64,000 bases of DNA from Sphingobium sp. EP60837 (GTDB taxonomy: Bacteria; Pseudomonadota; Alphaproteobacteria; Sphingomonadales; Sphingomonadaceae): NCBI RefSeq assembly GCF_001658005.1, contig NZ_CP015986.1, positions 2,419,501 to 2,483,500 of the forward strand, given 5' to 3'. The first letter of the stretch is position 1, and each line of letters starts with the position of its first letter. Of this stretch, positions 1-64,000 are shown in pieces. The notes beneath the pieces were generated by a model. The model saw only the letters and a program-made list of their open reading frames with translations, was not told the origin of the DNA and made no database searches. Made by a program: the position numbers and the translations under genes.

Positions 1-1
1 G

Positions 2-523
2 CGGCCGGGCGATCCTCCGCCACATATGCTCGCTCTGGTTGCGGCCAATGCGGTGCATGCGTTAGTCGCGCCGCTCTGTGCGGGGCAGGCGCGGATCAAA
101 TGGCCCAATGATGTCCTGGTGGATGGCGCAAAAATTGCCGGTATCCTGCTGGAGCGGGCCGGGGACGCCGTGGTCGTGGGCATCGGCATCAACGTGACGG
201 GCCATCCGACGGGGCTAGACCGGCCGGTGACGAGTTTAGCGGCGCAATCTGTTGGCGATACGGACGCGAGCGTACTGATCGAGCGGCTTGTCGAGCTGTT
301 CGCGCATTGGTTGGCGGTCTGGCGGGCTCAGGGGCTGGACCCGGTGCGCGCGCACTGGCTGCTAAATGCCCATCCCAAAGGCACGGCTATGCGGGTCGTC
401 CAGCCTGATGGCGAAGTGGTCGAGGGCTCCTTTGATACGCTCGACCAGCAAGGGATGTTGATCCTGCGCTTGGCGAATGGCGACGCGCGTGCCATTCATG
501 CGGGCGACATCCTTCTCATCTGA
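2..523 (+). CDS. birA: Biotin--[acetyl-CoA-carboxylase] ligase, C-terminal part (5' end outside window)
   Basis: BirA activates biotin with ATP and attaches it to the biotin carrier subunit of acetyl-CoA carboxylase in the cytoplasm. The reading frame is open from the first bases, so the N-terminus lies upstream. Visible catalytic-core motifs are [12 protein letters not shown] and KIAGILLE, followed by VVVGIGINV, which together form the biotinyl-AMP pocket; the C-terminal SH3-like segment follows ([19 protein letters not shown]). No DNA-binding domain can be judged because of the cut. It lies 17 bases upstream of coaX, and the birA-coaX-rnj order suggests one operon. Confidence 0.93.
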
Positions 524-540
524 TATCCGGGGGACCGGCC

Positions 541-1320
541 ATGCTTCTCGCGATCGACGCGGGCAATACCAATGTGGTTTTCGCGCTGTTGGACGGGCGG
601 GAAATTCGCGCGCGCTGGCGCATCGCAACCGATCCGCGGCGCACGGCCGATGAATATGCGGTGTGGCTCAATCAGTTGCTGATGCTGGAGGGCTACAACA
701 TCGCCGATGTGGACGCGGTGATCATCGCGACCGTGGTGCCCCGCGCGCTTCATAATCTACAGGTGCTTGCCGAGAAATATTTCAAGACGAGTCCGCTGGT
801 TGCGGGCCAAGCGCCGGTAGAATGGGGCATTGAGTTGGACGTCGCGGAGCCTGCATCGGTGGGCGCGGACCGGGTTGTCAACGCGATCGGCGCGCACCAT
901 CTATATGAAGGCGACCTGATCGTCATCGATTTCGGCACGGCGACGACCTTCGATGTCATCGATTATCACGGCACCTATAAGGGCGGCATTATCGCACCCG
1001 GCATCAACCTGTCGCTCGATGCCTTGGTGGCGGCTGCGGCGAAGCTGCCCAAGATTGCGATCGCGCCGCCAGAGAACCGATCGGTTATTGGTCGCACTAC
1101 CGAAGCACAGATGCATATCGGCGTGTTCTGGGGCTATGTGGCGATGATGGAAGGACTTGTCGCCCGCATGCGGGCGGAGATCGGCCGGCCGACCAAAGTG
1201 ATTTCGACGGGCGGACTCGCCGTCCTGTTCGACGAGAATAGCGATATATTCGATGCGATCGCGCCCGACCTCACCATCTTGGGGTTGGCGCTGTTGCACG
1301 AGAGGAGTTTGAATAACTAA
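541..1320 (+). CDS. coaX: Type III pantothenate kinase
   Basis: Catalyses ATP-dependent phosphorylation of pantothenate, the first step of coenzyme A synthesis, as a cytoplasmic dimer. The 259-residue length is normal for CoaX. The ASKHA-fold motifs are visible: [11 protein letters not shown] at residues 6-16 (phosphate loop), GADR at 108-111, and [10 protein letters not shown] at 130-139, followed by GGIIAPG. The start ATG is 17 bases after birA. The stop TAA shares one base with the ATG of the next gene (TAATG), which implies translational coupling to the ribonuclease J gene. Confidence 0.97.
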
Positions 1321-2957
1321 TGACACCTGGAAATGAGCTGCTCTTCCTGGCCCTCGGTGGGTCGGGCGAGATCGGCATGAATGTCAATCTCTACGGCTGC
1401 CAAGGCAAATGGGTGATGGTCGATCTGGGCCTCACCTTTGCTGACCCGGCCTATCCCGGTGTCGAACTGATATTGCCGGACCTTGCCTTTATCGAGGAGC
1501 GAAAGAACGACCTGCTCGGCATCGTGCTGACCCACGGGCATGAGGATCATATCGGGGCGATCCCTTATTTGGCCGCCGATCTCGGCGTCCCGCTCTATGC
1601 GACGCCGTTTACCGCGGGGTTGATCCGGCTCAAGCTGGAGGAAGAGGGGCTGACCCAAGAGGTCGAGCTGAACGTGATCGAGAATGAGGGCAGCTTTGCG
1701 CTCGGTCCGTTCGGCTTCCGCTATGTGCCGCTAGCGCATTCGATTCCCGAGGGTAATGCCGTGCTGATCGAGACCCCTTATGGGCGGATTTTTCACACTG
1801 GCGACTGGAAGCTGGATGAACAGCCGCTGCTTGGTCAGCCATCGACGCCCGAGGAACTGTCGGCGATCGGCGATGAGGGCGTGCTGGCGCTGGTGTGTGA
1901 CAGCACCAATGTCTTCAATGCCGAGGCGAGCGGGTCGGAAGGCGACGTCCGCGAAGGGCTGATGCAGGCGGTCGCAGGTGCGAAGGGGCGGGTGCTGGTC
2001 ACCACCTTCGCTTCCAATGCTGCGCGGCTGCAGACGCTGGGCGAGGTTGCAAACGCCATGGGACGCAAGCTCTGCGTGGCGGGACGGTCGCTAGACCGGA
2101 TCATCGCGACTGCGCGCACCGCGGGCTATCTCAAGGATTTTCCACCGACGATCGATTGGGACGACGTCATGGCGCTGCCGCATAATGAGGTGATGATCAT
2201 TGCCACGGGTGGGCAGGGAGAAGCGCGTGCGGCTTTGTCGCGGATCGCCTTCGACAGCCATCCCATCAAGTTGGACGAAGGCGATATGGTCGTGTTTTCG
2301 TCCAAGCAGATCCCGGGCAATGAGATCGCGATCGGGCGCATTCAAAATGCGCTGGCGGCCAAGGGCGTGCTGATGGTGACGGACCGCCAGGCCGAAGTGC
2401 ATGTCTCGGGCCATCCGGGCCGTCCGGAGTTGGAGGCCATGTATCGCTGGGTACGGCCGCAGATACTGCTCCCCGTGCATGGTGAGCGGCGGCATATGGC
2501 TGAACAGGCGCGGCTGGGCCTGGCGACGGGCGTGCCGCATGCGGTGGTCCAGTCCAATGGCGACCTGCTGCGATTGGCGCCCAATGGCCCGGAGATTATT
2601 GGCCATGAGACGACCGGCAGGCTGGTGCTGGACGGCGACGTGATCCTGCCTGCGGACGGTTCCACCATGAACGAGCGGCGCAAGGTGGCGCTGCATGGTC
2701 AGATCAGCGTGGCTGTTGCGTTGGATCGGAAGGGTAAGCTGATCGGTGACCCCGCTTTGCGCACCCAGGGAGTGCCGGTGGAAGAGGATAAGGACGCGTT
2801 CCTGGCCGAGGCGGCTGATGAAGCGGCGAAGGCTGTTCCCAAGGGCTCGCAGGACGAAGAAGCGCTGCGCGAGCGGGTGCGGCTGGCGGTGCGCCGCACG
2901 GCGACCCGTTGGACCGGCAAAAAGCCGGTGGTGGACGTTCTGCTCATTCGCGCTTAA
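1320..2957 (+). CDS. rnj: Ribonuclease J
   Basis: A metallo-beta-lactamase/beta-CASP ribonuclease with 5'-3' exo- and endonuclease activity in mRNA turnover and rRNA maturation. The zinc-binding motif HGHEDHIGA sits at residues 72-80, with HTGDWKLD further on, and the beta-CASP region carries CDSTN, TTFASNAARL and VHVSGHPGRPEL, then LLPVHGERRH. The length of 545 residues fits RNase J, including the C-terminal domain (KPVVDVLLIRA at the end). It overlaps coaX by one base. The birA-coaX-rnj-DUF1467 order is, to my knowledge, common in sphingomonads. Confidence 0.95.
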   Translation: MTPGNELLFLALGGSGEIGMNVNLYGCQGKWVMVDLGLTFADPAYPGVELILPDLAFIEERKNDLLGIVLTHGHEDHIGAIPYLAADLGVPLYATPFTAGLIRLKLEEEGLTQEVELNVIENEGSFALGPFGFRYVPLAHSIPEGNAVLIETPYGRIFHTGDWKLDEQPLLGQPSTPEELSAIGDEGVLALVCDSTNVFNAEASGSEGDVREGLMQAVAGAKGRVLVTTFASNAARLQTLGEVANAMGRKLCVAGRSLDRIIATARTAGYLKDFPPTIDWDDVMALPHNEVMIIATGGQGEARAALSRIAFDSHPIKLDEGDMVVFSSKQIPGNEIAIGRIQNALAAKGVLMVTDRQAEVHVSGHPGRPELEAMYRWVRPQILLPVHGERRHMAEQARLGLATGVPHAVVQSNGDLLRLAPNGPEIIGHETTGRLVLDGDVILPADGSTMNERRKVALHGQISVAVALDRKGKLIGDPALRTQGVPVEEDKDAFLAEAADEAAKAVPKGSQDEEALRERVRLAVRRTATRWTGKKPVVDVLLIRA

Positions 2958-2968
2958 GGCTGCGGCCC

Positions 2969-3229
2969 ATGAATTGGTACGCGATCTTCGCCATTTATGT
3001 GCTCTTCTGGGTGATCAGCGCGTTCATCGTCTTGCCGTTCGGCATCCGCACGCCCGATGAGACGGGCGAGGTGATGCTGAAAGGGCAGGCGGACAGCGCG
3101 CCCAGCAACTTTCGTCCAGGGATGGTCGCAATACGTGCGACCATCCTGTCCGCGGTGCTGTTCGGGCTATATTATGCCAATTATGTGGAAGGCTGGGTGA
3201 CGTTGGAGCGGCTGACTCATACATATTGA
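2969..3229 (+). CDS. DUF1467 family small membrane protein
   Basis: An 86-residue protein with two predicted transmembrane helices, near residues 4-22 (IFAIYVLFWVISAFIVLPF) and 50-68 (IRATILSAVLFGLYYANYV). The motif FGIRTPDE between them is typical of DUF1467, a family of unknown function that I recall next to ribonuclease J or proS in alphaproteobacteria. I chose the internal ATG at 2969 (MNWYAIFAIY) rather than the longer frame from 2909, because the extra N-terminus only overlaps the end of rnj. It starts 11 bases after rnj and is probably the last gene of the birA operon. Confidence 0.85.
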   Translation: MNWYAIFAIYVLFWVISAFIVLPFGIRTPDETGEVMLKGQADSAPSNFRPGMVAIRATILSAVLFGLYYANYVEGWVTLERLTHTY

Positions 3230-3311
3230 GTTTCGGACGAAAAGGGATCCGACGAACTCAGCCTCAGCGGCGTGAAAAATCAGGGATGAGAAGCGCGCTG
3301 GCCTGAGCCCT

Positions 3312-3968
3312 TTAGTGGAGCCCCACGGCCGGAATTTCGCTGTCGATCGACATCATCATGATGATGAGTTCGGAGCGCGACTTGATGCCCAGCTTCTGGA
3401 AGATGCTGTGCAGATGTACCTTGACGGTGCCTTCGGTCAGTCCGCAGCGCGCGGCAATTTCGCGGTTGCGCAGGCCCGCGCGAATAAGGCCCGCGATTTC
3501 GAGTTCGCGTTCGGTCAGGGTGGAAAGCGCGTTGCTGTCGTTCGCGGGAGCGGAGATGCTGTGGACCAGCGCCTGCTCCATAACGAAGGGCGAAATGCTT
3601 TTATTGCCGCTGAGCACCTGACCGATGCAGGTCAGCAATTCGTTGGGATCGCTATCCTTCAGCACGACGCCATCGACGCCCAGCTTGATCGCTTCCAGCG
3701 TCTGATCGGGGCGGATATGAACGGTCATGAAGATGACCGGAACCGTGCTGCCGCTGTTGCGAATGGCCGAAAGGATCGCGAGGCCGCCGCCGTCCTTCAT
3801 ACTGACATCGAGGATCAGCAAATCCGGTTGGTCCGCCTGCAGGCGGGAAATGGCCTCATCCACCGATCGCGCGCAGAATATGACGTCATGGCCATGCGAG
3901 CTGAGGAACTGGGCCATGCCGTCCAGGAAGATTGGGTGATCGTCAACAATTGCAATTTGGGCCATCAT
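3312..3968 (-). CDS. NarL/FixJ-family two-component response regulator
   Basis: A 218-residue response regulator. The receiver domain (about residues 1-120) has the acidic pair in IVDDHPIF, the phosphoacceptor Asp in LLILDVSMKDGG, the Thr in VIFMTVH and the Lys in VVLKDSDP. The C-terminal LuxR helix-turn-helix (about 147-205) contains LTERELEIAGLI, NREIA and EGTVKVHLHSIFQKLG. The gene overlaps the end of the upstream kinase gene by 4 bases on the same strand, so the two almost certainly form a cognate pair. The target genes cannot be read from the sequence. A second ATG is directly adjacent (MM), so the start may be one codon shorter. Confidence 0.93.
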   Translation of the reverse strand: MMAQIAIVDDHPIFLDGMAQFLSSHGHDVIFCARSVDEAISRLQADQPDLLILDVSMKDGGGLAILSAIRNSGSTVPVIFMTVHIRPDQTLEAIKLGVDGVVLKDSDPNELLTCIGQVLSGNKSISPFVMEQALVHSISAPANDSNALSTLTERELEIAGLIRAGLRNREIAARCGLTEGTVKVHLHSIFQKLGIKSRSELIIMMMSIDSEIPAVGLH

Positions 3969-5698
3969 GTTGGGGACCTCGGTAAGGATGAAGGCAGTCT
4001 AATCGAGATTAGTGAATTCATGCTTAAGTTGTGGAAATAGGCGGTGCCGCCGATCTTTCCCAACCGCTTCATGATCGACTGCGACTGAAGCTCAAAGTCG
4101 CCGGTGTAGCTTTCCCGCTTCACGGGCTGAGCGCCCGGATTGTCCTTGAGCGCGATCAATATCTCGTCATCCGCCTGGGCGAGAGAGACGGTAATATGCT
4201 GAGCAGCCGCATGCTTGACCGCGTTGGCGGCGGCTTCCCTGATCAAAAATTCAACCTCGGCAGCGGTTTCCGGCAGCACGGTCATGGGGTGATCGATTGG
4301 GTTCAACCGACACTCTATGCCCCATTGTAAGGCTATGAAGCGGCAGCAGCGCTCGACCTCCCGGCCAAGTTCCACATTGCCCGCGATGCTTTCGGTCGTG
4401 TTGAGCAGGCGGCGCAGATGCGCCTGTTCGGAGGTGACAAGCTCTTCCATAGCGCGCAGTTCGCTAAGCTGATGCGGGGCGTCGATCGTTGCGAGGCCGT
4501 GGATCGCGGTCACGAGCCTTACGCGGAGTGCGGCGAGCGTCTGGAGGACGCTGTCGTGCAGGTCGCGGCTGAGCGCGAGGCGCGCTTCAGCAAAGGTGCG
4601 CTCACGCCAAGCAAGAAAGAAGAAATGCCGTTCGAGGAAAAGCTCCAGACCTTCCTGTATGCGCAGCGCGCGCAGCAGCACGGCAGGCGACCAGCCGTGG
4701 CGCGTGCCGACGAAGATGCGGCCCCGCAATTCGCCGGTCTGGACATGGAAGCTGACGCCCTGGCCGGGCCCCATGATGTCCAGCACAGCTTCGGTGAGGT
4801 GTGACGCCTTTTCATTGCGCAATATGCCGAGACGGCTACGCAGCAAGATGCGGCTGGTTTGGCTGGAATAGAGGAAGGGCGCCTCGCGCGGGGTAATGCC
4901 AAGCAGGCTGTCATTCTGCCGGTCGGGCAGGCTGATGGTGCGGGGGCCTTCGGCGTCTATGATCTCGCAATGAACGGCACCTTCATCCATCTGCCAGACC
5001 AAGGCGCAGTAGCGGGCGGCCATGAGATCGGAAATTTGCTCGACGACAAAGCGGGGCAGCGATTTCTGGAAAGAGAGGCCGACGGCCTGCAATCGTTCCG
5101 ACCAGCTGATCAGTCGCTTTTCCAGGATCGACATGCTGAGCATCGCCGCCGCGATGGTGCAGCCGATGAGGACGGTGAGGCCATCTATTGCCCGATCAAC
5201 TTCTGCGACATGGCGAGAGGATGCCCAGGACTCATAATAGCCGCGAGCCAGGAAGGCGAGAACAAGGCAAAGCGCAAGGACGATGATGGAGCCCCGACCA
5301 AAGCGGTCCGATGCCGACCAGGCCACGAAAAAGAGACAGGCCAGTGCTGCGATCTGTAAGGGTTCGCACAGCACGATCACCGTCAGGAAGATGATGATGT
5401 CGATGAAGAGCGACATTGGACGCAGCAGCAGGGCGAGCGGCGGCGTCAGCATCTGATGAGCGATGCTGATAAGGGTCCAGAACCAGATGCCGGCCTGCAC
5501 CAGCGACAGGGTCCGCGCGAAATCGGGGTCGTTGCTGAACATCGCCGACGCCTGCCAGGTGGCAGCCGCAGCAAAGGCGACGCGGGATACGGCAAAACCC
5601 AGCGTCGGCGATCGACCCAGCCAAAGCACCAGGCGATCCATCGCGGTCGATGACGCCTTCGGCATATTCAACATGGTGGCATGTCCCCCGACTCCCAC
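3965..5698 (-). CDS. NarL-type sensor histidine kinase, multi-pass membrane protein
   Basis: A 577-residue kinase of the HisKA_3/NarX class. The N-terminal third holds about five or six hydrophobic helices (for example SLFIDIIIFLTVIVLCEPL and GSIIVLALCLVLAFLARG). A cytoplasmic linker follows, then the dimerisation and phosphotransfer helix with SRDLHDSVLQTLAALR, where the His is the phosphoacceptor. The C-terminal ATPase contains EAAANAVKHAAA (N box) and a shortened G region (ALKDNPG). No extracytoplasmic ligand domain is apparent, so sensing may be within the membrane. The start could also be the ATG 8 codons on (MLNMPKASS). The gene precedes and overlaps its response regulator. Confidence 0.9.
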   Translation of the reverse strand: MGVGGHATMLNMPKASSTAMDRLVLWLGRSPTLGFAVSRVAFAAAATWQASAMFSNDPDFARTLSLVQAGIWFWTLISIAHQMLTPPLALLLRPMSLFIDIIIFLTVIVLCEPLQIAALACLFFVAWSASDRFGRGSIIVLALCLVLAFLARGYYESWASSRHVAEVDRAIDGLTVLIGCTIAAAMLSMSILEKRLISWSERLQAVGLSFQKSLPRFVVEQISDLMAARYCALVWQMDEGAVHCEIIDAEGPRTISLPDRQNDSLLGITPREAPFLYSSQTSRILLRSRLGILRNEKASHLTEAVLDIMGPGQGVSFHVQTGELRGRIFVGTRHGWSPAVLLRALRIQEGLELFLERHFFFLAWRERTFAEARLALSRDLHDSVLQTLAALRVRLVTAIHGLATIDAPHQLSELRAMEELVTSEQAHLRRLLNTTESIAGNVELGREVERCCRFIALQWGIECRLNPIDHPMTVLPETAAEVEFLIREAAANAVKHAAAQHITVSLAQADDEILIALKDNPGAQPVKRESYTGDFELQSQSIMKRLGKIGGTAYFHNLSMNSLISIRLPSSLPRSPT

Positions 5699-5805
5699 AT
5701 AATTATCTGACCACAGTCCGGACGGAGAAACAACTTATATCGGCCGGGATAAGAAGTCGTACCTGTCCCATGGCGTGACATCGGCGGCGCGGCTAAGGAA
5801 GGGAA

Positions 5806-6540
5806 ATGGCGGTGCTGATCACTCCTGCCCTGGTTTGCGGGGTGCGATCCCATGGCGAACATGGCGCGATCGCGCGGTTGCTGACACCGGATCAGGGGCT
5901 GCTGGCGGGCTATGTGCGGGGCGGAAGGTCGCGGGCGTCGCGACCGGTGCTGTTGCCCGGAAACAGCGTGAAGGCCGAATTTCGCGCGCGGACCGAAGAG
6001 CAGTTGGCCGGGCTGACGGTGGAGTTGGAGCATAGCCGCGCGCCGCTTTTGTCCGAGCCCCTGCCTGCGGCGGCGATCGATTGGGTCTGTGCGCTGACGG
6101 CGGCGGCACTGCCTGAGGGCACGCCGTATCCAGCGCTGTATCAGGCGCTGGATGGCGTGCTGGGGGCGGTTGATGCGGCTCCCGCAGCCCGAGGTTGGGC
6201 GGTTGCGCTGGTGCGCTATGAGCTGCTGCTGCTGGCGGAGCTGGGCTTTGGGTTGGATCTTGGCCGTTGCGCGGCGACTGGGGCTGCTGGGGATTTGGCC
6301 TATGTCAGTCCCCGCAGCGCTGCTGCGGTCAGCCGTGACGCGGCCGTGGGATATGAGAGCCGACTGCTGCCGCTGCCGCGCTTCCTGTTGGAAGGCGGAG
6401 CGGCGGAATGGAGCGAGATATTGGATGGGCTAAGGCTAACCGGCTTCTTTCTGGAGCGGTCCGTGCTGACCGAATGGAAGGCCGATGTGCTTGCCGCGCG
6501 TGAGAGGCTCGTCGATCGCCTGAAAAGAGCGGTTGCGTGA
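5806..6540 (+). CDS. recO: DNA repair protein RecO
   Basis: RecO helps load RecA onto SSB-coated single-stranded DNA in the RecFOR pathway. The 244-residue protein has the N-terminal OB-fold segment ([33 protein letters not shown]) and the helical C-terminal region with [15 protein letters not shown] and [13 protein letters not shown]. Only one Cys of the zinc-finger position of some RecO proteins is kept. The gene diverges from the two-component kinase with about 107 bases between starts, and leuB follows 50 bases downstream. Confidence 0.92.
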
Positions 6541-6590
6541 GGCGCGGCGGCTTCATAAGGGGCGGCCATCAGTTCTAAGGAGTTGCAGCC

Positions 6591-7637
6591 ATGTTGATCG
6601 CCCTTTTTCCCGGAGATGGTATCGGTCCCGAGATCATCGCGCAGGCGCGGCGCGTGCTGGATGCGCTGGCGATCGATGGCCTGATCTATGAGGAAGGGCT
6701 GGTGGGCGGCGCGGCATACAAGGCTGTGGGCCATCCGCTGCCCCCCGAAACGCTGGAGCTGGCGAAGCGTGCGGACGCTATCCTGTTCGGCGCGGTAGGC
6801 GATCCGGACTGCGACTCGCTGGAGCGGCATCTGCGGCCTGAGCAGGCGATCCTGGGGCTGCGCAAGGCGCTGGGCCTTTTCTCCAACCTGCGCCCGGCCA
6901 AGGTGTTCCCCGAACTGGCCGATGCGTCGGCGCTGAAGAAGGAGGTGGCGAGCGCCATCGACCTGCTCATTGTGCGCGAGACCAATGGTGACGTCTATTT
7001 TGGTGAGAAGGGCATGCGCAAGACGGCCGATGGCTTGCGCGAGGGCTATGACATCATGTCCTATAATGAAGAGCAGGTGCGTAAGATCGCGCATCAGGGC
7101 TTTCAGGCGGCGCGCGCGCGGCGCGGCAAGCTGTGTTCGGTGGACAAGGCCAATGTGCTGGAGACGAGCCAGCTGTGGCGCGATGTGGTGATCGAGGTGT
7201 CGGCCGAATATCCCGATGTCGCCCTTTCCCACATGTATGTCGATAATGCCGCGATGCAGTTGGTGCGCGATCCGGGCCAGTTCGACGTGATCGTCACCGG
7301 CAACATGTTCGGGGATATTCTTTCGGATCAGGCGAGCATGTGCGTCGGATCGATCGGCATGCTGGCGTCGGCGACGCTTAACGACAGCAATCAGGGGCTT
7401 TATGAGCCGATCCATGGCTCCGCGCCTGACATTGCGGGCCAGGGCAAGGCCAATCCGCTGGCAACGGTTCTGTCGGCCGGGATGATGCTGCGCTACTCGC
7501 TGGGTCTGCCGGAACAGGCCGACCGGATTGAGGCCGCCGTCGGCAAGGCTCTTGCCAATGGCGCGCGCAGCTTTGACCTAGGCGGAAGCATGAACACGGT
7601 CGAGATGGGCGACGCCGTGCTGGCGGCGCTGGTGTAA
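6591..7637 (+). CDS. leuB: 3-isopropylmalate dehydrogenase
   Basis: Oxidatively decarboxylates 3-isopropylmalate to 2-oxoisocaproate with NAD, in leucine synthesis. The 348 residues are a usual length. Family motifs are PGDGIGPEI at the N-terminus, [25 protein letters not shown], and the metal- and substrate-binding stretch [14 protein letters not shown] followed by [36 protein letters not shown] binds the cofactor adenosine. A clear Shine-Dalgarno (AAGGAG) precedes the ATG. metZ starts 11 bases after its end, so the two are probably co-transcribed. Confidence 0.97.
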
Positions 7638-7647
7638 GGAACAGGCG

Positions 7648-8856
7648 ATGAAGCGCAGGAGCGGGCAGGACCCGGAAATTACCAAGAACTGGCGTCCGGC
7701 TACCCTCGCGGTGCGGGGCGGCAGCGCGCGTAGTGAGTGGGGCGAAACCTCCGAAGCGCTGTTCCTGACCAGCGGCTATAGCTACGACCGGGCGGAAGAC
7801 GCAGCGATGCGCTTTGCGGGCGAGCAGCAGGGCATGACCTACAGCCGCTTGCAGAATCCGACCGTCGAGATGCTGGAAAAGCGCATCGCCCTGCTGGAAG
7901 GCGCCGAGGCATGCCGCGCGACCGCAACCGGCATGGCGGCGATGACGGCGGCGCTGCTGTGCCAGCTGTCGGCGGGCGACCATGTGGTGGCGGGCAAGGC
8001 GCTATTTGGTTCCTGCCGCTGGCTGACCGATACGCTGCTGCCCAAATTCGGGATCGAGACGACCACGGTCGATGCGACCGATAATGCTGCTTGGGAAGCC
8101 GCGGTGCGGCCGAACACGAAGGTCTTCTTCTTCGAGACGCCTGCCAATCCAACCATGGATGTTGTCGATCTGGCTGCAGTTTGCGGCATCGCCAAGGCCC
8201 ATGGCATCGTGAGCGTCGTCGATAATGCCTTTGCTACGCCCGCGCTGCAGCGGCCGATGGATTTCGGGGCCGACGTCGTCGCCTATAGCGCGACGAAGAT
8301 GATGGATGGGCAGGGTCGCGTGCTGGCGGGCGCAATCTGCGGCACGGAAGATTTCATCATCAACACGCTGCTGCCCTTCCATCGCAATACCGGGCCGACG
8401 CTCAGCGCATTCAATGCCTGGGTGGTGCTGAAGGGGCTGGAGACGCTGGATCTACGTATCCGCCGTCAGAGCGAAAACGCACTAAAGGTGGCAAGATTCC
8501 TGGAAGGTCGCGTGGCGAAGGTCCTCTATCCGGGGCTCGAAAGCCATCCGCAGCATGATCTGGCCATGAAGCAGATGGAAATGGCCGGGCCGATCTTCTC
8601 GCTTTATGTTGGGGGCGGGCGCAAGGAGGCGCACGGGCTGCTCAATGGGCTGGAGCTGGTGGATATCAGCAACAATATCGGGGATTCCCGATCGCTGATG
8701 ACGCATCCCGCTTCGACCACCCATTATGGTATGGCGGAAGAAGCGCGGCTGGAGGTCGGGATTACGGAAGACATGCTGCGCCTGAATGTTGGCTTGGAAG
8801 ACGCGGACGATGTGATCGAGGATCTCGATCGCGCGCTCAAGTCGATAGGCCGTTGA
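7648..8856 (+). CDS. metZ: O-succinylhomoserine sulfhydrylase
   Basis: A pyridoxal-phosphate enzyme that forms homocysteine from O-succinylhomoserine and sulfide, the direct route to methionine. The 402 residues belong to the Cys/Met metabolism PLP family: YSRLQNPTVEMLEKRIALLEG near the N-terminus, ATGMAAMTAALL, FFFETPANPTMDVVDL, VVDNAFATPALQRP, and the cofactor Lys in YSATKMMDGQGRVLAG. LMTHPASTTHYGM near the C-terminus is the substrate carboxylate region. Its stop overlaps the next start by 4 bases. Cystathionine-family relatives share the fold, but the N-terminal TLAVRGG and the overall pattern fit MetZ. Confidence 0.92.
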   Translation: MKRRSGQDPEITKNWRPATLAVRGGSARSEWGETSEALFLTSGYSYDRAEDAAMRFAGEQQGMTYSRLQNPTVEMLEKRIALLEGAEACRATATGMAAMTAALLCQLSAGDHVVAGKALFGSCRWLTDTLLPKFGIETTTVDATDNAAWEAAVRPNTKVFFFETPANPTMDVVDLAAVCGIAKAHGIVSVVDNAFATPALQRPMDFGADVVAYSATKMMDGQGRVLAGAICGTEDFIINTLLPFHRNTGPTLSAFNAWVVLKGLETLDLRIRRQSENALKVARFLEGRVAKVLYPGLESHPQHDLAMKQMEMAGPIFSLYVGGGRKEAHGLLNGLELVDISNNIGDSRSLMTHPASTTHYGMAEEARLEVGITEDMLRLNVGLEDADDVIEDLDRALKSIGR

Positions 8857-9287
8857 CGGACGCGGGGCGAAAGGCGCATCCTTTTCTCGTGAATGCGCTT
8901 TTCCCCTTCCACGCGACCACGCGCGACATCAACGTGCATGTGGCCGTCACCTTCCTGCCCGAACAATCGGAACCGGACAGGGGGCGTTGGTTCTGGGCCT
9001 ATCATATCCGGATCGAGAATGATGGCGACCAGCCGGTGCAGTTGCTGACTCGTCACTGGGTCATCACCGATGGCCGTGGAACGCAGCATCGTGTCGATGG
9101 CGATGGTGTCGTGGGAGAGCAGCCGGTGGTGCAGCCGGGCAGAAGCTATGACTATGTATCGGGCTGTCCGCTCAACACGCCCACAGGATCGATGCGCGGC
9201 CATTACCACATGATCGGCGCCAGCGGGGAGACGTTCGACATTGCCATTCCCCACTTCGCGCTCATAGCGCCGGCGGTTGCTGAATGA
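8853..9287 (+). CDS. apaG: ApaG domain protein (Co2+/Mg2+ efflux-associated)
   Basis: A single-domain protein with an Ig/fibronectin III-like beta-sandwich. ApaG is linked in enterobacteria to cobalt resistance and magnesium efflux, but its molecular role is unsettled. Family signatures are WFWAYHIRIENDGDQPVQLLTRHWVITDGRG, VVGEQPVVQPGRSYDYVSGCPLNTPTGSMRGHY and FDIAIPHFAL. The listed start is a TTG at 8853 overlapping the metZ stop by 4 bases. A GTG at 8889 (VNALFPFHATTRDI) would give 132 residues, closer to the usual ApaG length, and is a good alternative. The stop overlaps the next gene by 4 bases (ATGA). Confidence 0.9.
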   Translation: MTDAGRKAHPFLVNALFPFHATTRDINVHVAVTFLPEQSEPDRGRWFWAYHIRIENDGDQPVQLLTRHWVITDGRGTQHRVDGDGVVGEQPVVQPGRSYDYVSGCPLNTPTGSMRGHYHMIGASGETFDIAIPHFALIAPAVAE

Positions 9288-10075
9288 AGCGTACCCACTT
9301 GCCGCTTAATGGCCTGCGCGTGCTGGATGCGGCGGCGCGGCACCTGTCCTTCACCCGCGCGGCGGACGAGCTGGCGGTTACGCCTGCGGCCGTCGGACAG
9401 CAGATACGCGCGTTGGAGGATCTGCTGGGCGTCGTTCTGTTCCGCCGCACGCCCAAGGGGCTGGAACTGACGCCGGAGACCGAGGCGGGGCTGGAGGCTT
9501 TGCGGGCGGGTTTCCTGGAATTTGAAGAAGCGGTGCGGGCTATGCAGGCGGGGCAGTCCAGTTCCTCGCTGACGATCGCAGCGCCGCGCGACATTACCGC
9601 GAAATGGCTGCAGCCGCGCCTTGCAAGCTATGCTGCGGGTCAGCCTGACCTGAAATTCGCTCTCGTCGCGGCAGATGAAACGCTGGACTTCACCGAGGCC
9701 AATCTGGACCTGGCGTTGCGGCTGGCAGAAGGGCCTGGCGAGCATGAAGGCGTGAAGCTGGGGGAAGCGAGCTTCGTGACCGTCGAGGGTGCGGAGGGAG
9801 GCCCTGAACACCGCATCGACTGGCCAGGCTGCCCGGCGGCAAGCGAGCCGGCGACGATCCGCGTCGCCGATGCCGGGCTTGCCATCGAAGCGGCTATCAA
9901 CGGCTTTGGACGGGCCACGGTGCCACTACTGCTGGCGCAAGCCGATATCAATGCGGGCCGGGTGCGTGCTGTCGGCGACGCGGTGGAGACGCCGCTTGCC
10001 TATTGGCTGATCGCGCCCTTGCCGCAATGGCGGCAGAAAAAGGTGAAAGCGTTGATAGAGGCGCTGACTTCCTGA
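9284..10075 (+). CDS. LysR-family transcriptional regulator, GcvA-like
   Basis: A 263-residue regulator with an N-terminal winged helix (residues 1-65: LNGLRVLDAAARHLSFTRAADELAVTPAAVGQQIRALED, then LFRRTPKGLELT) and a periplasmic-binding-protein-like effector domain. The LNGLRVLDAAARH start and the DITAKWLQPRLASY segment resemble the GcvA/AmpR subgroup. It is about 35 residues shorter than usual for LysR proteins, with the loss in the effector domain. It is coupled by ATGA overlap to apaG at the end of the leuB-metZ run, so it may be co-expressed with methionine genes; its target is not apparent. Confidence 0.88.
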   Translation: MKRTHLPLNGLRVLDAAARHLSFTRAADELAVTPAAVGQQIRALEDLLGVVLFRRTPKGLELTPETEAGLEALRAGFLEFEEAVRAMQAGQSSSSLTIAAPRDITAKWLQPRLASYAAGQPDLKFALVAADETLDFTEANLDLALRLAEGPGEHEGVKLGEASFVTVEGAEGGPEHRIDWPGCPAASEPATIRVADAGLAIEAAINGFGRATVPLLLAQADINAGRVRAVGDAVETPLAYWLIAPLPQWRQKKVKALIEALTS

Positions 10076-10112
10076 TTATCCGGCGGTCTGCGGCTGTGGG
10101 GGAGGGGGTGGA

Positions 10113-10676
10113 ATGGCCCATCATGTCTTCAGCAAAAAGCTAGGCTTGGGCGTTCTTCTACTGATTTTTCTGTCACCGCCACTTTGGGCCCAGGCACCCT
10201 ATGTCGCTGGCGTGACAGAGACACGGGAGAAGGAGTGGCGCACCCTGGTGGCTGCGGCGCAGTCGGCTTATGCGCAAGGGTATGCGGCGGAGGCGGTCGA
10301 GGCGGCGCGCAAAGCTCTCGCTTTGGGCGAAGAGCTATTCGGCCCTGATGATCCGCGCACGCTGATCTCGGCCAATGATCTGGCGCTGCCGCTGGAGTCC
10401 GCAGGGCAATATCGAGAGGCGGAGCAGTTGTTGCGCCGCGTTTTCGACTCTTATCTGCGCACGCGGGGTGAGGATGATCCGAACAGCCAGACGGCGCTGG
10501 AGAACCTGATCGACTTCTATTTGGCGCGCAAACGCCCCGACGCAGCGAGACCACTGGCGAAATATGCGTGGGACACATTTCGCCGCACCACCGGCTCGGC
10601 CAGCGAACGCAGCCAGCGGATGGAGAAGATACTGGCGGAAATACCGGGTCTTAGTCTGAGCGCAGGGCGCGAGTGA
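10113..10676 (+). CDS. Exported tetratricopeptide-repeat protein
   Basis: A 187-residue protein with a signal peptide (hydrophobic LGVLLLIFLSPPLWAQA, cleavage likely after AQA) followed by two to three TPR units of about 42 residues. The repeated pattern is visible as YAQGYAAEAVEAARKALAL, LGPLE-type GPDDPRTLISANDLA and AGQYREAEQLLRRVF, ending with ARPLAKYAWD. TPRs of this kinesin-light-chain-like spacing mediate protein contacts, presumably in the periplasm. The specific role is unknown. It is the last gene before the adhesin leader and is separated from lysR by 37 bases. Confidence 0.75.
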   Translation: MAHHVFSKKLGLGVLLLIFLSPPLWAQAPYVAGVTETREKEWRTLVAAAQSAYAQGYAAEAVEAARKALALGEELFGPDDPRTLISANDLALPLESAGQYREAEQLLRRVFDSYLRTRGEDDPNSQTALENLIDFYLARKRPDAARPLAKYAWDTFRRTTGSASERSQRMEKILAEIPGLSLSAGRE

Positions 10677-10850
10677 AGTGTTTCCCGATACGCTAGCACC
10701 TTGCTTATATCATTAGCCATAGTTCTTCGGGTGAATTGCTAAACAATCCGCGATTGCTATCCAAGGCCATCCATCGGACGGGGGCGTTTGATTTCCCATA
10801 TTTGGGGAATTGACCACTACACCGGAAAAGAATCCTATGGGTCGCGAAAG

Positions 10851-10892
10851 GGCGGGCGATCGGCGGAAGCGCTGGTCGCCCGCTTTGTTTTT
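10851..10892 (+). terminator. Intrinsic terminator with no adjacent gene
   Basis: An 8-base stem (GCGGGCGA at 10852-10859 pairing with TCGCCCGC at 10876-10883), a 16-base loop, then TTTGTTTTT. It lies 175 bases beyond the TPR gene stop, which is far for that gene. It may end the leuB-lysR-TPR transcript or an unannotated small RNA starting after 10677. Confidence 0.7.
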
Positions 10893-10994
10893 AGCGCCTG
10901 TGACCAGCGAGACTAAGGCCCGGATGCATTTTCTGAAGCCGGGGCAAGCTCCCCGAGTCGCGTTCCCGGCAACAGATTTGTTAACCTTGATTAA

Positions 10995-11014
10995 GTTCAG
11001 GCTATAGGCTGAAC
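10995..11014. promoter_or_regulatory. 20-base near-perfect palindrome, candidate operator
   Basis: GTTCAG...CTGAAC arms around GCTATAGG, with 18 of 20 positions obeying dyad symmetry. It sits about 340 bases upstream of the adhesin start, in the AT-rich leader. The size and symmetry fit a dimeric regulator site, but the regulator is unknown and it could also form a hairpin in RNA. Confidence 0.4.
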
Positions 11015-11355
11015 GATATAGATGCGTAAAAACAAATATATCCAAAGCAATAGAGGATAAGTCATTTTTAGGGGACTACTGCGTTATATTGGTTAACAAA
11101 AGTTGATTTTAGATGACTCCAATTACTACTGCCTAATAAGATAGCTCATCGGGTCAGAAGCATAAGACAATAGGGTTAATCCGGGGCGGTAAGGACTGGT
11201 GGTCCAACCGGCGGGAGATTGCAGACAGGGGGCAATAGCTGATCCGCTAATGCCGTATGTCGGTGAAGATATAATTCCGATGCAAGGCTGCGTTCGGAAA
11301 TGGTCTTCTGCGCGCTTCTTCGGTCCGTCCCATGGCGACAGGTTGGGATGGAAAG

Positions 11356-14300
11356 ATGGATTTCGAGCGCGAATGGAATGTCGATGCTGCCGCTGACCGC
11401 CAGCAGGCGCCTGAGCCGGAACTTGCCGCACTCGCCGCGCGGGTAAAAGGCCATCCCATCCAGCCCGGAACGATGCGCACCGTGACGCCTGGTCCGGACG
11501 GCACCGTCGTGCTGCCTGCCGGAACCGACATCAACCACATCGAGGTGGACGGCCGCAACCTGGTCGTCACGCTGCCCGATGGCACGCAGATGGTGATCCT
11601 GGATGGCGCGGTGGTCGTGCCGCGGATCGTCGTGGGTGACGTTGAAATCCCCTCCGTCAACCTGGCCGCCCTGTTGATTGGCGAAGAGCCTCAGCCTGCT
11701 GCCGGTCCGGCGCGCAGTTCTGGCGGCAACTTCCTGGCCGCCGATGGCGAGGTTGGCGATCCCCATGGGTTGGGCGACCTGCTGCCGCCAACGGAATTGT
11801 CATTCAATCAAACCGAAGAGCGCGAGATCCTGCCGATCGCTCCGCTCGAAGATGACGGGCCCGATGGGGAGATCATCACGCCCAATCAGCCGGCCGGCGC
11901 TACCAACGCCACCGCGACGGTGAGCGAGGCTGGCCTGGCCGCGCGGGGCGCGGAGCCAGCTGGGTCTGCCGCAGCCGGTGACAGCGAGCGGACAAGCGGC
12001 ACCATTGTCTTTTCCGCCAATGACGGGCCGTCCGTCGTCACCATTGGCGGCGTGGCCGTCACGAGTGTCGGGCAGACCTTCACCACGTCTTTGGGTGTGC
12101 TGACCATCACCTCCATCGAAGATGGCTCGATCGGTTATAGTTATACGCTGAGCGACAATGTCGTAGGTGGGCCGCCAACCGACGTCTTCACCGTGGTCGT
12201 CACGGATGCGGATGGGGATCAGGCGACAGCAACCCTGAGCATTTCCATCACCGACGATGGCCCGCAAGCTGTCAACGACGCGGACAGCGTGACCGAAGAC
12301 GGCCCGCTGGTTGCAGACGGCAATGTGCTGACAGGCACGGGCGGCAGCGATGCAAACAGCTCGGATGGCGTTGCCGATGTGCAGGGCGCAGATGGCGTCA
12401 CCAGCATCACCACCGGCACTTTCCAGGGTGCCTACGGTACGCTGGTCCTGTCGGCTGGTGGCGGCTACCGCTATGAGCTGGCGAACGGCAATCCGGCAGT
12501 GCAGTTCCTGACGCCGGGCCAGACACTGACCGACAGCTTCAGCTATACCATCACCGATGCAGACGGCAGCGCCTCTTCGGCGACGCTGACCATCACCATA
12601 AATGGGGCGGACGACGGGGTCACCATAACCGGCTTGACCGATGGACCGGGCGCCAATGGCGCAGAGCTGGTCGTACTGGAAAATGATCTGGCGGACGGCA
12701 GCTCGCCCGATGCGGCGGCGCTGACTCAGAGCGGCTCCTTCGCTGTCAGCGGCCCTGATGGCCTGACCAGCGTGACCATGGGTGGCGTGACTGTGCTGGC
12801 CAACGGTGCCTTCGTCGCCGGTCAGGTGGTGACGACGCCGCTTGGCACGCTGACCATCACTGGCTTTACTGCGACCAGCCAGCAGGGCGGTGTGCCGACT
12901 GCGGGAAGCTTCAGCTATACTTTCCTGCTCACCGATAACAGCCTGGGTCATGGCGCTGCTGGTGCGGATAATGTCTTCCAGAGCTTTGACGTGGTTGCCA
13001 CCGATCGCAACGGATCGACCGCAGCGGGGTCGATCGATGTGCAGATCGTCGATGACTTGCCGACGGCGCGTGCGGATGTGGATGGCGTCGCTGCGGGCAG
13101 CTATGGTCCGGAAGGCGGCAACGTCATCAGCGGCGCTGGCACTGTGTCGGGCGCGGCAGGCGCGGACACGCGCGGCGCGGATGATGCCACGGTTGCAGGT
13201 GTCGCCGCAGGGGTGAGTGAAGCCGCGCTGGTGAGCACCTCAACCGTCGGTCAGGGCATCCATGGCCTCTATGGCACGCTGACGCTGAATGGCGACGGCA
13301 GCTACAGCTATGTCCGCGACGCGGGCACGCCGGGCGGCGTCAGCGACAGCTTCACCTACACGCTGCGCGACGGCGATGGCGATCTGAGCGTTGCGACGTT
13401 GCGCATCGACATCGCCGACAGCGACGTCATGATTATCTCCATCCCTCGCATGGGCGAGGGCACGGTTGTGGACGAGGCCGGTTTGGACGCGGGCGTGGGC
13501 GCTGCGCCCGGGTCGAATGCAGGAGCCGATGTCGAGACGACGGCCGGCGTCATCACCTATACCGCGCCGGACGCGCCATCAACGGTCACGATAAACGGCA
13601 TTCCGGTCGTTCAGGCTGGCCAGCAGATTCAGACCGACAAGGGCTATCTGGAGATCATCTCCGTCAGCGAAGGCCGGATTGAATATAGCTATACGCTGAC
13701 AACCAACACTAACAATAGCGGCAGCGAGCCCGTCACCGACAGTTTCGAGGTAACGGTGACCGATGTCGATGGCGACAGCGCCACCGACACGCTGGTCATC
13801 ACTATCCTGGACGATCATCCGACCGCTTTTGCGGACGTGGACTTCGTCAAGGAGGACGGGCCGCTGGTGGCTGACGGCAATGTGCTGACCGGATCGGGCG
13901 GCGACGATGCGAACGCGACCGACGGCGTGGCGGACGTTCAGGGCGCCGATGGCGCGAGCGTCACCGGCATTTCTTTCGGCGGTGTCGCAGGCGTGGTGGG
14001 TCAGGAGGTCAAGGGTGTTTATGGAACGCTGACGATCCTGGAAGATGGGCGCTATTTCTACACGCTCGATAATCAGAATGGGGTGGTCCAAGGGCTGGAT
14101 TCCACCGAGACGCTGACAGAGACCTTCACCTACAGCATCACCGATGGTGATAATGACAGCGCCCAAGCGACGCTGACCATCACGATCGAGGGTAGCGATG
14201 ATGGCGTCACCATCGAAGGGCTGAGCGGCAAGGGTGCCGAACTGACTGTTCGTGAAGACGATCTTCTGAACGGCAGCTCGCCCAATGCGGGCGAACTGAC

Positions 14301-17300
14301 CCAAAGCAACAGCTTCACGCTTACCGCGCCTGATGGGGTAGCCACTGTTACGGTCGGCGGACAGACGATCTTCGCCAATGGTTCGTTCATCGCGGGCGTC
14401 GTCATTTCCAACGCCTATGGCACGCTGAAGATCGACAGCTTCATGCCCACGACCGGGGCCGATGGGGATGTGGTCGGCGGCACCATCAACTACAGCTATG
14501 TGCTGAACGACAACACGCTGCTGCATGCGGGCGCTAACGATGTGAGCCTCACGGACAGCTTCCTGGTGGAGGTGCTGGACACTGACGGATCGCAGGCAAG
14601 CGCCAGCCTGGATGTAGCGGTATTCGATGACGCGCCGGAAGCGCGTGATGACGTCGCGGTGCAGCAGGCGGAAAATGCGGCGGTGCTGATCAATGTCGTG
14701 ACTGGCGAAGGCACTTTGACCGGTGCTGCCGGCGCCGACACGCTTGGCGCGGACGAGGTGAATCTTGCGGTCGGAGGGCAGTTGGTTCTGACTAGCGGGC
14801 CTTCGCAGGGCTCCGCGGTCTATCAGGGCAACGGCGTATTTCTTTATACCCCGGCCGCCGGAGCGATCGGAGAGGACAGCTTCACCTACACCATCACCGA
14901 CGGTGACGGCGACAGTTCCACCGCAACCGTGACCATAACGCTCGCGGGCGATTCGACGCCCGTGGTGCTGGTGGGCGACCTGACGGTTTCCGAAGCGGGC
15001 CTTCCCAACGGTACGCAGTCGGGCGGCAATAGCGAGACCGCCGGTGGCGCGATGACAATCACGACCGGCGGCGATACTTTGACCAAGGTCGAGGTGCAGG
15101 ACAAGAATGGCGTCTGGCAGGATGTGACCGGCGCCACGGTGGGAACGCCGGTGGTAGTGCAGGGCGCGGCTGGCGCTTTGACTGTCACGTCGGACGGTTT
15201 GGGTCATTACAGCTACAGCTACACGCTGGCCGTCAACAATCCCGCGCATCCTGACAACAATGCTTTCGACGGTGACGGCATCAGCGGCGCAGCTGACACG
15301 CTGCCCGGCGATAGCTTTGCCGTCCGCGTGACTGATAGCGACGGTGATGTGTCGCCATCCGCCAGCATCGATGTGACGGTGCAGGATGATGCGCCGATCG
15401 CGGCGGTTGATGGCGACACGACGGTCATTGAGGGCGCGACGGCGACCGGCACCTGGTCGCAGACGATCGGTGCAGATCAACCGGGCGCTTCGACGGTGGT
15501 TGTCGTCGGCGCGAACAGCTATGCGATTGGTACGCCCATCAATACTGGCCTGGGCACGCTGACAGTCAACTCCAACGGCACCTGGGCCTTGGTATCCAAC
15601 AATAATCTGAACAACGCGTCTGATCCGTCGCTGAGCTTCACCGTCAAGGTGACGGACGCCGACAATGACGTGGCGCAGGATACGCAGACGATCTCCATTA
15701 CTGATGGCGCAGGGCCGACCGCTGGCGCTCCGCTGAGCCTGCAAATGGACGACCAGAATCTGGCGAATGGCAGCACGCCTGCCGGAGATGATTTCGCTTC
15801 GGGCAAGATCAGCTTCACCGCGGGATCGGATGCGCTGACGGGCTTTGCCTTCTCGCAGAACCTCAATTCACTCGGTGGTGGACTGACCTGGAACCGGGTG
15901 AGCGCCACGCTGATCGAAGGCTGGGATGGCGGCATTAACACCGGCACCAAGATCATTACGCTGACTCTGACCGCACCCGCGTCGATCGGTGCCGGGTCGA
16001 GCGGCGACGTGACGGTCACCGCAACATTGATCGACAATTATGATAGCCATCCCGTGATCAATCAGGATGATCTGGCCGCACTGGGTAGCGTCGGCGTGAC
16101 TGCCTCCGACCAAGATGGCAGCTCGGCTACCGCGACCGTCAATCTTTCGGTTTCGGATGATATTCCGACCGCGGGTAACGATGGCCAGTTGGCGGTGCTG
16201 GATGACAATGCCACGGCCGTCCTGATTGGGACGGTCGCGGGGTTGACGGGCAATGACAGCTATGGCGCGGACGGGCAGGGCTCTCCGGCGATCGTCATCG
16301 GCACCGGCAGCTTGGGCGGCACTATCTCCATCGTGAACGGAAACCTGCTCTATAGCTCGCACCATAATGTCGCAGCGCCTTATGCGCCGGTCACCGAGAT
16401 CTTCACTTACACGATCAAGGATGGCGACGGGGATACGGCGAGCGCTACCTTCTCGGTCCAGCTGACCGATACTGGGCCGTCAATCAACGCGGCGGCAGCG
16501 TCGTTCACGGTGGACGAGGACGGCCTGGCGAACGGTATCAGCCTGTCTCAGCCGGGCGATGCCCCGGGCGCGGATGTCGTGAAAACCGGGACTTTGGCGA
16601 GCTTCAGCTTCGGCCAGGATGGCCCGGGCGATATCGTGCTCGCATCAGCGAATGATACTGGCCTGCGAACGCTGTCGGGCAATGTCGTGCGCACGGTCTG
16701 GGATCCTTCGACGCATGTCCTTACCGGTGAGGACGCCGTAACGGGCGTTGATGTCTTCACCTTGAAGATCACCGACGTTGAGACAGGCGCCTATCGCTTC
16801 GAACTGCTCGCGCCGATTCAGCACAGCGATCCGGCGAGTGAAGACGACAAGTCGCTGACCATTGCCGTCCAAATCACCGATGCGGAAAATGAAACCGCAA
16901 ATGGATCGATCAGCATCGCCATTGATGACGACCGGCCGATCGTAGCGGATGACAATATCGGAACGAGTGAATCGGCTTCGGCGTCCACCGGAAATGTCCT
17001 TTCCAATGATCTCATCGGTGCGGATCAGCCAGGCAGCGTGGCCAGCGTCAATAACGTAGCCATTGCGGCAGGGGGCAGCCAGATCATCAATGGCAGCTTC
17101 GGCACGCTGACCATCTATTCCAACGGTCAGTATAGCTACACGCCCAAGGCGTCGGTCCCAGCAGGCTCGTTCGACAGCTTCACTTATGTGATGAAGGATG
17201 CCGATGGCGATACAGGCAACGCCGTGCTCAAGTTCACTTTCGCCGGTGACCCCAACCTCCCGACTGCTGGCACGACCGCTGCGACCGTGGACGATGATGG

Positions 17301-20010
17301 CCTGACCGGAGGCAATCCGCTCAGTATCCTGGGCGACGTCAACGCCAATGCTGGCGACGCCGACCCTGCTGCCAATGAGGCCAGCTTCAGCGGAACGCTA
17401 CCCTTCGCCTTCGGTCCGGATGGTGCGGGCAGCGTGACCTTCGCCAACTTAAATGGACAGACCGGCGTAGTGGGTGCGGACACAGTTCTCTACAGCTGGA
17501 ATGGCACTACGAATACGCTCACAGCGACAATCGTCGGCGGCCGGGGCACCGACTTGTTCAAGGTCGCCGTCAATCCCGGGACCGGAGCCTATACGGTCAC
17601 GCTTCTGGACAACGTCCTCCACAGCACGGGAGGAAACGAAAATAATGCGTCTGTGACCTTGAATTATCAGGTGACGGACAGCGACTATAACGCCAGCACC
17701 AATGCAGGTTCGCGGGCGATCGGTCAGCTCGGCATCTCGTTCAACGATGACATGCCGAGCGCCTTCACCCCGGCTGCGGGATCGGTGCAGAACAACGATA
17801 GCCCGGCTACCCTGTTCAACCTGAACTTCGCCAATGTGGCAGGCGCAGATGGCGTGGGTAATGTGCTCTTCAACATTACGGATGGCGCCCCCGCCAAAGA
17901 TACAGGCGGCGCGACGCTGCGGTTGAATGGCGAGGATCTGTTCATCTACGGGAACGGCACCAATGTACTCACAGCCAAGACCGCAGATGGGGACATCGGC
18001 TATACCATCACGCTGCAGCCGGGGACGGACAAATATCTGTTCGACCTGCACGGGACGATCACCAACGGCAGCGAAATCTCGATCAGCAGCTTCAGCGCAG
18101 CGAAGGCAGGCAACACCGATTATCGCGGACTGGGCGTGGATACGACCGACGCCATCGACGTGCTGTTTTCCGGCCGGGGATCTTCGGGTGCGCGGGGCTC
18201 CGTCAACACCGACAGCGATTCGATCGGCATCAACAATCAGTCGGTCAATCCCGATGAGGCGGTGCGCATCGATCTGGTCAAGACGCTGACCAGCAGCGGG
18301 GGGGGCACCACCGGCTTCGCCTATGCCGATCACCAGAGCGTCATCAGTTTCGAACAGAAGATTGCGCAGGTTGGCGGCAATCCCAACAACATGGTGTCGA
18401 TCAAGGTCACGGCCATCGATGCCGATAACGATCAGGATCTAGGCTTCTCATCGACGACCAATGAGGCCGGCGAGTCTTTCGTCGGGATCATCAAGGTGGT
18501 CGTGACCGACGTAAGCACCAATAGCGTCTATACGTTCACACCGGGCGGCCTGAGCACGCAAGGCGCGATCGGCGTCACCTTCTCGTCAACAAGCGTGACC
18601 ATTACCGGCCTTCAGGTGAACGACACATATGAGATTGTCGGCGCCAAAGGCTTCGACGCGGTGCTCGTGGAATCGCCTCATTCCAATAATGATTTCGATC
18701 TTGGCGTATTTTCCGTCGAGACGCTGAACAGCGGCGCGCCAATCAACATCAATCATGCGATCGTCGCGTCGGATGCGGACAACGACAGCGTCAACGCTTC
18801 GGTGAGCGTCACGCTGACGCCAGTCGCGCCGCCTGCGCCGCCTGTCGCGATCGACCTGGACGGGGATGGGTTGGAGTTTGTCGGCCTGTCGGCGGGCGTG
18901 CAGCATGATTATGGCAGCGGCCTCGTCAACACGGCGTGGATGGCGTCCGACGATGGGCTGCTCGCCCATGCGGTCGGCGGGTCCTATGACATCGTCTTCG
19001 CCGACGACGCACAGGGTGCGGCCAGCGATCTGGAAGGGTTGCGCCTTGCTTATGACAGCAATGGCGACGGCGTTTTCGATGCCAAGGATGCGGCCTTCGC
19101 CGAGTTTGGCGTGTGGCAGGATGCAAATGGCAACGGACAGGTCGATGCTGGCGAGTTCAAGTCGCTGACCGACGCCGGGGTCGCCGCCATCGAGCTGACC
19201 TCCAACGGTGTGAGCTATCAGGCCGCAGGCGGCGATGTCACGGTGCTGGGTGAGGCGAGCTTTGTCCGGACTGACGGCAGCAAAGGCACGATTGGCGACG
19301 TCATGTTCGCGACGGCTAAGGCGACCGACGCAAGCAAGACGGCGGATAGCAGCAGCAGTGGCTTCAACCAGGCGCTGGTCGCGGCCAGCCTGGTTGCCGT
19401 CGCAGGTGCCGTCGAAGTGATCGAGCAGGAGCAGGCTCCGGTCATCGACGCAAAGGATGCGCCGCTGACTGAAACGGCTCCGGCGAGCACGACGTCTGTC
19501 GAGGCCGAGACGACGCCGCAGGATAGCGCGCCAACGTCGGTGACTGTGGAGGATCAGCCTTCCCATACGGTCGAACAACCGGTGGAGCAGGGTCACCATG
19601 GCGGCGACGAGGCCGCAACGGACCATGTCACGCTGGCCGATGCAGACGTTGGTCCGGCCCCAATGATGGACAGCGCGGATGCGGCGCAGCCCGATCTTGG
19701 CGATCATCAGGGGCTGCTGGCCCAGTCGATCGATTTGCCCGCCTTCGATGGCAACGCAGCGCTGCTTGCGGTGTCGCATGAGGCGGCTCCGACGGCACTG
19801 GCGGAGGTCGTGAGTGAAGCGCTCGGTGCGGCTGATGCGCCGCATATCGACACGCTGCTCGCGGCGCTGCCGGGCGGCGATCATGCGCCGGTCATGCTCA
19901 ATCCTGTCGCGGCCGAACCGATCGACAGCGGCCATATGGCGGCGGCTGCAGCGGCGATCTTCGAGGCGGCGATCGCTGCGCACGAAGCGATGGCCGTGGC
20001 CCATGGCTGA
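11356..20010 (+). CDS. Giant LapA-type VCBS/Ig-repeat adhesin secreted by type I system
   Basis: A 2,884-residue surface protein. The ATG at 11356 (MDFEREW) has GGATGGA just upstream; the frame could extend 8 codons to 11332, which lacks a ribosome site. Residues 1-112 form a beta-rich N-terminal module (GTVVLPAGTDINHIEVDG, then MVILDGAVVVPRIVV). PAAG follows at 114-117, where LapA-type adhesins carry the TAAG/PAAG site cut by LapG. Then come about 15 VCBS/T1SS-143-like repeats with the hallmark DSFTYTITDGDGDSSTATV. From about residue 2496 a Ca-binding module carries IDLDGDGLEF, DSNGDGVFD (2567) and DANGNGQVDAGEF (2589). The last 240 residues are Ala/acid-rich. No classical GGxGxDxxx RTX nonapeptides are visible. 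The tolC/ABC/HlyD genes and a LapG-type protease are neighbours. Confidence 0.9.
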   Translation: MDFEREWNVDAAADRQQAPEPELAALAARVKGHPIQPGTMRTVTPGPDGTVVLPAGTDINHIEVDGRNLVVTLPDGTQMVILDGAVVVPRIVVGDVEIPSVNLAALLIGEEPQPAAGPARSSGGNFLAADGEVGDPHGLGDLLPPTELSFNQTEEREILPIAPLEDDGPDGEIITPNQPAGATNATATVSEAGLAARGAEPAGSAAAGDSERTSGTIVFSANDGPSVVTIGGVAVTSVGQTFTTSLGVLTITSIEDGSIGYSYTLSDNVVGGPPTDVFTVVVTDADGDQATATLSISITDDGPQAVNDADSVTEDGPLVADGNVLTGTGGSDANSSDGVADVQGADGVTSITTGTFQGAYGTLVLSAGGGYRYELANGNPAVQFLTPGQTLTDSFSYTITDADGSASSATLTITINGADDGVTITGLTDGPGANGAELVVLENDLADGSSPDAAALTQSGSFAVSGPDGLTSVTMGGVTVLANGAFVAGQVVTTPLGTLTITGFTATSQQGGVPTAGSFSYTFLLTDNSLGHGAAGADNVFQSFDVVATDRNGSTAAGSIDVQIVDDLPTARADVDGVAAGSYGPEGGNVISGAGTVSGAAGADTRGADDATVAGVAAGVSEAALVSTSTVGQGIHGLYGTLTLNGDGSYSYVRDAGTPGGVSDSFTYTLRDGDGDLSVATLRIDIADSDVMIISIPRMGEGTVVDEAGLDAGVGAAPGSNAGADVETTAGVITYTAPDAPSTVTINGIPVVQAGQQIQTDKGYLEIISVSEGRIEYSYTLTTNTNNSGSEPVTDSFEVTVTDVDGDSATDTLVITILDDHPTAFADVDFVKEDGPLVADGNVLTGSGGDDANATDGVADVQGADGASVTGISFGGVAGVVGQEVKGVYGTLTILEDGRYFYTLDNQNGVVQGLDSTETLTETFTYSITDGDNDSAQATLTITIEGSDDGVTIEGLSGKGAELTVREDDLLNGSSPNAGELTQSNSFTLTAPDGVATVTVGGQTIFANGSFIAGVVISNAYGTLKIDSFMPTTGADGDVVGGTINYSYVLNDNTLLHAGANDVSLTDSFLVEVLDTDGSQASASLDVAVFDDAPEARDDVAVQQAENAAVLINVVTGEGTLTGAAGADTLGADEVNLAVGGQLVLTSGPSQGSAVYQGNGVFLYTPAAGAIGEDSFTYTITDGDGDSSTATVTITLAGDSTPVVLVGDLTVSEAGLPNGTQSGGNSETAGGAMTITTGGDTLTKVEVQDKNGVWQDVTGATVGTPVVVQGAAGALTVTSDGLGHYSYSYTLAVNNPAHPDNNAFDGDGISGAADTLPGDSFAVRVTDSDGDVSPSASIDVTVQDDAPIAAVDGDTTVIEGATATGTWSQTIGADQPGASTVVVVGANSYAIGTPINTGLGTLTVNSNGTWALVSNNNLNNASDPSLSFTVKVTDADNDVAQDTQTISITDGAGPTAGAPLSLQMDDQNLANGSTPAGDDFASGKISFTAGSDALTGFAFSQNLNSLGGGLTWNRVSATLIEGWDGGINTGTKIITLTLTAPASIGAGSSGDVTVTATLIDNYDSHPVINQDDLAALGSVGVTASDQDGSSATATVNLSVSDDIPTAGNDGQLAVLDDNATAVLIGTVAGLTGNDSYGADGQGSPAIVIGTGSLGGTISIVNGNLLYSSHHNVAAPYAPVTEIFTYTIKDGDGDTASATFSVQLTDTGPSINAAAASFTVDEDGLANGISLSQPGDAPGADVVKTGTLASFSFGQDGPGDIVLASANDTGLRTLSGNVVRTVWDPSTHVLTGEDAVTGVDVFTLKITDVETGAYRFELLAPIQHSDPASEDDKSLTIAVQITDAENETANGSISIAIDDDRPIVADDNIGTSESASASTGNVLSNDLIGADQPGSVASVNNVAIAAGGSQIINGSFGTLTIYSNGQYSYTPKASVPAGSFDSFTYVMKDADGDTGNAVLKFTFAGDPNLPTAGTTAATVDDDGLTGGNPLSILGDVNANAGDADPAANEASFSGTLPFAFGPDGAGSVTFANLNGQTGVVGADTVLYSWNGTTNTLTATIVGGRGTDLFKVAVNPGTGAYTVTLLDNVLHSTGGNENNASVTLNYQVTDSDYNASTNAGSRAIGQLGISFNDDMPSAFTPAAGSVQNNDSPATLFNLNFANVAGADGVGNVLFNITDGAPAKDTGGATLRLNGEDLFIYGNGTNVLTAKTADGDIGYTITLQPGTDKYLFDLHGTITNGSEISISSFSAAKAGNTDYRGLGVDTTDAIDVLFSGRGSSGARGSVNTDSDSIGINNQSVNPDEAVRIDLVKTLTSSGGGTTGFAYADHQSVISFEQKIAQVGGNPNNMVSIKVTAIDADNDQDLGFSSTTNEAGESFVGIIKVVVTDVSTNSVYTFTPGGLSTQGAIGVTFSSTSVTITGLQVNDTYEIVGAKGFDAVLVESPHSNNDFDLGVFSVETLNSGAPININHAIVASDADNDSVNASVSVTLTPVAPPAPPVAIDLDGDGLEFVGLSAGVQHDYGSGLVNTAWMASDDGLLAHAVGGSYDIVFADDAQGAASDLEGLRLAYDSNGDGVFDAKDAAFAEFGVWQDANGNGQVDAGEFKSLTDAGVAAIELTSNGVSYQAAGGDVTVLGEASFVRTDGSKGTIGDVMFATAKATDASKTADSSSSGFNQALVAASLVAVAGAVEVIEQEQAPVIDAKDAPLTETAPASTTSVEAETTPQDSAPTSVTVEDQPSHTVEQPVEQGHHGGDEAATDHVTLADADVGPAPMMDSADAAQPDLGDHQGLLAQSIDLPAFDGNAALLAVSHEAAPTALAEVVSEALGAADAPHIDTLLAALPGGDHAPVMLNPVAAEPIDSGHMAAAAAAIFEAAIAAHEAMAVAHG
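12271..13087 (+). repeat. Adhesin internal duplication, copy 1
   Basis: About 270 codons that recur with an offset of about 1,557 bases. The start is marked by EDGPLVADGNVLTG (from 12295), then GVADVQGADG, the DGVTITGL step, DLADGSSPDAAALTQSGSF and a terminal VDDLPTARADVDG. The copies still align at the base level (for example GACGGCAATGTGCTGAC in both), indicating tandem-type duplication of a two-domain unit. Confidence 0.75.
13828..14657 (+). repeat. Adhesin internal duplication, copy 2
   Basis: The second copy of the two-domain unit, with EDGPLVADGNVLTGSGGDD, GVADVQGADG, DDGVTIEGLSG, DLLNGSSPNAGELTQSNSF and FDDAPEARDDVA. It diverges from copy 1 mainly in loops, so the duplication is not recent. 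Confidence 0.75.
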
Positions 20011-20065
20011 TGAGCGAACAAAACAATTCAGGGACTCTCGCGGGGACAAAATGGGGAGATTGACG

Positions 20066-20773
20066 ATGACGAACGGGGTGGGAAGGATTGCCTCCTTCGG
20101 CCTGCTGGTAGGGATGATGTCGAGCGCCGCCTGGGCTGCGCCTGCCTCGCCCCTGCTGCAACTGAGCAAGCCGGAACTGAGGGATGCGCTGCGGAGCCGT
20201 TACGACACGGCGGTCGCGGCGGTGGGGGACGCCAGCGTGCGCACTTCGCAGGACAGCCGCTGGACTTGGGCGGTCGAAGCCAAGAACCAGTGCGGCATCG
20301 CCATCGGTTTCATCAAATCCGGCACTAGGGATGCGGACAGCATCAACAAGTGCGACGACTTTGTGGCACGCCTTTCGGCGCCGCCACCGCCGCCGGTGTC
20401 GGCCGCAGGTTCAGCCCCACCCGCGCTGGACTGCACGGCACCGGCGGTGTCCATCTTCTTCGACTGGAATATGGACACGCCCCTGCCGGAGGGCGCCGCT
20501 ACGGTAGGTCAGTTGACGCAATCGGCCGCTCAGTGCGGCTGGAAGCGCTTTGGCGTCACCGGTTACACCGATACGTCGGGCAGCAATCGCTATAATGACG
20601 GGCTGTCGCTTCGCCGTGCTCAGAATGTCGCGGGACTGCTGGGCCAGGGCGGCATCGCGGCGGATGCCATCACCGCCCGCGGCTTGGGCGAAACCCAGCT
20701 GAAGATCGAAACCGCCGATGGCGTGCGCGAGCCGATGAATCGCCGCGTCGAAATCACAGCCAGCGCGAATTAA
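20066..20773 (+). CDS. Exported OmpA-domain protein of the adhesin secretion operon
   Basis: A 235-residue protein with a signal peptide (RIASFGLLVGMMSSAAWAAP). A Cys-containing helical region (about residues 30-115) and a proline linker (PPPPPVSAAGSAPP) follow, then a C-terminal OmpA/MotB peptidoglycan-binding domain (about 130-235). The latter has FFDWNMDTPLPEGAA, GYTDTSGSNRYNDGLSLRRAQNV and GLGE, and NRRVEI at the end. The ATG at 20066 has GGGGAG 7 bases upstream; an ATG at 20051 is possible. It probably tethers the secretion or adhesin complex to the cell wall. OmpA-like genes also occur in the Shewanella bpf adhesin cluster. It begins 56 bases after the adhesin and ends 14 bases before tolC. 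Confidence 0.85.
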   Translation: MTNGVGRIASFGLLVGMMSSAAWAAPASPLLQLSKPELRDALRSRYDTAVAAVGDASVRTSQDSRWTWAVEAKNQCGIAIGFIKSGTRDADSINKCDDFVARLSAPPPPPVSAAGSAPPALDCTAPAVSIFFDWNMDTPLPEGAATVGQLTQSAAQCGWKRFGVTGYTDTSGSNRYNDGLSLRRAQNVAGLLGQGGIAADAITARGLGETQLKIETADGVREPMNRRVEITASAN

Positions 20774-20787
20774 GGGGGGAGGCGAAC

Positions 20788-22182
20788 ATGACATTGATGC
20801 GCAAGACATGCGGCAGCCTGATCGCCCTTTGTGTGGCGACGATGGCGGGGACGAGTTGGGCCCAGACCACGGACCTGAAAAGCGCAATCGCTGCGGCGAT
20901 CGACAGCCATCCGGAAATCAACCAGGCGATCCAGAATAAGGAAGCCATCGAATTTGAGCGCGAGCAGGCCAAGGGGCTCTATCTGCCGCGCGTCAGCATC
21001 GAAGGGTCGGCGGGCGTTCGGCGGCTGGAAAACGCCACGCGCCGCGCAATCGGCATTGAGGACCAGACGCTCTGGCCGCTTGAGGCGGGGCTGGTAGCGG
21101 AAGAGACCCTTTTTGACTCGGGCTATCGCAGCGCGGAGAAGCGGCGCCAGGCGGCCCGGATCGACGGCGCCGCACTGCGGGTGGGCGAGCGATCGCAGTT
21201 CGTGGCGCTGAACGTTACACGGCAATATCTGGACTATATGCTCCAGCAGCGGGTGGTCGCGGCCGCAGAGGACAATATCGCCTTCCACCGCAAATTGCTG
21301 GGCGATCTGGGCGAAGGCGTCAGCAAGGGTTCGATCAGCATTGCTGACCAGCAGCAGGCCGAGGAGCGGCTTCAGGCAGCCTTGGTCCGCAAGAGCGAGG
21401 CAGAGCAGGACCTGACCAATGCGGCAATCAGCTTTCGGACGCTGACTGGCCTGTCGATCGATCAGGTGAGCATGCCCGATCCGGTCACGAGCGCTGTGCC
21501 GCCGACTTTGGACGAGGCCATCGCGGCTGCGCGCACCCATAATCCACTCATCCGGGAAGCCGAGGCCGATATTCAGGCCGCCCATGCGGTGGTGGATGAA
21601 GCCAAGTCAGAGCTTGGGCCGACGGTGACGCTGGAAGGGCGTGGCCGAGTGGGTGAAGATGTCGATGGCTTCAAGGGCAGCACCAACGACGTGCAGGGCC
21701 GGGTGGTCGTGCGCTGGCAGCTGTTCAACGGCGGCATCAACCGGGCGAAGGTGCAGGAAATGACCCGCCGGGCGAGCGAAGCACGATTTCGCCTGAGCCA
21801 GCGTCAACGCGAGGCGGAAGATGATGTCCGCACTGCGTGGAATCGCTGGGACACGGAAAAGAAGCGCCTGACCGACCTGTCGCGTCAGGGCACCGTGTCG
21901 GACTCGCTGCTGGTCTCCTATCGCGAGCAGTTCAATGTCGGACGGCGTTCGCTGCTGGACGTGCTGGACAGCCAGAACACACGGTTCAACACGCAGGTTC
22001 GCGGCGAAACGGCGCGCTTCTCCGAAATCTTCGCGCAATATCAGATCCTCGCCGCGACCAATCAGTTGCTCGACACGCTGGGGATCGCGCAGCCTTCGGG
22101 CGCAAATCCTTATGCGCGTAAGAAATATGATGTTCCGGACCTGCCGCCTGCCGAATTGCAACGTCGGCGCTATCCGGGCTGA
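20788..22182 (+). CDS. TolC-family outer membrane channel (LapE-like)
   Basis: A 464-residue outer membrane efflux protein, the exit duct of the type I secretion system. A signal peptide (LIALCVATMAGTSWAQ) precedes two OEP repeats. The first contains DLKSAIAAAIDSHPEINQAIQNKEA and LYLPRVSIEGSAGVRRLEN, the second TLDEAIAAARTHNPLIREAEADIQAAHAVVDEAKSELGPTV. WQLFNGGINRAKVQEMTRRASEARFRL leads into the long periplasmic helices. The C-terminal extension (YARKKYDVPDLPPAELQRR) is short and charged. It starts 14 bases after the OmpA-domain gene behind AAGGGGGGAGG and lies in the same operon as the ABC transporter. Confidence 0.93.
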   Translation: MTLMRKTCGSLIALCVATMAGTSWAQTTDLKSAIAAAIDSHPEINQAIQNKEAIEFEREQAKGLYLPRVSIEGSAGVRRLENATRRAIGIEDQTLWPLEAGLVAEETLFDSGYRSAEKRRQAARIDGAALRVGERSQFVALNVTRQYLDYMLQQRVVAAAEDNIAFHRKLLGDLGEGVSKGSISIADQQQAEERLQAALVRKSEAEQDLTNAAISFRTLTGLSIDQVSMPDPVTSAVPPTLDEAIAAARTHNPLIREAEADIQAAHAVVDEAKSELGPTVTLEGRGRVGEDVDGFKGSTNDVQGRVVVRWQLFNGGINRAKVQEMTRRASEARFRLSQRQREAEDDVRTAWNRWDTEKKRLTDLSRQGTVSDSLLVSYREQFNVGRRSLLDVLDSQNTRFNTQVRGETARFSEIFAQYQILAATNQLLDTLGIAQPSGANPYARKKYDVPDLPPAELQRRRYPG

Positions 22183-22189
22183 GTATCCA

Positions 22190-22226
22190 TCTTTGGGGTC
22201 ATTCCGGCGCAAGCCGGGATGGCGCG
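22190..22226 (+). repeat. Dispersed intergenic palindromic repeat fragment
   Basis: Between tolC and the ABC gene the sequence TCATTCCGGCGCAAGCCGGGATG forms an imperfect hairpin. Read on the minus strand it encodes the IPACAGMT-like peptide often produced by REP-like repeats in proteobacterial spacers. It may act as an mRNA stabiliser or attenuator within the operon. Confidence 0.5.
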
Positions 22227-22235
22227 GGGTAAACA

Positions 22236-24395
22236 ATGTTGGAACGAAGCACGCTTAGCTTGGCCGAATGGCTGAGCCATCAAGGCACGCCCGGCGATGA
22301 GCTGGTCGATTGCATCGCCCATGTGGCGCGGCATTTCGACCGATCGCCGGGGGTCGTGGGGCTCCGCGCGGGGCTGGCGGTCGATGAATCGGGGCGCTTG
22401 CCCTTTCATCAGGCGGAATCGGCTCTCGATCAGATCGGGTTGCTGACGGACCATGTTCGGGGCCGGTTGGACAAGTGGCGGCCGGGCAATCTGCCTGCCA
22501 TCCTGCCGCTGCGGAATGACCGTTTTCTGCTGCTGCTGGACGTGCGCCAGGGGGATGCACTGGTGCAGCTGCCCCATGCGCCCGAGCCCGTTTGGGCGGC
22601 GATCAGCGACCTCGACGGCCATTTTACCGGCGAAGCGCTGGTGGTCATGGCCGACCATGGCCGAGAGCGGGCTGAAGAACGTCCTTGGGACGAGCGGGCG
22701 CGGCAGCATTGGTTCTGGCGCGAGGTGTGGCGGGCGAGGGGCTCCTTCGGATATGTGATGCTCGCAGCCGCGATCATCAACCTGCTCGCCTTTGCGCTGC
22801 CCCTGTTCACGATGAACGTCTATGACCGGATAATCCCGAACAAGGCGGCGTCCAGCCTTTGGGTGTTGGGCGTTGGCGTGATGCTGGCCTTCAGCCTCGA
22901 CTTCGCCCTGCGACTGGCGCGTGCAAGGCTTGTCGATGAGGCAGGGCGCGAAATTGACGAACGCCTGTCGCAACGCCTGTTCGAAAAGGTGATGAATGTG
23001 CCGCTGGCGAGTCGTGCGGGCAGCACGGGGGCGTTGGCGCGGCGCGTGTCCGAATTTGAATCGGTACGGGAATTCTTCACGTCCACCACCGTCGTTTTGG
23101 CGATCGACGTGCTGTTCCTGTTCTTCTTCGTCGGGATCATTGCGCTGCTGGGCGGCTGGCTGGCCGTCGTACCAGTCGTGATGATGGGGATCATGGCGGC
23201 CGCTGGGTTCTTTCTGCAGCGGTCGATGGCCCGGCTGTCGCGCGACGCCCAAGCCGACGCCAGCCTGCAGAATGCGGCCCTGGTCGAAGCGATCGGGGGC
23301 ATCGAGACGCTGAAGGCTTGCCGCGCTGAAGGGCGCGTACTCGAGCGCTGGCGGCGTTATGCGCGGATGAGCGCGGCGACGCAGGAGAAGCTGCGGCGGT
23401 TGAGTTCGACGAGCGTCACTCTGGCCGCGCTGTGCCAGCAGGTGACGAGCATCGCACTGGTGATCGGCGGCTTCTACATGTTTGCGGCGGGCAGTATTTC
23501 GATGGGCGCAATCATCGCCATCGTCATGCTGGCTGGTCGGTCGCTCTCGCCAGTGGGGCAGCTTGCCTTCGTGATCGTCCGGGCGCGGCAGGCCATGACC
23601 ACGCTTGGTAGCCTGCAGACGCTGATTGATCAGCCGGACGAGCGGCTCGACGGCGCACGCGGCATCATCCCCAAGATCCGGAAGGGAGCGATCGTTGCCA
23701 AGGATCTGGAGTTCGCCTATCCGGGAGCAAGCCAGCCGAGCCTTCGCGGCATCAACCTGAAGGTCGAACCCGGGGAGCGGATCGGGATTATCGGCCGGGT
23801 AGCGTCTGGAAAATCGACGCTGGGCCGAGTGATCTGTGGCCTTTACCCGCCAGCGGGCGGCGTGCTGACCATCGATGACATCGACAGCCGCCAATATCAT
23901 CCGCACGAGTTGCGCTCCGCCTTCCGGTATGTGGGACAGGATGCCGAGTTGTTCAGCGGATCGGTGCGGGAGAACCTGCTGCTCGGCGCACGCGAGGCTG
24001 ATGATGCGAAGCTGCTTGAAGCACTGGAACGTTCCGGCGCGTCCCGCTTCTTTGGTCGCGACGCCGCCGGTTTCGACCTGCATATCGGCGAGCGCGGCAA
24101 CCGCCTTTCAGGTGGGCAGCGCAGCTTCCTCGTACTGGCGCGAGCCTTGGTCGAACCGGCCAAGCTGCTGTTTCTGGACGAGCCGACGGGGGCGATGGAC
24201 AATCAGACCGAAAATCTGTTCATCGATCATCTGGAAAAGGCGCTGGAGCCCCAACAGACGCTGATCGTCTCCACGCATCGTCACGCATTGCTGCGGATCG
24301 TCGATCGGTTGATCGTGATCGATCAGGGTGTCGTGCTGGCAGACGGGCCGCGTGACGAGATCATCGGCCATCTTCAGCGCGGAGCCGGGCAATGA
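22236..24395 (+). CDS. Type I secretion ABC transporter with C39-like domain (LapB-like)
   Basis: A 719-residue membrane ATPase that drives adhesin export. Residues 1-150 resemble the C39-peptidase-like domain of RTX/LapB exporters without a catalytic Cys (LPAILPLRNDRFLLLLDVRQGD). The six-helix transmembrane domain spans about 165-460 (YVMLAAAIINLLAFALPLFTMNVYDRIIPN at its start). The nucleotide-binding domain has Walker A GRVASGKST, Q-loop YVGQDAELFSGSVRENLL, signature LSGGQRS, Walker B KLLFLDEPTGAMD and the H-loop STHRH. The gene follows tolC by 53 bases and overlaps the SleB gene by 4 bases (ATGA). Confidence 0.93.
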   Translation: MLERSTLSLAEWLSHQGTPGDELVDCIAHVARHFDRSPGVVGLRAGLAVDESGRLPFHQAESALDQIGLLTDHVRGRLDKWRPGNLPAILPLRNDRFLLLLDVRQGDALVQLPHAPEPVWAAISDLDGHFTGEALVVMADHGRERAEERPWDERARQHWFWREVWRARGSFGYVMLAAAIINLLAFALPLFTMNVYDRIIPNKAASSLWVLGVGVMLAFSLDFALRLARARLVDEAGREIDERLSQRLFEKVMNVPLASRAGSTGALARRVSEFESVREFFTSTTVVLAIDVLFLFFFVGIIALLGGWLAVVPVVMMGIMAAAGFFLQRSMARLSRDAQADASLQNAALVEAIGGIETLKACRAEGRVLERWRRYARMSAATQEKLRRLSSTSVTLAALCQQVTSIALVIGGFYMFAAGSISMGAIIAIVMLAGRSLSPVGQLAFVIVRARQAMTTLGSLQTLIDQPDERLDGARGIIPKIRKGAIVAKDLEFAYPGASQPSLRGINLKVEPGERIGIIGRVASGKSTLGRVICGLYPPAGGVLTIDDIDSRQYHPHELRSAFRYVGQDAELFSGSVRENLLLGAREADDAKLLEALERSGASRFFGRDAAGFDLHIGERGNRLSGGQRSFLVLARALVEPAKLLFLDEPTGAMDNQTENLFIDHLEKALEPQQTLIVSTHRHALLRIVDRLIVIDQGVVLADGPRDEIIGHLQRGAGQ

Positions 24396-25378
24396 GCGCG
24401 CTCGTTCGCAGCGTGGGTATGGCAGCGCCGGTAGCGCTTGCGGTCACGATGGCGGCATATTGGCACGGAGGTCAGCCGCGTCCGGCGGTACAGGCAAAGA
24501 TCATGGAGGCCGCTCCAGCGATTCCCGGTAAATATCTGGCGCTGGTTGCCATGACCGAGAAGGTTGATTCGGCAGCGGAAGGTGAGAAGGCGCGGGAGGA
24601 AAATCAGCGTCTTGGTTTTGCTGGGGGCGATATCGCTGCGGCCAAGCCATTCCGCGCTCTGGGGGGAGCGGGTGAGGATCATGATCGCGCGCTGCAATGT
24701 CTTACGCAGGCCATTTATTATGAAGCTGCGCATGAGCCCGAAAGTGGCCAGCGGGCCGTCGCCCAAGTTGTGCTGAACCGCGTGCGCCACCCCGCCTTCG
24801 CCAAGACGGTGTGCGGCGTGGTGTATCAGCGGTTCGACGCTGCCGTTTGCCAGTTTAGCTTCGTGTGCGACGGCTCGCTCGCGCGGCGGCCGTCGCCGGC
24901 CCTCTGGGACCGGGCGAAGCGGATCGCCACGGATGCGCTGGGAGGGCGGGTAGAGAAAGACGTCGGCACCGCGACCCACTATCATGCCGATTATGTTTTT
25001 CCGCGCTGGGCGCCCCATCTGGCGAAGCTGATTCAGATCGGCGCGCATATCTTCTACCGCTGGCCGGGCGGGTGGGGCCAGCCGAGCGCCTTTTCGGGGC
25101 GGTATGCGGGGGGCGAAAACATTCCGGCATTTGATCCGTCGCGGTACGCCGCTGCGCCTGCGTCCGTGATCGATTATCCCCCGGTCGCTGCCCTTACGGA
25201 GCGGCGCGCGGTCAATGATGTCGGGGGGCGAATGGACCCGACCAAAGGGTGGAAGCTATCGATTGCCGATCCTTCGCCGAGCGGCGGCGCATTGGGCGAT
25301 ATGCTCGCCCGCCAGGAAAAGGTCGCGCCGATCACGCTGGCCGCTGACGACCATAATATCCAAGGGGTGCAACCATGA
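24392..25378 (+). CDS. SleB-family cell wall hydrolase inside the secretion operon
   Basis: A 328-residue protein with an N-terminal signal anchor (VGMAAPVALAVTMAAYW) and a Hydrolase_2/SleB domain at about residues 105-245. The latter shows LTQAIYYEAAHEPESGQRAVAQVVLNRV with the conserved Glu, then VCGVVYQ, CQFSFVCDG, THYHADYVFPRWAP and GAHIFYRWPG. SleB-type enzymes cut peptidoglycan glycan strands (muramidase or transglycosylase activity). The gene is coupled at both ends: ATGA overlap with the ABC exporter and again with the HlyD adaptor. A role in opening the cell wall for assembly of the secretion or adhesin complex is inferred; it is not a standard part of type I systems. Confidence 0.88.
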   Translation: MSALVRSVGMAAPVALAVTMAAYWHGGQPRPAVQAKIMEAAPAIPGKYLALVAMTEKVDSAAEGEKAREENQRLGFAGGDIAAAKPFRALGGAGEDHDRALQCLTQAIYYEAAHEPESGQRAVAQVVLNRVRHPAFAKTVCGVVYQRFDAAVCQFSFVCDGSLARRPSPALWDRAKRIATDALGGRVEKDVGTATHYHADYVFPRWAPHLAKLIQIGAHIFYRWPGGWGQPSAFSGRYAGGENIPAFDPSRYAAAPASVIDYPPVAALTERRAVNDVGGRMDPTKGWKLSIADPSPSGGALGDMLARQEKVAPITLAADDHNIQGVQP

Positions 25379-26649
25379 TTTCGCGCTGGATCAACTGGCT
25401 GCGAGGGCAACCGGGCAACAAGCAGGTCATTCTTTACAGCGGCGGCGGCATGCTGGTCTTCTTGATGTGGGCCAGCCTGGCACCCGTCGATGAGGTGACG
25501 CATGGGCAGGGGCGGGTGATCCCGTCCAGCAAGGCGCAGGTCATCCAGTCCGCTGAACCGACGACGATCGAGGAAATCCTTGTCCGATCGGGCCAGAAGG
25601 TGAGCAAGGGACAGCTTCTGGTGCGCCTGGACGACGCCATGCTGGCATCGGAACTGGGGCAGCTTCAGGCCGAAACCCGCTCGTTGACGGCGCGGGCGGG
25701 TCGGCTGGAGAAGGAGGGCACCGGCGCGGGTGCGGCTTGCATGACAGGCGGACCTGAATGCCAGCAGGAACAGGCGCTGGCCGACGTGCGGCAGTCGGCA
25801 TTGCGGAGCAAGCAGGACGCCATGTCGGCGCAGGTTGAGCAGCGCCGACGTGAGCTGGGCGAAGCGCAGGCGACGATCGCGAGTCTTTCCGGCAGCGTAC
25901 AATTAGCGCGGCAACGCGTGTCGATGCTGGAGCCTCTGGCAGCGAAATCGATTATCCCGCAGACAGAATTGCTCGACGCCCGGCGAGAGCTGGTGGATGC
26001 GCAGGGACGGTTGAACGCGGCGCAGCAACAGGCTTCGCGTGCCTCCGCGGCCATCCGCGAGGCGCAGGCGCAACTATCCGAAGCCAATTTCCAGTTTCGC
26101 CAGGATGCACTTAACGAACGCAGCCAGTTGGAAGCAAAGATCGCGGTGAACAGTGAATCGCTGCGGGGCGCCAAGGGGCGGGCGCAGCGGGCGGAAATTC
26201 GCTCTCCGGTCGATGGTGTCGTGAATGACGTTCAGGTGACGACCATTGGCGGCTTCGTCAGTCCGGGGCAGAAGATCATGCAGATCGTGCCGGTGGGCGA
26301 CAAGTTGCTGGTCGAAGCGCGGGTAAAGCCCAATGACATCGCCTTCATCAAGACCGGCGACCGCGCCGTGGTGAAAGTCACCGCCTACGACTTTTCCATC
26401 TATGGTGGGCTGACCGGCACGGTGCAGCAGGTGTCGGCCGACAGCGTCTATGATGAAGCGACGCGTGAAGCCTATTTCACCGTGGTCGTAGAAACGGATC
26501 GGGCCTGGTTGGGCTCGGGCGCGCACAAGCTGCCGATCACGCCGGGCATGGTGTGCGACGTGGAGATACTGACCGGCCGGAAGTCGGTGCTGGCCTATCT
26601 GCTCAAGCCGATTATGAAGGCGCGGTCGGAGGCATTGCGGGAAAGGTGA
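25375..26649 (+). CDS. HlyD-family membrane fusion protein (LapC-like)
   Basis: A 424-residue periplasmic adaptor linking the ABC exporter to TolC. A short cytoplasmic N-terminus precedes one transmembrane helix (VILYSGGGMLVFLMWASLAP, about residues 18-37). Then come the biotinyl/lipoyl half-motif (VIPSSKAQVIQSAEPTTIEEILVRSGQKVSKGQLLVRLDD), a long coiled-coil hairpin (about 90-260) with two Cys (CMTGGPEC), and the beta-barrel (IRSPVDGVVNDVQVTTIGGFVSPGQ, GDRAVVKVTAYDFSIYGGLTGTV). PGMVCDVEILTGRKSVLAYLLKPI near the end is typical of HlyD/LapC. It overlaps the SleB gene by 4 bases and closes the operon. Confidence 0.93.
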   Translation: MISRWINWLRGQPGNKQVILYSGGGMLVFLMWASLAPVDEVTHGQGRVIPSSKAQVIQSAEPTTIEEILVRSGQKVSKGQLLVRLDDAMLASELGQLQAETRSLTARAGRLEKEGTGAGAACMTGGPECQQEQALADVRQSALRSKQDAMSAQVEQRRRELGEAQATIASLSGSVQLARQRVSMLEPLAAKSIIPQTELLDARRELVDAQGRLNAAQQQASRASAAIREAQAQLSEANFQFRQDALNERSQLEAKIAVNSESLRGAKGRAQRAEIRSPVDGVVNDVQVTTIGGFVSPGQKIMQIVPVGDKLLVEARVKPNDIAFIKTGDRAVVKVTAYDFSIYGGLTGTVQQVSADSVYDEATREAYFTVVVETDRAWLGSGAHKLPITPGMVCDVEILTGRKSVLAYLLKPIMKARSEALRER

Positions 26650-26712
26650 TCACCCCGCCCTTCGCCGTGCGCTTGCCATTCGACAGGCTCAGGGCACTAA
26701 GGCGGCGAACAG

Positions 26713-27768
26713 TCAGCGTGCGGCGAACTGCACCGGCTGCGGCTTGGTCACGCGGTAACCGTGTGTCCAACGGCCATAGGCGTTAAAGCTCAGGATTGGC
26801 CGGTAATCGCTGACCTGCGACGAAGGGAGCACCTTGTCAGTCATATTGTCCAGGATCATGAGTTCATTGCCGATCCGCACTGCCAGCACCGCATGATCAG
26901 CCTGGCGCGCTAAATCGCGGGCAATGACGAGGAACATGGCGCGGCGATCGAAGCCAACCGCTTCGAGCAGCTTCATCTTGGCGATGGCATAATCTTCGCA
27001 ATCGCCCGCGCCGCGGAGCAGTGACTGGTTGGCCGGTGCCCAGCTGTCACCACCCTGTCGATCATCAATGAAGCGCAGCCGCTGGTTGACCCAGCGGTTG
27101 ATCATCTCGATCTGCTGTTGCCCGCCCGCGGCCTGCGCGGTGTGGAGGATGTTGCCCCACAGGCCCTTGCGGGTCAGAGGCTGCGATATCGAAGCCCATT
27201 TGCCGTCGAGCACCGTATGTCCGATCGGCAGCGCGACCGATCCGAATATATCGGGCTGACCCATGCGCGGCGCAGGCTGGTCGGAGAGCGGAGTCGGCCG
27301 TATTGATGTCAGGAAAGCAGTGGGACGCGGCCCCGGTGTCGGCACGAGGCCGCGCATGAAGGCTGGCGTCAGATCGCGCTGGCGGTAGTCGAGACCGGCG
27401 ACGGCTATTGAGAGTTGTACGCCCTCCAATCGCCAGCCGGGCAGCTTGCCGAGGAAGTCGCTAATTCGCCGGTCATTCATGACCGCCGCCGGGGTGGGCG
27501 ACACGCGGATGAATGTGGCGGGCACCGCACCACCCTGCTGCGCGCTGATCGCCGCAAGGCGGCTCATGCCTCCAGCCAAAAGATTTGCCGAGTTGCGGTC
27601 GGAGGGGGAGTAGTTAGCCTGGCTCTGGCCTGCATAAGGCGTAGCCGGCAGGGTCAGAGGAGCCTGGGCGCTGGCATGACCGCTCGCGCCCGCCAGCAGC
27701 AGCGCCGGGGCAACCAGCAGGGCGGAGGTGCGAAGGAATGGGACGAAGCCTGACATGCTTCGCACCAT
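26713..27768 (-). CDS. lapG: LapG-type periplasmic cysteine protease (BTLCP/DUF920)
   Basis: A 351-residue transglutaminase-like cysteine peptidase with a signal peptide (ALLVAPALLLAGASGHASAQA). The catalytic triad can be placed at Cys257 (GAGDCEDYAIAKMKL), His292 (ADHAVLAVRIG) and Asp307 (MILDNMTD). The 35- and 15-residue spacing is close to LapG. Known LapG cleaves LapA-type adhesins near their N-terminus to release them from the surface when c-di-GMP falls. The first 190 residues are longer than in Pseudomonas LapG and lack a known domain. It converges on the secretion operon with a 63-base gap. The symbol is by function; orthology is inferred. Confidence 0.88.
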   Translation of the reverse strand: MVRSMSGFVPFLRTSALLVAPALLLAGASGHASAQAPLTLPATPYAGQSQANYSPSDRNSANLLAGGMSRLAAISAQQGGAVPATFIRVSPTPAAVMNDRRISDFLGKLPGWRLEGVQLSIAVAGLDYRQRDLTPAFMRGLVPTPGPRPTAFLTSIRPTPLSDQPAPRMGQPDIFGSVALPIGHTVLDGKWASISQPLTRKGLWGNILHTAQAAGGQQQIEMINRWVNQRLRFIDDRQGGDSWAPANQSLLRGAGDCEDYAIAKMKLLEAVGFDRRAMFLVIARDLARQADHAVLAVRIGNELMILDNMTDKVLPSSQVSDYRPILSFNAYGRWTHGYRVTKPQPVQFAAR

Positions 27769-27835
27769 CCCGCAGAAAATTGAACATAGGGTGCGCCGCC
27801 CTGGTTAACGAGGCGATAGGCATTAATGTAGGAAA

Positions 27836-29809
27836 TCAGGCGTCTATCGCCTCTTCATCGACCGTCGCAGCATTTTCCTGGATGAAGGCGAAGCGGTGTG
27901 CGGGATTGGTGCCCATCAGCCGTTCGACAAGTTCGCGCACCTGTTGCCGATCCTCGACATCGTCGGGAAGGGTAATGCGGATCAGGCCGCGCGTCTTGGG
28001 ATCCATAGTGGTTTCGCGCAGCTGCATTGGATTCATCTCACCCAAGCCCTTGAAGCGGCTGATTTCGACCTTCTTCCCCTTGAACTCCTTGGCGAGCAGT
28101 TGCTCGCGATGGGCGTCGTCCTTGGCATAGAGGCTCTTGCCTCCGGCGACGAGGCGGTAGAGCGGCGGCTGCGCGAGGTAGAGATGGCCGCGCCGCACCA
28201 ATTCCGTCATTTCCTGAAAGAAGAAGGTCATGAGCAGCGTTGCGATATGCGCCCCATCCACGTCGGCGTCGGTCATGATGACAATGCGTTCGTAGCGGAG
28301 ATTGTCAGGATTGCAGTCCTTGCGCGTGCCGCAGCCGAGCGCGAGGATCATGTCCGCAATTTCCTGATTGGCGAGGATCTTTGCGTTATTTGCCGACGCG
28401 ACGTTCAATATCTTGCCGCGCAGGGGCAGGATCGCTTGCGTCTTGCGGTCGCGCGCCTGCTTGGCCGAGCCCCCGGCCGAATCGCCTTCGACCAGGAAGA
28501 TTTCAGTGCCTTCAGGATCGTCGGTCGAACAGTCGGTCAGCTTTCCAGGCAAACGGAGCTTGCGCGCGCTGGTCGCGGTCTTGCGCTTGACCTCTTTTTC
28601 CGCCTTCCGCTTGAGGCGTTCATCCATGCGGTCGATCACATAGGCGAGCAGCGCCTTGCCGCGTTCCATATGATCGGACAGGAAATGATCGAAATGGTCG
28701 CGCACCGCATTTTCGACCAGCCTTGCAGCCTCGGGACTGGTGAGTCGGTCTTTGGTCTGGCTCTGGAACTGCGGGTCGCGGATGAAGACCGACAGCATGA
28801 TCTCTGACGAGGTCACGATGTCGTCGGCGGTAATGTCCTTCGCCTTCTTGTTGCCGACCAGTTCGGCGAACGCCCGAATGCCCTTCACGAGTGCGGCGCG
28901 CAGGCCAGTTTCATGGGTGCCGCCGTCCGGCGTCGGGATGGTGTTGCAATACCAGCTGTAACTGCCGTCGGACCAGAGCGGCCAAGCGATCGCCCATTCG
29001 ACGCGGCCGGCGGTGTCGGGAAAATCCTGGCTGCCGGAGAAGAAGGCGCTGGTCGCACATTCGCGCGTGCCGACCTGTTCCTTAAGATGATCGGCAAGAC
29101 CGCCGGGGAATTGGAAGACGGCGTCGGCTGGCGTGTCGTCGCTGATAAGTTCGGGCGCGCATTTCCAACGGATTTCGACGCCTGCGAACAGATAGGCTTT
29201 GGAGCGTGCGAGGCGGTAAAGCCGGGCGGGTTTGAACTTCTGCTCGCCGAAAATCTCATGATCCGGGATGAAGCTGACCGATGTGCCACGCCGGTTGGGA
29301 GCGGCTCCGACCTTTTCCAGCCCGCTGGTGGGTAGCCCTTGGGCGAAGCTCTGGCGGAACAATTCCTTGTTGATGGCGACTTCGACGACGGTGACGACCG
29401 ACAGGGCGTTGACGACACTGATGCCGACGCCATGGAGACCCCCCGAGGTTGCATAAGCCTTGTCGGTGAACTTGCCGCCGGAATGGAGCGTGGTGAGAAT
29501 GACCTCCAGCGCCGACTTGCCGGGGAATTTGGGATGGAGACCAACGGGGATCCCGCGACCGTTGTCCGTGATGGTCAGTTTGTTGCCGGGTTCCAGCGTG
29601 ACCTCAATCCGGGTTGCATGGCCCGCGACCGCTTCGTCCATGCTGTTGTCGAGCACTTCGCTGGCAAGGTGATGCAGCGCTCGCTCGTCCGTGCCGCCGA
29701 TATACATGCCGGGACGGCGGCGCACCGGCTCCAGTCCTTCGAGAACTTCGATGGAGGATGCATCATAACCGGAAGAGGAGAGCGGCTGGCTCGCGAACAG
29801 ATCGGACAT
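27836..29809 (-). CDS. parE: DNA topoisomerase IV subunit B
   Basis: The ATPase subunit of topoisomerase IV, which decatenates daughter chromosomes. It has the GHKL ATP site (EVLDNSMDEAVAG, DNGRGIPVGLHPKFPGKSALEVILTTLHSGGKF, GGLHGVGISVVNALS), the transducer domain, and a Toprim domain with VEGDSAGGSAKQARDRKTQAILPLRGKILNV and MTDADVDGAHI. The C-terminal LVERLMGTNPAHRFAFIQENA is typical. About 657 residues. I prefer the ATG at 29809 (MSDLF) over an in-frame GTG 6 bases upstream. GyrB is closely related, but the length and the LRGKILNVASANNAK region favour ParE. Confidence 0.93.
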   Translation of the reverse strand: MSDLFASQPLSSSGYDASSIEVLEGLEPVRRRPGMYIGGTDERALHHLASEVLDNSMDEAVAGHATRIEVTLEPGNKLTITDNGRGIPVGLHPKFPGKSALEVILTTLHSGGKFTDKAYATSGGLHGVGISVVNALSVVTVVEVAINKELFRQSFAQGLPTSGLEKVGAAPNRRGTSVSFIPDHEIFGEQKFKPARLYRLARSKAYLFAGVEIRWKCAPELISDDTPADAVFQFPGGLADHLKEQVGTRECATSAFFSGSQDFPDTAGRVEWAIAWPLWSDGSYSWYCNTIPTPDGGTHETGLRAALVKGIRAFAELVGNKKAKDITADDIVTSSEIMLSVFIRDPQFQSQTKDRLTSPEAARLVENAVRDHFDHFLSDHMERGKALLAYVIDRMDERLKRKAEKEVKRKTATSARKLRLPGKLTDCSTDDPEGTEIFLVEGDSAGGSAKQARDRKTQAILPLRGKILNVASANNAKILANQEIADMILALGCGTRKDCNPDNLRYERIVIMTDADVDGAHIATLLMTFFFQEMTELVRRGHLYLAQPPLYRLVAGGKSLYAKDDAHREQLLAKEFKGKKVEISRFKGLGEMNPMQLRETTMDPKTRGLIRITLPDDVEDRQQVRELVERLMGTNPAHRFAFIQENAATVDEEAIDA

Positions 29810-29851
29810 GCGCACAAGCTATAAGGGGGTACGCCGTCTGTGCAAGCGGGA

Positions 29852-29879
29852 GGGGCCGGTTCAACGGTGAACCGGCCCC
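29852..29879 (-). terminator. Strong hairpin between gcrA and parE
   Basis: A perfect 12-base stem (GGGGCCGGTTCA with TGAACCGGCCCC) around a 4-base loop. The minus-strand side lacks a U-run, so it may terminate weakly for gcrA or act as an mRNA 3'-end stabiliser. The plus side is followed by AATTTAAT. Confidence 0.6.
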
Positions 29880-29926
29880 AATTTAATCTGGTTAAACCTT
29901 CGCTCGAAGCGAACAGATAGGGAAGT

Positions 29927-30607
29927 TTACCGCACCCTCGGGCCGCCGAATGGCAGCGGCGGGGGCGGACGGCGGGTGCCGCGGGGCAGTTGGGCCTGAT
30001 AGGCCCGGCCACAATGTTCGACGCAATAGGGGAAGCCGGGGTTCACCGCTTCGCCGCAGAAGTGGAAATCGGGTTCGCCCGGGTGGCCCATCGGCCATTT
30101 ACAAATGCGTTCTGTCAGGTCGAGCAGCGTCGTCTTCCCCGCGATTTCGGGGCTCGGCTTAGCAGGCACCAAGCGGCGCGGCGGAGCAGGCGGGATGGGA
30201 GCCTGCTGGTCGCCCGGGCCCTGACGCAGGAAGCCGCCGGGGCCGACTGAAATGATGCGCGGCTGCGGCGCGGCAGGCGGAGCGTCCGCGGCGGGCGCAG
30301 CGAATGAAGGCGCAGGGGCAGCAGCCGGGGGCGCAGCGCGAACTGGCGCGGGCGCACTATGCTGCACAGGCGCGGGCTTGGGCGCTTCGGCCTCAGGCGA
30401 CGGCGTGGCTTTGCGCACTGGAGCGGCCTTCTTCGGCGCCTCGTTGGCTTTCACGGGCGAAGGACGCGACTGAAGGCCAAGGCGGTGCGCCTTGCCGATC
30501 ACGGCGTTGCGGCTGACTCCACCCAGTTCGTCCGCGATCTGGCTGGCGGTCAGGCCCTTTTCCCACATTGCCTTGAGCTGGTCGATACGCTCGTCGGTCC
30601 AGGACAA
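29927..30607 (-). CDS. gcrA: GcrA cell-cycle regulator
   Basis: GcrA is an alphaproteobacterial sigma70-associated regulator that activates cell-cycle promoters, preferentially those methylated at GANTC by CcrM. The N-terminal DNA-binding segment is clear (SWTDERIDQLKAMWEKGLTA, SQIADELGGVSRNAVIGKAHRLGL, residues 2-45). A Pro/Ala-rich linker (about 50-165) joins it to the RNA-polymerase-interaction region RICKWPMGHPGEPDFHFCGE and CVEHCGRAYQAQLPRG. The 226 residues are longer than Caulobacter GcrA because of the linker. It diverges from the ABC-2 permease gene and lies upstream of parE on the same strand. Confidence 0.93.
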   Translation of the reverse strand: MSWTDERIDQLKAMWEKGLTASQIADELGGVSRNAVIGKAHRLGLQSRPSPVKANEAPKKAAPVRKATPSPEAEAPKPAPVQHSAPAPVRAAPPAAAPAPSFAAPAADAPPAAPQPRIISVGPGGFLRQGPGDQQAPIPPAPPRRLVPAKPSPEIAGKTTLLDLTERICKWPMGHPGEPDFHFCGEAVNPGFPYCVEHCGRAYQAQLPRGTRRPPPPLPFGGPRVR

Positions 30608-30723
30608 TGAATGACTCCTCGAATTCTTAAATTTCGCGCCCTATATGGGGCGCGCCTGCACAGGTTCAAACCCGTGCACAACGCCCTTGCGGCACATCCG
30701 ACCAGCCGATAGTCGATCCAAGC

Positions 30724-31572
30724 ATGAACGACCAGTCCCAATTTGCAGCTTCTTCCCGGACCAGCCCCGCTTTTCACGAGCCGGGCGAGCTTGTCATCCG
30801 CAATGTGAACTGGGCGGGGACGCGCGCCCTGTACCGGAAGGAAGTGCGGCGCTTCATGAAGGTGCAGCTCCAAACCATATGGGCGCCTGCCGTCACGACG
30901 CTGATGTTCCTGGTCATCTTTTCCGTCGCGCTCGGCGGGGCCGACCGGCGAGTGCTGGGCGTGCCCTTTGCCGATTTCATCGCGCCCGGCCTGATGATCA
31001 TGGGCATGATGAACAATGCTTTTGCCAACAGCAGTTTTTCGCTGCTCGCGGGCAAGATGCAGGGGACGTTGATCGATTATCTCATGCCGCCCTTGTCCAA
31101 CAGCGAATTGCTGCTGGCGCTGGTGGGGGCTGCGGTGACGCGCGCTTTCTGCGTGGGGCTGGCGCTTTGGGGAGCGATGGCGCTGTGGCCGGGCGTGCAT
31201 GTGACGCCTGCACATCCCTGGGCGATTGCCTGGTTCGGCCTGATGGGCGCGGCGCTGACAGCCTTCATCGGCGTGATGACATCGATCTGGGCGGAGAAGT
31301 TCGACCATGCCGCTGCGATCACCAATTTCGTGATCGGGCCAATGACCCTGCTGTCCGGAACCTTCTATTCAATTGATAGGCTTGCGCCGGTATTCCAGGC
31401 GATCAGCCATGCCAACCCGTTTTTCTATGCGATTTCCGGTTTCCGCTATGGCTTTGTCGCGGCGGCGGATGGGGATGTGGTGGTGGGAAGTGTGGTGCTG
31501 CTGGGGCTCAACATGGCGCTGGGCGTGCTATGTTATGTGCTGCTGAAGCGCGGGTGGAAGTTGAAGGCTTGA
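30724..31572 (+). CDS. ABC-2 type transporter permease
   Basis: A 282-residue inner membrane permease with a soluble N-terminus (about 35 residues) and six hydrophobic segments, beginning WAPAVTTLMFLVIFSVALGG. The central FADFIAPGLMIMGMMNNAFANSSFS and GTLIDYLMPPLSNSELLLA stretches and the later LLSGTFYSIDRLAPVFQAISHANPFFYAISGFRYGF are characteristic of the ABC-2 family (NodJ/DrrB-like exporters of lipids, drugs or glycans). No ATPase gene lies next to it in this window: gcrA diverges upstream and the ugd cluster converges downstream. The substrate is unknown. Confidence 0.88.
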   Translation: MNDQSQFAASSRTSPAFHEPGELVIRNVNWAGTRALYRKEVRRFMKVQLQTIWAPAVTTLMFLVIFSVALGGADRRVLGVPFADFIAPGLMIMGMMNNAFANSSFSLLAGKMQGTLIDYLMPPLSNSELLLALVGAAVTRAFCVGLALWGAMALWPGVHVTPAHPWAIAWFGLMGAALTAFIGVMTSIWAEKFDHAAAITNFVIGPMTLLSGTFYSIDRLAPVFQAISHANPFFYAISGFRYGFVAAADGDVVVGSVVLLGLNMALGVLCYVLLKRGWKLKA

Positions 31573-31610
31573 TCCACACAGTTTTTTGGTGACCGCACTT
31601 GGTTGGCTGA

Positions 31611-31736
31611 TCAAGTCAATCCTGCCATCACAGGCACCACTTGCGTGATCAGGAACAGCAGTCCTGCCGCGATCACCCAATGTTGGAGGCGGGGAAAGGC
31701 GGGCCCGTCCCGCCTTTCCTCCGGCAATGTAGCCAT
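31611..31736 (-). CDS. Small single-pass membrane protein coupled to ugd
   Basis: A 41-codon frame beginning MATLPEERRDGP, with one hydrophobic helix near the C-terminus (HWVIAAGLLFLITQVVPVMAGL). Its ATG shares a base with the ugd stop codon (TGATG), and AAGGGC lies about 10 bases upstream within the ugd end, so translation by re-initiation is plausible. The charged N-terminus followed by a C-terminal helix fits a small membrane protein, possibly a modulator of polysaccharide synthesis. No family was recognised. Confidence 0.5.
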   Translation of the reverse strand: MATLPEERRDGPAFPRLQHWVIAAGLLFLITQVVPVMAGLT

Positions 31737-33052
31737 CAGGCGATGCCCTTGCCGCCTACACGTGTGAGGGCGAAGCCTGCCGTTTCCGCTTCGCTCCGCG
31801 GGTAGATATTGCGTAGGTCGATCAGCAGCGGCTTGTTCATCGAGGCTGCCAGGCGCTTCAAATCGAGTGCCCGGAAAATATCCCATTCAGTGACCAGCAC
31901 TAGCGCGTCCGCTTCCCTAGCGGCTTCATAAGCGTCCTTCACCATCGTCACGCTGGGCATCATCGGCTTGGCGACTTCCATGCCTTCGGGATCATAAGCG
32001 ACGATCCGGGCGCCTGCATCTTCCAGCGCTTGCACGATGGCGAGGCTGGGTGCATCGCGCATGTCATCGGTGTTGGGCTTGAAGGTGAGGCCCAGCAGCG
32101 CGACGGTTTTGCCCCGCGCTTCGCCGCCAAGAGCTTTCACGATCTTGCGGCCCATGGCGCGCTTGCGCAGGTCGTTCACCTGCACGACCGTTTCGACTAT
32201 GCGGATTGGCGTGTCATAATCCTGGCCCGTCTTGACCAGTGCAAGCGTATCCTTAGGAAAGCAGGATCCGCCATAGCCGGGGCCGGCATGCAGGAATTTG
32301 CTGCCGATGCGGTTGTCGAGGCCGATGCCGCGCGAAACGTCCTGCACCTCAGCGCCGACCGCTTCGCACAGGTCGGCCATCTCATTGATGAAGGTGATTT
32401 TGGTGGCAAGGAAAGCGTTGGCGGCATATTTGATCAGCTCTGCCGTCCGCCGGCCGGTGAACATGACCGGCGCCTGATTGAGGTTCAGCGGACGGTAGAT
32501 CTGCGCCATGACAGCGGTTGCCCGCTCATCGCCGGTGGTGCCGACGACAACGCGGTCGGGCCGTTTGAAATCGCTGATTGCCGCGCCCTCGCGCAAAAAT
32601 TCAGGATTGGAGACGACCTGGATGTCGAGGTCGGGGCGGGCTTCGCGCACGATTCGTTCGACTTCATCACCAGTGCCGACTGGAACGGTGGATTTGGTGA
32701 CGATGACAGTTGGACCATCAACGGTTTCTGCGATCTCGCGTGCGGCGGCATAGACATAGCTGAGGTCTGCGTGACCGTCGCCCCGACGCGAGGGCGTGCC
32801 CACCGCAATGAAGATGGCGTCTGCGCCCTTCACCCCGGCGGCGAGATCCGTGGTGAAGGTCAGGCGGCCGGCCGCGGCGTTGTTGGCGACAAGCTGATCC
32901 AGGCCAGGCTCAAAGATCGGCATGCGACCGGATTCGATCGCATCAATCTTGCGGGCGTCCTTATCCACGCAGCAGACGTCATGGCCGAAATCGGCGAAAC
33001 AGGCGCCCGAAACCAGGCCTACATATCCCGTGCCGATCATCGTGATCTTCAT
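31736..33052 (-). CDS. ugd: UDP-glucose 6-dehydrogenase
   Basis: Oxidises UDP-glucose to UDP-glucuronate with two NAD+, supplying acidic sugar for capsule or exopolysaccharide. The 438 residues run from the NAD motif MIGTGYVGLVSGACFADFGH, through TKSTVPVGTGDEVE and VSNPEFLREGAAISDFKRPDRVVVG. They continue through AELIKYAANAFLATKITFINEMADLCE and the catalytic Cys in GPGYGGSCFPKDTLAL to LLGLTFKPNTDDMRDAPS. I chose MKITMIGTG as start; the frame can extend 20 codons upstream with no conservation. It diverges from wecB with 161 bases between starts. Confidence 0.95.
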   Translation of the reverse strand: MKITMIGTGYVGLVSGACFADFGHDVCCVDKDARKIDAIESGRMPIFEPGLDQLVANNAAAGRLTFTTDLAAGVKGADAIFIAVGTPSRRGDGHADLSYVYAAAREIAETVDGPTVIVTKSTVPVGTGDEVERIVREARPDLDIQVVSNPEFLREGAAISDFKRPDRVVVGTTGDERATAVMAQIYRPLNLNQAPVMFTGRRTAELIKYAANAFLATKITFINEMADLCEAVGAEVQDVSRGIGLDNRIGSKFLHAGPGYGGSCFPKDTLALVKTGQDYDTPIRIVETVVQVNDLRKRAMGRKIVKALGGEARGKTVALLGLTFKPNTDDMRDAPSLAIVQALEDAGARIVAYDPEGMEVAKPMMPSVTMVKDAYEAAREADALVLVTEWDIFRALDLKRLAASMNKPLLIDLRNIYPRSEAETAGFALTRVGGKGIA

Positions 33053-33213
33053 AAAACTACCCGCAGCCTCGCTGGAAAAATGAAAGGTTGACGCGGCCCT
33101 AGCATAGGTCATTGCGCGTGCGAAAGCGCGCGTCGGAATTACCCCTATGTTCAGGGGATGGTTACGATTTGCTGGCAGGGGGTAGCCTTAAAGGCTCGCA
33201 TCAGGGGGCAAAG

Positions 33214-34359
33214 ATGAAAGTTGCGGTGGTATTCGGGACTCGTCCCGAAGCGATCAAGTTGTTTCCGGTCATTCATGCGTTACGTGCGCGCGATAATGTG
33301 GACGTACGCGTCATCGTGACGGCGCAGCATCGTGGACTGTTGGACCAGGTGCTGGAAATTGCGGGTATCAAGCCGGACATCGACTTGAACGCGATGATGC
33401 CCAATCAGACGCTCGATGGGCTAACCGCCAAACTCATTGTGGAGCTGGGCAAGGCGTTCGATCTGGAAAAGCCCGATCGGGTGCTAGTGCATGGCGACAC
33501 GCTGACCACCATGGTTGCCAGCCTCGCCGCCTATTATCGCCAAATTCCCGTTGGCCACGTCGAAGCCGGGCTACGGAGCGGAGATATCTATCATCCCTGG
33601 CCTGAAGAGGTGAACCGCCGCGTCGTCGCGTGCATTGCGGACATGAATTTCGCGCCGACAGATGCAGCCGCGGCGGCGCTCTTAAGTGAAAACCGCGATG
33701 CCCGGGGTATCCATGTTACCGGCAATACGGTGATCGACGCGCTGTTGGCTACGCGCGAGCGGATTGGCGCGATGCCCTCACTTGCGCAGGGACTGGACGA
33801 TCTAGCTGCGCGATTTGCCGGGAAGCGGATCGTTGCAGTGACCAGCCACAGGCGTGAGAATTTCGGCGGAGGCATGGAAGCGATCGCCCGTTCCATTGCG
33901 GACATAGCGGCGCGACCTGATGTGGCGGTGATCTTCCCCGTCCATCCCAACCCCAATGTGCGGCCTGTGATGGAGGCGGTGTTGGGCGGACTGCCCAATG
34001 TGGCGATGATCGAACCGCTGGATTATCCGCATTTCGTCCGGCTGCTGGATATGTGCCATCTGGTCCTCACCGACAGCGGCGGGGTTCAGGAGGAAGCGCC
34101 CTCGCTGGGTAAGCCGGTGCTGGTGATGCGCGAGACGACCGAGCGGCCGGAAGGCGTCGCCGCCGGGACGGCGAAGCTCGTCGGTACGGATCGGGTGCAG
34201 ATCGTGAGAGAGGTGCTGGCGCTGCTGGACGACGAGGCTGCATATGCGGCGATGGCGCGGGCGCATAATCCGTTCGGCGATGGCCACGCGGCGCAGCGGA
34301 TCGCGGCAGTCATCGCTGCTGATGGAGCACGGGCCGAGGGGCTGGATCAAGCCGCCTGA
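33214..34359 (+). CDS. wecB: UDP-N-acetylglucosamine 2-epimerase (non-hydrolysing)
   Basis: Interconverts UDP-GlcNAc and UDP-ManNAc in the cytoplasm. The 381-residue GT-B-fold enzyme has FGTRPEAIKLFPVI at the N-terminus, VHGDTLTTMVASLAAYY, GHVEAGLRSGDIYHPWPEEVNRR, TSHRRENFGGGM, FPVHPNPNVR and the UDP-binding LTDSGGVQEEAPSLGKPVLVMRETTERPEG. The ATG at 33214 is preceded by AGGGGGCAAAG; a longer frame from 33112 is not supported. It lies 152 bases upstream of wecC, which would use its product. Confidence 0.95.
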   Translation: MKVAVVFGTRPEAIKLFPVIHALRARDNVDVRVIVTAQHRGLLDQVLEIAGIKPDIDLNAMMPNQTLDGLTAKLIVELGKAFDLEKPDRVLVHGDTLTTMVASLAAYYRQIPVGHVEAGLRSGDIYHPWPEEVNRRVVACIADMNFAPTDAAAAALLSENRDARGIHVTGNTVIDALLATRERIGAMPSLAQGLDDLAARFAGKRIVAVTSHRRENFGGGMEAIARSIADIAARPDVAVIFPVHPNPNVRPVMEAVLGGLPNVAMIEPLDYPHFVRLLDMCHLVLTDSGGVQEEAPSLGKPVLVMRETTERPEGVAAGTAKLVGTDRVQIVREVLALLDDEAAYAAMARAHNPFGDGHAAQRIAAVIAADGARAEGLDQAA

Positions 34360-34511
34360 ACCGAAGCCCTCGCTTGTAAGCGGGATTGCTCCGCACCTGC
34401 ATTTTGCACTGCCGCCTTCGCGTCCATCCGAAGAATGGAAAGCCGTTACCAAAATCTTCAGCATTTCCTTGCAGAAACTGGCGGCAAATCATCGGCTTCC
34501 AGGATCATTGC

Positions 34512-35807
34512 ATGCCCATCGACAAGCAGCAGACGGTTTCGGTCATCGGGCTCGGCTATATCGGCTTGCCGACCGCCGCTCTGATCGCGCGGGGCGGGGC
34601 GCAGGTCGTCGGCGTGGACGTCAGTGCTCATGTGGTCGAGACCGTCAATTCCGGCCGTGTCCATATTGAGGAAGTCGATCTCGACGGTTTGGTGCAGGGC
34701 GTCGTTGCGCGAGGCAATCTGCGCGCCAGCCTGACCGTCGAGCCTAGCGATGTCTTTATCATAGCGGTGCCCACTCCTGTTTCAGAGGACCGCGCGCCCG
34801 ACATTTCCCATGTGCTGAAAGCCGCACGCACCGTCGCTGACGTGTTGAAGGCTGGCGATACGGTGATCCTTGAATCCACCTCGCCGGTGGGCACGACCGA
34901 AGCGATGCGCGACCTGTTTTCTCAGCTGCGCCCGGACCTCAAGATGCCGGGGCAGGGCGGAGCGGGCGACGTCGCTATCGCCTATTGTCCCGAACGCGTT
35001 CTGCCCGGCCGCATCCTGGTCGAACTGATAGACAATGATCGCTGCATCGGCGGCATTACCCCACGCTGCGCGCGCCGGGCGCTAGCCTTTTACCGCCAGT
35101 TCGTCCGGGGTGCGTGCATCACCACCAATGCGCGTGCGGCAGAGATGGTGAAGCTGGTCGAAAACAGCTTCCGCGACGTCAACATCGCGTTTGCCAACGA
35201 GCTTTCCGTCATCGCCGAAGGCATGAATATCGATGTGTGGGAAGTTATCCGGCTCGCTAACCGTCATCCGCGGGTCAACATCCTGTCTCCGGGCCCCGGC
35301 GTCGGGGGCCATTGCATTGCCGTCGATCCGTGGTTCATTGTCCATGGCGATCCCGAAAACAGCCGCCTGATCCGTACAGCGCGTGAGGTGAATGACGCCA
35401 AGACCGACCATGTGGTTGCAAAGGCTTCCGACCTGATCGATGACTTTCCAGGCGAAGAAATCGCCTGCCTCGGCCTAGCGTTCAAGGCGAATATCGACGA
35501 CTTCCGCGAAAGCCCAGCAGTGAAGGTCGCCGCCCGGCTTGCTCGTCGCTATGGCCGGCGCGTCAAGTTGGTCGAACCCTATGCTCATGATCTGCCGATG
35601 GAATTTGCAGGCACTGGCGCGGAGTTGATCGATCTCGATACGGCTCTGGAACAATGCGGCGTTTTCGTCATTCTAGTGGATCATGACATGTTCGCATCAG
35701 TCCCGGTGGACGAGCGCGTCGGCAAGGCCGTCTATGACACGCGCGGGGTTTGGCCCGACCAGCCTCGCCGGGTTGCGCACGATCAGCCGGGGCGTATCGC
35801 GGTTTGA
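34512..35807 (+). CDS. wecC: UDP-N-acetyl-D-mannosamine dehydrogenase
   Basis: Oxidises UDP-ManNAc to UDP-ManNAcA with NAD+. The 431 residues include VSVIGLGYIGLPTAALIARGG (Rossmann motif), ESTSPVGTTEAM, AYCPERVLPGRI, EMVKLVENSFRDVNIAFANELSVIAE, the active-site Cys in GPGVGGHCIAVDPWFIV, and LGLAFKANIDDFRESPAVKV. PERVLPG and GHCIAVDPWF distinguish it from UDP-glucose dehydrogenase and fit WecC. The start at 34512 (MPIDKQQTV) follows the conserved family N-terminus; the longer frame from 34386 overlaps non-coding spacer. Confidence 0.94.
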   Translation: MPIDKQQTVSVIGLGYIGLPTAALIARGGAQVVGVDVSAHVVETVNSGRVHIEEVDLDGLVQGVVARGNLRASLTVEPSDVFIIAVPTPVSEDRAPDISHVLKAARTVADVLKAGDTVILESTSPVGTTEAMRDLFSQLRPDLKMPGQGGAGDVAIAYCPERVLPGRILVELIDNDRCIGGITPRCARRALAFYRQFVRGACITTNARAAEMVKLVENSFRDVNIAFANELSVIAEGMNIDVWEVIRLANRHPRVNILSPGPGVGGHCIAVDPWFIVHGDPENSRLIRTAREVNDAKTDHVVAKASDLIDDFPGEEIACLGLAFKANIDDFRESPAVKVAARLARRYGRRVKLVEPYAHDLPMEFAGTGAELIDLDTALEQCGVFVILVDHDMFASVPVDERVGKAVYDTRGVWPDQPRRVAHDQPGRIAV

Positions 35808-35881
35808 CAGAGTAGGGCCCCGTCCAAACTGGTTTGCCCGTAGTTGCCATGACCTTTCTGCCTCGTTAACCCCGCGCAAGG

Positions 35882-35901
35882 TGTCCGCCGCTTGGCGGAC
35901 A
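35882..35901 (+). promoter_or_regulatory. Perfect hairpin in the leader of the polysaccharide export operon
   Basis: TGTCCGCC and GGCGGACA form a perfect 8-base stem with a GCTT loop, 31 bases before the export lipoprotein start. There is no following T-run, so it is not a normal terminator. A leader regulatory structure or protein site is possible. Confidence 0.45.
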
Positions 35902-35932
35902 GCCTGAAAAGCGTGGGGAATTTAGAGCGGAC

Positions 35933-36643
35933 ATGGACAGGCCGAGCGACAGGATGAACCGGGCTCTGGCCGTCGCGACGGTCTGCGCCCTGCTCAGCGC
36001 TTGTTCAACGGCGGCCACTGTCCCAAGGGGAGATGCGGCCTATGTGGTGATCCCGCCAGCCCAGGCCTTGGGGGCCGATTACCGCATTTCTTCCGATGAT
36101 GTGCTGCGGATACAGGTTTTTCATGAGCCCGGCTTGTCGCTTGAGGATGCGCAGGTCACCGCTGCGGGAGTGGTGCGCATGCCCCTGATCGGCGATGTGC
36201 CGGTCGCTGGGCTGTCTGCGGGCGAAGCGTCCGATGTTATAGCGGGCAGGCTTGGTGAGCGTTATCTGGTCTCGCCTCAGGTCACGATCTTCGTGAAGAA
36301 AGCGGTAGGCCGGCGCATCACCGTCGATGGCGAGGTGCGCGAACCGGGACTGTTCCCGGTCGATGGCCGCATGAGCCTGCTGCAGGCAGTCGCGCTGGCG
36401 AAGGGACCGACCCGCCTCGCTCGTATCAAGCAGATCATTGTTGTCCGGCAAACGGATGGTGATCGGAAGGCGGCGCTGTTCGATCTTTCGGCCATTCGGA
36501 AGGGTGAGGCGCCTGACCCGGAAATCCTGCCCGGCGACACCGTTATCGTCGGATTATCGCGTGCGAAGGCTATACTTGGCGGCACCTTGTTGGCGCTGCC
36601 CGCAATCGGCGCAGGCTTTGTTGCGCTCGATGGGGGGCGCTGA
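35933..36643 (+). CDS. Polysaccharide export outer membrane lipoprotein (Wza/BexD type)
   Basis: A 236-residue exported lipoprotein with a lipobox (CALLSAC, Cys about residue 23). The Poly_export domain follows (DYRISSDDVLRIQVFHEPGLSLEDAQVTAAGVVRMPLIG, GERYLVSPQVTIFV), then an SLBB domain (RITVDGEVREPGLFPVDGRMSLLQAVALAKG). It ends with a hydrophobic stretch (LGGTLLALPAIGAGFVAL). Wza-type proteins form the outer membrane channel for capsule or exopolysaccharide. The start could be the ATG 7 codons later. The stop and the next start overlap as TGATG, coupling it to the Wzc-type protein. Confidence 0.92.
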   Translation: MDRPSDRMNRALAVATVCALLSACSTAATVPRGDAAYVVIPPAQALGADYRISSDDVLRIQVFHEPGLSLEDAQVTAAGVVRMPLIGDVPVAGLSAGEASDVIAGRLGERYLVSPQVTIFVKKAVGRRITVDGEVREPGLFPVDGRMSLLQAVALAKGPTRLARIKQIIVVRQTDGDRKAALFDLSAIRKGEAPDPEILPGDTVIVGLSRAKAILGGTLLALPAIGAGFVALDGGR

Positions 36644-38757
36644 TGGCAAGGCGCAGCATCCGCATCGATAGCGATTCTCCATCGGGCCGGATAGAGAGCC
36701 GAGCGGCGCGGATAGCCCCGATGGCGCGCGCGGGTTGGACGGCGGTGTGGCGGAACCGCATCATCCTGTTCGTCACCATGGCGCTGTGCGTACTGGCGGG
36801 AATCGTCTTCATCCTGCTTTCCACGCCCGATTATCGTGCGACAGCATCGGTCGAGGTGGAGGATGTTCCCGCGGGCGCTGCTGGGGCTGGCGCGACTCAG
36901 AGGCAGTTGACGGCCGCGGACAATGAATCGCTGATGCAGACCGAGTTGGAAGTGCTCCGCAGTCGTGCCCTGGCAGAAGATGTGGCCCGCGAGCTGGCGT
37001 TAGTAGGCAGCCGCACCTTTTTCGATGGAATGGATGAACGCCGCCCCGACCGGGGATCGACCATGCTCAATCAACGGCAAGTGGAGACAGAAGCAGTCAT
37101 CCGGCTGCTTCGGGACAATCTCGACGTTGAGCTTCCAGGCAAAAGCCGAGTCATCCGCATCAGCTTCACCAGTGCCGACCCGGTCCTGTCCGCCCGTGTT
37201 GCCAACAGCTATGCCGACAGCCTGATCAGGGCGGACTTGAAGCGAGGGTTTGAATCGGGCGTTCAGGCACGACGCTTCCTGCTGGGCGAGTTGGATGGCG
37301 CTCGCCGCGATTTGGAGCATGCGGAGCGAGATCTTGCAGCTTATGCCACGCAGACCGGCGCCTCGGCGGGCGCTGCCTTGGCTGCAAGAGGCGATGGTAC
37401 GGCTGGTGCGGAAGGGACCACCACCACGCGCCTGGCGCAGTTGAACGCCTTCCGCGCGCAGGCGATCGCCGACCGGATTGCCGTTCAGAAACGCTGGGAA
37501 AGCGCGCGCCTTTCCAGTGTGGAGACACTGCCTGAAGTGTTGAACAATGGCGGCATGCAACAGCTGATGGCGCAGCGGGCCCAGGCCCGCGCTGAGGTCG
37601 TCGAGGAACGGCAATTCCGCAAGGATGCGCACCCCGAAATGCGCGAGGCGCGGGCCCGGCTCGCCGCGCTGGATGACCAGGCCGAAGCTATGGCGAACAC
37701 GATCCGCGCATCGCTCCGGGAGCAATATGAAGTCGCTGTTCATGGCGAAAAGCAGATCGAGGCGGAGATTGCCGGGGTCGAGAGGCAGGCGCAGGCCGAG
37801 CGTGGACGAGGGGTGCAGATGAGCATCCTGGAGCGCTCGGTCGATACTTATCGCTTGTTGCACGATAGTCTGCTGCAGCGCTATCGGGACATGGCTTCCC
37901 AAGCAGGTTTCCAAGCCGGACGGATACAGCCGCTGGATCGCGCGGCCGTTCCTACGCGGCCGTCTTCACCCCGCATTGGCGTCACGATGCTGCTGGCATC
38001 GCTGGGTGGGTTGGTGCTGGGCCTGCTGATGGTGGCGGGGCGGCATGTGTTCGATGATGCGGTCACGTCGGCGGACACGCTGGCGGAGCGCGCCAATCTG
38101 CCTTTGCTCGGCACTGTGCCGGTGACGGACAAGCCTGCAGCGGAAACCTTTGTGCCGATCGCTTCTTCGCTGCTGCTTGCTTCTTCGGAGGGTCTGCCCG
38201 CATCGATCCTCGTGACAAGCGCTCAGGAAGGCGAAGGGAAGTCCTCGACAGTACACGCGCTGGCGCTTGCCCTGGCGAAGCTCGACCGGCGCGTGCTGGT
38301 GATTGATGCCGACATGCGCCGCCCGCGGCAGCATGGGCTGTTCCATGTCACACCCGAACGCGGGATCAGTGAAGTGATGACGGGACAAGCCAAGGCGGAA
38401 GATGTCATCGTCGATAGCGGCGCGCCTGGCGTTTCCCTGCTCCCCAGCGGCGCGATTCCGCCCAACCCGGCGGAACTGCTTTCGACACCCGCTTTGGATG
38501 TCTTGCTCGCCAGCGTGCAGGGGCATTACGATACTGTCCTCATCGATGCGCCGCCCATTCTTGGCGTGCCTGATACGTCACTGCTCGCAGCCAAGGTGCA
38601 GGCGGCTGTCTTGGTAGTCGAATGGGGCCGCAACCACCACGGCGGGCTCCGTGTGGCCGTCGATCGCCTGCGCCGCGCAGGTGGCGCAATCATCGGCGCG
38701 GTATTGACGAAGCAGCAGGGGCGGGCGTTCGAATATGATTATCGCCGCGGTGGGTAA
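36643..38757 (+). CDS. Wzc/GumC-type chain-length determinant with BY-kinase domain
   Basis: A 704-residue inner membrane protein coupling polysaccharide chain length to export. The first TM helix (IILFVTMALCVLAGIVFILL, about residues 39-58) precedes a Wzz domain and a long periplasmic coiled coil (about 190-420). A second TM (VTMLLASLGGLVLGLLMVAGRHVFDDA) follows, and the C-terminal kinase has SAQEGEGKSSTVHALALALAKL (Walker A), RVLVIDADMRRPRQHGLF (Walker A') and VLIDAPPILGVPD (Walker B). Only two tyrosines remain near the C-terminus (FEYDYRRGG), fewer than the cluster of E. coli Wzc, so autophosphorylation may be limited. It ends the plus-strand polysaccharide run. Confidence 0.92.
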   Translation: MARRSIRIDSDSPSGRIESRAARIAPMARAGWTAVWRNRIILFVTMALCVLAGIVFILLSTPDYRATASVEVEDVPAGAAGAGATQRQLTAADNESLMQTELEVLRSRALAEDVARELALVGSRTFFDGMDERRPDRGSTMLNQRQVETEAVIRLLRDNLDVELPGKSRVIRISFTSADPVLSARVANSYADSLIRADLKRGFESGVQARRFLLGELDGARRDLEHAERDLAAYATQTGASAGAALAARGDGTAGAEGTTTTRLAQLNAFRAQAIADRIAVQKRWESARLSSVETLPEVLNNGGMQQLMAQRAQARAEVVEERQFRKDAHPEMREARARLAALDDQAEAMANTIRASLREQYEVAVHGEKQIEAEIAGVERQAQAERGRGVQMSILERSVDTYRLLHDSLLQRYRDMASQAGFQAGRIQPLDRAAVPTRPSSPRIGVTMLLASLGGLVLGLLMVAGRHVFDDAVTSADTLAERANLPLLGTVPVTDKPAAETFVPIASSLLLASSEGLPASILVTSAQEGEGKSSTVHALALALAKLDRRVLVIDADMRRPRQHGLFHVTPERGISEVMTGQAKAEDVIVDSGAPGVSLLPSGAIPPNPAELLSTPALDVLLASVQGHYDTVLIDAPPILGVPDTSLLAAKVQAAVLVVEWGRNHHGGLRVAVDRLRRAGGAIIGAVLTKQQGRAFEYDYRRGG

Positions 38758-39140
38758 CGAAGTTTGATGACCGGCTGACCCGCGGTGACGGTCGGGGTAT
38801 TGAGGCTTCGTCCCGGCGCGGCGCTGGCATTTCTACGCCGCTGCATGACATGGTGATCGATCAGTCCGGGCATATTAGAGGCCATATCGCCTTAGACCTT
38901 CGATGCGGTGGGACAGACGGTGATATGGCGATCAGATAGGTCATCAACCTGCAAGATCGAAAGCGCGATCTCCTCCTACTTGTGCCGCATTAGGAGGACG
39001 ACCGCGACCAATCACCCGAGAGGCGCATAAGTGTCACTTCATCCGGGCCTTCACTGCGCCAGGCCGCCAGAGCAATGGCGAACAATGAGCGTTTTCGTCC
39101 GCTCGTGGGCTGGAGCTGACAGCCACAGCCCACCTGGGAC
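38758..39140. other. Gene-free spacer after the polysaccharide genes
   Basis: 383 bases with no supported gene. A 10-of-11-base inverted repeat, GCCATATCGCC at 38881-38891 and GGTGATATGGC at 38919-38929, is separated by 27 bases. A short minus-strand frame (38990-39232) overlaps the next gene and has no family signature. It may be the remnant of a lost gene. Confidence 0.5.
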
Positions 39141-41813
39141 CTATTGACGCAGCCTTTCGATTGCCTGCGCGAGCGCGACGTAAAGTTTACCCATGTCGGA
39201 CGACAGAACTGCAACGCCAAGCGCATTGCCATCTCGCGCCGAGAGGATGATCCGCAACATCGATTCGAAATCGTGGATGTAGCGGTTCACATGTTCCTGG
39301 AAGTCGGAATCATTGTCGTAATGCAGGGCGATCTCGCGGGACTCGCCTGCGTCCAGCAGCTTGACCGCTCGCCGGGTGAAGACGCCGCGATCGCCTTTCA
39401 GATAAGAAGCCCAGGCAGAATCGGTGACATCATTCGACAGAATCTTCGTCACGTCGATCGCGGTGCTGTTGAGCGATTCGATCAGCAGAGCCGAGCGGCG
39501 CGCGAAATGGTCGCGGTCGCGGTCTTCAGCGGCGCGTTCGGCTTCCTCGATCCGCGATTGTACGGTGGCGCTGGTGTCGGCGATCGTCAGCAGCTGGCGC
39601 GTGAGTCGATCGGATGCCTGATGCGCCGCCCGGACGGCTTCTTCGGCGACTTCGGCGAGTTTCTGAATCTGGGCCGTTACCTTGTCATCAACCGCCTGCT
39701 GAAGCGCTTGCTCGCTAGCCTCAGCCAGTGATTGGGCCGCATCCGGGATAGCGCGACCAAGGGCTTGGCGGGCGCGTTCGGCTGCCTGGTCAGCGGTATC
39801 CTTGACGCGGAGCAGGGCGGTGACGAGTAAGGGCCCAGCGCCTTCGGTGATCCGCGTTGCGTCCTGGTGCGCGTTGTCCAGCGCGGTGCGTAGTTTCTCC
39901 ACCAGTTCACGATTGGCTTCGACGCCGCTTTGCGTGCTTTCGAGCCATTCGGTCAGACGCCGGCCCTGACCGCGCAGTAGCTCTTCCGCCTCCTGCGTTC
40001 GGCCAACCAACGCCTCGGAAATGGCTTCAAGCCGCTCCATTTCGGGGGCGGCGCTGTCCAGCAAGGCTCGGCTGGTGGTAATGCGCGTGTCGAAGCGCTG
40101 CAGCGCGGCCGGGAAAGTTTCGTCCAGTTCGCGGACGCTTGAATCCAGCGCCACGAGCAGCGTTTCGGCACAGCTGATAAGCTTTTCCGCCGTGACTCCG
40201 CCCGCTGCCAGGGCGTCGTCGATCCGCTGGGTCTCGGAGGTGAGGCGCGACAGGGCATCGGTAAGCCGCTCATTGCGAGACAAAGCGCTTTCTTCCATCG
40301 CGGCAAAACGCGACTGCGCCGCATCGATCGCGTCCCCAAGCGTTGCATGCAGCCCGGATACGAGCGTTCGCTGCCCTTCAATCAGGTCGTTGATCTGGTG
40401 AAGACGGCTTTCAACCTCGCTCATATGGTCAGAAACCGCCGTTACTGTTTCGTCGCCGATATTTTCGATATTGCCGCGCGAGCGCGCAACAAGTGCGTCC
40501 AGCGCCTCCGCCTGACGAGCAAGCCCTTCCTCGGTCAGCGCCACGCCGTCACGCGCACGGGCGAAGGCAGAATCGGTTCGTTCGCGCAGCTGAGCGTCGA
40601 TTTCGTCAGCATCACGTGAAAGCGCGGCAAGTGCGCTCTGGCTGGTCGCAGCGATACCGGCTTGAGCGGTTTCAACCAGTGCACGAAGCGATTCGGCTTG
40701 GGCGGTCAGATCCCGATCTGCCGCAGCCATGCTCTGTTGAGCATAGGCAACCGTCGCCTCAAGGCGCTGACGCACATCACCCTCTACGCGGTTCAGGTCC
40801 TGCGTCAGCAGTTCGATCGTTGCTTCGGCACTATTGGTGATGCCTGCGCGCGCACGTCCCAGCAGATTGGCGAGAGTGCCCGCCTGGCGGTCCAGTTCGG
40901 CCGCGCCGTCCTGCATGGCCTGGCGAGCGCTTTGCGCCGTGGCGTCGATCCGGCCGGCGGCGATGTCCGCCATGCCGTTTACTTCCTCGGTCGCGGAGCG
41001 CGTGGCTTCCTGCAACTGCGTGAGCTGGCTCGACAGGCTCTTGGTTGCCGAGAGCGTGCGGGCGCGCGCGTCGTCGGACAGTTCGCCCAATGAATGGAGC
41101 CGGGCTTCAAGCGTATCGATCCGCTCGGCCAGCGCGTGGCCGTTGTCGATAATCTGCGCAGCCATGCGAGCGGCGCGATCCTCGAGCTCCGGCATGGAGG
41201 CGATGAGGGCGTCCATGCGGGCGACGAGAGCCGTCCCTGCACGCTCGGCAGCTTCCGCTTTTTCGGTCGTGCTGTGCGCTCTGCTGGCGATCAGTTCGGC
41301 CGACGCTTCCATATTGCTGCTGGCGGCCGCACCGTAGCTGTCGAGCAGTTCGGCCTGGTCGTGCATCGCCTGCCGTGCGCTCTCAAGTTGCCGATTGATG
41401 CGACCAAGCCGCAGTTCGAGCAGTTCCGCTTCGGTGCGCAAAGCGCGCGCGGTGTCCAGATAGCGGCGGGATTCTGCGCGACTGTTGCGGGCGATCAGCA
41501 GGTAGCAGACGCCCAGCAGCACGATGGGGACAAGCAGGGTGGCGACAAGGCCCGGCCAAGCGGCAGGTCCGCCACGCCATTGGCCCGCGCTGATTGTCGC
41601 CCAACCGGCAAAGCCCAGCCAGGACAGCGCGGCGAAGGCGAACAGCCCTTGGGTTTGCCGCGCCGCGCGCTCGCCATGTTCGGCGGCCTCGCTTTCCGCA
41701 TCAAGATCCTGGACGGCCTGCTTCAACAGCAGTGCGTCATCCTCTTGCGACTCATCTGTAGTCGCAATGCTTTTGTCTCGCCAGAATTCGACGATGGTGC
41801 TGCCCCCGGTCAT
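39141..41813 (-). CDS. Two-TM protein with very long coiled coil (TipN-like architecture)
   Basis: An 890-residue protein of unknown family. About 60 charged residues lead to two adjacent hydrophobic helices (LFAFAALSWLGFAGWATISAG and WPGLVATLLVPIVLLGVCYLLIA, about residues 57-108). About 650 residues of heptad-rich, Ala/Glu/Gln-rich coiled coil follow, with apolipoprotein-like repetition (TAQSARQAMQDGAAELDRQAGTLANLL). The compact C-terminal segment (about 780-890: TKILSNDVTDSAWASYLKGDRGVFTRRAVKLLD and DFQEHVNRYIHDFESMLRIILSARDGN) looks folded and conserved. The size and the two TMs plus coiled coil match the layout of the Caulobacter polarity factor TipN, but homology is not demonstrated. 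It diverges from the Hpt-like gene with 79 bases between. Confidence 0.75.
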   Translation of the reverse strand: MTGGSTIVEFWRDKSIATTDESQEDDALLLKQAVQDLDAESEAAEHGERAARQTQGLFAFAALSWLGFAGWATISAGQWRGGPAAWPGLVATLLVPIVLLGVCYLLIARNSRAESRRYLDTARALRTEAELLELRLGRINRQLESARQAMHDQAELLDSYGAAASSNMEASAELIASRAHSTTEKAEAAERAGTALVARMDALIASMPELEDRAARMAAQIIDNGHALAERIDTLEARLHSLGELSDDARARTLSATKSLSSQLTQLQEATRSATEEVNGMADIAAGRIDATAQSARQAMQDGAAELDRQAGTLANLLGRARAGITNSAEATIELLTQDLNRVEGDVRQRLEATVAYAQQSMAAADRDLTAQAESLRALVETAQAGIAATSQSALAALSRDADEIDAQLRERTDSAFARARDGVALTEEGLARQAEALDALVARSRGNIENIGDETVTAVSDHMSEVESRLHQINDLIEGQRTLVSGLHATLGDAIDAAQSRFAAMEESALSRNERLTDALSRLTSETQRIDDALAAGGVTAEKLISCAETLLVALDSSVRELDETFPAALQRFDTRITTSRALLDSAAPEMERLEAISEALVGRTQEAEELLRGQGRRLTEWLESTQSGVEANRELVEKLRTALDNAHQDATRITEGAGPLLVTALLRVKDTADQAAERARQALGRAIPDAAQSLAEASEQALQQAVDDKVTAQIQKLAEVAEEAVRAAHQASDRLTRQLLTIADTSATVQSRIEEAERAAEDRDRDHFARRSALLIESLNSTAIDVTKILSNDVTDSAWASYLKGDRGVFTRRAVKLLDAGESREIALHYDNDSDFQEHVNRYIHDFESMLRIILSARDGNALGVAVLSSDMGKLYVALAQAIERLRQ

Positions 41814-41892
41814 GACCCCATCCTATCATCTTTTCCGCTCAACAAAATGCCCTGTTACCAAAACTTAACGCAAGCCCGATAGCGTTGACCCC

Positions 41893-42195
41893 ATGTCCTA
41901 CGATCCAGGCGCCCTGAATGCCGCTCTTGCCGCCGCTGTCGGCGAAGATATCGCACTGATCGCAGACCTGCGCATCGCTTTCATGGAAAGCGCCGAACGT
42001 CAGCTGGACCTGCTTCGCAACGCGCAGGCCGACGCAAGCTGGGAACTGGCCTCTTGGCGTCTGAAGGGACTGGCGGCAAGTTTCGGCCTGACGCATCTTA
42101 TGGCGCTGGCTGATGAGGCTGCGGACTGCGTGCGCGGCGATCCGAGGATCCTGCGTCAATTGCGAATGGCGATCGATCGTCTTCAGCAGGGCTGA
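41893..42195 (+). CDS. Hpt-domain-like protein lacking the phosphoacceptor histidine
   Basis: A 100-residue single-domain protein. The helical pattern matches a histidine phosphotransfer domain: FMESAERQLDLL, then LASWRLKGLAASFGLTHLMALADEA, aligned with the AHxLKGxAxxxG motif. Trp55 (TGG at 42055) replaces the His, so it cannot carry phosphate in the normal way. It may be a docking or anti-phosphotransfer protein. It sits first in a plus-strand run with three other signalling-like genes and diverges from the coiled-coil protein gene. Confidence 0.75.
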   Translation: MSYDPGALNAALAAAVGEDIALIADLRIAFMESAERQLDLLRNAQADASWELASWRLKGLAASFGLTHLMALADEAADCVRGDPRILRQLRMAIDRLQQG

Positions 42196-42273
42196 CGCGC
42201 AGCACGCTTGCGCGATGGCGGTAGCCTTGCGAAAAGGCGAGGCTCAACAAGAACGGGTCGGTTCCATAGCAGC

Positions 42274-43440
42274 ATGACATTTGCGGCCATTCTCAGCGCC
42301 AGCCGGGCGTCCAGCGATTCCTCTGCGGCATTGCGCGCCAGCTTGCATTTCGCGGGGCAGACGCTGGTCGAATATCAGGCGCGTCAGGCCGCCCGGGCGG
42401 GCGCGGATCGCATCATGATCCTGGTGAGCGTCATCACGCCCGCGCTATCCCAGGCCGTCGATCGGCTGAGCACTGACGGAATTGCCGTCGCCCTGGTCCG
42501 AGACATGGTCTCCATGGTTCGGGACGCACCGCGCGACAGCGACGTGCTGCTGGTAGCAGACGGCATCATCGTTGCGCAGGCGCATTTTGATGCGATAGCC
42601 GAGCGAGAGGGCAACGCTCTGCTGGTGACGGACGATAGCCGTGCGAGCGCCCCGCTGGAGCGAATCGACGCAGGTCAGCGCTGGGCGGGACTGGCGCGGA
42701 TCAGTCCGGACCTGCTGTTCGGCACGCTGGACATGATCGGCGACTGGGATCTTTCGCTGACCCTGGTGCGCGCTGCCGTCCAGAATGGCGCGCGACGGGT
42801 CACTGTGCCGCAGGATGATCTGCTGACCGGCCGCGTCGCGCTGGTCGATGGCCAATCGCAGGCGGACTTGGTCGCCCAGGCGATGATGTCCACGGGATCG
42901 ACCGCGAAGCGGACGCGGGGGCTGGCTGAACATGTCCTTCTATGTCCGGTCGCCCGGATGCTGAGCCCCGCGCTGATGCGTACGCAGGTTCCCGCGACAC
43001 AGGTGCGCATCGCGGCGATGGCCCTGAGCGCGATTGGACTGGTGCCCATTGAACTGCTTTGGCCTGCCGCCGGCTTCCTCATGTTGTTTTTGGCATTGGG
43101 GCTGGCGGAAATAGCGGATCGGCTGGATGAACTGGCCTTGCGGTCTCCGCCCACCGGATGGGCAGCCTTCGTCGTGCCCTTGTTCGCAATTGGCGGGATA
43201 TCGCTGGCAGGTGAGAGCGTCCTGGCGACCTGTCTGGCGCTGCTGTTGGCGATCGTGCAGTTCGCCGACCGCTGGCGCAAGACGGGTGGGGCGAGGCATT
43301 GGATGATCTTCACGCCCGCCAGCGCGGTTTTCCTGCTGCTGCTGACGGCGTTGTTCGGCGCGACCATGCTGGGTTACACGCTGGCGATGCTGGCCGTTAT
43401 CGCGTCGGTTGGCGCAATCATCCTGCTCAAGCGTGCCTGA
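42274..43440 (+). CDS. Membrane protein resembling a degenerate nucleotidyltransferase/CDP-alcohol transferase fusion
   Basis: A 388-residue protein, start ATG at 42274 (MTFAAILSASRAS); a TTG-initiated frame extends to 42208. The N-terminal half resembles a sugar-nucleotide or inositol-phosphate cytidylyltransferase fold (LVEYQARQAARAGADRIMILV, LLVADGIIV), but the GxGxR and Lys signature is absent (ILSASRASSDSS). The C-terminal half has about four or five TM helices. It begins like the CDP-alcohol phosphatidyltransferase half of inositol-phosphate synthases (CPVARMLSPALMRTQVPATQVRI), with a degraded DxxDGxxAR motif (DRLDELALR). It is likely not an active enzyme of that class. The function is unknown. 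Confidence 0.6.
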   Translation: MTFAAILSASRASSDSSAALRASLHFAGQTLVEYQARQAARAGADRIMILVSVITPALSQAVDRLSTDGIAVALVRDMVSMVRDAPRDSDVLLVADGIIVAQAHFDAIAEREGNALLVTDDSRASAPLERIDAGQRWAGLARISPDLLFGTLDMIGDWDLSLTLVRAAVQNGARRVTVPQDDLLTGRVALVDGQSQADLVAQAMMSTGSTAKRTRGLAEHVLLCPVARMLSPALMRTQVPATQVRIAAMALSAIGLVPIELLWPAAGFLMLFLALGLAEIADRLDELALRSPPTGWAAFVVPLFAIGGISLAGESVLATCLALLLAIVQFADRWRKTGGARHWMIFTPASAVFLLLLTALFGATMLGYTLAMLAVIASVGAIILLKRA

Positions 43441-43486
43441 AATATTTTCGCCCTTAGGGTTTAGTGCATTTTAAGGACGTGCGGCT

Positions 43487-44581
43487 ATGCTGGCCCGCAT
43501 GAGCGCCTTTTCGTTCCTTACTGGACCGGCATCGGCGGATAGTTGGCCCACGGCTCCCGTCCTGGCCGGCATGTCCGCCGTTCCCATCGGCCATGCCATT
43601 GATCTGGCGTTTTTCTTCCCTAATGAAGGGCGCGAGCGTCACGACGCACTGATGGCGGAGACGCGCCGGCATCTGGGGGCATGCGTCACTGGGGTCGAGC
43701 GAGCATTGCGATTCGCACTGGACCAACAGCCAGAGATCATGGCTTTGCTGGGGTTACGGACGGAGGCTGTTTGCTGGCCCACCATTTGCGCTCAGCCGAC
43801 GCTGCTGGGACCGGCGTTGCTCGCCCATATGCAGATGCGCGCCGGGGTGACGTTGCTGCTGCGTCAGTTTGGGCAACCTGATGACCGGCTCGACGAGGCG
43901 GAAGCGGAGATCATCCTGCCCACCAATGATGCCGCGGTAACAGAAGCGCTGGCTGCGCTCGCGGTGGCCGAGGGCCGCTGGCTGGCGGCGGGTGCGGAGG
44001 ACGAGCCGATGCAGCCGGATCTTCCTGCCGAACATTTTGCCGAACTGATGTGGACGGCTGCTGCGTGCATGATGGCAGTGGTGCAGCGGTCCGCTCTGGT
44101 CGAGGGGGACGTGATCCTGCCCGTCTTTGAGAAAGCGGGTTGGGCCCTCCTGGCTGAGCATGATGAGACGCGCGGGCCGATTGCGGCCGCCGATCGGCTG
44201 GTGCGTCGGCTCGGCGAGCGCGCGGATGTGCCAGAGCTGCTGGGTGCGGCGCTCGGCCAGAGACGTTTCCTGCTGTTCGCAGCGCTCACAGCGCGGCGGC
44301 TGCGTATGGACAGTGCGCATGTCGCTGACATCTTGGTGATGGGGCCGGTGACGGAGCTTGCCGCTTTGTGCCGCTCTCTTGGCGGATCGGATGCGGATTA
44401 CCGGCACCTGCTGCTGGCGCTGCGCCCAGTACGGCCATCGCTCACTGACGCAGCGATCATCCTGGAGGCCGAGCGTTATCAGGCGTTGACAGAGGCTCAA
44501 GCGGACGGTTTGGTAAATGCGTTGCGCGCACCCCGCGCGCTCCGCGCCAAACTCGATCATCTGCGGCAGGTCACCATCTGA
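43487..44581 (+). CDS. DUF2336 domain protein
   Basis: A 364-residue, predicted cytoplasmic, alpha-helical protein. Short repeated helices such as PELLGAALGQRRFLLFAALTARRLRM and LVNALRAPRALRAKLDHLRQ suggest a HEAT-like solenoid consistent with DUF2336. The function is not known; the domain is found in alphaproteobacteria, often near regulators. Its stop overlaps the ATG of the kinase-like gene (TGATG), so the two are probably made together and may interact. It starts 46 bases after the membrane protein gene. Confidence 0.6.
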   Translation: MLARMSAFSFLTGPASADSWPTAPVLAGMSAVPIGHAIDLAFFFPNEGRERHDALMAETRRHLGACVTGVERALRFALDQQPEIMALLGLRTEAVCWPTICAQPTLLGPALLAHMQMRAGVTLLLRQFGQPDDRLDEAEAEIILPTNDAAVTEALAALAVAEGRWLAAGAEDEPMQPDLPAEHFAELMWTAAACMMAVVQRSALVEGDVILPVFEKAGWALLAEHDETRGPIAAADRLVRRLGERADVPELLGAALGQRRFLLFAALTARRLRMDSAHVADILVMGPVTELAALCRSLGGSDADYRHLLLALRPVRPSLTDAAIILEAERYQALTEAQADGLVNALRAPRALRAKLDHLRQVTI

Positions 44582-45963
44582 TGAATATGCCCGCGCATCC
44601 GACGGTCATTCGCGCCACGGTGGCGGCCAACGGGCTGCTGCTGAGCGCGGATGCGCCTTTGCTGGCCTTGCAGCGGGAGGCGGGCTCCGACGTTGGGGCA
44701 GTGCTGGCTGTGCCACAACTGGCAGCGATAGCGCGGCTGGCATCGCGGCTGAGCGTCACCGTTTCGCGGCCGGTCACCGCCGCTACCGAACGGGGCGACG
44801 TCGAAATGTGGGTGCGCGCGCGGCCGGAGGCTGATGGCGTGCAGCTTTCCGTCATTGAGTGGAATGAGCGGCCGGCAGCGGTCCTTCCGGTGGACGGGGT
44901 AAGGCGGGAAGCGGATATCGCTGCAATTGCGGAAGGCTGGAGCTGGCAAATCGACACGCAGCTTCGGTTTCAGATGGTCCTGGAAGGCGCGGGGCCAGAG
45001 AGCGCTCTGCCTGAAGTCCCGCCGGTGCCGGGGAGCCGTTTCACCAGTTATTTCGAACTTCGTCCTGACGAAGAGGGGGACTTGGCGATTCTGCGGGGCT
45101 TTGCGCAACGGCGTGCCTTTCGCGATCAGATCGCTACGCTGACGGCCTCATCCGAGCAATGCTTTCGCTTGTCCGGCTTTCCGATGTTCGATCTTGCCGG
45201 GCAGTTGCTAGGCTATCGGGGCAAGGCATTTCCGCTGGATCGTGCGATCCTCGCGCCACATGTTCCGGCAGCGCCTGCGGTCGTCATCTATCCAGCGGAA
45301 TTTGGACGGCGGCTCGATCGTTCGCTACGCCAGCCATTGGGGCGCATCATTGCCAACGCCGATTCGATCAATGCCCAATTTGATGGGCCGCTGCGCCCCG
45401 ACTATGCAGGCTATGCGTCCGATATCGCCGCGGCGGGACGGCATCTGATGGCGCTGATTGATGATCTGGCGGATTTGCAGGCTATCGATCGACTGGACTT
45501 CACCGTTGCCACCGAAGATGTGGACCTGGCCGACATCGGACGCCGCGCAGCCGGGCTCTTCGTGGTGAAGGCGATGGACCGCAACATTCGCATTCATGCG
45601 CCAGACCCAGGGCAATCGACCGTCGCGACCGGGGAGTTCAGGCGCGCGCTTCAGATTCTCATGAACCTGGTCGGCAACGCTGTTCGTTACGGGCCCGAGG
45701 ACAGTGACGTGCGTATCGAGACGGGTAGGGGAGATGGGGCGGCTTGGATCGCCGTGATGGACCAAGGCGCAGGCGTTCCTGCAGACAGCCGAGAGCGCAT
45801 CTTTCACAAATTCGAGCGATTGGGGCGCAGCGATCCGGGGGGAAGCGGCCTCGGCCTCTACATCTCGCGGCGATTGGCTTTGGCGATGGGCGGTGACATC
45901 CGGGTGGATGAAGCGCATGGCGGAGGGGCGCGGTTCACGCTTTCGCTTCCCACCAGCACCTAA
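44581..45963 (+). CDS. Histidine-kinase-like protein with altered H-box
   Basis: A 460-residue soluble protein. An N-terminal region of about 230 residues may include PAS-like folds. The dimerisation helices follow (FGRRLDRSLRQPLGRIIANADSINAQ, then SDIAAAGRHLMALIDDLADL), then a complete HATPase_c: N box QILMNLVGNAVRYGPE, G1 MDQGAGVPAD, F box IFHKFERLG, G2 GGSGLGLYISRRLA. In the H-box the phosphoacceptor His of SHELRTPL is replaced by Arg247 (DRSLRQPL). ATP binding is likely kept, autophosphorylation not. It is coupled to the DUF2336 gene and followed by a strong terminator. Confidence 0.85.
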   Translation: MNMPAHPTVIRATVAANGLLLSADAPLLALQREAGSDVGAVLAVPQLAAIARLASRLSVTVSRPVTAATERGDVEMWVRARPEADGVQLSVIEWNERPAAVLPVDGVRREADIAAIAEGWSWQIDTQLRFQMVLEGAGPESALPEVPPVPGSRFTSYFELRPDEEGDLAILRGFAQRRAFRDQIATLTASSEQCFRLSGFPMFDLAGQLLGYRGKAFPLDRAILAPHVPAAPAVVIYPAEFGRRLDRSLRQPLGRIIANADSINAQFDGPLRPDYAGYASDIAAAGRHLMALIDDLADLQAIDRLDFTVATEDVDLADIGRRAAGLFVVKAMDRNIRIHAPDPGQSTVATGEFRRALQILMNLVGNAVRYGPEDSDVRIETGRGDGAAWIAVMDQGAGVPADSRERIFHKFERLGRSDPGGSGLGLYISRRLALAMGGDIRVDEAHGGGARFTLSLPTST

Positions 45964-45973
45964 TTCCCCCCCA

Positions 45974-46005
45974 AAAAAACGGCGCCCGATTAGGCGCCGT
46001 TTTTC
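45974..46005. terminator. Bidirectional intrinsic terminator
   Basis: ACGGCGCC at 45979-45986 pairs with GGCGCCGT at 45993-46000 around CGATTA, extended by an A-run on the left and TTTTTCTTT on the right. It can end both the plus-strand kinase-like transcript and the minus-strand gltA transcript. Confidence 0.92.
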
Positions 46006-46027
46006 TTTATATAACCAGCGCTGTGAG

Positions 46028-47314
46028 TTAGCGCTTTTCGACCGGGATGAAGTCGCGCTGCGCGGGGCCGGTGTAGAGCTGGCGGGGACGGCCGATCTTC
46101 TGCGCTGGGTCCGAAATCATTTCGTTCCACTGCGCTACCCAGCCAACAGTCCGGGCGAGCGCGAAGAGCACGGTGAACATCTCGGTCGGGAAGCCGATGG
46201 CCGAAAGGATCACGCCCGAATAGAAATCGACATTCGGGTAGAGCTTCTTCTCGATGAAGTAAGGGTCGTTGAGGGCGATCTGCTCAAGTTCCTTGGCGAC
46301 GTCGAACACCGGATCATTGACGCCCAACTTTTCGAGAACGTCTTTCGCGGTCTTCTGCATCACCGTCGCGCGCGGATCGTAATTTTTGTAAACGCGATGG
46401 CCAAAGCCCATCAGGCGGAACGGATCATCCTTGTTTTTAGCGCGGGCGATATATTCGGGAATGCGATCAACGGTGCCGATCTCGCGCAGCATGTTTAGCG
46501 CGGCTTCATTGGCGCCGCCATGAGCGGGCCCCCAGAGACAGGCGATGCCCGCTGCGATGCAAGCGAAGGGGTTCGCACCCGACGAACCAGCAAGGCGCAC
46601 GGTCGAGGTCGAGGCGTTCTGCTCATGATCGGCGTGAAGGGTGAAAATCTTGTCCATCGCGTCCACGACGACTGGATCGATCACATATTCTTCCGCCGGG
46701 ACCGAGAAGGTCATGTTCAGGAAGTTGGCGGTGTAGCTAAGGTCGTTGCGCGGATAGACGAAGGGCTGACCCACGGAATATTTATACGCCATTGCCGCAA
46801 TCGTCGGCATCTTGGCGATCAACCGATGGCTGGCAATCTTGCGCTGTTCGGGATCGTTGATGTCGGTCGAGTCGTGATAGAAGGCCGACAGAGCACCGAC
46901 GACGCCGCACATGATGGCCATCGGATGTGCGTCACGACGGAAACCGCGGTAGAAGGTGGTCAGTTGCTCATGCACCATGGTGTGGCGCGTGATCGTGTTG
47001 CTGAAATCCTCGAGTTCCTTTTTCGACGGCAGTTCGCCGTTGAGCAGGAGATAGCTGACTTCCATAAAGCTCGACTGCTCAGCGAGCTGATCGATGGGAT
47101 AGCCGCGGTGCAGCAGGATGCCGGCGTCGCCATCGATATAAGTCAGGCCCGAATCGCAGCTTGCTGTGGAAGTAAAGCCGGGGTCGTAGGTGAACATGCC
47201 GGTGTTGGCATAGAGCTTACGAACGTCGATGACCTTGGGGCCGACTGAGCCGCTAAGGATGCCGTAATCCTTGGCATCGCCGCCCACCGTCAAAGTCGCA
47301 TTATTGTCCGACAT
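46028..47314 (-). CDS. gltA: Citrate synthase
   Basis: Condenses acetyl-CoA and oxaloacetate to citrate, the first step of the TCA cycle. The 428-residue type II enzyme shows [70 protein letters not shown] (catalytic His region), and [18 protein letters not shown] with the conserved His and Arg. The ATG at 47314 ([10 protein letters not shown]) follows GAGGAGAA at good spacing; the longer frame into the spacer is not supported. It is 11 bases downstream of gltX on the same strand. Confidence 0.96.
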
Positions 47315-47324
47315 CTCGTTCTCC

Positions 47325-48788
47325 TCAATTGCCATCAGCCGGCGACACCTGTCTGGCATCGGCAAGCCGCTCCAAGCTCCTGCCTTTTCCAAGAAGGAAA
47401 AGGACATCAAAAATCCCCGGCGAAACCGTGCGACCGGTCAGCGCCGCGCGCAGCGGCTGGGCCACTTTGCCCAACCCCAGGCCGGCTTCCTCTGCCACGC
47501 GGCGGATCGCTTCCTCGATCGCTTCGACTGTCCAGGACTGGACGGAATCAAGAGCGTCGGCTGTCTTGCCCAGCAGCTCGCGCGCCGAGTCGTCTAGCAG
47601 AGCAAGGGCCTTCTCGTCAAAATCCAGCGGGCAATTTTTGAATAGAAACTCCGCGCCCTCCGCAATTTCGTTAAGGGTTTTCGCGCGGGGCTTCAGAGAG
47701 GGAATGGCTTTAATTAGAAGCGTTTCAGAGCCTTCTGGCAACGCTACGTCCAGGCGCTGCGCGACGCGCGGCATTACCAGTGCAGCTAGGCGGGCATCAT
47801 CCGCTTCACGCAAATAATAGGCGTTGAGATTTTCCAGCTTCTTGATGTCGAAACGGGAAGGCGACCGACCGACCCCGGAAATGTCAAACAGCTCTATCGC
47901 GCGATCGCGAGAGATAGTCTCTTCGTCGCCATAACCCCAACCAAGGCGTAGCAGATAATTCAGCACCGCTTCGGGCAGCATGCCCATTTCGTCGCGATAG
48001 GCATCGACCCCAAGCGCGCCATGCCGCTTGGACAGCTTCGCGCCATCCGATCCGTGGATAAGAGGGATGTGAGCGTAAACCGGCTCTTCCCAACCCATGG
48101 CCTTAATGATGCCAAGCTGGCGGAAGGCATTGTTGAGATGATCATCGCCGCGGATCACATGAGTGACACCCATGTCCTGGTCATCGACTACAACGGCCAG
48201 CATGTAGGTAGGCGTACCGTCGGAACGGAGCAGGATCATGTCATCCAACTCCGCATTCTGGACGACAACGCGGCCCTGCACCGCATCTTCGATCACCGTT
48301 TCGCCGTCGCGCGGTGCCTTCAACCGGATAACGAAGGGCGCGCCTGCCGGTGCTTCGGAAGGGTCACGATCGCGCCAACGGCCATCATAGCGCATCGGCT
48401 GCTTGGCCGCGCGTTGCTGCTCGCGCAATTCGGCAAGCTCTTCGGGCGTCGCGTAGCAGCGATAGGCATGGCCACCCGCAAGCAGTTGGTTGGCGACTTC
48501 GGCATGGCGCTGCGACCGCTCAAATTGGAACACCGCAGGCTCGTCGCCGGCAAGGCCGAGCCATTCGAGACCGTCGAAGATTGCTGCCACGGCTTCGTCG
48601 GTAGAGCGCGCGCGATCGGTATCTTCGATCCGCAACAGGAACTTGCCGCCGTGATGTCGGGCGAATAACCAGTTGAACAAAGCGGTGCGTGCGCCGCCGA
48701 TGTGAAGGAAGCCCGTGGGCGATGGCGCAAAACGGGTCACGATTTGCTTGTTCAAACCCGTTGCACTCACCGTCTTATTCCCCGACAT
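47325..48788 (-). CDS. gltX: Glutamate--tRNA ligase
   Basis: Charges tRNA-Glu (and possibly tRNA-Gln, if GatCAB is present) with glutamate. The 487-residue class I synthetase has [21 protein letters not shown] (HIGH motif as HIGG), [19 protein letters not shown] (KMSKS equivalent), [31 protein letters not shown] and an anticodon-binding C-terminus. The start ([10 protein letters not shown]) is 15 bases from the divergent comEC start, so their promoters must overlap coding sequence. It is followed by gltA. Confidence 0.96.
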
Positions 48789-48803
48789 CCGCCTTGCTCA
48801 TTC

Positions 48804-50969
48804 ATGAACGCGACGCCCCCTAGCATGGCTTTTGAGCCACGACAAACCTCCGTTGGCCGGAATATCGGGCAGGCGGTGCAGGCCCTTTTTGCGCGACTGG
48901 AACAGGGGCTGGAGGCAGAGCGCGAACAGTTGGGATTGTGGGTTCCGGTGGCGCTGGGGATAGGCATAGCCGCCTGGATTTCTCTGCCTAACAAGCTGGA
49001 ATGGCTTGCTTTCTGCTGTAGCGCGGTTGCGATCACGAGTGCGGGTTGTCTCCTTCCTCTGGGAGCGCGGCTGCGCCAAATGGTAGTGCTGGGCGGGTTG
49101 CTCGCTTGCGGGGGCTGTCTGCTGATATGGGGAAAAGCGGCCATTTTCGGTACAGCCCCATTGCCCCGGCCCATCTTCATGGAGGTGACGGGGGAGGTCA
49201 TATCTGCCGATGTGGTGCCAGCGCAGCAAATGAGTCGCGTGGCGGTTAGGCCGATCGATCCGTCCGGGCTGCCGGCGCTGATCCGCGTGAATATTGCGGC
49301 AACCGACATTCCTGCGGAGCTTGGACGGGGAGCCGTCATCCGATTCCGGGCGCGCCTAATGCCGCCCGCGCCGGCAAGTCTGCCGGGGGGCTATGATTTC
49401 GCTCGCCGCGCCTATTTCCAAGGCATTGGAGCCACCGGACGTGCATTGAAGCCGATTGTTGTTCTGCAGCCATCGGTAGAAGCGCCCCCGCTTCGCAATC
49501 GCCTGTTTGCGCATATATTGCAGAATGGCGAGGGCGAGGGGGCGGGAATCGCGGCTGCTTTGGCGACCGGAGACCAAGGTGCGATCACCGAAGCGGACGC
49601 GGAGGCTATGCGCCGCAGCGGCCTAGCGCATTTACTGTCTATCAGCGGCTTGCATGTCACTGCCCTGATTGGGGCAGTCGTTTTCCTGCTGATGCGGATC
49701 ATGGCGCTTAATCGGCGGGCGGCGCTCGATTGGCCGTTGATGCTGATCGCTGCGGGCGGCGGCGCGCTGGCGGGCATTGGATACACGCTGCTAACCGGGG
49801 CGGAAGTGCCGACGGTCCGGTCCTGTGTGGCGGCGCTGCTGGTATTGGGAGGGCTCGCGCTTGGCCGCGAAGCGATAACGCTGCGGCTGATCGCTGCCGG
49901 CGCGCTATTGGTTCTATTGCTCTGGCCCGAGGCACTGGCCGGGCCGAGTTTTCAGATGAGCTTCGCCGCCGTGATCGCGATTGTTGCATTGAGCGAGCAT
50001 CCGCGGTTTCGCGCCTTCGCAGCCCAGCGGGATGAAGGGACGGTCAAGCGCCTCGCGCGCTCCCTAGCCGTTTTGCTGCTGTCCGGGTTCGCCGTGGAGC
50101 TCGTGCTGGCCCCGATCGCGCTTTTTCACTTTCACAAGGCGGGAATGATGGGCGCTTTTGCTAATCTGATCGCCATTCCCCTGACCACTTTTGTCGTCAT
50201 GCCATTCGAGGCGCTGGCCTTATTACTTGACCTTGTGGGATTTGGAGCGCCCGCATGGTGGCTAACTGGTCGGGCTATCGATCTACTGCTGTGGCTAGCG
50301 CACAGCGTCGCAGCGAGTCCGTGGGCGGTGGCGACTGCCCCTGTGGTGCCGAACGTCGTGTTCGGCATGATGGTTCTGGGGGGGCTCTGCTGCCTGTTGG
50401 GGCGGAGTCGCTGGCGATGGATCGGACTGGCGCCGGTTGCTGCAGGGATCCTGGTCATAGTGACGACTTCGCCGCCCGAGATATTGGTGACTGCCGATGG
50501 CCGTCATGTCGCGGTGCGAAGCGCAGAGGGCGGCATGGCCATCCTGCGCGAACGAGCGGGTGATTATGTCCGCGACATGATGGCGGAAAGCGCGGGGCAT
50601 GAAGGGCCTCTGGCTGCCATGGCCGATTTGCCGGAGGCAAGTTGTTCGAAAGATCTATGCATGGTGGCTCTAACGGGCGGCGGCCGCATGTGGCGACTGC
50701 TGGTGACTCGAACCGGCGATTTGGTGCCACGAGAGACGCTCGCGCACGATTGCGCGCGTGCTGACATCGTGATCGCGGATCGCCGCCTTCCGCCTTGGTG
50801 CCGACCGCGCTGGTTGAAGGCGGACCGGCGGCTGCTGGCGCGGACAGGCGGGCTTGCCATTGACCTGGATGACGGGGAGGTGCGGACCGGAAAAGTCCCC
50901 GGCGACACACATCCCTGGATCATTCAGCCCTCCAGGCGACCGGCACGTCGCCCGTCAAATCAATTATAG
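48804..50969 (+). CDS. comEC: ComEC/Rec2-family DNA uptake channel, without hydrolase domain
   Basis: A 721-residue inner membrane protein of the ComEC family, which moves single-stranded DNA into the cytoplasm in natural transformation. It has an N-terminal DUF4131 region and OB-like segment ([20 protein letters not shown]), then the competence core with [30 protein letters not shown] and [20 protein letters not shown]. Many TM helices and a short soluble C-terminus complete it. The beta-lactamase-like domain with HxHxDH of Gram-positive ComEC is not present. The start is ATG 48804, with 48825 possible. The 3' end overlaps the convergent lexA by 10 bases. Confidence 0.88.
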
Positions 50970-51631
50970 CGGCGCAGCAGTCCTGCCAGCTTTCCCTGAA
51001 TGCGCACTTGCCGCGTATCATAGATCTGCGGTTCGTAGGCGCTGTTGGCAGGGTCGAGCCGAACCTTGGGTCCTTGGCGATGGAAATATTTCAGCGTCGC
51101 ATCGCTATCTTCAATAAGGGCGACGACGATCTGCCCCTCGCGCGCAACTTCGGTCCGTTGAATGAGAGCGAAATCACCATCAAGGATGCCAGCCTCGATC
51201 ATGGAGTCACCAGACACCTCCAGCGCATAATGATCGCCTGCGCCGAGTAAAGCGGCAGGAACGGATAGCATATTCTGACCCTCTAGCGCCTCGATCGGAA
51301 CACCCGCGGCGATCCTGCCATGGAGCGGTATGTCGATCACATCATTTGCAGCGAGGGGCGGCTTGGCGGCAAGCTGTGGCTTCGGCGGGGCGATCCCCTT
51401 CGGCGCGCGATGCATCGCTTCTGGAAGCTTGAGCACTTCGAGCGCGCGAGCGCGGTTAGGCAAGCGCCGAATAAAGCCGCGTTCTTCCAGTGCGTTGATT
51501 AACCGGTGGATGCCGGATTTAGACCGCAGGTCAAGCGCCTCCTTCATCTCTTCGAAGGAGGGCGATACGCCGCCTTCCTCCAGCCTGTTTTGAATGAAGC
51601 TGAGCAATTCCTGTTGCTTGGGCGTCAGCAT
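50960..51631 (-). CDS. lexA: LexA repressor
   Basis: The SOS regulator; RecA filaments trigger its self-cleavage. The 223 residues contain an N-terminal winged helix ([45 protein letters not shown]). A linker with [23 protein letters not shown] carries the Ala-Gly cleavage bond. The C-terminal peptidase has the catalytic Ser in [16 protein letters not shown] and the Lys in DATLKYF. An alphaproteobacterial SOS box lies 19 bases upstream of the start, so autoregulation is likely. It overlaps comEC tail to tail by 10 bases. Confidence 0.96.
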
Positions 51632-51649
51632 GCCTGCTTGTCCTCCATG

Positions 51650-51664
51650 GAACGGATGGAGAAC
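51650..51664 (-). promoter_or_regulatory. SOS box (LexA operator) upstream of lexA
   Basis: GAAC-N7-GAAC on the plus strand, which is the alphaproteobacterial LexA motif GTTC-N7-GTTC on the minus strand. The position just upstream of lexA supports autorepression. The neighbouring plus-strand gene could in principle be affected too, but its own promoter lies 54 bases further. Confidence 0.88.
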
Positions 51665-51717
51665 GCATAGGAAACGGAAGGGGGCGAGTCAAGCAACTTG
51701 CACGAACCGTAACGAAA

Positions 51718-51742
51718 GGAACGGACCTGCCGTCTGGCCGTT
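51718..51742 (+). promoter_or_regulatory. Candidate EcfG (general stress sigma) promoter
   Basis: GGAAC at 51718-51722, a 16-base spacer, and CGTT at 51739-51742 exactly match the alphaproteobacterial general stress response consensus GGAAC-N16/17-CGTT. It lies 42 bases before the ATG of the 51-codon gene, a suitable distance for a promoter with a short leader. Confidence 0.75.
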
Positions 51743-51783
51743 ATCTGGCAGCCTTCCCAAAAGAGGGTGAATAGGAGAGTAAG

Positions 51784-51939
51784 ATGGCGAACCAAAACGA
51801 CCAGGACAGCAACCAGCGCCGCCAACAGGGTGGTGACCGCTCAAGTCAAGGCGGCCGTCAGCAACAGCAAGAAAACCGCCAAGGCCAGATGGGCGAAGGC
51901 AAGAAGGACAAGGGCGGTCACGACAAGCAGCAGCGTTGA
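51784..51939 (+). CDS. Small, highly hydrophilic, Gln/Gly-rich protein under stress promoter
   Basis: A 51-codon gene in a different frame from the longer but unsupported ORF over it. The ATG is preceded by AGGAGAGTAAG, an excellent ribosome site. The protein begins MANQNDQDSNQRRQQGGD, has GGRQQQQENRQGQMGEG in the middle and ends KKDKGGHDKQQR. It has no hydrophobic residues beyond a few Ala and Met, so it is almost certainly disordered. The composition recalls desiccation or stress-protectant small proteins (KGG-like), but no family is firmly recognised. An EcfG-type promoter and a terminator frame it as a single-gene unit. Confidence 0.8.
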   Translation: MANQNDQDSNQRRQQGGDRSSQGGRQQQQENRQGQMGEGKKDKGGHDKQQR

Positions 51940-51964
51940 TCAGCGTCCGGTTTGTATCCGGGGG

Positions 51965-51990
51965 AGGGGCCGCTTTGCGGCCCCTTTCTC
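51965..51990. terminator. Intrinsic terminator of the small stress gene
   Basis: AGGGGCCGC at 51965-51973 and GCGGCCCCT at 51977-51985 form a 9-base stem with a TTT loop, followed by TTCTC. It sits 25 bases after the 51-codon gene and abuts the stop of the convergent moeA. Confidence 0.85.
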
Positions 51991-53173
51991 ATGAGTTGAG
52001 CGGGAGAACGGTTACCTGGTCGCCAGCGGCTGCTGGCGGTGAGCCCGCAGGCCGAAGGATGAGACTGTCGGCCTGAGCCATGGCGGCGGTTGCTGCGCTG
52101 TCTTGCGAGGTGACTGCAATCATACCATCGTCGGTGTGAAAGGCGCGAAGATAATCGTCCCGTTCGCCACTGGCGGGCAAGGGGGCGGCCAGCGTCGCGC
52201 TGGCGATGCGGGGCAACGGATCGGCTGCTCCGGCCATATGCCGGACGAGCGGTAGAAGGAACAGGGTTGCGGTGACGAACGCCGAGACCGGATTGCCAGG
52301 CAAGCCAAGGAAAATGGCGTCGCGCAGTCTTCCCGCCATCAGCGGTTTTCCTGGCCGCATCCGGATTTTCCAGAACTCAAGATCGCCGCCCGCTGCTGCG
52401 AACGCGGGACGGACAAGATCATGGTCCCCGACGGATGCTCCGCCGGTTGAAACCATGATGTCGGCTTGGCTGGCATCCTCCAGCGCCCGTGTCATGGCAT
52501 CGAGATCGTCGGGGATAATCCCGATGTCGAGGATGCTGCAACTCAGAGCGCCGAGCATCGCGGCAAGCATGGGAGCGTTGGAGCAGGGCAGGTGGCCCGG
52601 CGGCGTAGGCGCTCCTGGCGGGACCAGTTCATTGCCGGTGGATAGGAGAGCGATCCGAGGGCGAGTGCCGACCGGGAGCGCGCCGTGGCCCGCCAGGACG
52701 GCCAGGGCGATCTGCGCCGGGCCGAGAGCTGCACCTGAGTTTAGCAGCAATTGGTTATTGCGGAAATCCGAGGCGGCAGGCCGGACATTACGGCCTCTGG
52801 GGAGGGCTGGGCCGCGGGGGTGGACGAGGCCGTTCGAGAGGTCAGCATCTTCCTGAATGAGGATGGTGTCGGCGCCTGGCGGCAATGGTGCGCCGGTAAA
52901 GATGCGGCAGCTTTCGCCGGGCGCCAGGGACGGCGGAAGGGCACCGCCAGCCGTGCTTTCGGCTGTGACGCGCCAGGGGCCGGGCCATTCGGCGGCGCGG
53001 ATCGCGTAGCCGTCCATCGCGGAGAGGTCTGCCCAAGGCTGATCCCGCAAGGAAAGGATATTTCGAGCGAGCCAGCGACCAGCACAGGCTGAGACGGGTA
53101 GCTCCTCGGCGGGGAGGCGGGGACCGAGGGCAAGCAGCCGGGCCTGGGCCTCCGCGACCGGCAGCAGGCTCAT
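51989..53173 (-). CDS. moeA: Molybdopterin molybdenumtransferase
   Basis: Inserts molybdate into adenylylated molybdopterin to give the molybdenum cofactor. The 394 residues include [16 protein letters not shown] at the N-terminal signature, [54 protein letters not shown] and [25 protein letters not shown]. The ATG overlaps the moaC stop by 4 bases on the same strand, so the cofactor genes are coupled. Confidence 0.94.
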
Positions 53174-53640
53174 GCCGCGCGCCAGTCGCCCGACTTGCCG
53201 CCGGATTTGGCGAGAAGGCGCACGTCGCCGATGACCATGCCTTTATCCAGCGCCTTGGCCATGTCGTAGATGGTGAGCAGCGCTACCGAAGTGGCGGTGA
53301 GCGCTTCCATTTCTACACCCGTCTGTCCGGCCGTTCGGGCAGTCGCGGATACAGTGACCCCGGCGGCTTCAAGTGTGAAGTCGATGCTGACGGAGGTCAG
53401 CGCGATGGGGTGGCAGAGCGGAATGAGGTCGGCGGTCCGCTTAGCCGCCATGATCCCGGCAACGCGCGCAACGGCGAGGACGTCCCCTTTCTTGACCAAC
53501 CCCTGGGCAATCGCGGCGGCGGCGTCCTCGGTCATTCGGATATGGCCAGTAGCAACGGCTTCGCGGGCTGTCACAGCCTTGGCCGAGACATCGACCATCC
53601 GGGCCGAGCCATCTTCGTCGAGATGGGTAAGGTTGCTCAT
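53170..53640 (-). CDS. moaC: Cyclic pyranopterin monophosphate synthase
   Basis: Works with MoaA to make cyclic pyranopterin monophosphate in molybdenum cofactor synthesis. The 156 residues show the family motifs [14 protein letters not shown] [38 protein letters not shown], and [28 protein letters not shown] with the catalytic Lys. It overlaps trpC upstream and moeA downstream by 4 bases each, so tryptophan and molybdopterin genes share a transcript. Confidence 0.95.
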
Positions 53641-54428
53641 GCGCCGGTAAGGAGAGCGCGCGTCGCGGCTTCGACGTCGGGCTGACGCATCAGGCTTTCG
53701 CCGACGAGGAAGCAGCGGACGCCATGTTCGGACATGGCGACCAGATCGGCATGGCTGCCAAGGCCGCTTTCGGCGACAAAAGTGCAGCCTTCGGGTGCTT
53801 GGCCGACCAACTCATAGGTGCGGGCGAAATCTACGCTGAAGTCGCGCAGGTCACGATTGTTGACGCCGATGAGGCGGGAACGAAGATTGAGCGCGCGCTC
53901 CAATTCATGGGCGTCGTGCACTTCGATGAGGGCGTCCATGCCAAGGCCCAACGCGGCGTCCTCGATTTCGGCCATCTGTCCGTCGTCAAGCCCGGCAACG
54001 ATGATGAGGATGGCGTCTGCGCCGAGCGACCGGCTTTCCAGCACCTGCCAGGGATCGACCATGAAATCCTTGCGCAACACCGGCAGCGAGCAGGCGGACC
54101 GGGCCGCCATGAGATAATCATCATGGCCCTGGAAATAAGGTTCGTCGGTGAGGACCGAAAGGCAAGCTGCGCCAGCGGCGGCATAAGCTTGAGCATGGGC
54201 CGGAGGATCGAAATTTTCCCGGATCAGGCCCTTAGAAGGGCTCGCCTTCTTGACCTCCGCGATAAGGCCGAAGCCCGAGCGGGCGGCGCTGTCCAGCGCA
54301 TGACGAAAGCCGCGCGGGGGCGTTTGTTCGGCGGCGCGGGCGTGCAGGGTCGAGACGGTGATCGCAGCTTTGCGTCGGGCCACGTCCTTGCGCTTCGTGT
54401 CGCAAATTTCGATGAGCTTGTTGGTCAT
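53637..54428 (-). CDS. trpC: Indole-3-glycerol phosphate synthase
   Basis: Closes the indole ring from CdRP in tryptophan synthesis. It is a 263-residue TIM barrel with [28 protein letters not shown] (catalytic Lys and Glu), [60 protein letters not shown] and [12 protein letters not shown]. It overlaps trpD and moaC by 4 bases each. No PRAI (TrpF) domain is fused. Confidence 0.96.
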
Positions 54429-55435
54429 TTATAGGCAATCCAGCAATTGAGCAGCGCGTTGGCAAGCCCGCGATCGATGGTTTCGGCCGCTTCTTCGACG
54501 CCTTCACGCAGATCGGTCACGGCGTCAGCCACCATGAGGGCGGCGGCTGCGTTCATCAGTACCGCGTCGCGATAGGGGCCTTCTTCTCCTTGAAGCATTG
54601 CGCGAAGGGCGGCGGCATTGTGAATGGGATCGCCGCCTCGGATGGCTTCGACGGGGTGAGTGGGGAGGCCAGCGTCGGCGGAAACTAGACGGCGCATCGC
54701 GATGATACCTTGGGCCGTCACTTCGGCAACGTCATTTCCACCGGCGAGAGACAGTTCGTCCAGTCCTTCGTCGCCCGATACGATCATCGCCCGATCGACG
54801 CCCAGATCGGCGAGCGCTTCGGCATAGATGGGCACATATGCGGGCCGGGCGATGCCGACCAGTTGGCGACGTACGCCTGCAGGATTGGCGAGCGGACCCA
54901 TGAGGTTGAAGATAGTGCGCTGACCGATAGCCTTGCGGATCGGCCCGAAACGCTTGAGCGCCGGATGATGCTTTTGAGCGAATAAGAAGCAGATGCCGAG
55001 GTCTGCGAGGGTTTCTTCTGCGGTCTCGGCGGCGCGGTCGAGGTTGAGGCCGAGCGCTTCCAGCGTGTCGGCTGCGCCCGCCTTCGAGGAAGCCGCGCGG
55101 TTGCCATGCTTGGCTACGGGGATGCCCGCGGCTGCAACAACCAGCGATACGGCTGTGGAGACATTGAGCGTGTGGTGGCCGTCTCCGCCTGTTCCGCACA
55201 CGTCGATCGCGCCAGCGGGGGCGGAGACCGGGATCATCCGAGCGCGCATGGCTCGGGCGGCGGCGGCTATCTCGATTGCGCTTTCGCCTCGCTGCGCCAT
55301 TGCCACCAAGAAGTCGGCGATCTCCGCTTCTGGCAGGTCAGCGTCGAACAGCAGGTCGAAGGCGTGGGCGGCTTCGGCTGCGCTCAGCGGCGTCGTCGGA
55401 TCGGGCAGGCGGGTCATCGCTTGTGCCTTAATCAT
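54425..55435 (-). CDS. trpD: Anthranilate phosphoribosyltransferase
   Basis: Transfers phosphoribose from PRPP to anthranilate. The 336 residues include [27 protein letters not shown] (PRPP motif), [61 protein letters not shown] and [11 protein letters not shown]. The frame opens with [13 protein letters not shown]; the ATG six codons later (55417) is an equal candidate. It is coupled to trpC and lies 79 bases downstream of trpG. Confidence 0.95.
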
Positions 55436-55513
55436 TCTGCCGGGCTTGAGTCGAGGGATTCGACAGCTTCAGCCCCACCGAAGGAAAGCGCCTGGCTGCA
55501 AAGCTGCGGAGAG

Positions 55514-56104
55514 TCAGGCGGCGGCGCGCTGGCGGACGGGAATGCCGGCGATGCGCATGAAGTTGGCCAGCATCTCATGTCCATATTCCGTGGCGATGCT
55601 TTCCGGGTGGAACTGAACCGAGTGGATGGGCAGGCTTTGGTGACGAAAGGCCATGACCGATCCATCCTCACTGCTGGCGTTAACCACCAGGCTTTGCGGG
55701 ATGTCCTCAACGATGAGTGAGTGGTAGCGGGTTGCGGTGAAGGGTGAGGGGATATCTTTGAACAGGCCCGTACCATCATGAGTGACGGGGGAGGTTTTCC
55801 CGTGCATGAGACCGCCGCGTACGACCTGGCCGCCGAAATGCTGGCCGATGGCTTGGTGACCTAGGCATACGCCCAGCAAAGGCGCGCCGGCGTCGGCGCA
55901 GGCTGCGACGAGATCGAGGCTGACGCCCGCCTCATTCGGCGTACAAGGACCGGGCGAGAGCAGGAAAGCGCTCGCCCCGCTGGAAAGCGCCTGGCCTGCG
56001 GAGATGGCGTCGTTGCGGACCACTTCGACTTCTGCCCCCAACTCCATCAGATAATGGACGAGGTTCCAGGTGAAGCTGTCGTAATTGTCGATGACGAGGA
56101 TCAT
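55514..56104 (-). CDS. trpG: Anthranilate synthase glutamine amidotransferase (TrpG/PabA type)
   Basis: Supplies ammonia from glutamine to TrpE for anthranilate, and in many bacteria also serves PabB. The 196-residue class I amidotransferase has [32 protein letters not shown], the catalytic Cys in [17 protein letters not shown] and the His-Glu in [13 protein letters not shown]. The start is ATG 56104; an eight-codon extension lacks conservation. trpE is not in the window, so it is probably elsewhere. Confidence 0.93.
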
Positions 56105-56165
56105 GGGAGGAAGGCTATAGTGCGCCAAGTGCGCTCGGCCAATGGGAATCGGCGCGCAGCTTCCT

Positions 56166-56190
56166 TGAACCTGCGCGATGCTGTTGCGTT
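56166..56190 (+). promoter_or_regulatory. Near-consensus EcfG promoter before the DUF6766-like gene
   Basis: TGAAC, a 16-base spacer and CGTT differ from the general stress consensus GGAAC-N16-CGTT only at the first base. It lies 31 bases before the ATG at 56221. Functional status is inferred. Confidence 0.5.
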
Positions 56191-56220
56191 GTCCACCCGT
56201 AATGAACGGAGACAGATGCG

Positions 56221-56622
56221 ATGAAGCGCTATGCCTATGGCTGGATCACGGCCCTGTTTTTCCTGGTGTCGATTGGATTGCATTGGCTGTTTGGCTGGTG
56301 GGCCTATGTCGATGAAGCACAGACGCATAGACAGGTGCCGGAGCTGGCTTCCTACTTGGTTGAGATGGGGCGCGACACGTTCGAGAATTGGCAGTCCGAA
56401 TTTCTGCAACTCATCTGGCAGGTCGTGGGCCTCGCCTATTTTCTTTACGTCGGATCGCCAGCTTCAAAGGAAAATGACGATCGGATGGAAGCCAAGATCG
56501 ACGAGCTGTTGAAGATGGCTGGAGGAGACGATGCCGAGCGGCTGATCCGGAAAATCGACGATCGCTATCTGCGCGCAGGCGGCCATGCCAAGCCTCATGG
56601 TCATGACCTGGGCTATGAATGA
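56221..56622 (+). CDS. Small membrane protein, DUF6766-like
   Basis: A 133-residue protein with two hydrophobic helices ([22 protein letters not shown], residues 8-29; [18 protein letters not shown], about 61-78). A soluble C-terminus has the motif [21 protein letters not shown], which resembles DUF6766 proteins. A His-containing tail ([14 protein letters not shown]) follows. The function is unknown. A near-consensus stress promoter precedes it and a hemerythrin gene follows after 68 bases, suggesting a stress-response role. Confidence 0.65.
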
Positions 56623-56632
56623 TGGAGCCTGG

Positions 56633-56658
56633 GGAACCGACACGCTCGTCAGCCGCTT
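56633..56658 (+). promoter_or_regulatory. Weak EcfG-like promoter before the hemerythrin gene
   Basis: GGAAC at 56633-56637, 16 bases, then CGCTT instead of CGTT. The -35-like half is perfect and the -10-like half has one mismatch. It lies 33 bases upstream of the hemerythrin ATG. Confidence 0.35.
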
Positions 56659-56690
56659 CTTGATCATAGTTGTTCGTGAGGAGGACGGAA

Positions 56691-57203
56691 ATGGCCAAAG
56701 CCGAGTTTACTGACGCGATCGCCTTGCTGAAAGCCGACCATCGTAAGGTGGAAGATCTGTTCGAGCAGTTCGAGAAAGCCAAGGCGGCAAACCGCAAGCG
56801 GGATATTGCGCATCAAATCTGCGTTGAACTTAAGATCCATACGATGATCGAGGAAGAGATTTTCTACCCAGCCTTCCGCGGCAAAATAGAGGATGATACG
56901 CTGGATGAAGCTTATGTCGAACATGATGGCGCCAAGGTACTGGTGAACGACATCGAGGGTGGATCGCCTGAGGATGATTTTTACGATGCCAAGGTCAGGG
57001 TCCTGTCCGAAGAGATCAAGCACCATGTGAAGGAAGAAGAACGTCAGTCCGACGGCATGTTCGCGCAGTGCCGTAAGACCGATGTCGATCTAGTGGCACT
57101 AAGGGACCGAATGTTGGCCCGCAAACAGGAGTTGATGGCGCAAGCCGCGGCTGGCGGACTACCGGTTGCGAAGCCCAAGGCGGTTCATCTGGTGGCTGCT
57201 TGA
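56691..57203 (+). CDS. Hemerythrin HHE-domain protein
   Basis: A 170-residue four-helix protein likely to bind a di-iron centre. The HHE pattern is visible: LKADHRKVEDLFEQFE (first His), ICVELKIHTMIEEEIFYPAF (His and Glu), VEHDGAKVLVNDIE and LSEEIKHHVKEEERQSDGMF. The Lys/Ala-rich C-terminus (PVAKPKAVHLVAA) is not conserved. Such proteins sense or store oxygen, iron or nitric oxide. The ATG at 56691 follows GAGGAGGACGGAA. It is in a small stress-like group and precedes the tmRNA gene by about 50 bases. Confidence 0.9.
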   Translation: MAKAEFTDAIALLKADHRKVEDLFEQFEKAKAANRKRDIAHQICVELKIHTMIEEEIFYPAFRGKIEDDTLDEAYVEHDGAKVLVNDIEGGSPEDDFYDAKVRVLSEEIKHHVKEEERQSDGMFAQCRKTDVDLVALRDRMLARKQELMAQAAAGGLPVAKPKAVHLVAA

Positions 57204-57255
57204 CCCGAGAGGTTGAAAAAGCCGGCGCATTATCCCATATGCGTCGGTGCCGGGT

Positions 57256-57598
57256 TCGCCCGGCTATGGTGATAAATCGTATCGTGCAATAGGCGCAGCG
57301 GACCCGGGGGCAGTACCCGGCGGCTCCACCACATGTCCCGCTAGGCGGGGCGTCTGACGGGGCCGAACTAGGATCGACGTGTGTTGAAAAGCGATTGCTT
57401 TCACTCGGCCTGAGTACGCCGTAAAAAGGTTCAAAACTCACAAGTGCCAACGATAACGAGGCTCTTGCTCTTGCTGCGTAATTGATGGCCTCGCGGCCGG
57501 ACATTACTCAAAAAGAACGCGGTTGAACCCACCGGGCAACAGAAGGGAATTCAGCGGCTTCCGGAGGAGCCGGGCAACAGAATCCTCCGGACCTTTTT
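57256..57598 (+). ncRNA. ssrA: Two-piece (circularly permuted) tmRNA
   Basis: tmRNA rescues stalled ribosomes with SmpB and adds a degradation tag. In alphaproteobacteria the gene is permuted: the acceptor piece comes first, ending in CGGCTCC-ACCA (57321-57331). A removed spacer follows, then the coding piece beginning GGGGCCG (57359-57365), which pairs with CGGCTCC to rebuild the acceptor stem. The T-stem is CCGGG/CCCGG with loop GGCAGTA just before CGGCTCC. The tag reading frame is 57446-57481, giving ANDNEALALAA and stop. The 5' edge is approximate; a GC-rich hairpin at 57220-57255 may belong to the precursor. Confidence 0.9.
57560..57598 (+). terminator. Intrinsic terminator of the tmRNA gene
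   Basis: TCCGGAGGA at 57560-57568 pairs with TCCTCCGGA at 57583-57591, followed by CCTTTTT. It ends the tmRNA precursor; part of the structure may stay in the mature 3' end of the coding piece. Confidence 0.88.
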
Positions 57599-58130
57599 GT
57601 ATAAAAATTTGTTCGAAGCTTCTTCTGAAGCTGGCCGGTTTGCTCGCTCATGCTGCCTGCTAAAGAACGCCGTGAGGCTGTGACAGCTCGAGCAAGGAAA
57701 ACGGTCTAAGATATTCAATTTGCAGCTTATGGCTTGGCATTGGCTATGGGAGCGCCGGGGACGGGGACGTAGTGGTTATGGCGCCTAGTCTTCATCTGCC
57801 GTCTAGTCATTGTGCGTTCATCAAATCCAAACGTCCCAGTCATATGGCGTGCCTAGCTGCGGCATTCGATGGCGACAGGGAGCGTTGTCCGATTAAAGAA
57901 TCCCCTTCGCTCAGTATCCTATCACAAACGGGCAGCAGCCTGAGGCAGAGACGAAATGGCTAAGATAAACCGTTTCACTGCCGGTTTCATGGCGGGCTGC
58001 TGCGTCTTTGACCGTCGCATTATGATCGGCTTGGCTGTTGATGAAGTTTCGGTCTGCACGTGCAGGGCTTCTGCGTGGGGATTCGCTCACCCGTCTGCCC
58101 TGTGGTAAAGCGTCGGGCCGGCAGGCGGAG
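57599..58130. other. Spacer between tmRNA and CYTH-CHAD gene
   Basis: About 530 bases without a supported gene. A short hairpin (AGCTTC-TTCT-GAAGCT, 57617-57632) follows the tmRNA terminator. A 63-codon frame at 57772-57963 lacks a ribosome site and family features. Although tmRNA genes are frequent integration sites, no repeated attachment sequence or integrase was seen. Confidence 0.5.
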
Positions 58131-59597
58131 ATGGCCAACGTGAAGCAGGAAGTTGAGCTGAAACTGGAACTGCCGTCAAAGGCGATCGAGGCGTTCGAGC
58201 GATCCGGGCTCTTGCCTGACGAGGGAGCCCGGGCCGAACTGCAGGCCGTCTATTTTGATACGCCTGACCGGCAACTTAAGGCCAAGGGCTATACGTTGCG
58301 TATCCGCCGGTCGGGGAATGAGCGCATTCAGACCGTGAAGGCTGATGATGGGCAGGGCGGGGGTGGGCTGTTTGCGCGAGCTGAGTGGGAAATGCCGGTC
58401 GCGCAGGATGAGCCGGTCATAGACACGCGAACGCCGATAGCGGCAGCGCTGGGCGAAGCGGCGGACATGATCGCGCCTGCGTTCCATGTGGACGTCGAGC
58501 GGCGGACTTGGTTGATTGCTGAAGGTCAAACGGAAATCGAATTGGTGCTTGACATAGGCATGGTAAGCGCTGGCGAACGGCAAGCGCCGATTTGCGAGAT
58601 CGAGTTGGAAAGCAAGGCGGGCGGGCCTGCCGCGCTCTTCTCGCTGGCGCGGCAGATAGAGGCGCTGGTGCCGGTTCGGCTAGGCGTCGCCGCCAAGTCC
58701 GAACGCGGCTATCGGCTGTTGGCGGACGCGACTTCATCTTTCAAGGCGGAGCCGGTTAGCCTGAAGACGGGCAACCGGGCGGAAGAGGCTTTCCAAACTA
58801 TCGTCCGCGCCTGTGTGCGGCATTATCGGTTGAACGAAGGATTGTTGCTCGACCATTATGAGCCGCTGGCGCTGCATCAAGCGAGGGTCGCTGTGCGGCG
58901 GCTGCGATCGGCGCTAACGCTGTTCAAGCCGATGCTGGCCGAGGCGGACGTTTCACGGTTCCAAGCTGAGTTGCGCTGGCTTGCGAAGCTGCTGGGCGAG
59001 GCGCGGGACCTGGATGTGCTGGTGGATCGAACGGAGCCAGGAGAACTGCAGGACCGTATCGATGCGGCGCGGAGGGTGGCACATGCCAAGGTGATCGATG
59101 CACTGGAATCGCAGCGTGTGTGCGGCATGATGATCGATATTGTCGAGTGGCTGACACTAGGCGCCGGAAAGGTGGCTCCCGACGCCGAGCGGCTGCGCGA
59201 TGAGCCGGCGGAGCTGTTTGCGGCTCGCCAGTTGCAGCGTTTCCATCGCTGGGTAGTGAGACATGGCCGCAGGATGACGAAGCTGGACGATGAGCGGCGT
59301 CACGAAGTCCGCAAGAAGGCAAAGAAGCTACGTTATGCCTCGGAGTTTTTCGCCGGTCTTTTCATCGGCACGAAAAAAGAGCGGCGGTGGCATGGCCGCT
59401 ATATCGAGGCGTTGGAAGTGCTGCAGGATGATTTGGGCGCACTTAACGATCTGGTCAGCACAGCCGGTCTCTTGTCGAAACACGGCCTGTCGGGCGATCC
59501 TGGCGCGGTGAAAGGCGGCGGGAGCAAAAAGAAGCTGATTGCCGTTGCGGCAGGCGCTCATGAGGAACTGGCGGACGCCAAGCCTTTTTGGTGCTGA
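58131..59597 (+). CDS. CYTH and CHAD domain protein (putative inorganic triphosphatase)
   Basis: A 488-residue fusion. The CYTH domain (about 1-205) has the ExExK signature EVELK at residues 7-11, then VYFDTPDRQLKAKGYTLRIRRSG and EIELESKAG, and should hydrolyse triphosphates in a Mg-dependent tunnel. The CHAD domain (about 215-470) is helical with conserved basic and His residues (LDHYEPLALHQARVAVRRLRSALTLFKPML, VRKKAKKLRYASEFFAGLF) and is known to bind polyphosphate. The ATG at 58131 matches the family start; AGGCGGAG is unusually close to it. A longer frame to 58038 is unsupported. Confidence 0.9.
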   Translation: MANVKQEVELKLELPSKAIEAFERSGLLPDEGARAELQAVYFDTPDRQLKAKGYTLRIRRSGNERIQTVKADDGQGGGGLFARAEWEMPVAQDEPVIDTRTPIAAALGEAADMIAPAFHVDVERRTWLIAEGQTEIELVLDIGMVSAGERQAPICEIELESKAGGPAALFSLARQIEALVPVRLGVAAKSERGYRLLADATSSFKAEPVSLKTGNRAEEAFQTIVRACVRHYRLNEGLLLDHYEPLALHQARVAVRRLRSALTLFKPMLAEADVSRFQAELRWLAKLLGEARDLDVLVDRTEPGELQDRIDAARRVAHAKVIDALESQRVCGMMIDIVEWLTLGAGKVAPDAERLRDEPAELFAARQLQRFHRWVVRHGRRMTKLDDERRHEVRKKAKKLRYASEFFAGLFIGTKKERRWHGRYIEALEVLQDDLGALNDLVSTAGLLSKHGLSGDPGAVKGGGSKKKLIAVAAGAHEELADAKPFWC

Positions 59598-59600
59598 CCA

Positions 59601-60248
59601 TCAGGCCCAGCGGCGCTCGCGATACCATTTGGTGATGATGTGCTTGACGCCGCTGCGCACCTTCATGCCGTGATGCAGACTGGCTCCATTATATTTGCCG
59701 GGCTCCAGGCGATTATTCCAGGCGAGCAGCTTGCCGGTTTCAGGCTGAACCGTCTTGCCGATTTTGACGAAGCGCGTGGCACCGCCGGCCGCAGGTTGGT
59801 TGAGATAGATCATCAGCGTCCAAGTGCGGTTGCCCGCCACCGCGCAATAGCGTTCGAAGTCGATGCCGCAGGGCTCGAAATAGTCTGTATGAGCTTTGAA
59901 TTCCTGACCAACGGCATAACATTGCCCCTGGATCGGCTCTCCATAAACAGGATCGATACCGGCGAAAGCTGCGAGCTTTTCGTCGATGGCGGCGATGAAG
60001 TGGTCGGCGCGATCCAGATCACAGGTTTCGCTGGTGCGAAATCCCGTGTCGCCATTGGTGTCTGCGATGGTCGAGGGGCGACGGCTCGCTTCAATGCGAT
60101 CGATCAAGCCCGCGCATTCTTCCGGGCTGAGGAAGTTGCGCCGGATGAACAGCGTCAGATCACGGCTAGGCACGCGTTGAATTTGGGGATGGGCAGCGAT
60201 CCAGGCGGGGTCGGCATCGGCCCCCTGAGGGATGGGTCGGTGTGACAT
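59601..60248 (-). CDS. Prolyl-4-hydroxylase-like 2-oxoglutarate/Fe(II) oxygenase
   Basis: A 215-residue dioxygenase with the double-stranded beta-helix core of P4H proteins. The Fe ligands are His120 and Asp122 (AHTDYFEP) and His192 (SLHHGMKV), and Lys202 (GVKHIITKW) should bind 2-oxoglutarate. SRDLTLFIRRNFLSPEECAGLIDRIE and TSETCDL are characteristic N-terminal segments. The substrate protein is unknown; bacterial relatives hydroxylate prolines or other residues. The ATG at 60248 (MSHRPIPQ) is chosen over a 29-codon extension. It converges on the CYTH-CHAD gene with 3 bases between stops. Confidence 0.9.
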   Translation of the reverse strand: MSHRPIPQGADADPAWIAAHPQIQRVPSRDLTLFIRRNFLSPEECAGLIDRIEASRRPSTIADTNGDTGFRTSETCDLDRADHFIAAIDEKLAAFAGIDPVYGEPIQGQCYAVGQEFKAHTDYFEPCGIDFERYCAVAGNRTWTLMIYLNQPAAGGATRFVKIGKTVQPETGKLLAWNNRLEPGKYNGASLHHGMKVRSGVKHIITKWYRERRWA

Positions 60249-60414
60249 AATGGGCCCCGAGGCGAAAAGTCGTCCTCTTGCTATCGCTCGACGCTCGAAT
60301 TGCAAGCGTCGTCGCTTGCGAATTGCCGCTGTCATGGATAGGCCACATATCTGTCATCCAGCAGTAAAAACAGTTTCCTAGCAGGCGCCGGTATTAAGGG
60401 GGACTACCAGGTTC

Positions 60415-61239
60415 ATGCGCGTGCCGTTTCGCGACAATATTCAGAGCTTTGGCAACCGGCTGGCGCCCATCGATTGGCTGCGTGTTGTCGAGAAGCTGCT
60501 GCTCGGCCTGCTTGCCCTGCAGTGCGCGCGATTGCTGTGGGCGGTGCTCACACCGGTAGGCAGCTTTGGGCCTTGGGAAGGGCGGCAGGCGCAGTTTCCC
60601 TCCATGGCCACGCGGCAAAGCTTATTCTCCGGCTTCGATCCTTTTTACCGGGCCGGTACGCAGCAGGCGGCAGGCGGCGGCGTCGTTACTTCGCTCGCGC
60701 TGACGGTCTATGGCATCCGGTTAAATGAGGGATCAGGGCTAGGATCGGCGATTGTGGCGGGCCCGGATGGTGTGCAGAACAGCTTCGCCGTGGGTGAGGA
60801 GATAATGCCTGGCGTCGTGCTGAAGGCAGTGGCGTTCGACCATATCACGATAGACCGAGGCGGCGCGGAGGAGCAGGTCTTCCTCGATCAGTCCCAGCCC
60901 GCATCCGCCTCGGCCGCTCCGGGCGACGGCGGAGCGCCGCTTGCCATTCCCGGCATGGACAATCCCACCGCCGATGCCCTTAAGCGCGACATCGGCTTTG
61001 CGCCGCGGATGCAGAATGGTCGCATCACGGGACTTATCTTGACCGCCCGCGGACCGGCATTTCAGAACGCAGGCTTTCAGTCTGGGGATATCATTACCCA
61101 GGTCGATGGCCAACCGGTGGGATCGCCAAGCGATCTCCAGGCGCTGCAAGGGAAGATCATGCCGGGCGCACGAATTTCCCTGACGGTCGAGCGTGGTGCA
61201 AATCTTTCGACGATCAATCTTACCCTGCAAGGCCAATGA
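60415..61239 (+). CDS. gspC: Type II secretion system protein C
   Basis: The inner membrane component that links the assembly platform to the secretin and influences substrate choice. The 274 residues begin with a short cytoplasmic part, then a TM helix (KLLLGLLALQCARLLWAVLTPVG). The HR region (about 75-165) has VTSLALTVYGIRLNEGSGLGSAIVAGPDGVQNSFAVGEEI. A C-terminal PDZ domain (about 195-274) contains GRITGLILTARGPAFQNAGFQSGDIITQVDGQPVGS. Its stop overlaps the gspD ATG by 4 bases (ATGA). Confidence 0.92.
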   Translation: MRVPFRDNIQSFGNRLAPIDWLRVVEKLLLGLLALQCARLLWAVLTPVGSFGPWEGRQAQFPSMATRQSLFSGFDPFYRAGTQQAAGGGVVTSLALTVYGIRLNEGSGLGSAIVAGPDGVQNSFAVGEEIMPGVVLKAVAFDHITIDRGGAEEQVFLDQSQPASASAAPGDGGAPLAIPGMDNPTADALKRDIGFAPRMQNGRITGLILTARGPAFQNAGFQSGDIITQVDGQPVGSPSDLQALQGKIMPGARISLTVERGANLSTINLTLQGQ

Positions 61240-63413
61240 CCAGAAAATTGCTCCTTTCCGCTTCCATGGCCCTTGCTCTAGCGGCGCCGATCGCTTCGCC
61301 GCTATTGGCGCAGCAGACGCTGAACGTGCGGGACGCGGATATTCGCGCCTTCATTCAGGATGCTGCGCGAGTGACGGGGCGGACCTTCATCATCGACAAT
61401 CGCGTGCAGGGAAAGGTATCGGTTGTGACAGACCGGCCGCTATCTCGATCCGAATATTTCGAAATTTTCCTGTCCACGCTGCGCGCGAACGGCCTTGTCG
61501 CCGTGCCAGCGCCGGGCGGAGCCTATCGTATTCAGCCCGCTGATGGCGCCGCGGGACAACCCAGCGTGGTGGGACGAGCGACCAACCGCAATCAATTTGT
61601 GACCGAGGTGTTCCGCCTGCGCTCCATCGACGCGGCGAGCGCACTCGAGACGCTACGGCCGTTGGTGAGTAAGGACGGATCAGTAACCGCCAACCGCGCC
61701 GGGAACAGCGTGGTGGTGGCTGACTATGCCGACAATATCGGGCGTATCCGGCAGGTTCTCGCCAGGATCGACCGCGACACAGCGGCGACCCAGACGGTAA
61801 TGCTGCGTAATGCTGGGGCGCGTGAGATTGCGACATCGCTCCAGGCTTTGGTGCAAAGCGGCGGAGAAGGCGCGCAGCGTGCCGCGACGATCGTGCCGAT
61901 CGACAGCAGCAACTCTGTCGCGATCCGGGGCGATGCCGGAACGGTGGCGCGGCTGGCGCAGATGGCGCGCGACCTGGACAGGCAGGCGGCAAGCGGGACT
62001 GAGATCCGCGTCTATTGGCTGGAACATGCCGATGCAGAAAAGCTGCTTCCTGTGCTGCAACAACTGGTCGGGCAATCCAGCAATTCAACGGTGGCCTCGT
62101 CAATCCCGGCCGCGGGAAACGGAGCGGCTCCCCCTCCTGCGGCGCCTGCTGCTATGGTGTCGAATGGGCCGTCGGGCAGTGGCATTTCGACGCGGGGGCC
62201 AGCGATCGTCACTCGCTATGAAGGCGCGAATGCGATCATCGTGGCGGCAAACAGCGACGTGCAGCGCATGTTGGGCGAAACAATCCGCCAGCTCGATACG
62301 CGGCGCGAGCAGGTTCTAGTCGAGGCGATCATCGTGGAAATCAGCGATGCCGCTGCCAAGAAGCTGGGCGTCCAGTTCCTGATCGGCAGCACCAAGACGG
62401 GGTTTGCCGCCACCAACTATTCCAACGCCTCGCCCAATCTGTTGACGCTGGCGGGGGCGATTGGGGCGAACGAACTTGGCAAGACTACGACGACGGTCGT
62501 CAACGGCGGGGTGACCACGACCACGACCACGACTGAAAATAGCAATTTGGCCAGCACATTGCAGCAGGCAGCTGTCGATAGCCTTATGAACGCGACCGGC
62601 GGTTTCGGCGGAGTTGCGACGCAGATCGGCCGCAACGGGATTTTCGGCGCGATTATCAACGCGGTGAGGTCCGACACCGACAGCAATATTCTGTCCACCC
62701 CTTCGGTGATGACGTTGGATAATCAAAAGGCGTCGATCCTGGTGGGGCAGCAGGTGCCGATCACAACTGGCGAAGCGCTGAGCCAGAATTTCGATAATCA
62801 GTTCCGCACCGTTCAGCGGCAGGATGTGGGCATCAAGCTAGAGGTGAAGCCGCAAATCAATACCGGCGGCGCGATCAAGCTGTTCCTCAGGCAGGAAGTA
62901 TCCAGCGTTGCGGGGCCTGTCAGCAACAACAACAGCGACCTCATCATAAACAAGCGCGAGATCGAGACGACCGTGACGGTCGATGATGGCGAGATATTGG
63001 CGCTGGGCGGTCTGCTGGATGACAATGAGCGCAAGACGATCGAGCGCATTCCGCTGCTGTCCGACATCCCGGGTCTTGGCGAACTGTTCAAATCGCGTTC
63101 GAAGAGCCGGACCAAGACGAATTTGATGGTCTTCATCCGGCCGACCATCCTGCGGTCCAAGGAGGATGCGCAGCGTCTGACGCAGCAGCGCTATGGCTAT
63201 GTTCGCGGTATGCAGTTGCGGCGCAATCCGGATGTAGAGCCGAGCATCGACGAGTTGGTGCGCGACTATATGGGGGCAGAGCCGCCTGCCGCTGCGCCAC
63301 AGCCGGGCGACGCGGTGGTGCAGCCTGCGGCAGAGGTGATCGAGCCCACCTCACGCCAGTCAAGCAGCGTGGCGCGGCCGGTGGGTGCGCCGATTAGTGG
63401 GAGGGAGCGGTGA
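61236..63413 (+). CDS. gspD: Type II secretion system secretin
   Basis: The outer membrane channel of the type II system. The 725 residues have a signal peptide (LLLSASMALALAAPIASPLLAQQ). The N0-N3 domains start with LNVRDADIRAFIQDAARVTGRTFIIDNRVQGKV and include FRLRSIDAASALETLRPLVS and TEIRVYWLEHADAEKLLPVLQQL. The secretin core shows VLVEAIIVEISDAAAKKLGVQFLIG, SNILSTPSVMTLDNQKASILVGQQVP and GEILALGGLLDDNERKTIERIPLLSDIPGLGELFKSRS. A threonine-rich loop (TTTTVVNGGVTTTTTTT) lies in the channel region. The C-terminal 60 residues may bind a pilotin. Confidence 0.95.
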   Translation: MTRKLLLSASMALALAAPIASPLLAQQTLNVRDADIRAFIQDAARVTGRTFIIDNRVQGKVSVVTDRPLSRSEYFEIFLSTLRANGLVAVPAPGGAYRIQPADGAAGQPSVVGRATNRNQFVTEVFRLRSIDAASALETLRPLVSKDGSVTANRAGNSVVVADYADNIGRIRQVLARIDRDTAATQTVMLRNAGAREIATSLQALVQSGGEGAQRAATIVPIDSSNSVAIRGDAGTVARLAQMARDLDRQAASGTEIRVYWLEHADAEKLLPVLQQLVGQSSNSTVASSIPAAGNGAAPPPAAPAAMVSNGPSGSGISTRGPAIVTRYEGANAIIVAANSDVQRMLGETIRQLDTRREQVLVEAIIVEISDAAAKKLGVQFLIGSTKTGFAATNYSNASPNLLTLAGAIGANELGKTTTTVVNGGVTTTTTTTENSNLASTLQQAAVDSLMNATGGFGGVATQIGRNGIFGAIINAVRSDTDSNILSTPSVMTLDNQKASILVGQQVPITTGEALSQNFDNQFRTVQRQDVGIKLEVKPQINTGGAIKLFLRQEVSSVAGPVSNNNSDLIINKREIETTVTVDDGEILALGGLLDDNERKTIERIPLLSDIPGLGELFKSRSKSRTKTNLMVFIRPTILRSKEDAQRLTQQRYGYVRGMQLRRNPDVEPSIDELVRDYMGAEPPAAAPQPGDAVVQPAAEVIEPTSRQSSSVARPVGAPISGRER

Positions 63414-63482
63414 TCCTTTCTCGACCTCCGTTTGCCCTGGGCTTCTCTGGTTTCAACAAGTCCCGTCCGAGTGGAGGATAGG

Positions 63483-64000
63483 GTGAGCCAACCCGCGTCC
63501 GATCATTCCGAGATCACGCCGCACTATGCCCCGCGCGCCGTGGATATTCCCTATGTCTTCGCGCGCAGGCATGGCGTCGTCATGCTGCCGCTGGACGGCG
63601 AGCGGTTGACTATCGCTGTGCGCGAGGGGAGTGATCCGCGTGTGTTGCTGGAGGTGCGGAGGCATCTTGCGCGCAGTTTTGACGTCCGGTTTGTCGATGG
63701 CGTGCAGTTCGACAGGCATCTGTCCGATCATTATGCGATGGAGGGTAGCGCGGCGGCCATGGCGGGGTCGCTTGATGTGGGTGCGGACGAGCTGGACATT
63801 CTGGCTGCCGACATTCCGACGGCGGATGACCTGCTCGACAGCGCGGACGATGCTCCAGCGATCCGGCTGATCAACGGCATCATTGCGGAGGCGGCCCGGC
63901 AGGGGGTCTCGGACATTCATATCGAGCCTTATGAGACCGGATTGGTCGTGCGGATGCGGATTGACGGCGTGCTGCGGGAGACGCTGCGCATGCCGCCGTA
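63483..64000 (+). CDS. gspE: Type II secretion ATPase, N-terminal part (3' end outside window)
   Basis: The cytoplasmic motor of the type II system. It was read directly from the bases; the start is a GTG at 63483 preceded by GGAGGATAG. The first 172 codons are present. The N1E region holds VDIPYVFARRHGVVMLPLDGERLTIAV, and the conserved linker is APAIRLINGIIAEAARQGVSDIHIEPYETGLVVRMRIDGVLRETL, which marks GspE/PilB ATPases. The Walker motifs lie beyond the window edge. It begins 69 bases after gspD. Confidence 0.92.
   Translation, partial: MSQPASDHSEITPHYAPRAVDIPYVFARRHGVVMLPLDGERLTIAVREGSDPRVLLEVRRHLARSFDVRFVDGVQFDRHLSDHYAMEGSAAAMAGSLDVGADELDILAADIPTADDLLDSADDAPAIRLINGIIAEAARQGVSDIHIEPYETGLVVRMRIDGVLRETLRMPP

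Follow-up and report, generated by a model that had tools for sequence, protein, structure and literature searches.

A probable Lap-type releasable adhesin system of sphingomonads without a recognisable LapD

The window analysed here, a stretch of 64,000 nucleotides from Sphingobium sp. EP60837, encodes what we regard, with a probability of roughly 0.78, as a Lap-type releasable adhesin system of sphingomonads without a recognisable LapD, for which protease-driven release is proposed. The textbook case of inside-out signalling by c-di-GMP, that of giant adhesin release, runs through LapD, the c-di-GMP receptor that gives regulated release in Pseudomonas and combines a periplasmic LapD_MoxY_N domain with a GGDEF-EAL module, and the sphingomonad family is important for biofilms, roots and pollutant breakdown. 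A widespread pair of a protease and its likely substrate, found without a detectable receptor, raises the question of what else holds such a protease. The system was delineated by computation from its genes, the conservation of a motif, the predicted architecture, the co-occurrence of its parts and the lack of a LapD or HD-GYP profile match. The evidence supports a unit composed of a retention module, a PAAG site, a secretion set and a LapG-like protease, in a version typical of sphingomonads, much as the preliminary description of this DNA had supposed in proposing a distinct variant. What is new is this sphingomonad variant, in which LapD is not recognisable and a cell wall hydrolase is embedded; no paper on the locus was found in the literature searched.

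The adhesin gene lies in a forward-strand frame that, counted from its first ATG, spans 11332-20010 and 2892 amino acids, and its product scores 252.6 bits (cut-off 180) against NF045619, the profile of BapA/Bap/LapF-family adhesins. The majority of its named close homologues belong to Sphingobium. With regard to the start, a candidate start at 11356 is preceded by GGGATGGAAAG, the SD-like GGATGGAAAG favouring initiation there, and the N-termini of several relatives read MDF, MDSF, MTDY or similar; because of these two features, 11356 is preferred over 11332. PAAG then occupies residues 114-117, as originally proposed, these becoming 122-125 if the upstream start is used. The features of the locus are collected in Table 1.

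Table 1. Features of the adhesin locus, in positions of the window
Feature	Position	Strand	Basis or remark
Giant T1SS-143/Big/VCBS-repeat adhesin	11356..20010	+	frame open from ATG 11332
N-terminal beta-domain of predicted retention module	11473..11649	+	AF2 strands, model residues 18-76; NF033677 18.9 bits, below cut-off 35
Short helix SVNLAALL, candidate targeting helix	11653..11676	+	AF2 helix H78-85
PAAG, predicted scissile A|A	11695..11706	+	motif conservation among homologues
SSGGNF after PAAG	11716-11733	+	SSGGNF or near variant likewise in homologues
OmpA-family protein	20051..20773	+	PF00691 44.7 bits; start 20051 likely, 20003 possible
TolC-family outer membrane channel, LapE-like	20788..22182	+	TIGR01844 217 bits (cut-off 225); PF02321 149 bits, well above cut-off
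LssB-type type I secretion ABC transporter, LapB-like	22236..24395	+	TIGR03375 762 bits, cut-off 693
Cell wall hydrolase	24392..25378	+	PF07486 94.8 bits, cut-off 27
HlyD-family adaptor, LapC-like	25375..26649	+	TIGR01843 375.7 bits, cut-off 208.65
LapG-like BTLCP protease, convergent with operon	26713..27768	-	PF06035 (Peptidase_C93) 61.4 bits, cut-off 27; start probably 27756

An AlphaFold2 model of the N-terminal module, built from 40 aligned sequences, has a mean pLDDT of 76.9. The beta-domain, with its strands at model residues 18-76, reaches block values of 91-95 from residue 21 to 80, and the PAAG block (model residues 91-100) averages 62 and has no structure; the DP turn of the module consensus is EP in the window's adhesin. 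In LapA- and DvhA-type adhesins, as laid out in PMC13090378, a beta-domain is followed by a targeting helix and then by the scissile motif, and the predicted layout of the window's module is that of such known retention modules. Compared with solved structures, the model found no confident PDB match for its fold. At the sequence level, the BapA prefix-like domain was matched by 31 of 40 members with NCBIfam NF033677 (E up to 5, best 4.8e-5) and by 14 of 40 with Pfam PF22783 (best E 0.0011), the window's own module staying below the cut-off of both (Table 1; 12.9 bits for PF22783, cut-off 27). Judging from these matches, the module may be a relative of that domain, which it does not join by the curated rule. 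The statement of the preliminary description that the module is unlike that of Pseudomonas stands for sequence, as far as tested; the module is nevertheless not wholly unlike known domains, given the sub-threshold BapA prefix-like resemblance and the predicted order of beta-domain, helix and site.

Taken alone, the PAAG motif is statistically weak and only suggestive: the adhesin contains five [TAP]AAG, compared with 1.6 on average after shuffling, and when the N-terminal 180 residues were shuffled 5000 times, 1.7% of the shuffles placed one at residues 90-140. It is accepted as a real site because it is conserved across homologues, and not for its motif statistics. Among the best 120 of 169 homologues found with the N-terminus, 116 have PAAG at the same place and 4 have PASG, the former tally consisting of 103 counted directly and 13 rows re-read by eye; a recount gave 115 PAAG, 4 PASG and one row without anchor, which proved to be PAAG on separate check. 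A second sample, in which locus sequences were compared at the site for 40 of 82 genome modules, contained PAAG in 34 (2 of them outside the script pattern and identified by reading), PEAG in 3, and PASG, PAGG and a PPAG-like form in one each; the genomes of the 6 modules lacking PAAG still encode a BTLCP. PAAG is also a LapG site in V. cholerae FrhA according to PMC6890996, and LapA is cleaved after residue 108 according to PMC3032545. The predicted cut in the Sphingobium adhesin would follow residue 115, close to the Pseudomonas position as had been suggested.

The protease gene begins probably at 27756, a start favoured because many close homologues begin with MSGF, so that the product would have 347 residues and its triad would be numbered 253/288/303. 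With numbering from 27768, the Cys257, His292 and Asp307 recognised at the outset in a LapG-type protease hold up well: Asp256, Cys257, Glu258, Asp259 and Asp307 are invariant in 55 aligned proteases, and His292 is present in 54 of them. In the AlphaFold2 model, the catalytic domain (about residues 170-345) mostly exceeds a pLDDT of 90 and the first 165 residues or so are mostly disordered. The six best Foldseek matches of this model are all LapG chains (4fgq/4u65/4fgo; E 1.6e-10 to 5.4e-10), and 4u65 and 4fgo are also matched at the sequence level. As the protease does not reach the cut-off of the NCBI LapG equivalog NF045674 (86.2 bits against 320), it is named LapG-like. It belongs to the transglutaminase-like cysteine proteases (BTLCP), of which it is the single member in the window's genome.

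Downstream of the adhesin, profile matches and coordinates bear out the expected TolC/ABC/HlyD secretion set. Two further operon genes, for an OmpA-family protein and a cell wall hydrolase, had been overlooked in the preliminary description. The hydrolase gene overlaps those of ABC (24392-24395) and HlyD (25375-25378) by 4 bases each, which points to translational coupling, and the ABC and HlyD genes flank a cell wall hydrolase gene in 19/19 relatives' stretches showing both; tblastn detected the OmpA gene in 9 of 19 relatives' stretches. The order adhesin-(OmpA)-TolC-ABC-hydrolase-HlyD-protease is kept in all 12 relatives with uncut stretches, and also in G102 across two contigs, with G066 and G088, split at contig ends, left out of the count. 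A LysR gene and a TPR gene lie upstream of the adhesin operon, and the protease is adjoined, on the side away from the operon, by a gyrase-B-type gene that we read as parE.

The association between module and protease extends well beyond the window. In a survey of 347 genomes of the order, the module was present in 82 (own included), all in the window's family, and a BTLCP in 143, among which are all 82 module genomes (Fisher 1.3e-40, without correction for kinship). A first sample had given the module in 16 of 118 genomes, own included, with PF06035 in 16/16 module genomes versus 2 of the 20 searched among 102 module-less ones. In 54 of the 82, the protease lies within 30 kb downstream of the module on the same contig, and on the opposite strand in 54/54; in G760, where the adhesin frame is short, only 861 bases separate them. 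Module and protease share a contig at more than 30 kb in 8 genomes, of which 7 have the module in a short frame (597-1818 residues) near one contig end and the protease towards the opposite one, a pattern that an assembly break within the adhesin gene would produce, and G610 is a real exception. In the 20 others, the two are on different contigs.

We infer anchoring, cleavage and release, as well as the role of the hydrolase and every regulatory step; cleavage and release are well supported by conservation and analogy. The type I secretion machine would export the adhesin C-terminus first, as is known for this adhesin class, and the cell wall hydrolase would open the peptidoglycan for this trans-envelope machine. 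The small N-terminal beta-domain would stay in the periplasm and plug the TolC channel, holding the adhesin at the surface. The BTLCP, presumably calcium-dependent in view of its conserved Asp-Cys-Glu site, would then dock on the helix that immediately precedes the site and cut PA|AG, upon which the adhesin would slip out.

The preliminary description had called the Lap locus complete, and this needs to be corrected, no LapD having been found in the own genome, nor an HD-GYP protein that could act as a Desulfovibrio-type DvhD. The LapD N-domain PF16448 was matched in 0/36 genomes of the family at E 0.001, own included, the best match in the own genome having E 0.07 and 14.7 bits (cut-off 25). 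The search works, since 63 of 199 genomes of the phylum match as positive control; the 13 alphaproteobacterial control matches were weak (best E 3.4e-10), and the 14 control genomes gave no match for PF16448 either. None of the 8 EAL proteins of the own genome was recognised as LapD-shaped in a simple hydropathy scan, and HD-GYP (PF13487) had 0 matches there, with control matches in 4/14 genomes. According to PMC6890996, cleavage by V. cholerae LapG is constitutive when LapD is missing.

As neither LapD nor an HD-GYP receptor was found, the limit on the protease most likely lies in its dosage, calcium or access, or in another inhibitor. That the protease is limited by its own amount, calcium and substrate access comes close to an even chance in our estimation, and limitation by a still unrecognised inhibitor is given only slightly lower odds. 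In the same vein, an unrecognised periplasmic or membrane partner might replace LapD and restrain the protease, so that release would be switched via a different receptor, an explanation that we consider plausible if somewhat short of even odds. It has a precedent in DvhD, an unrelated receptor replacing LapD as described in PMC13090378, and may draw on a BTLCP paralogue without the catalytic cysteine, found in ten genomes of a single genus, two of which encode it shortly upstream of the active protease; against it, the own genome has only one BTLCP and no HD-GYP, HD-GYP occurs in 4/16 module genomes versus 11/20 module-less ones, and no c-di-GMP receptor domain was found among the scanned gene neighbours (10 + 9), a response regulator and the histidine kinases encoded at 3965-5698 and 44581-45963 being among them.

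The paralogue belongs to a sister genus (g13), where it is present in 10 of the 20 genomes listed with a BTLCP, all 20 of which have the adhesin module. The Cys position is taken by Ser in 5 paralogues and by Ala in 2, with His and Asp kept, and by Asp, Met or Glu in the remaining 3, which show further losses. In G730 and G719, the paralogue precedes the active protease by about 0.6 kb in the same orientation. The screen covered 30 loci picked by similarity to such a paralogue, with 29 readable matches, so that the share is no estimate outside this genus and further copies may be missed. These sequence features may point to a guard function. In a more speculative extension, which we hold to be rather unlikely, the Lap-type release switch of sphingomonads, without LapD or DvhD, would represent a third way of controlling the protease: in one genus, a pseudoprotease guard, the cysteine-less paralogue, may occupy the site or an activator and thereby shield the adhesin, elsewhere, window included, another partner or plain dosage would do so, and assembly of the secretion machine would require the built-in cell wall hydrolase.

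BTLCPs also occur in 61 of the 265 module-less genomes (143 minus 82), which means that the protease family also serves other purposes, and the protease might act on another substrate, in the way that Caulobacter HvyA restrains capsulation, its place beside the adhesin operon being incidental. HvyA is itself a BTLCP that needs its triad and is encoded in a capsule export locus, according to PMC4241560. In the window, a polysaccharide export cluster (31736-38757; UDP-glucose dehydrogenases, UDP-GlcNAc epimerase, Wza- and Wzz-like proteins) lies beyond parE, starting about 4 kb from the protease and extending to about 11 kb; polysaccharide genes are also beside the protease in two genomes of the same genus, G678 and G699, and in a third member of it, G653, the protease has kept its place beside parE, with the TPR gene on its other side and no operon, the module being on another contig. 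However, the window's polysaccharide proteins found no match in the other relatives' stretches, most of which reach no more than 1.3-4 kb past the active protease (6-12 kb in L061, L130, L131, L137, L139 and L142), the co-occurrence of module and protease is 82/82 with convergent order in many genera, and the neighbouring adhesin keeps a conserved LapG-type site. Since linkage to the adhesin is far broader than that to polysaccharide genes, release of the adhesin is kept as the preferred reading, at slightly lower confidence, and another substrate is judged improbable. There is equally little likelihood that the adhesin is a BapA-like secreted matrix protein, with a non-anchoring N-terminal domain and a cleavage that only trims it, since against its weak match to the BapA prefix-like domain stand the helix, the conserved cleavage block and the linked protease, all features of retained adhesins.

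Compared with LapA-LapG-LapD of P. fluorescens, the Sphingobium locus shares a giant T1SS adhesin whose N-terminal module ends in an AAG site at near-equal distance from the start, an LssB-type ABC/HlyD/TolC set, and a BTLCP with C-H-D and calcium-site residues. It differs in that no LapD was found, in a module for which no named retention family gave a match, in the long disordered N-terminal part of the protease, and in an operon that contains a cell wall hydrolase, which Pseudomonas lap operons are not known to do. With the Desulfovibrio DvhA-DvhG-DvhD system, as presented in PMC13090378, it has in common a compact beta-domain with a short helix and the site close by, as well as the long disordered N-terminal linker of DvhG; however, no HD-GYP receptor was found in the Sphingobium genome, and the N-terminus here reads, by eye, as a cleavable signal peptide, and not as the transmembrane helix of D. 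vulgaris. Caulobacter HvyA is likewise an alphaproteobacterial periplasmic BTLCP with the same kind of triad, and polysaccharide export genes lie about 4 kb away in the window's genus, but the HvyA gene lies within the capsule export locus, whereas the Sphingobium protease adjoins the adhesin operon and parE. Finally, the BapA/Bap/LapF type (NF045619, NF033677) is approached through the NF045619 score above cut-off and the prefix-like N-terminal domain seen by weak match; unlike BapA-type adhesins, that of Sphingobium has a prefix domain below cut-off and combines it with a conserved protease site and a linked protease.

Within the disordered N-terminal part of the LapG-like cysteine protease (BTLCP), which is otherwise variable, the short motif SRLxxIRxQQ is kept at residues 69-78, and may represent a partner-binding site. 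With regard to the paralogues of this protease, the catalytic cysteine is absent from those of 10 out of the 20 genomes of the sister genus g13 listed with a BTLCP, and in two genomes such a paralogue lies a short distance upstream of the active protease gene.

Three g13 genomes (stretches L006, L009 and L017) carry an extra repeat-like stretch upstream of the predicted retention module, in the same open frame, which would make the periplasmic plug bulkier. A distant alphaproteobacterial adhesin, encoded in G508 at the start of the locus (L084), harbours a DP...PAAGPGAGGDGGGANF site following a sequence judged by eye to be BapA-prefix-like, and this protein may form a bridge between the window-type module and the usual kind.

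A remnant of the adhesin locus is present in G072, where two transposase genes precede a short ABC remnant and the hydrolase, HlyD and protease are still present; the adhesin and TolC had no match in this stretch. In G653, the retained protease gene is flanked by the TPR gene and parE, the adhesin operon is missing from this interval, and the module is carried by a different contig. Beyond parE in the window, a polysaccharide export cluster, also kept in G678 and G699, encodes UDP-glucose dehydrogenases, a UDP-GlcNAc epimerase, a Wza-like protein and a Wzz-like kinase.

Coordinates of the features discussed
Feature	Stretch and positions	Genomes
Protease gene	window 26713-27768	
Polysaccharide export cluster	window 31736-38757	
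tmRNA gene, alphaproteobacterial type, ordinary	window 57209-57553	
Cysteine-less BTLCP paralogues	L100-L109	G098, G571, G088, G596, G667, G625, G092, G638, G730, G719
Cysteine-less paralogue and active protease gene in tandem	L130:6433-8738; L131:6147-8441	
Locus remnant	L056:12037-18788	G072
TPR gene, protease, parE	L143:7909-12878	G653
BTLCP and 643-aa protein	L057:10470-13181	G045

In G045, which belongs to the sphingomonad family but lacks the module, the BTLCP gene adjoins a divergent one coding for a 643-aa protein with an HD-GYP match and a sub-threshold dCache match, a pair resembling the Desulfovibrio protease DvhG and its HD-GYP receptor DvhD.
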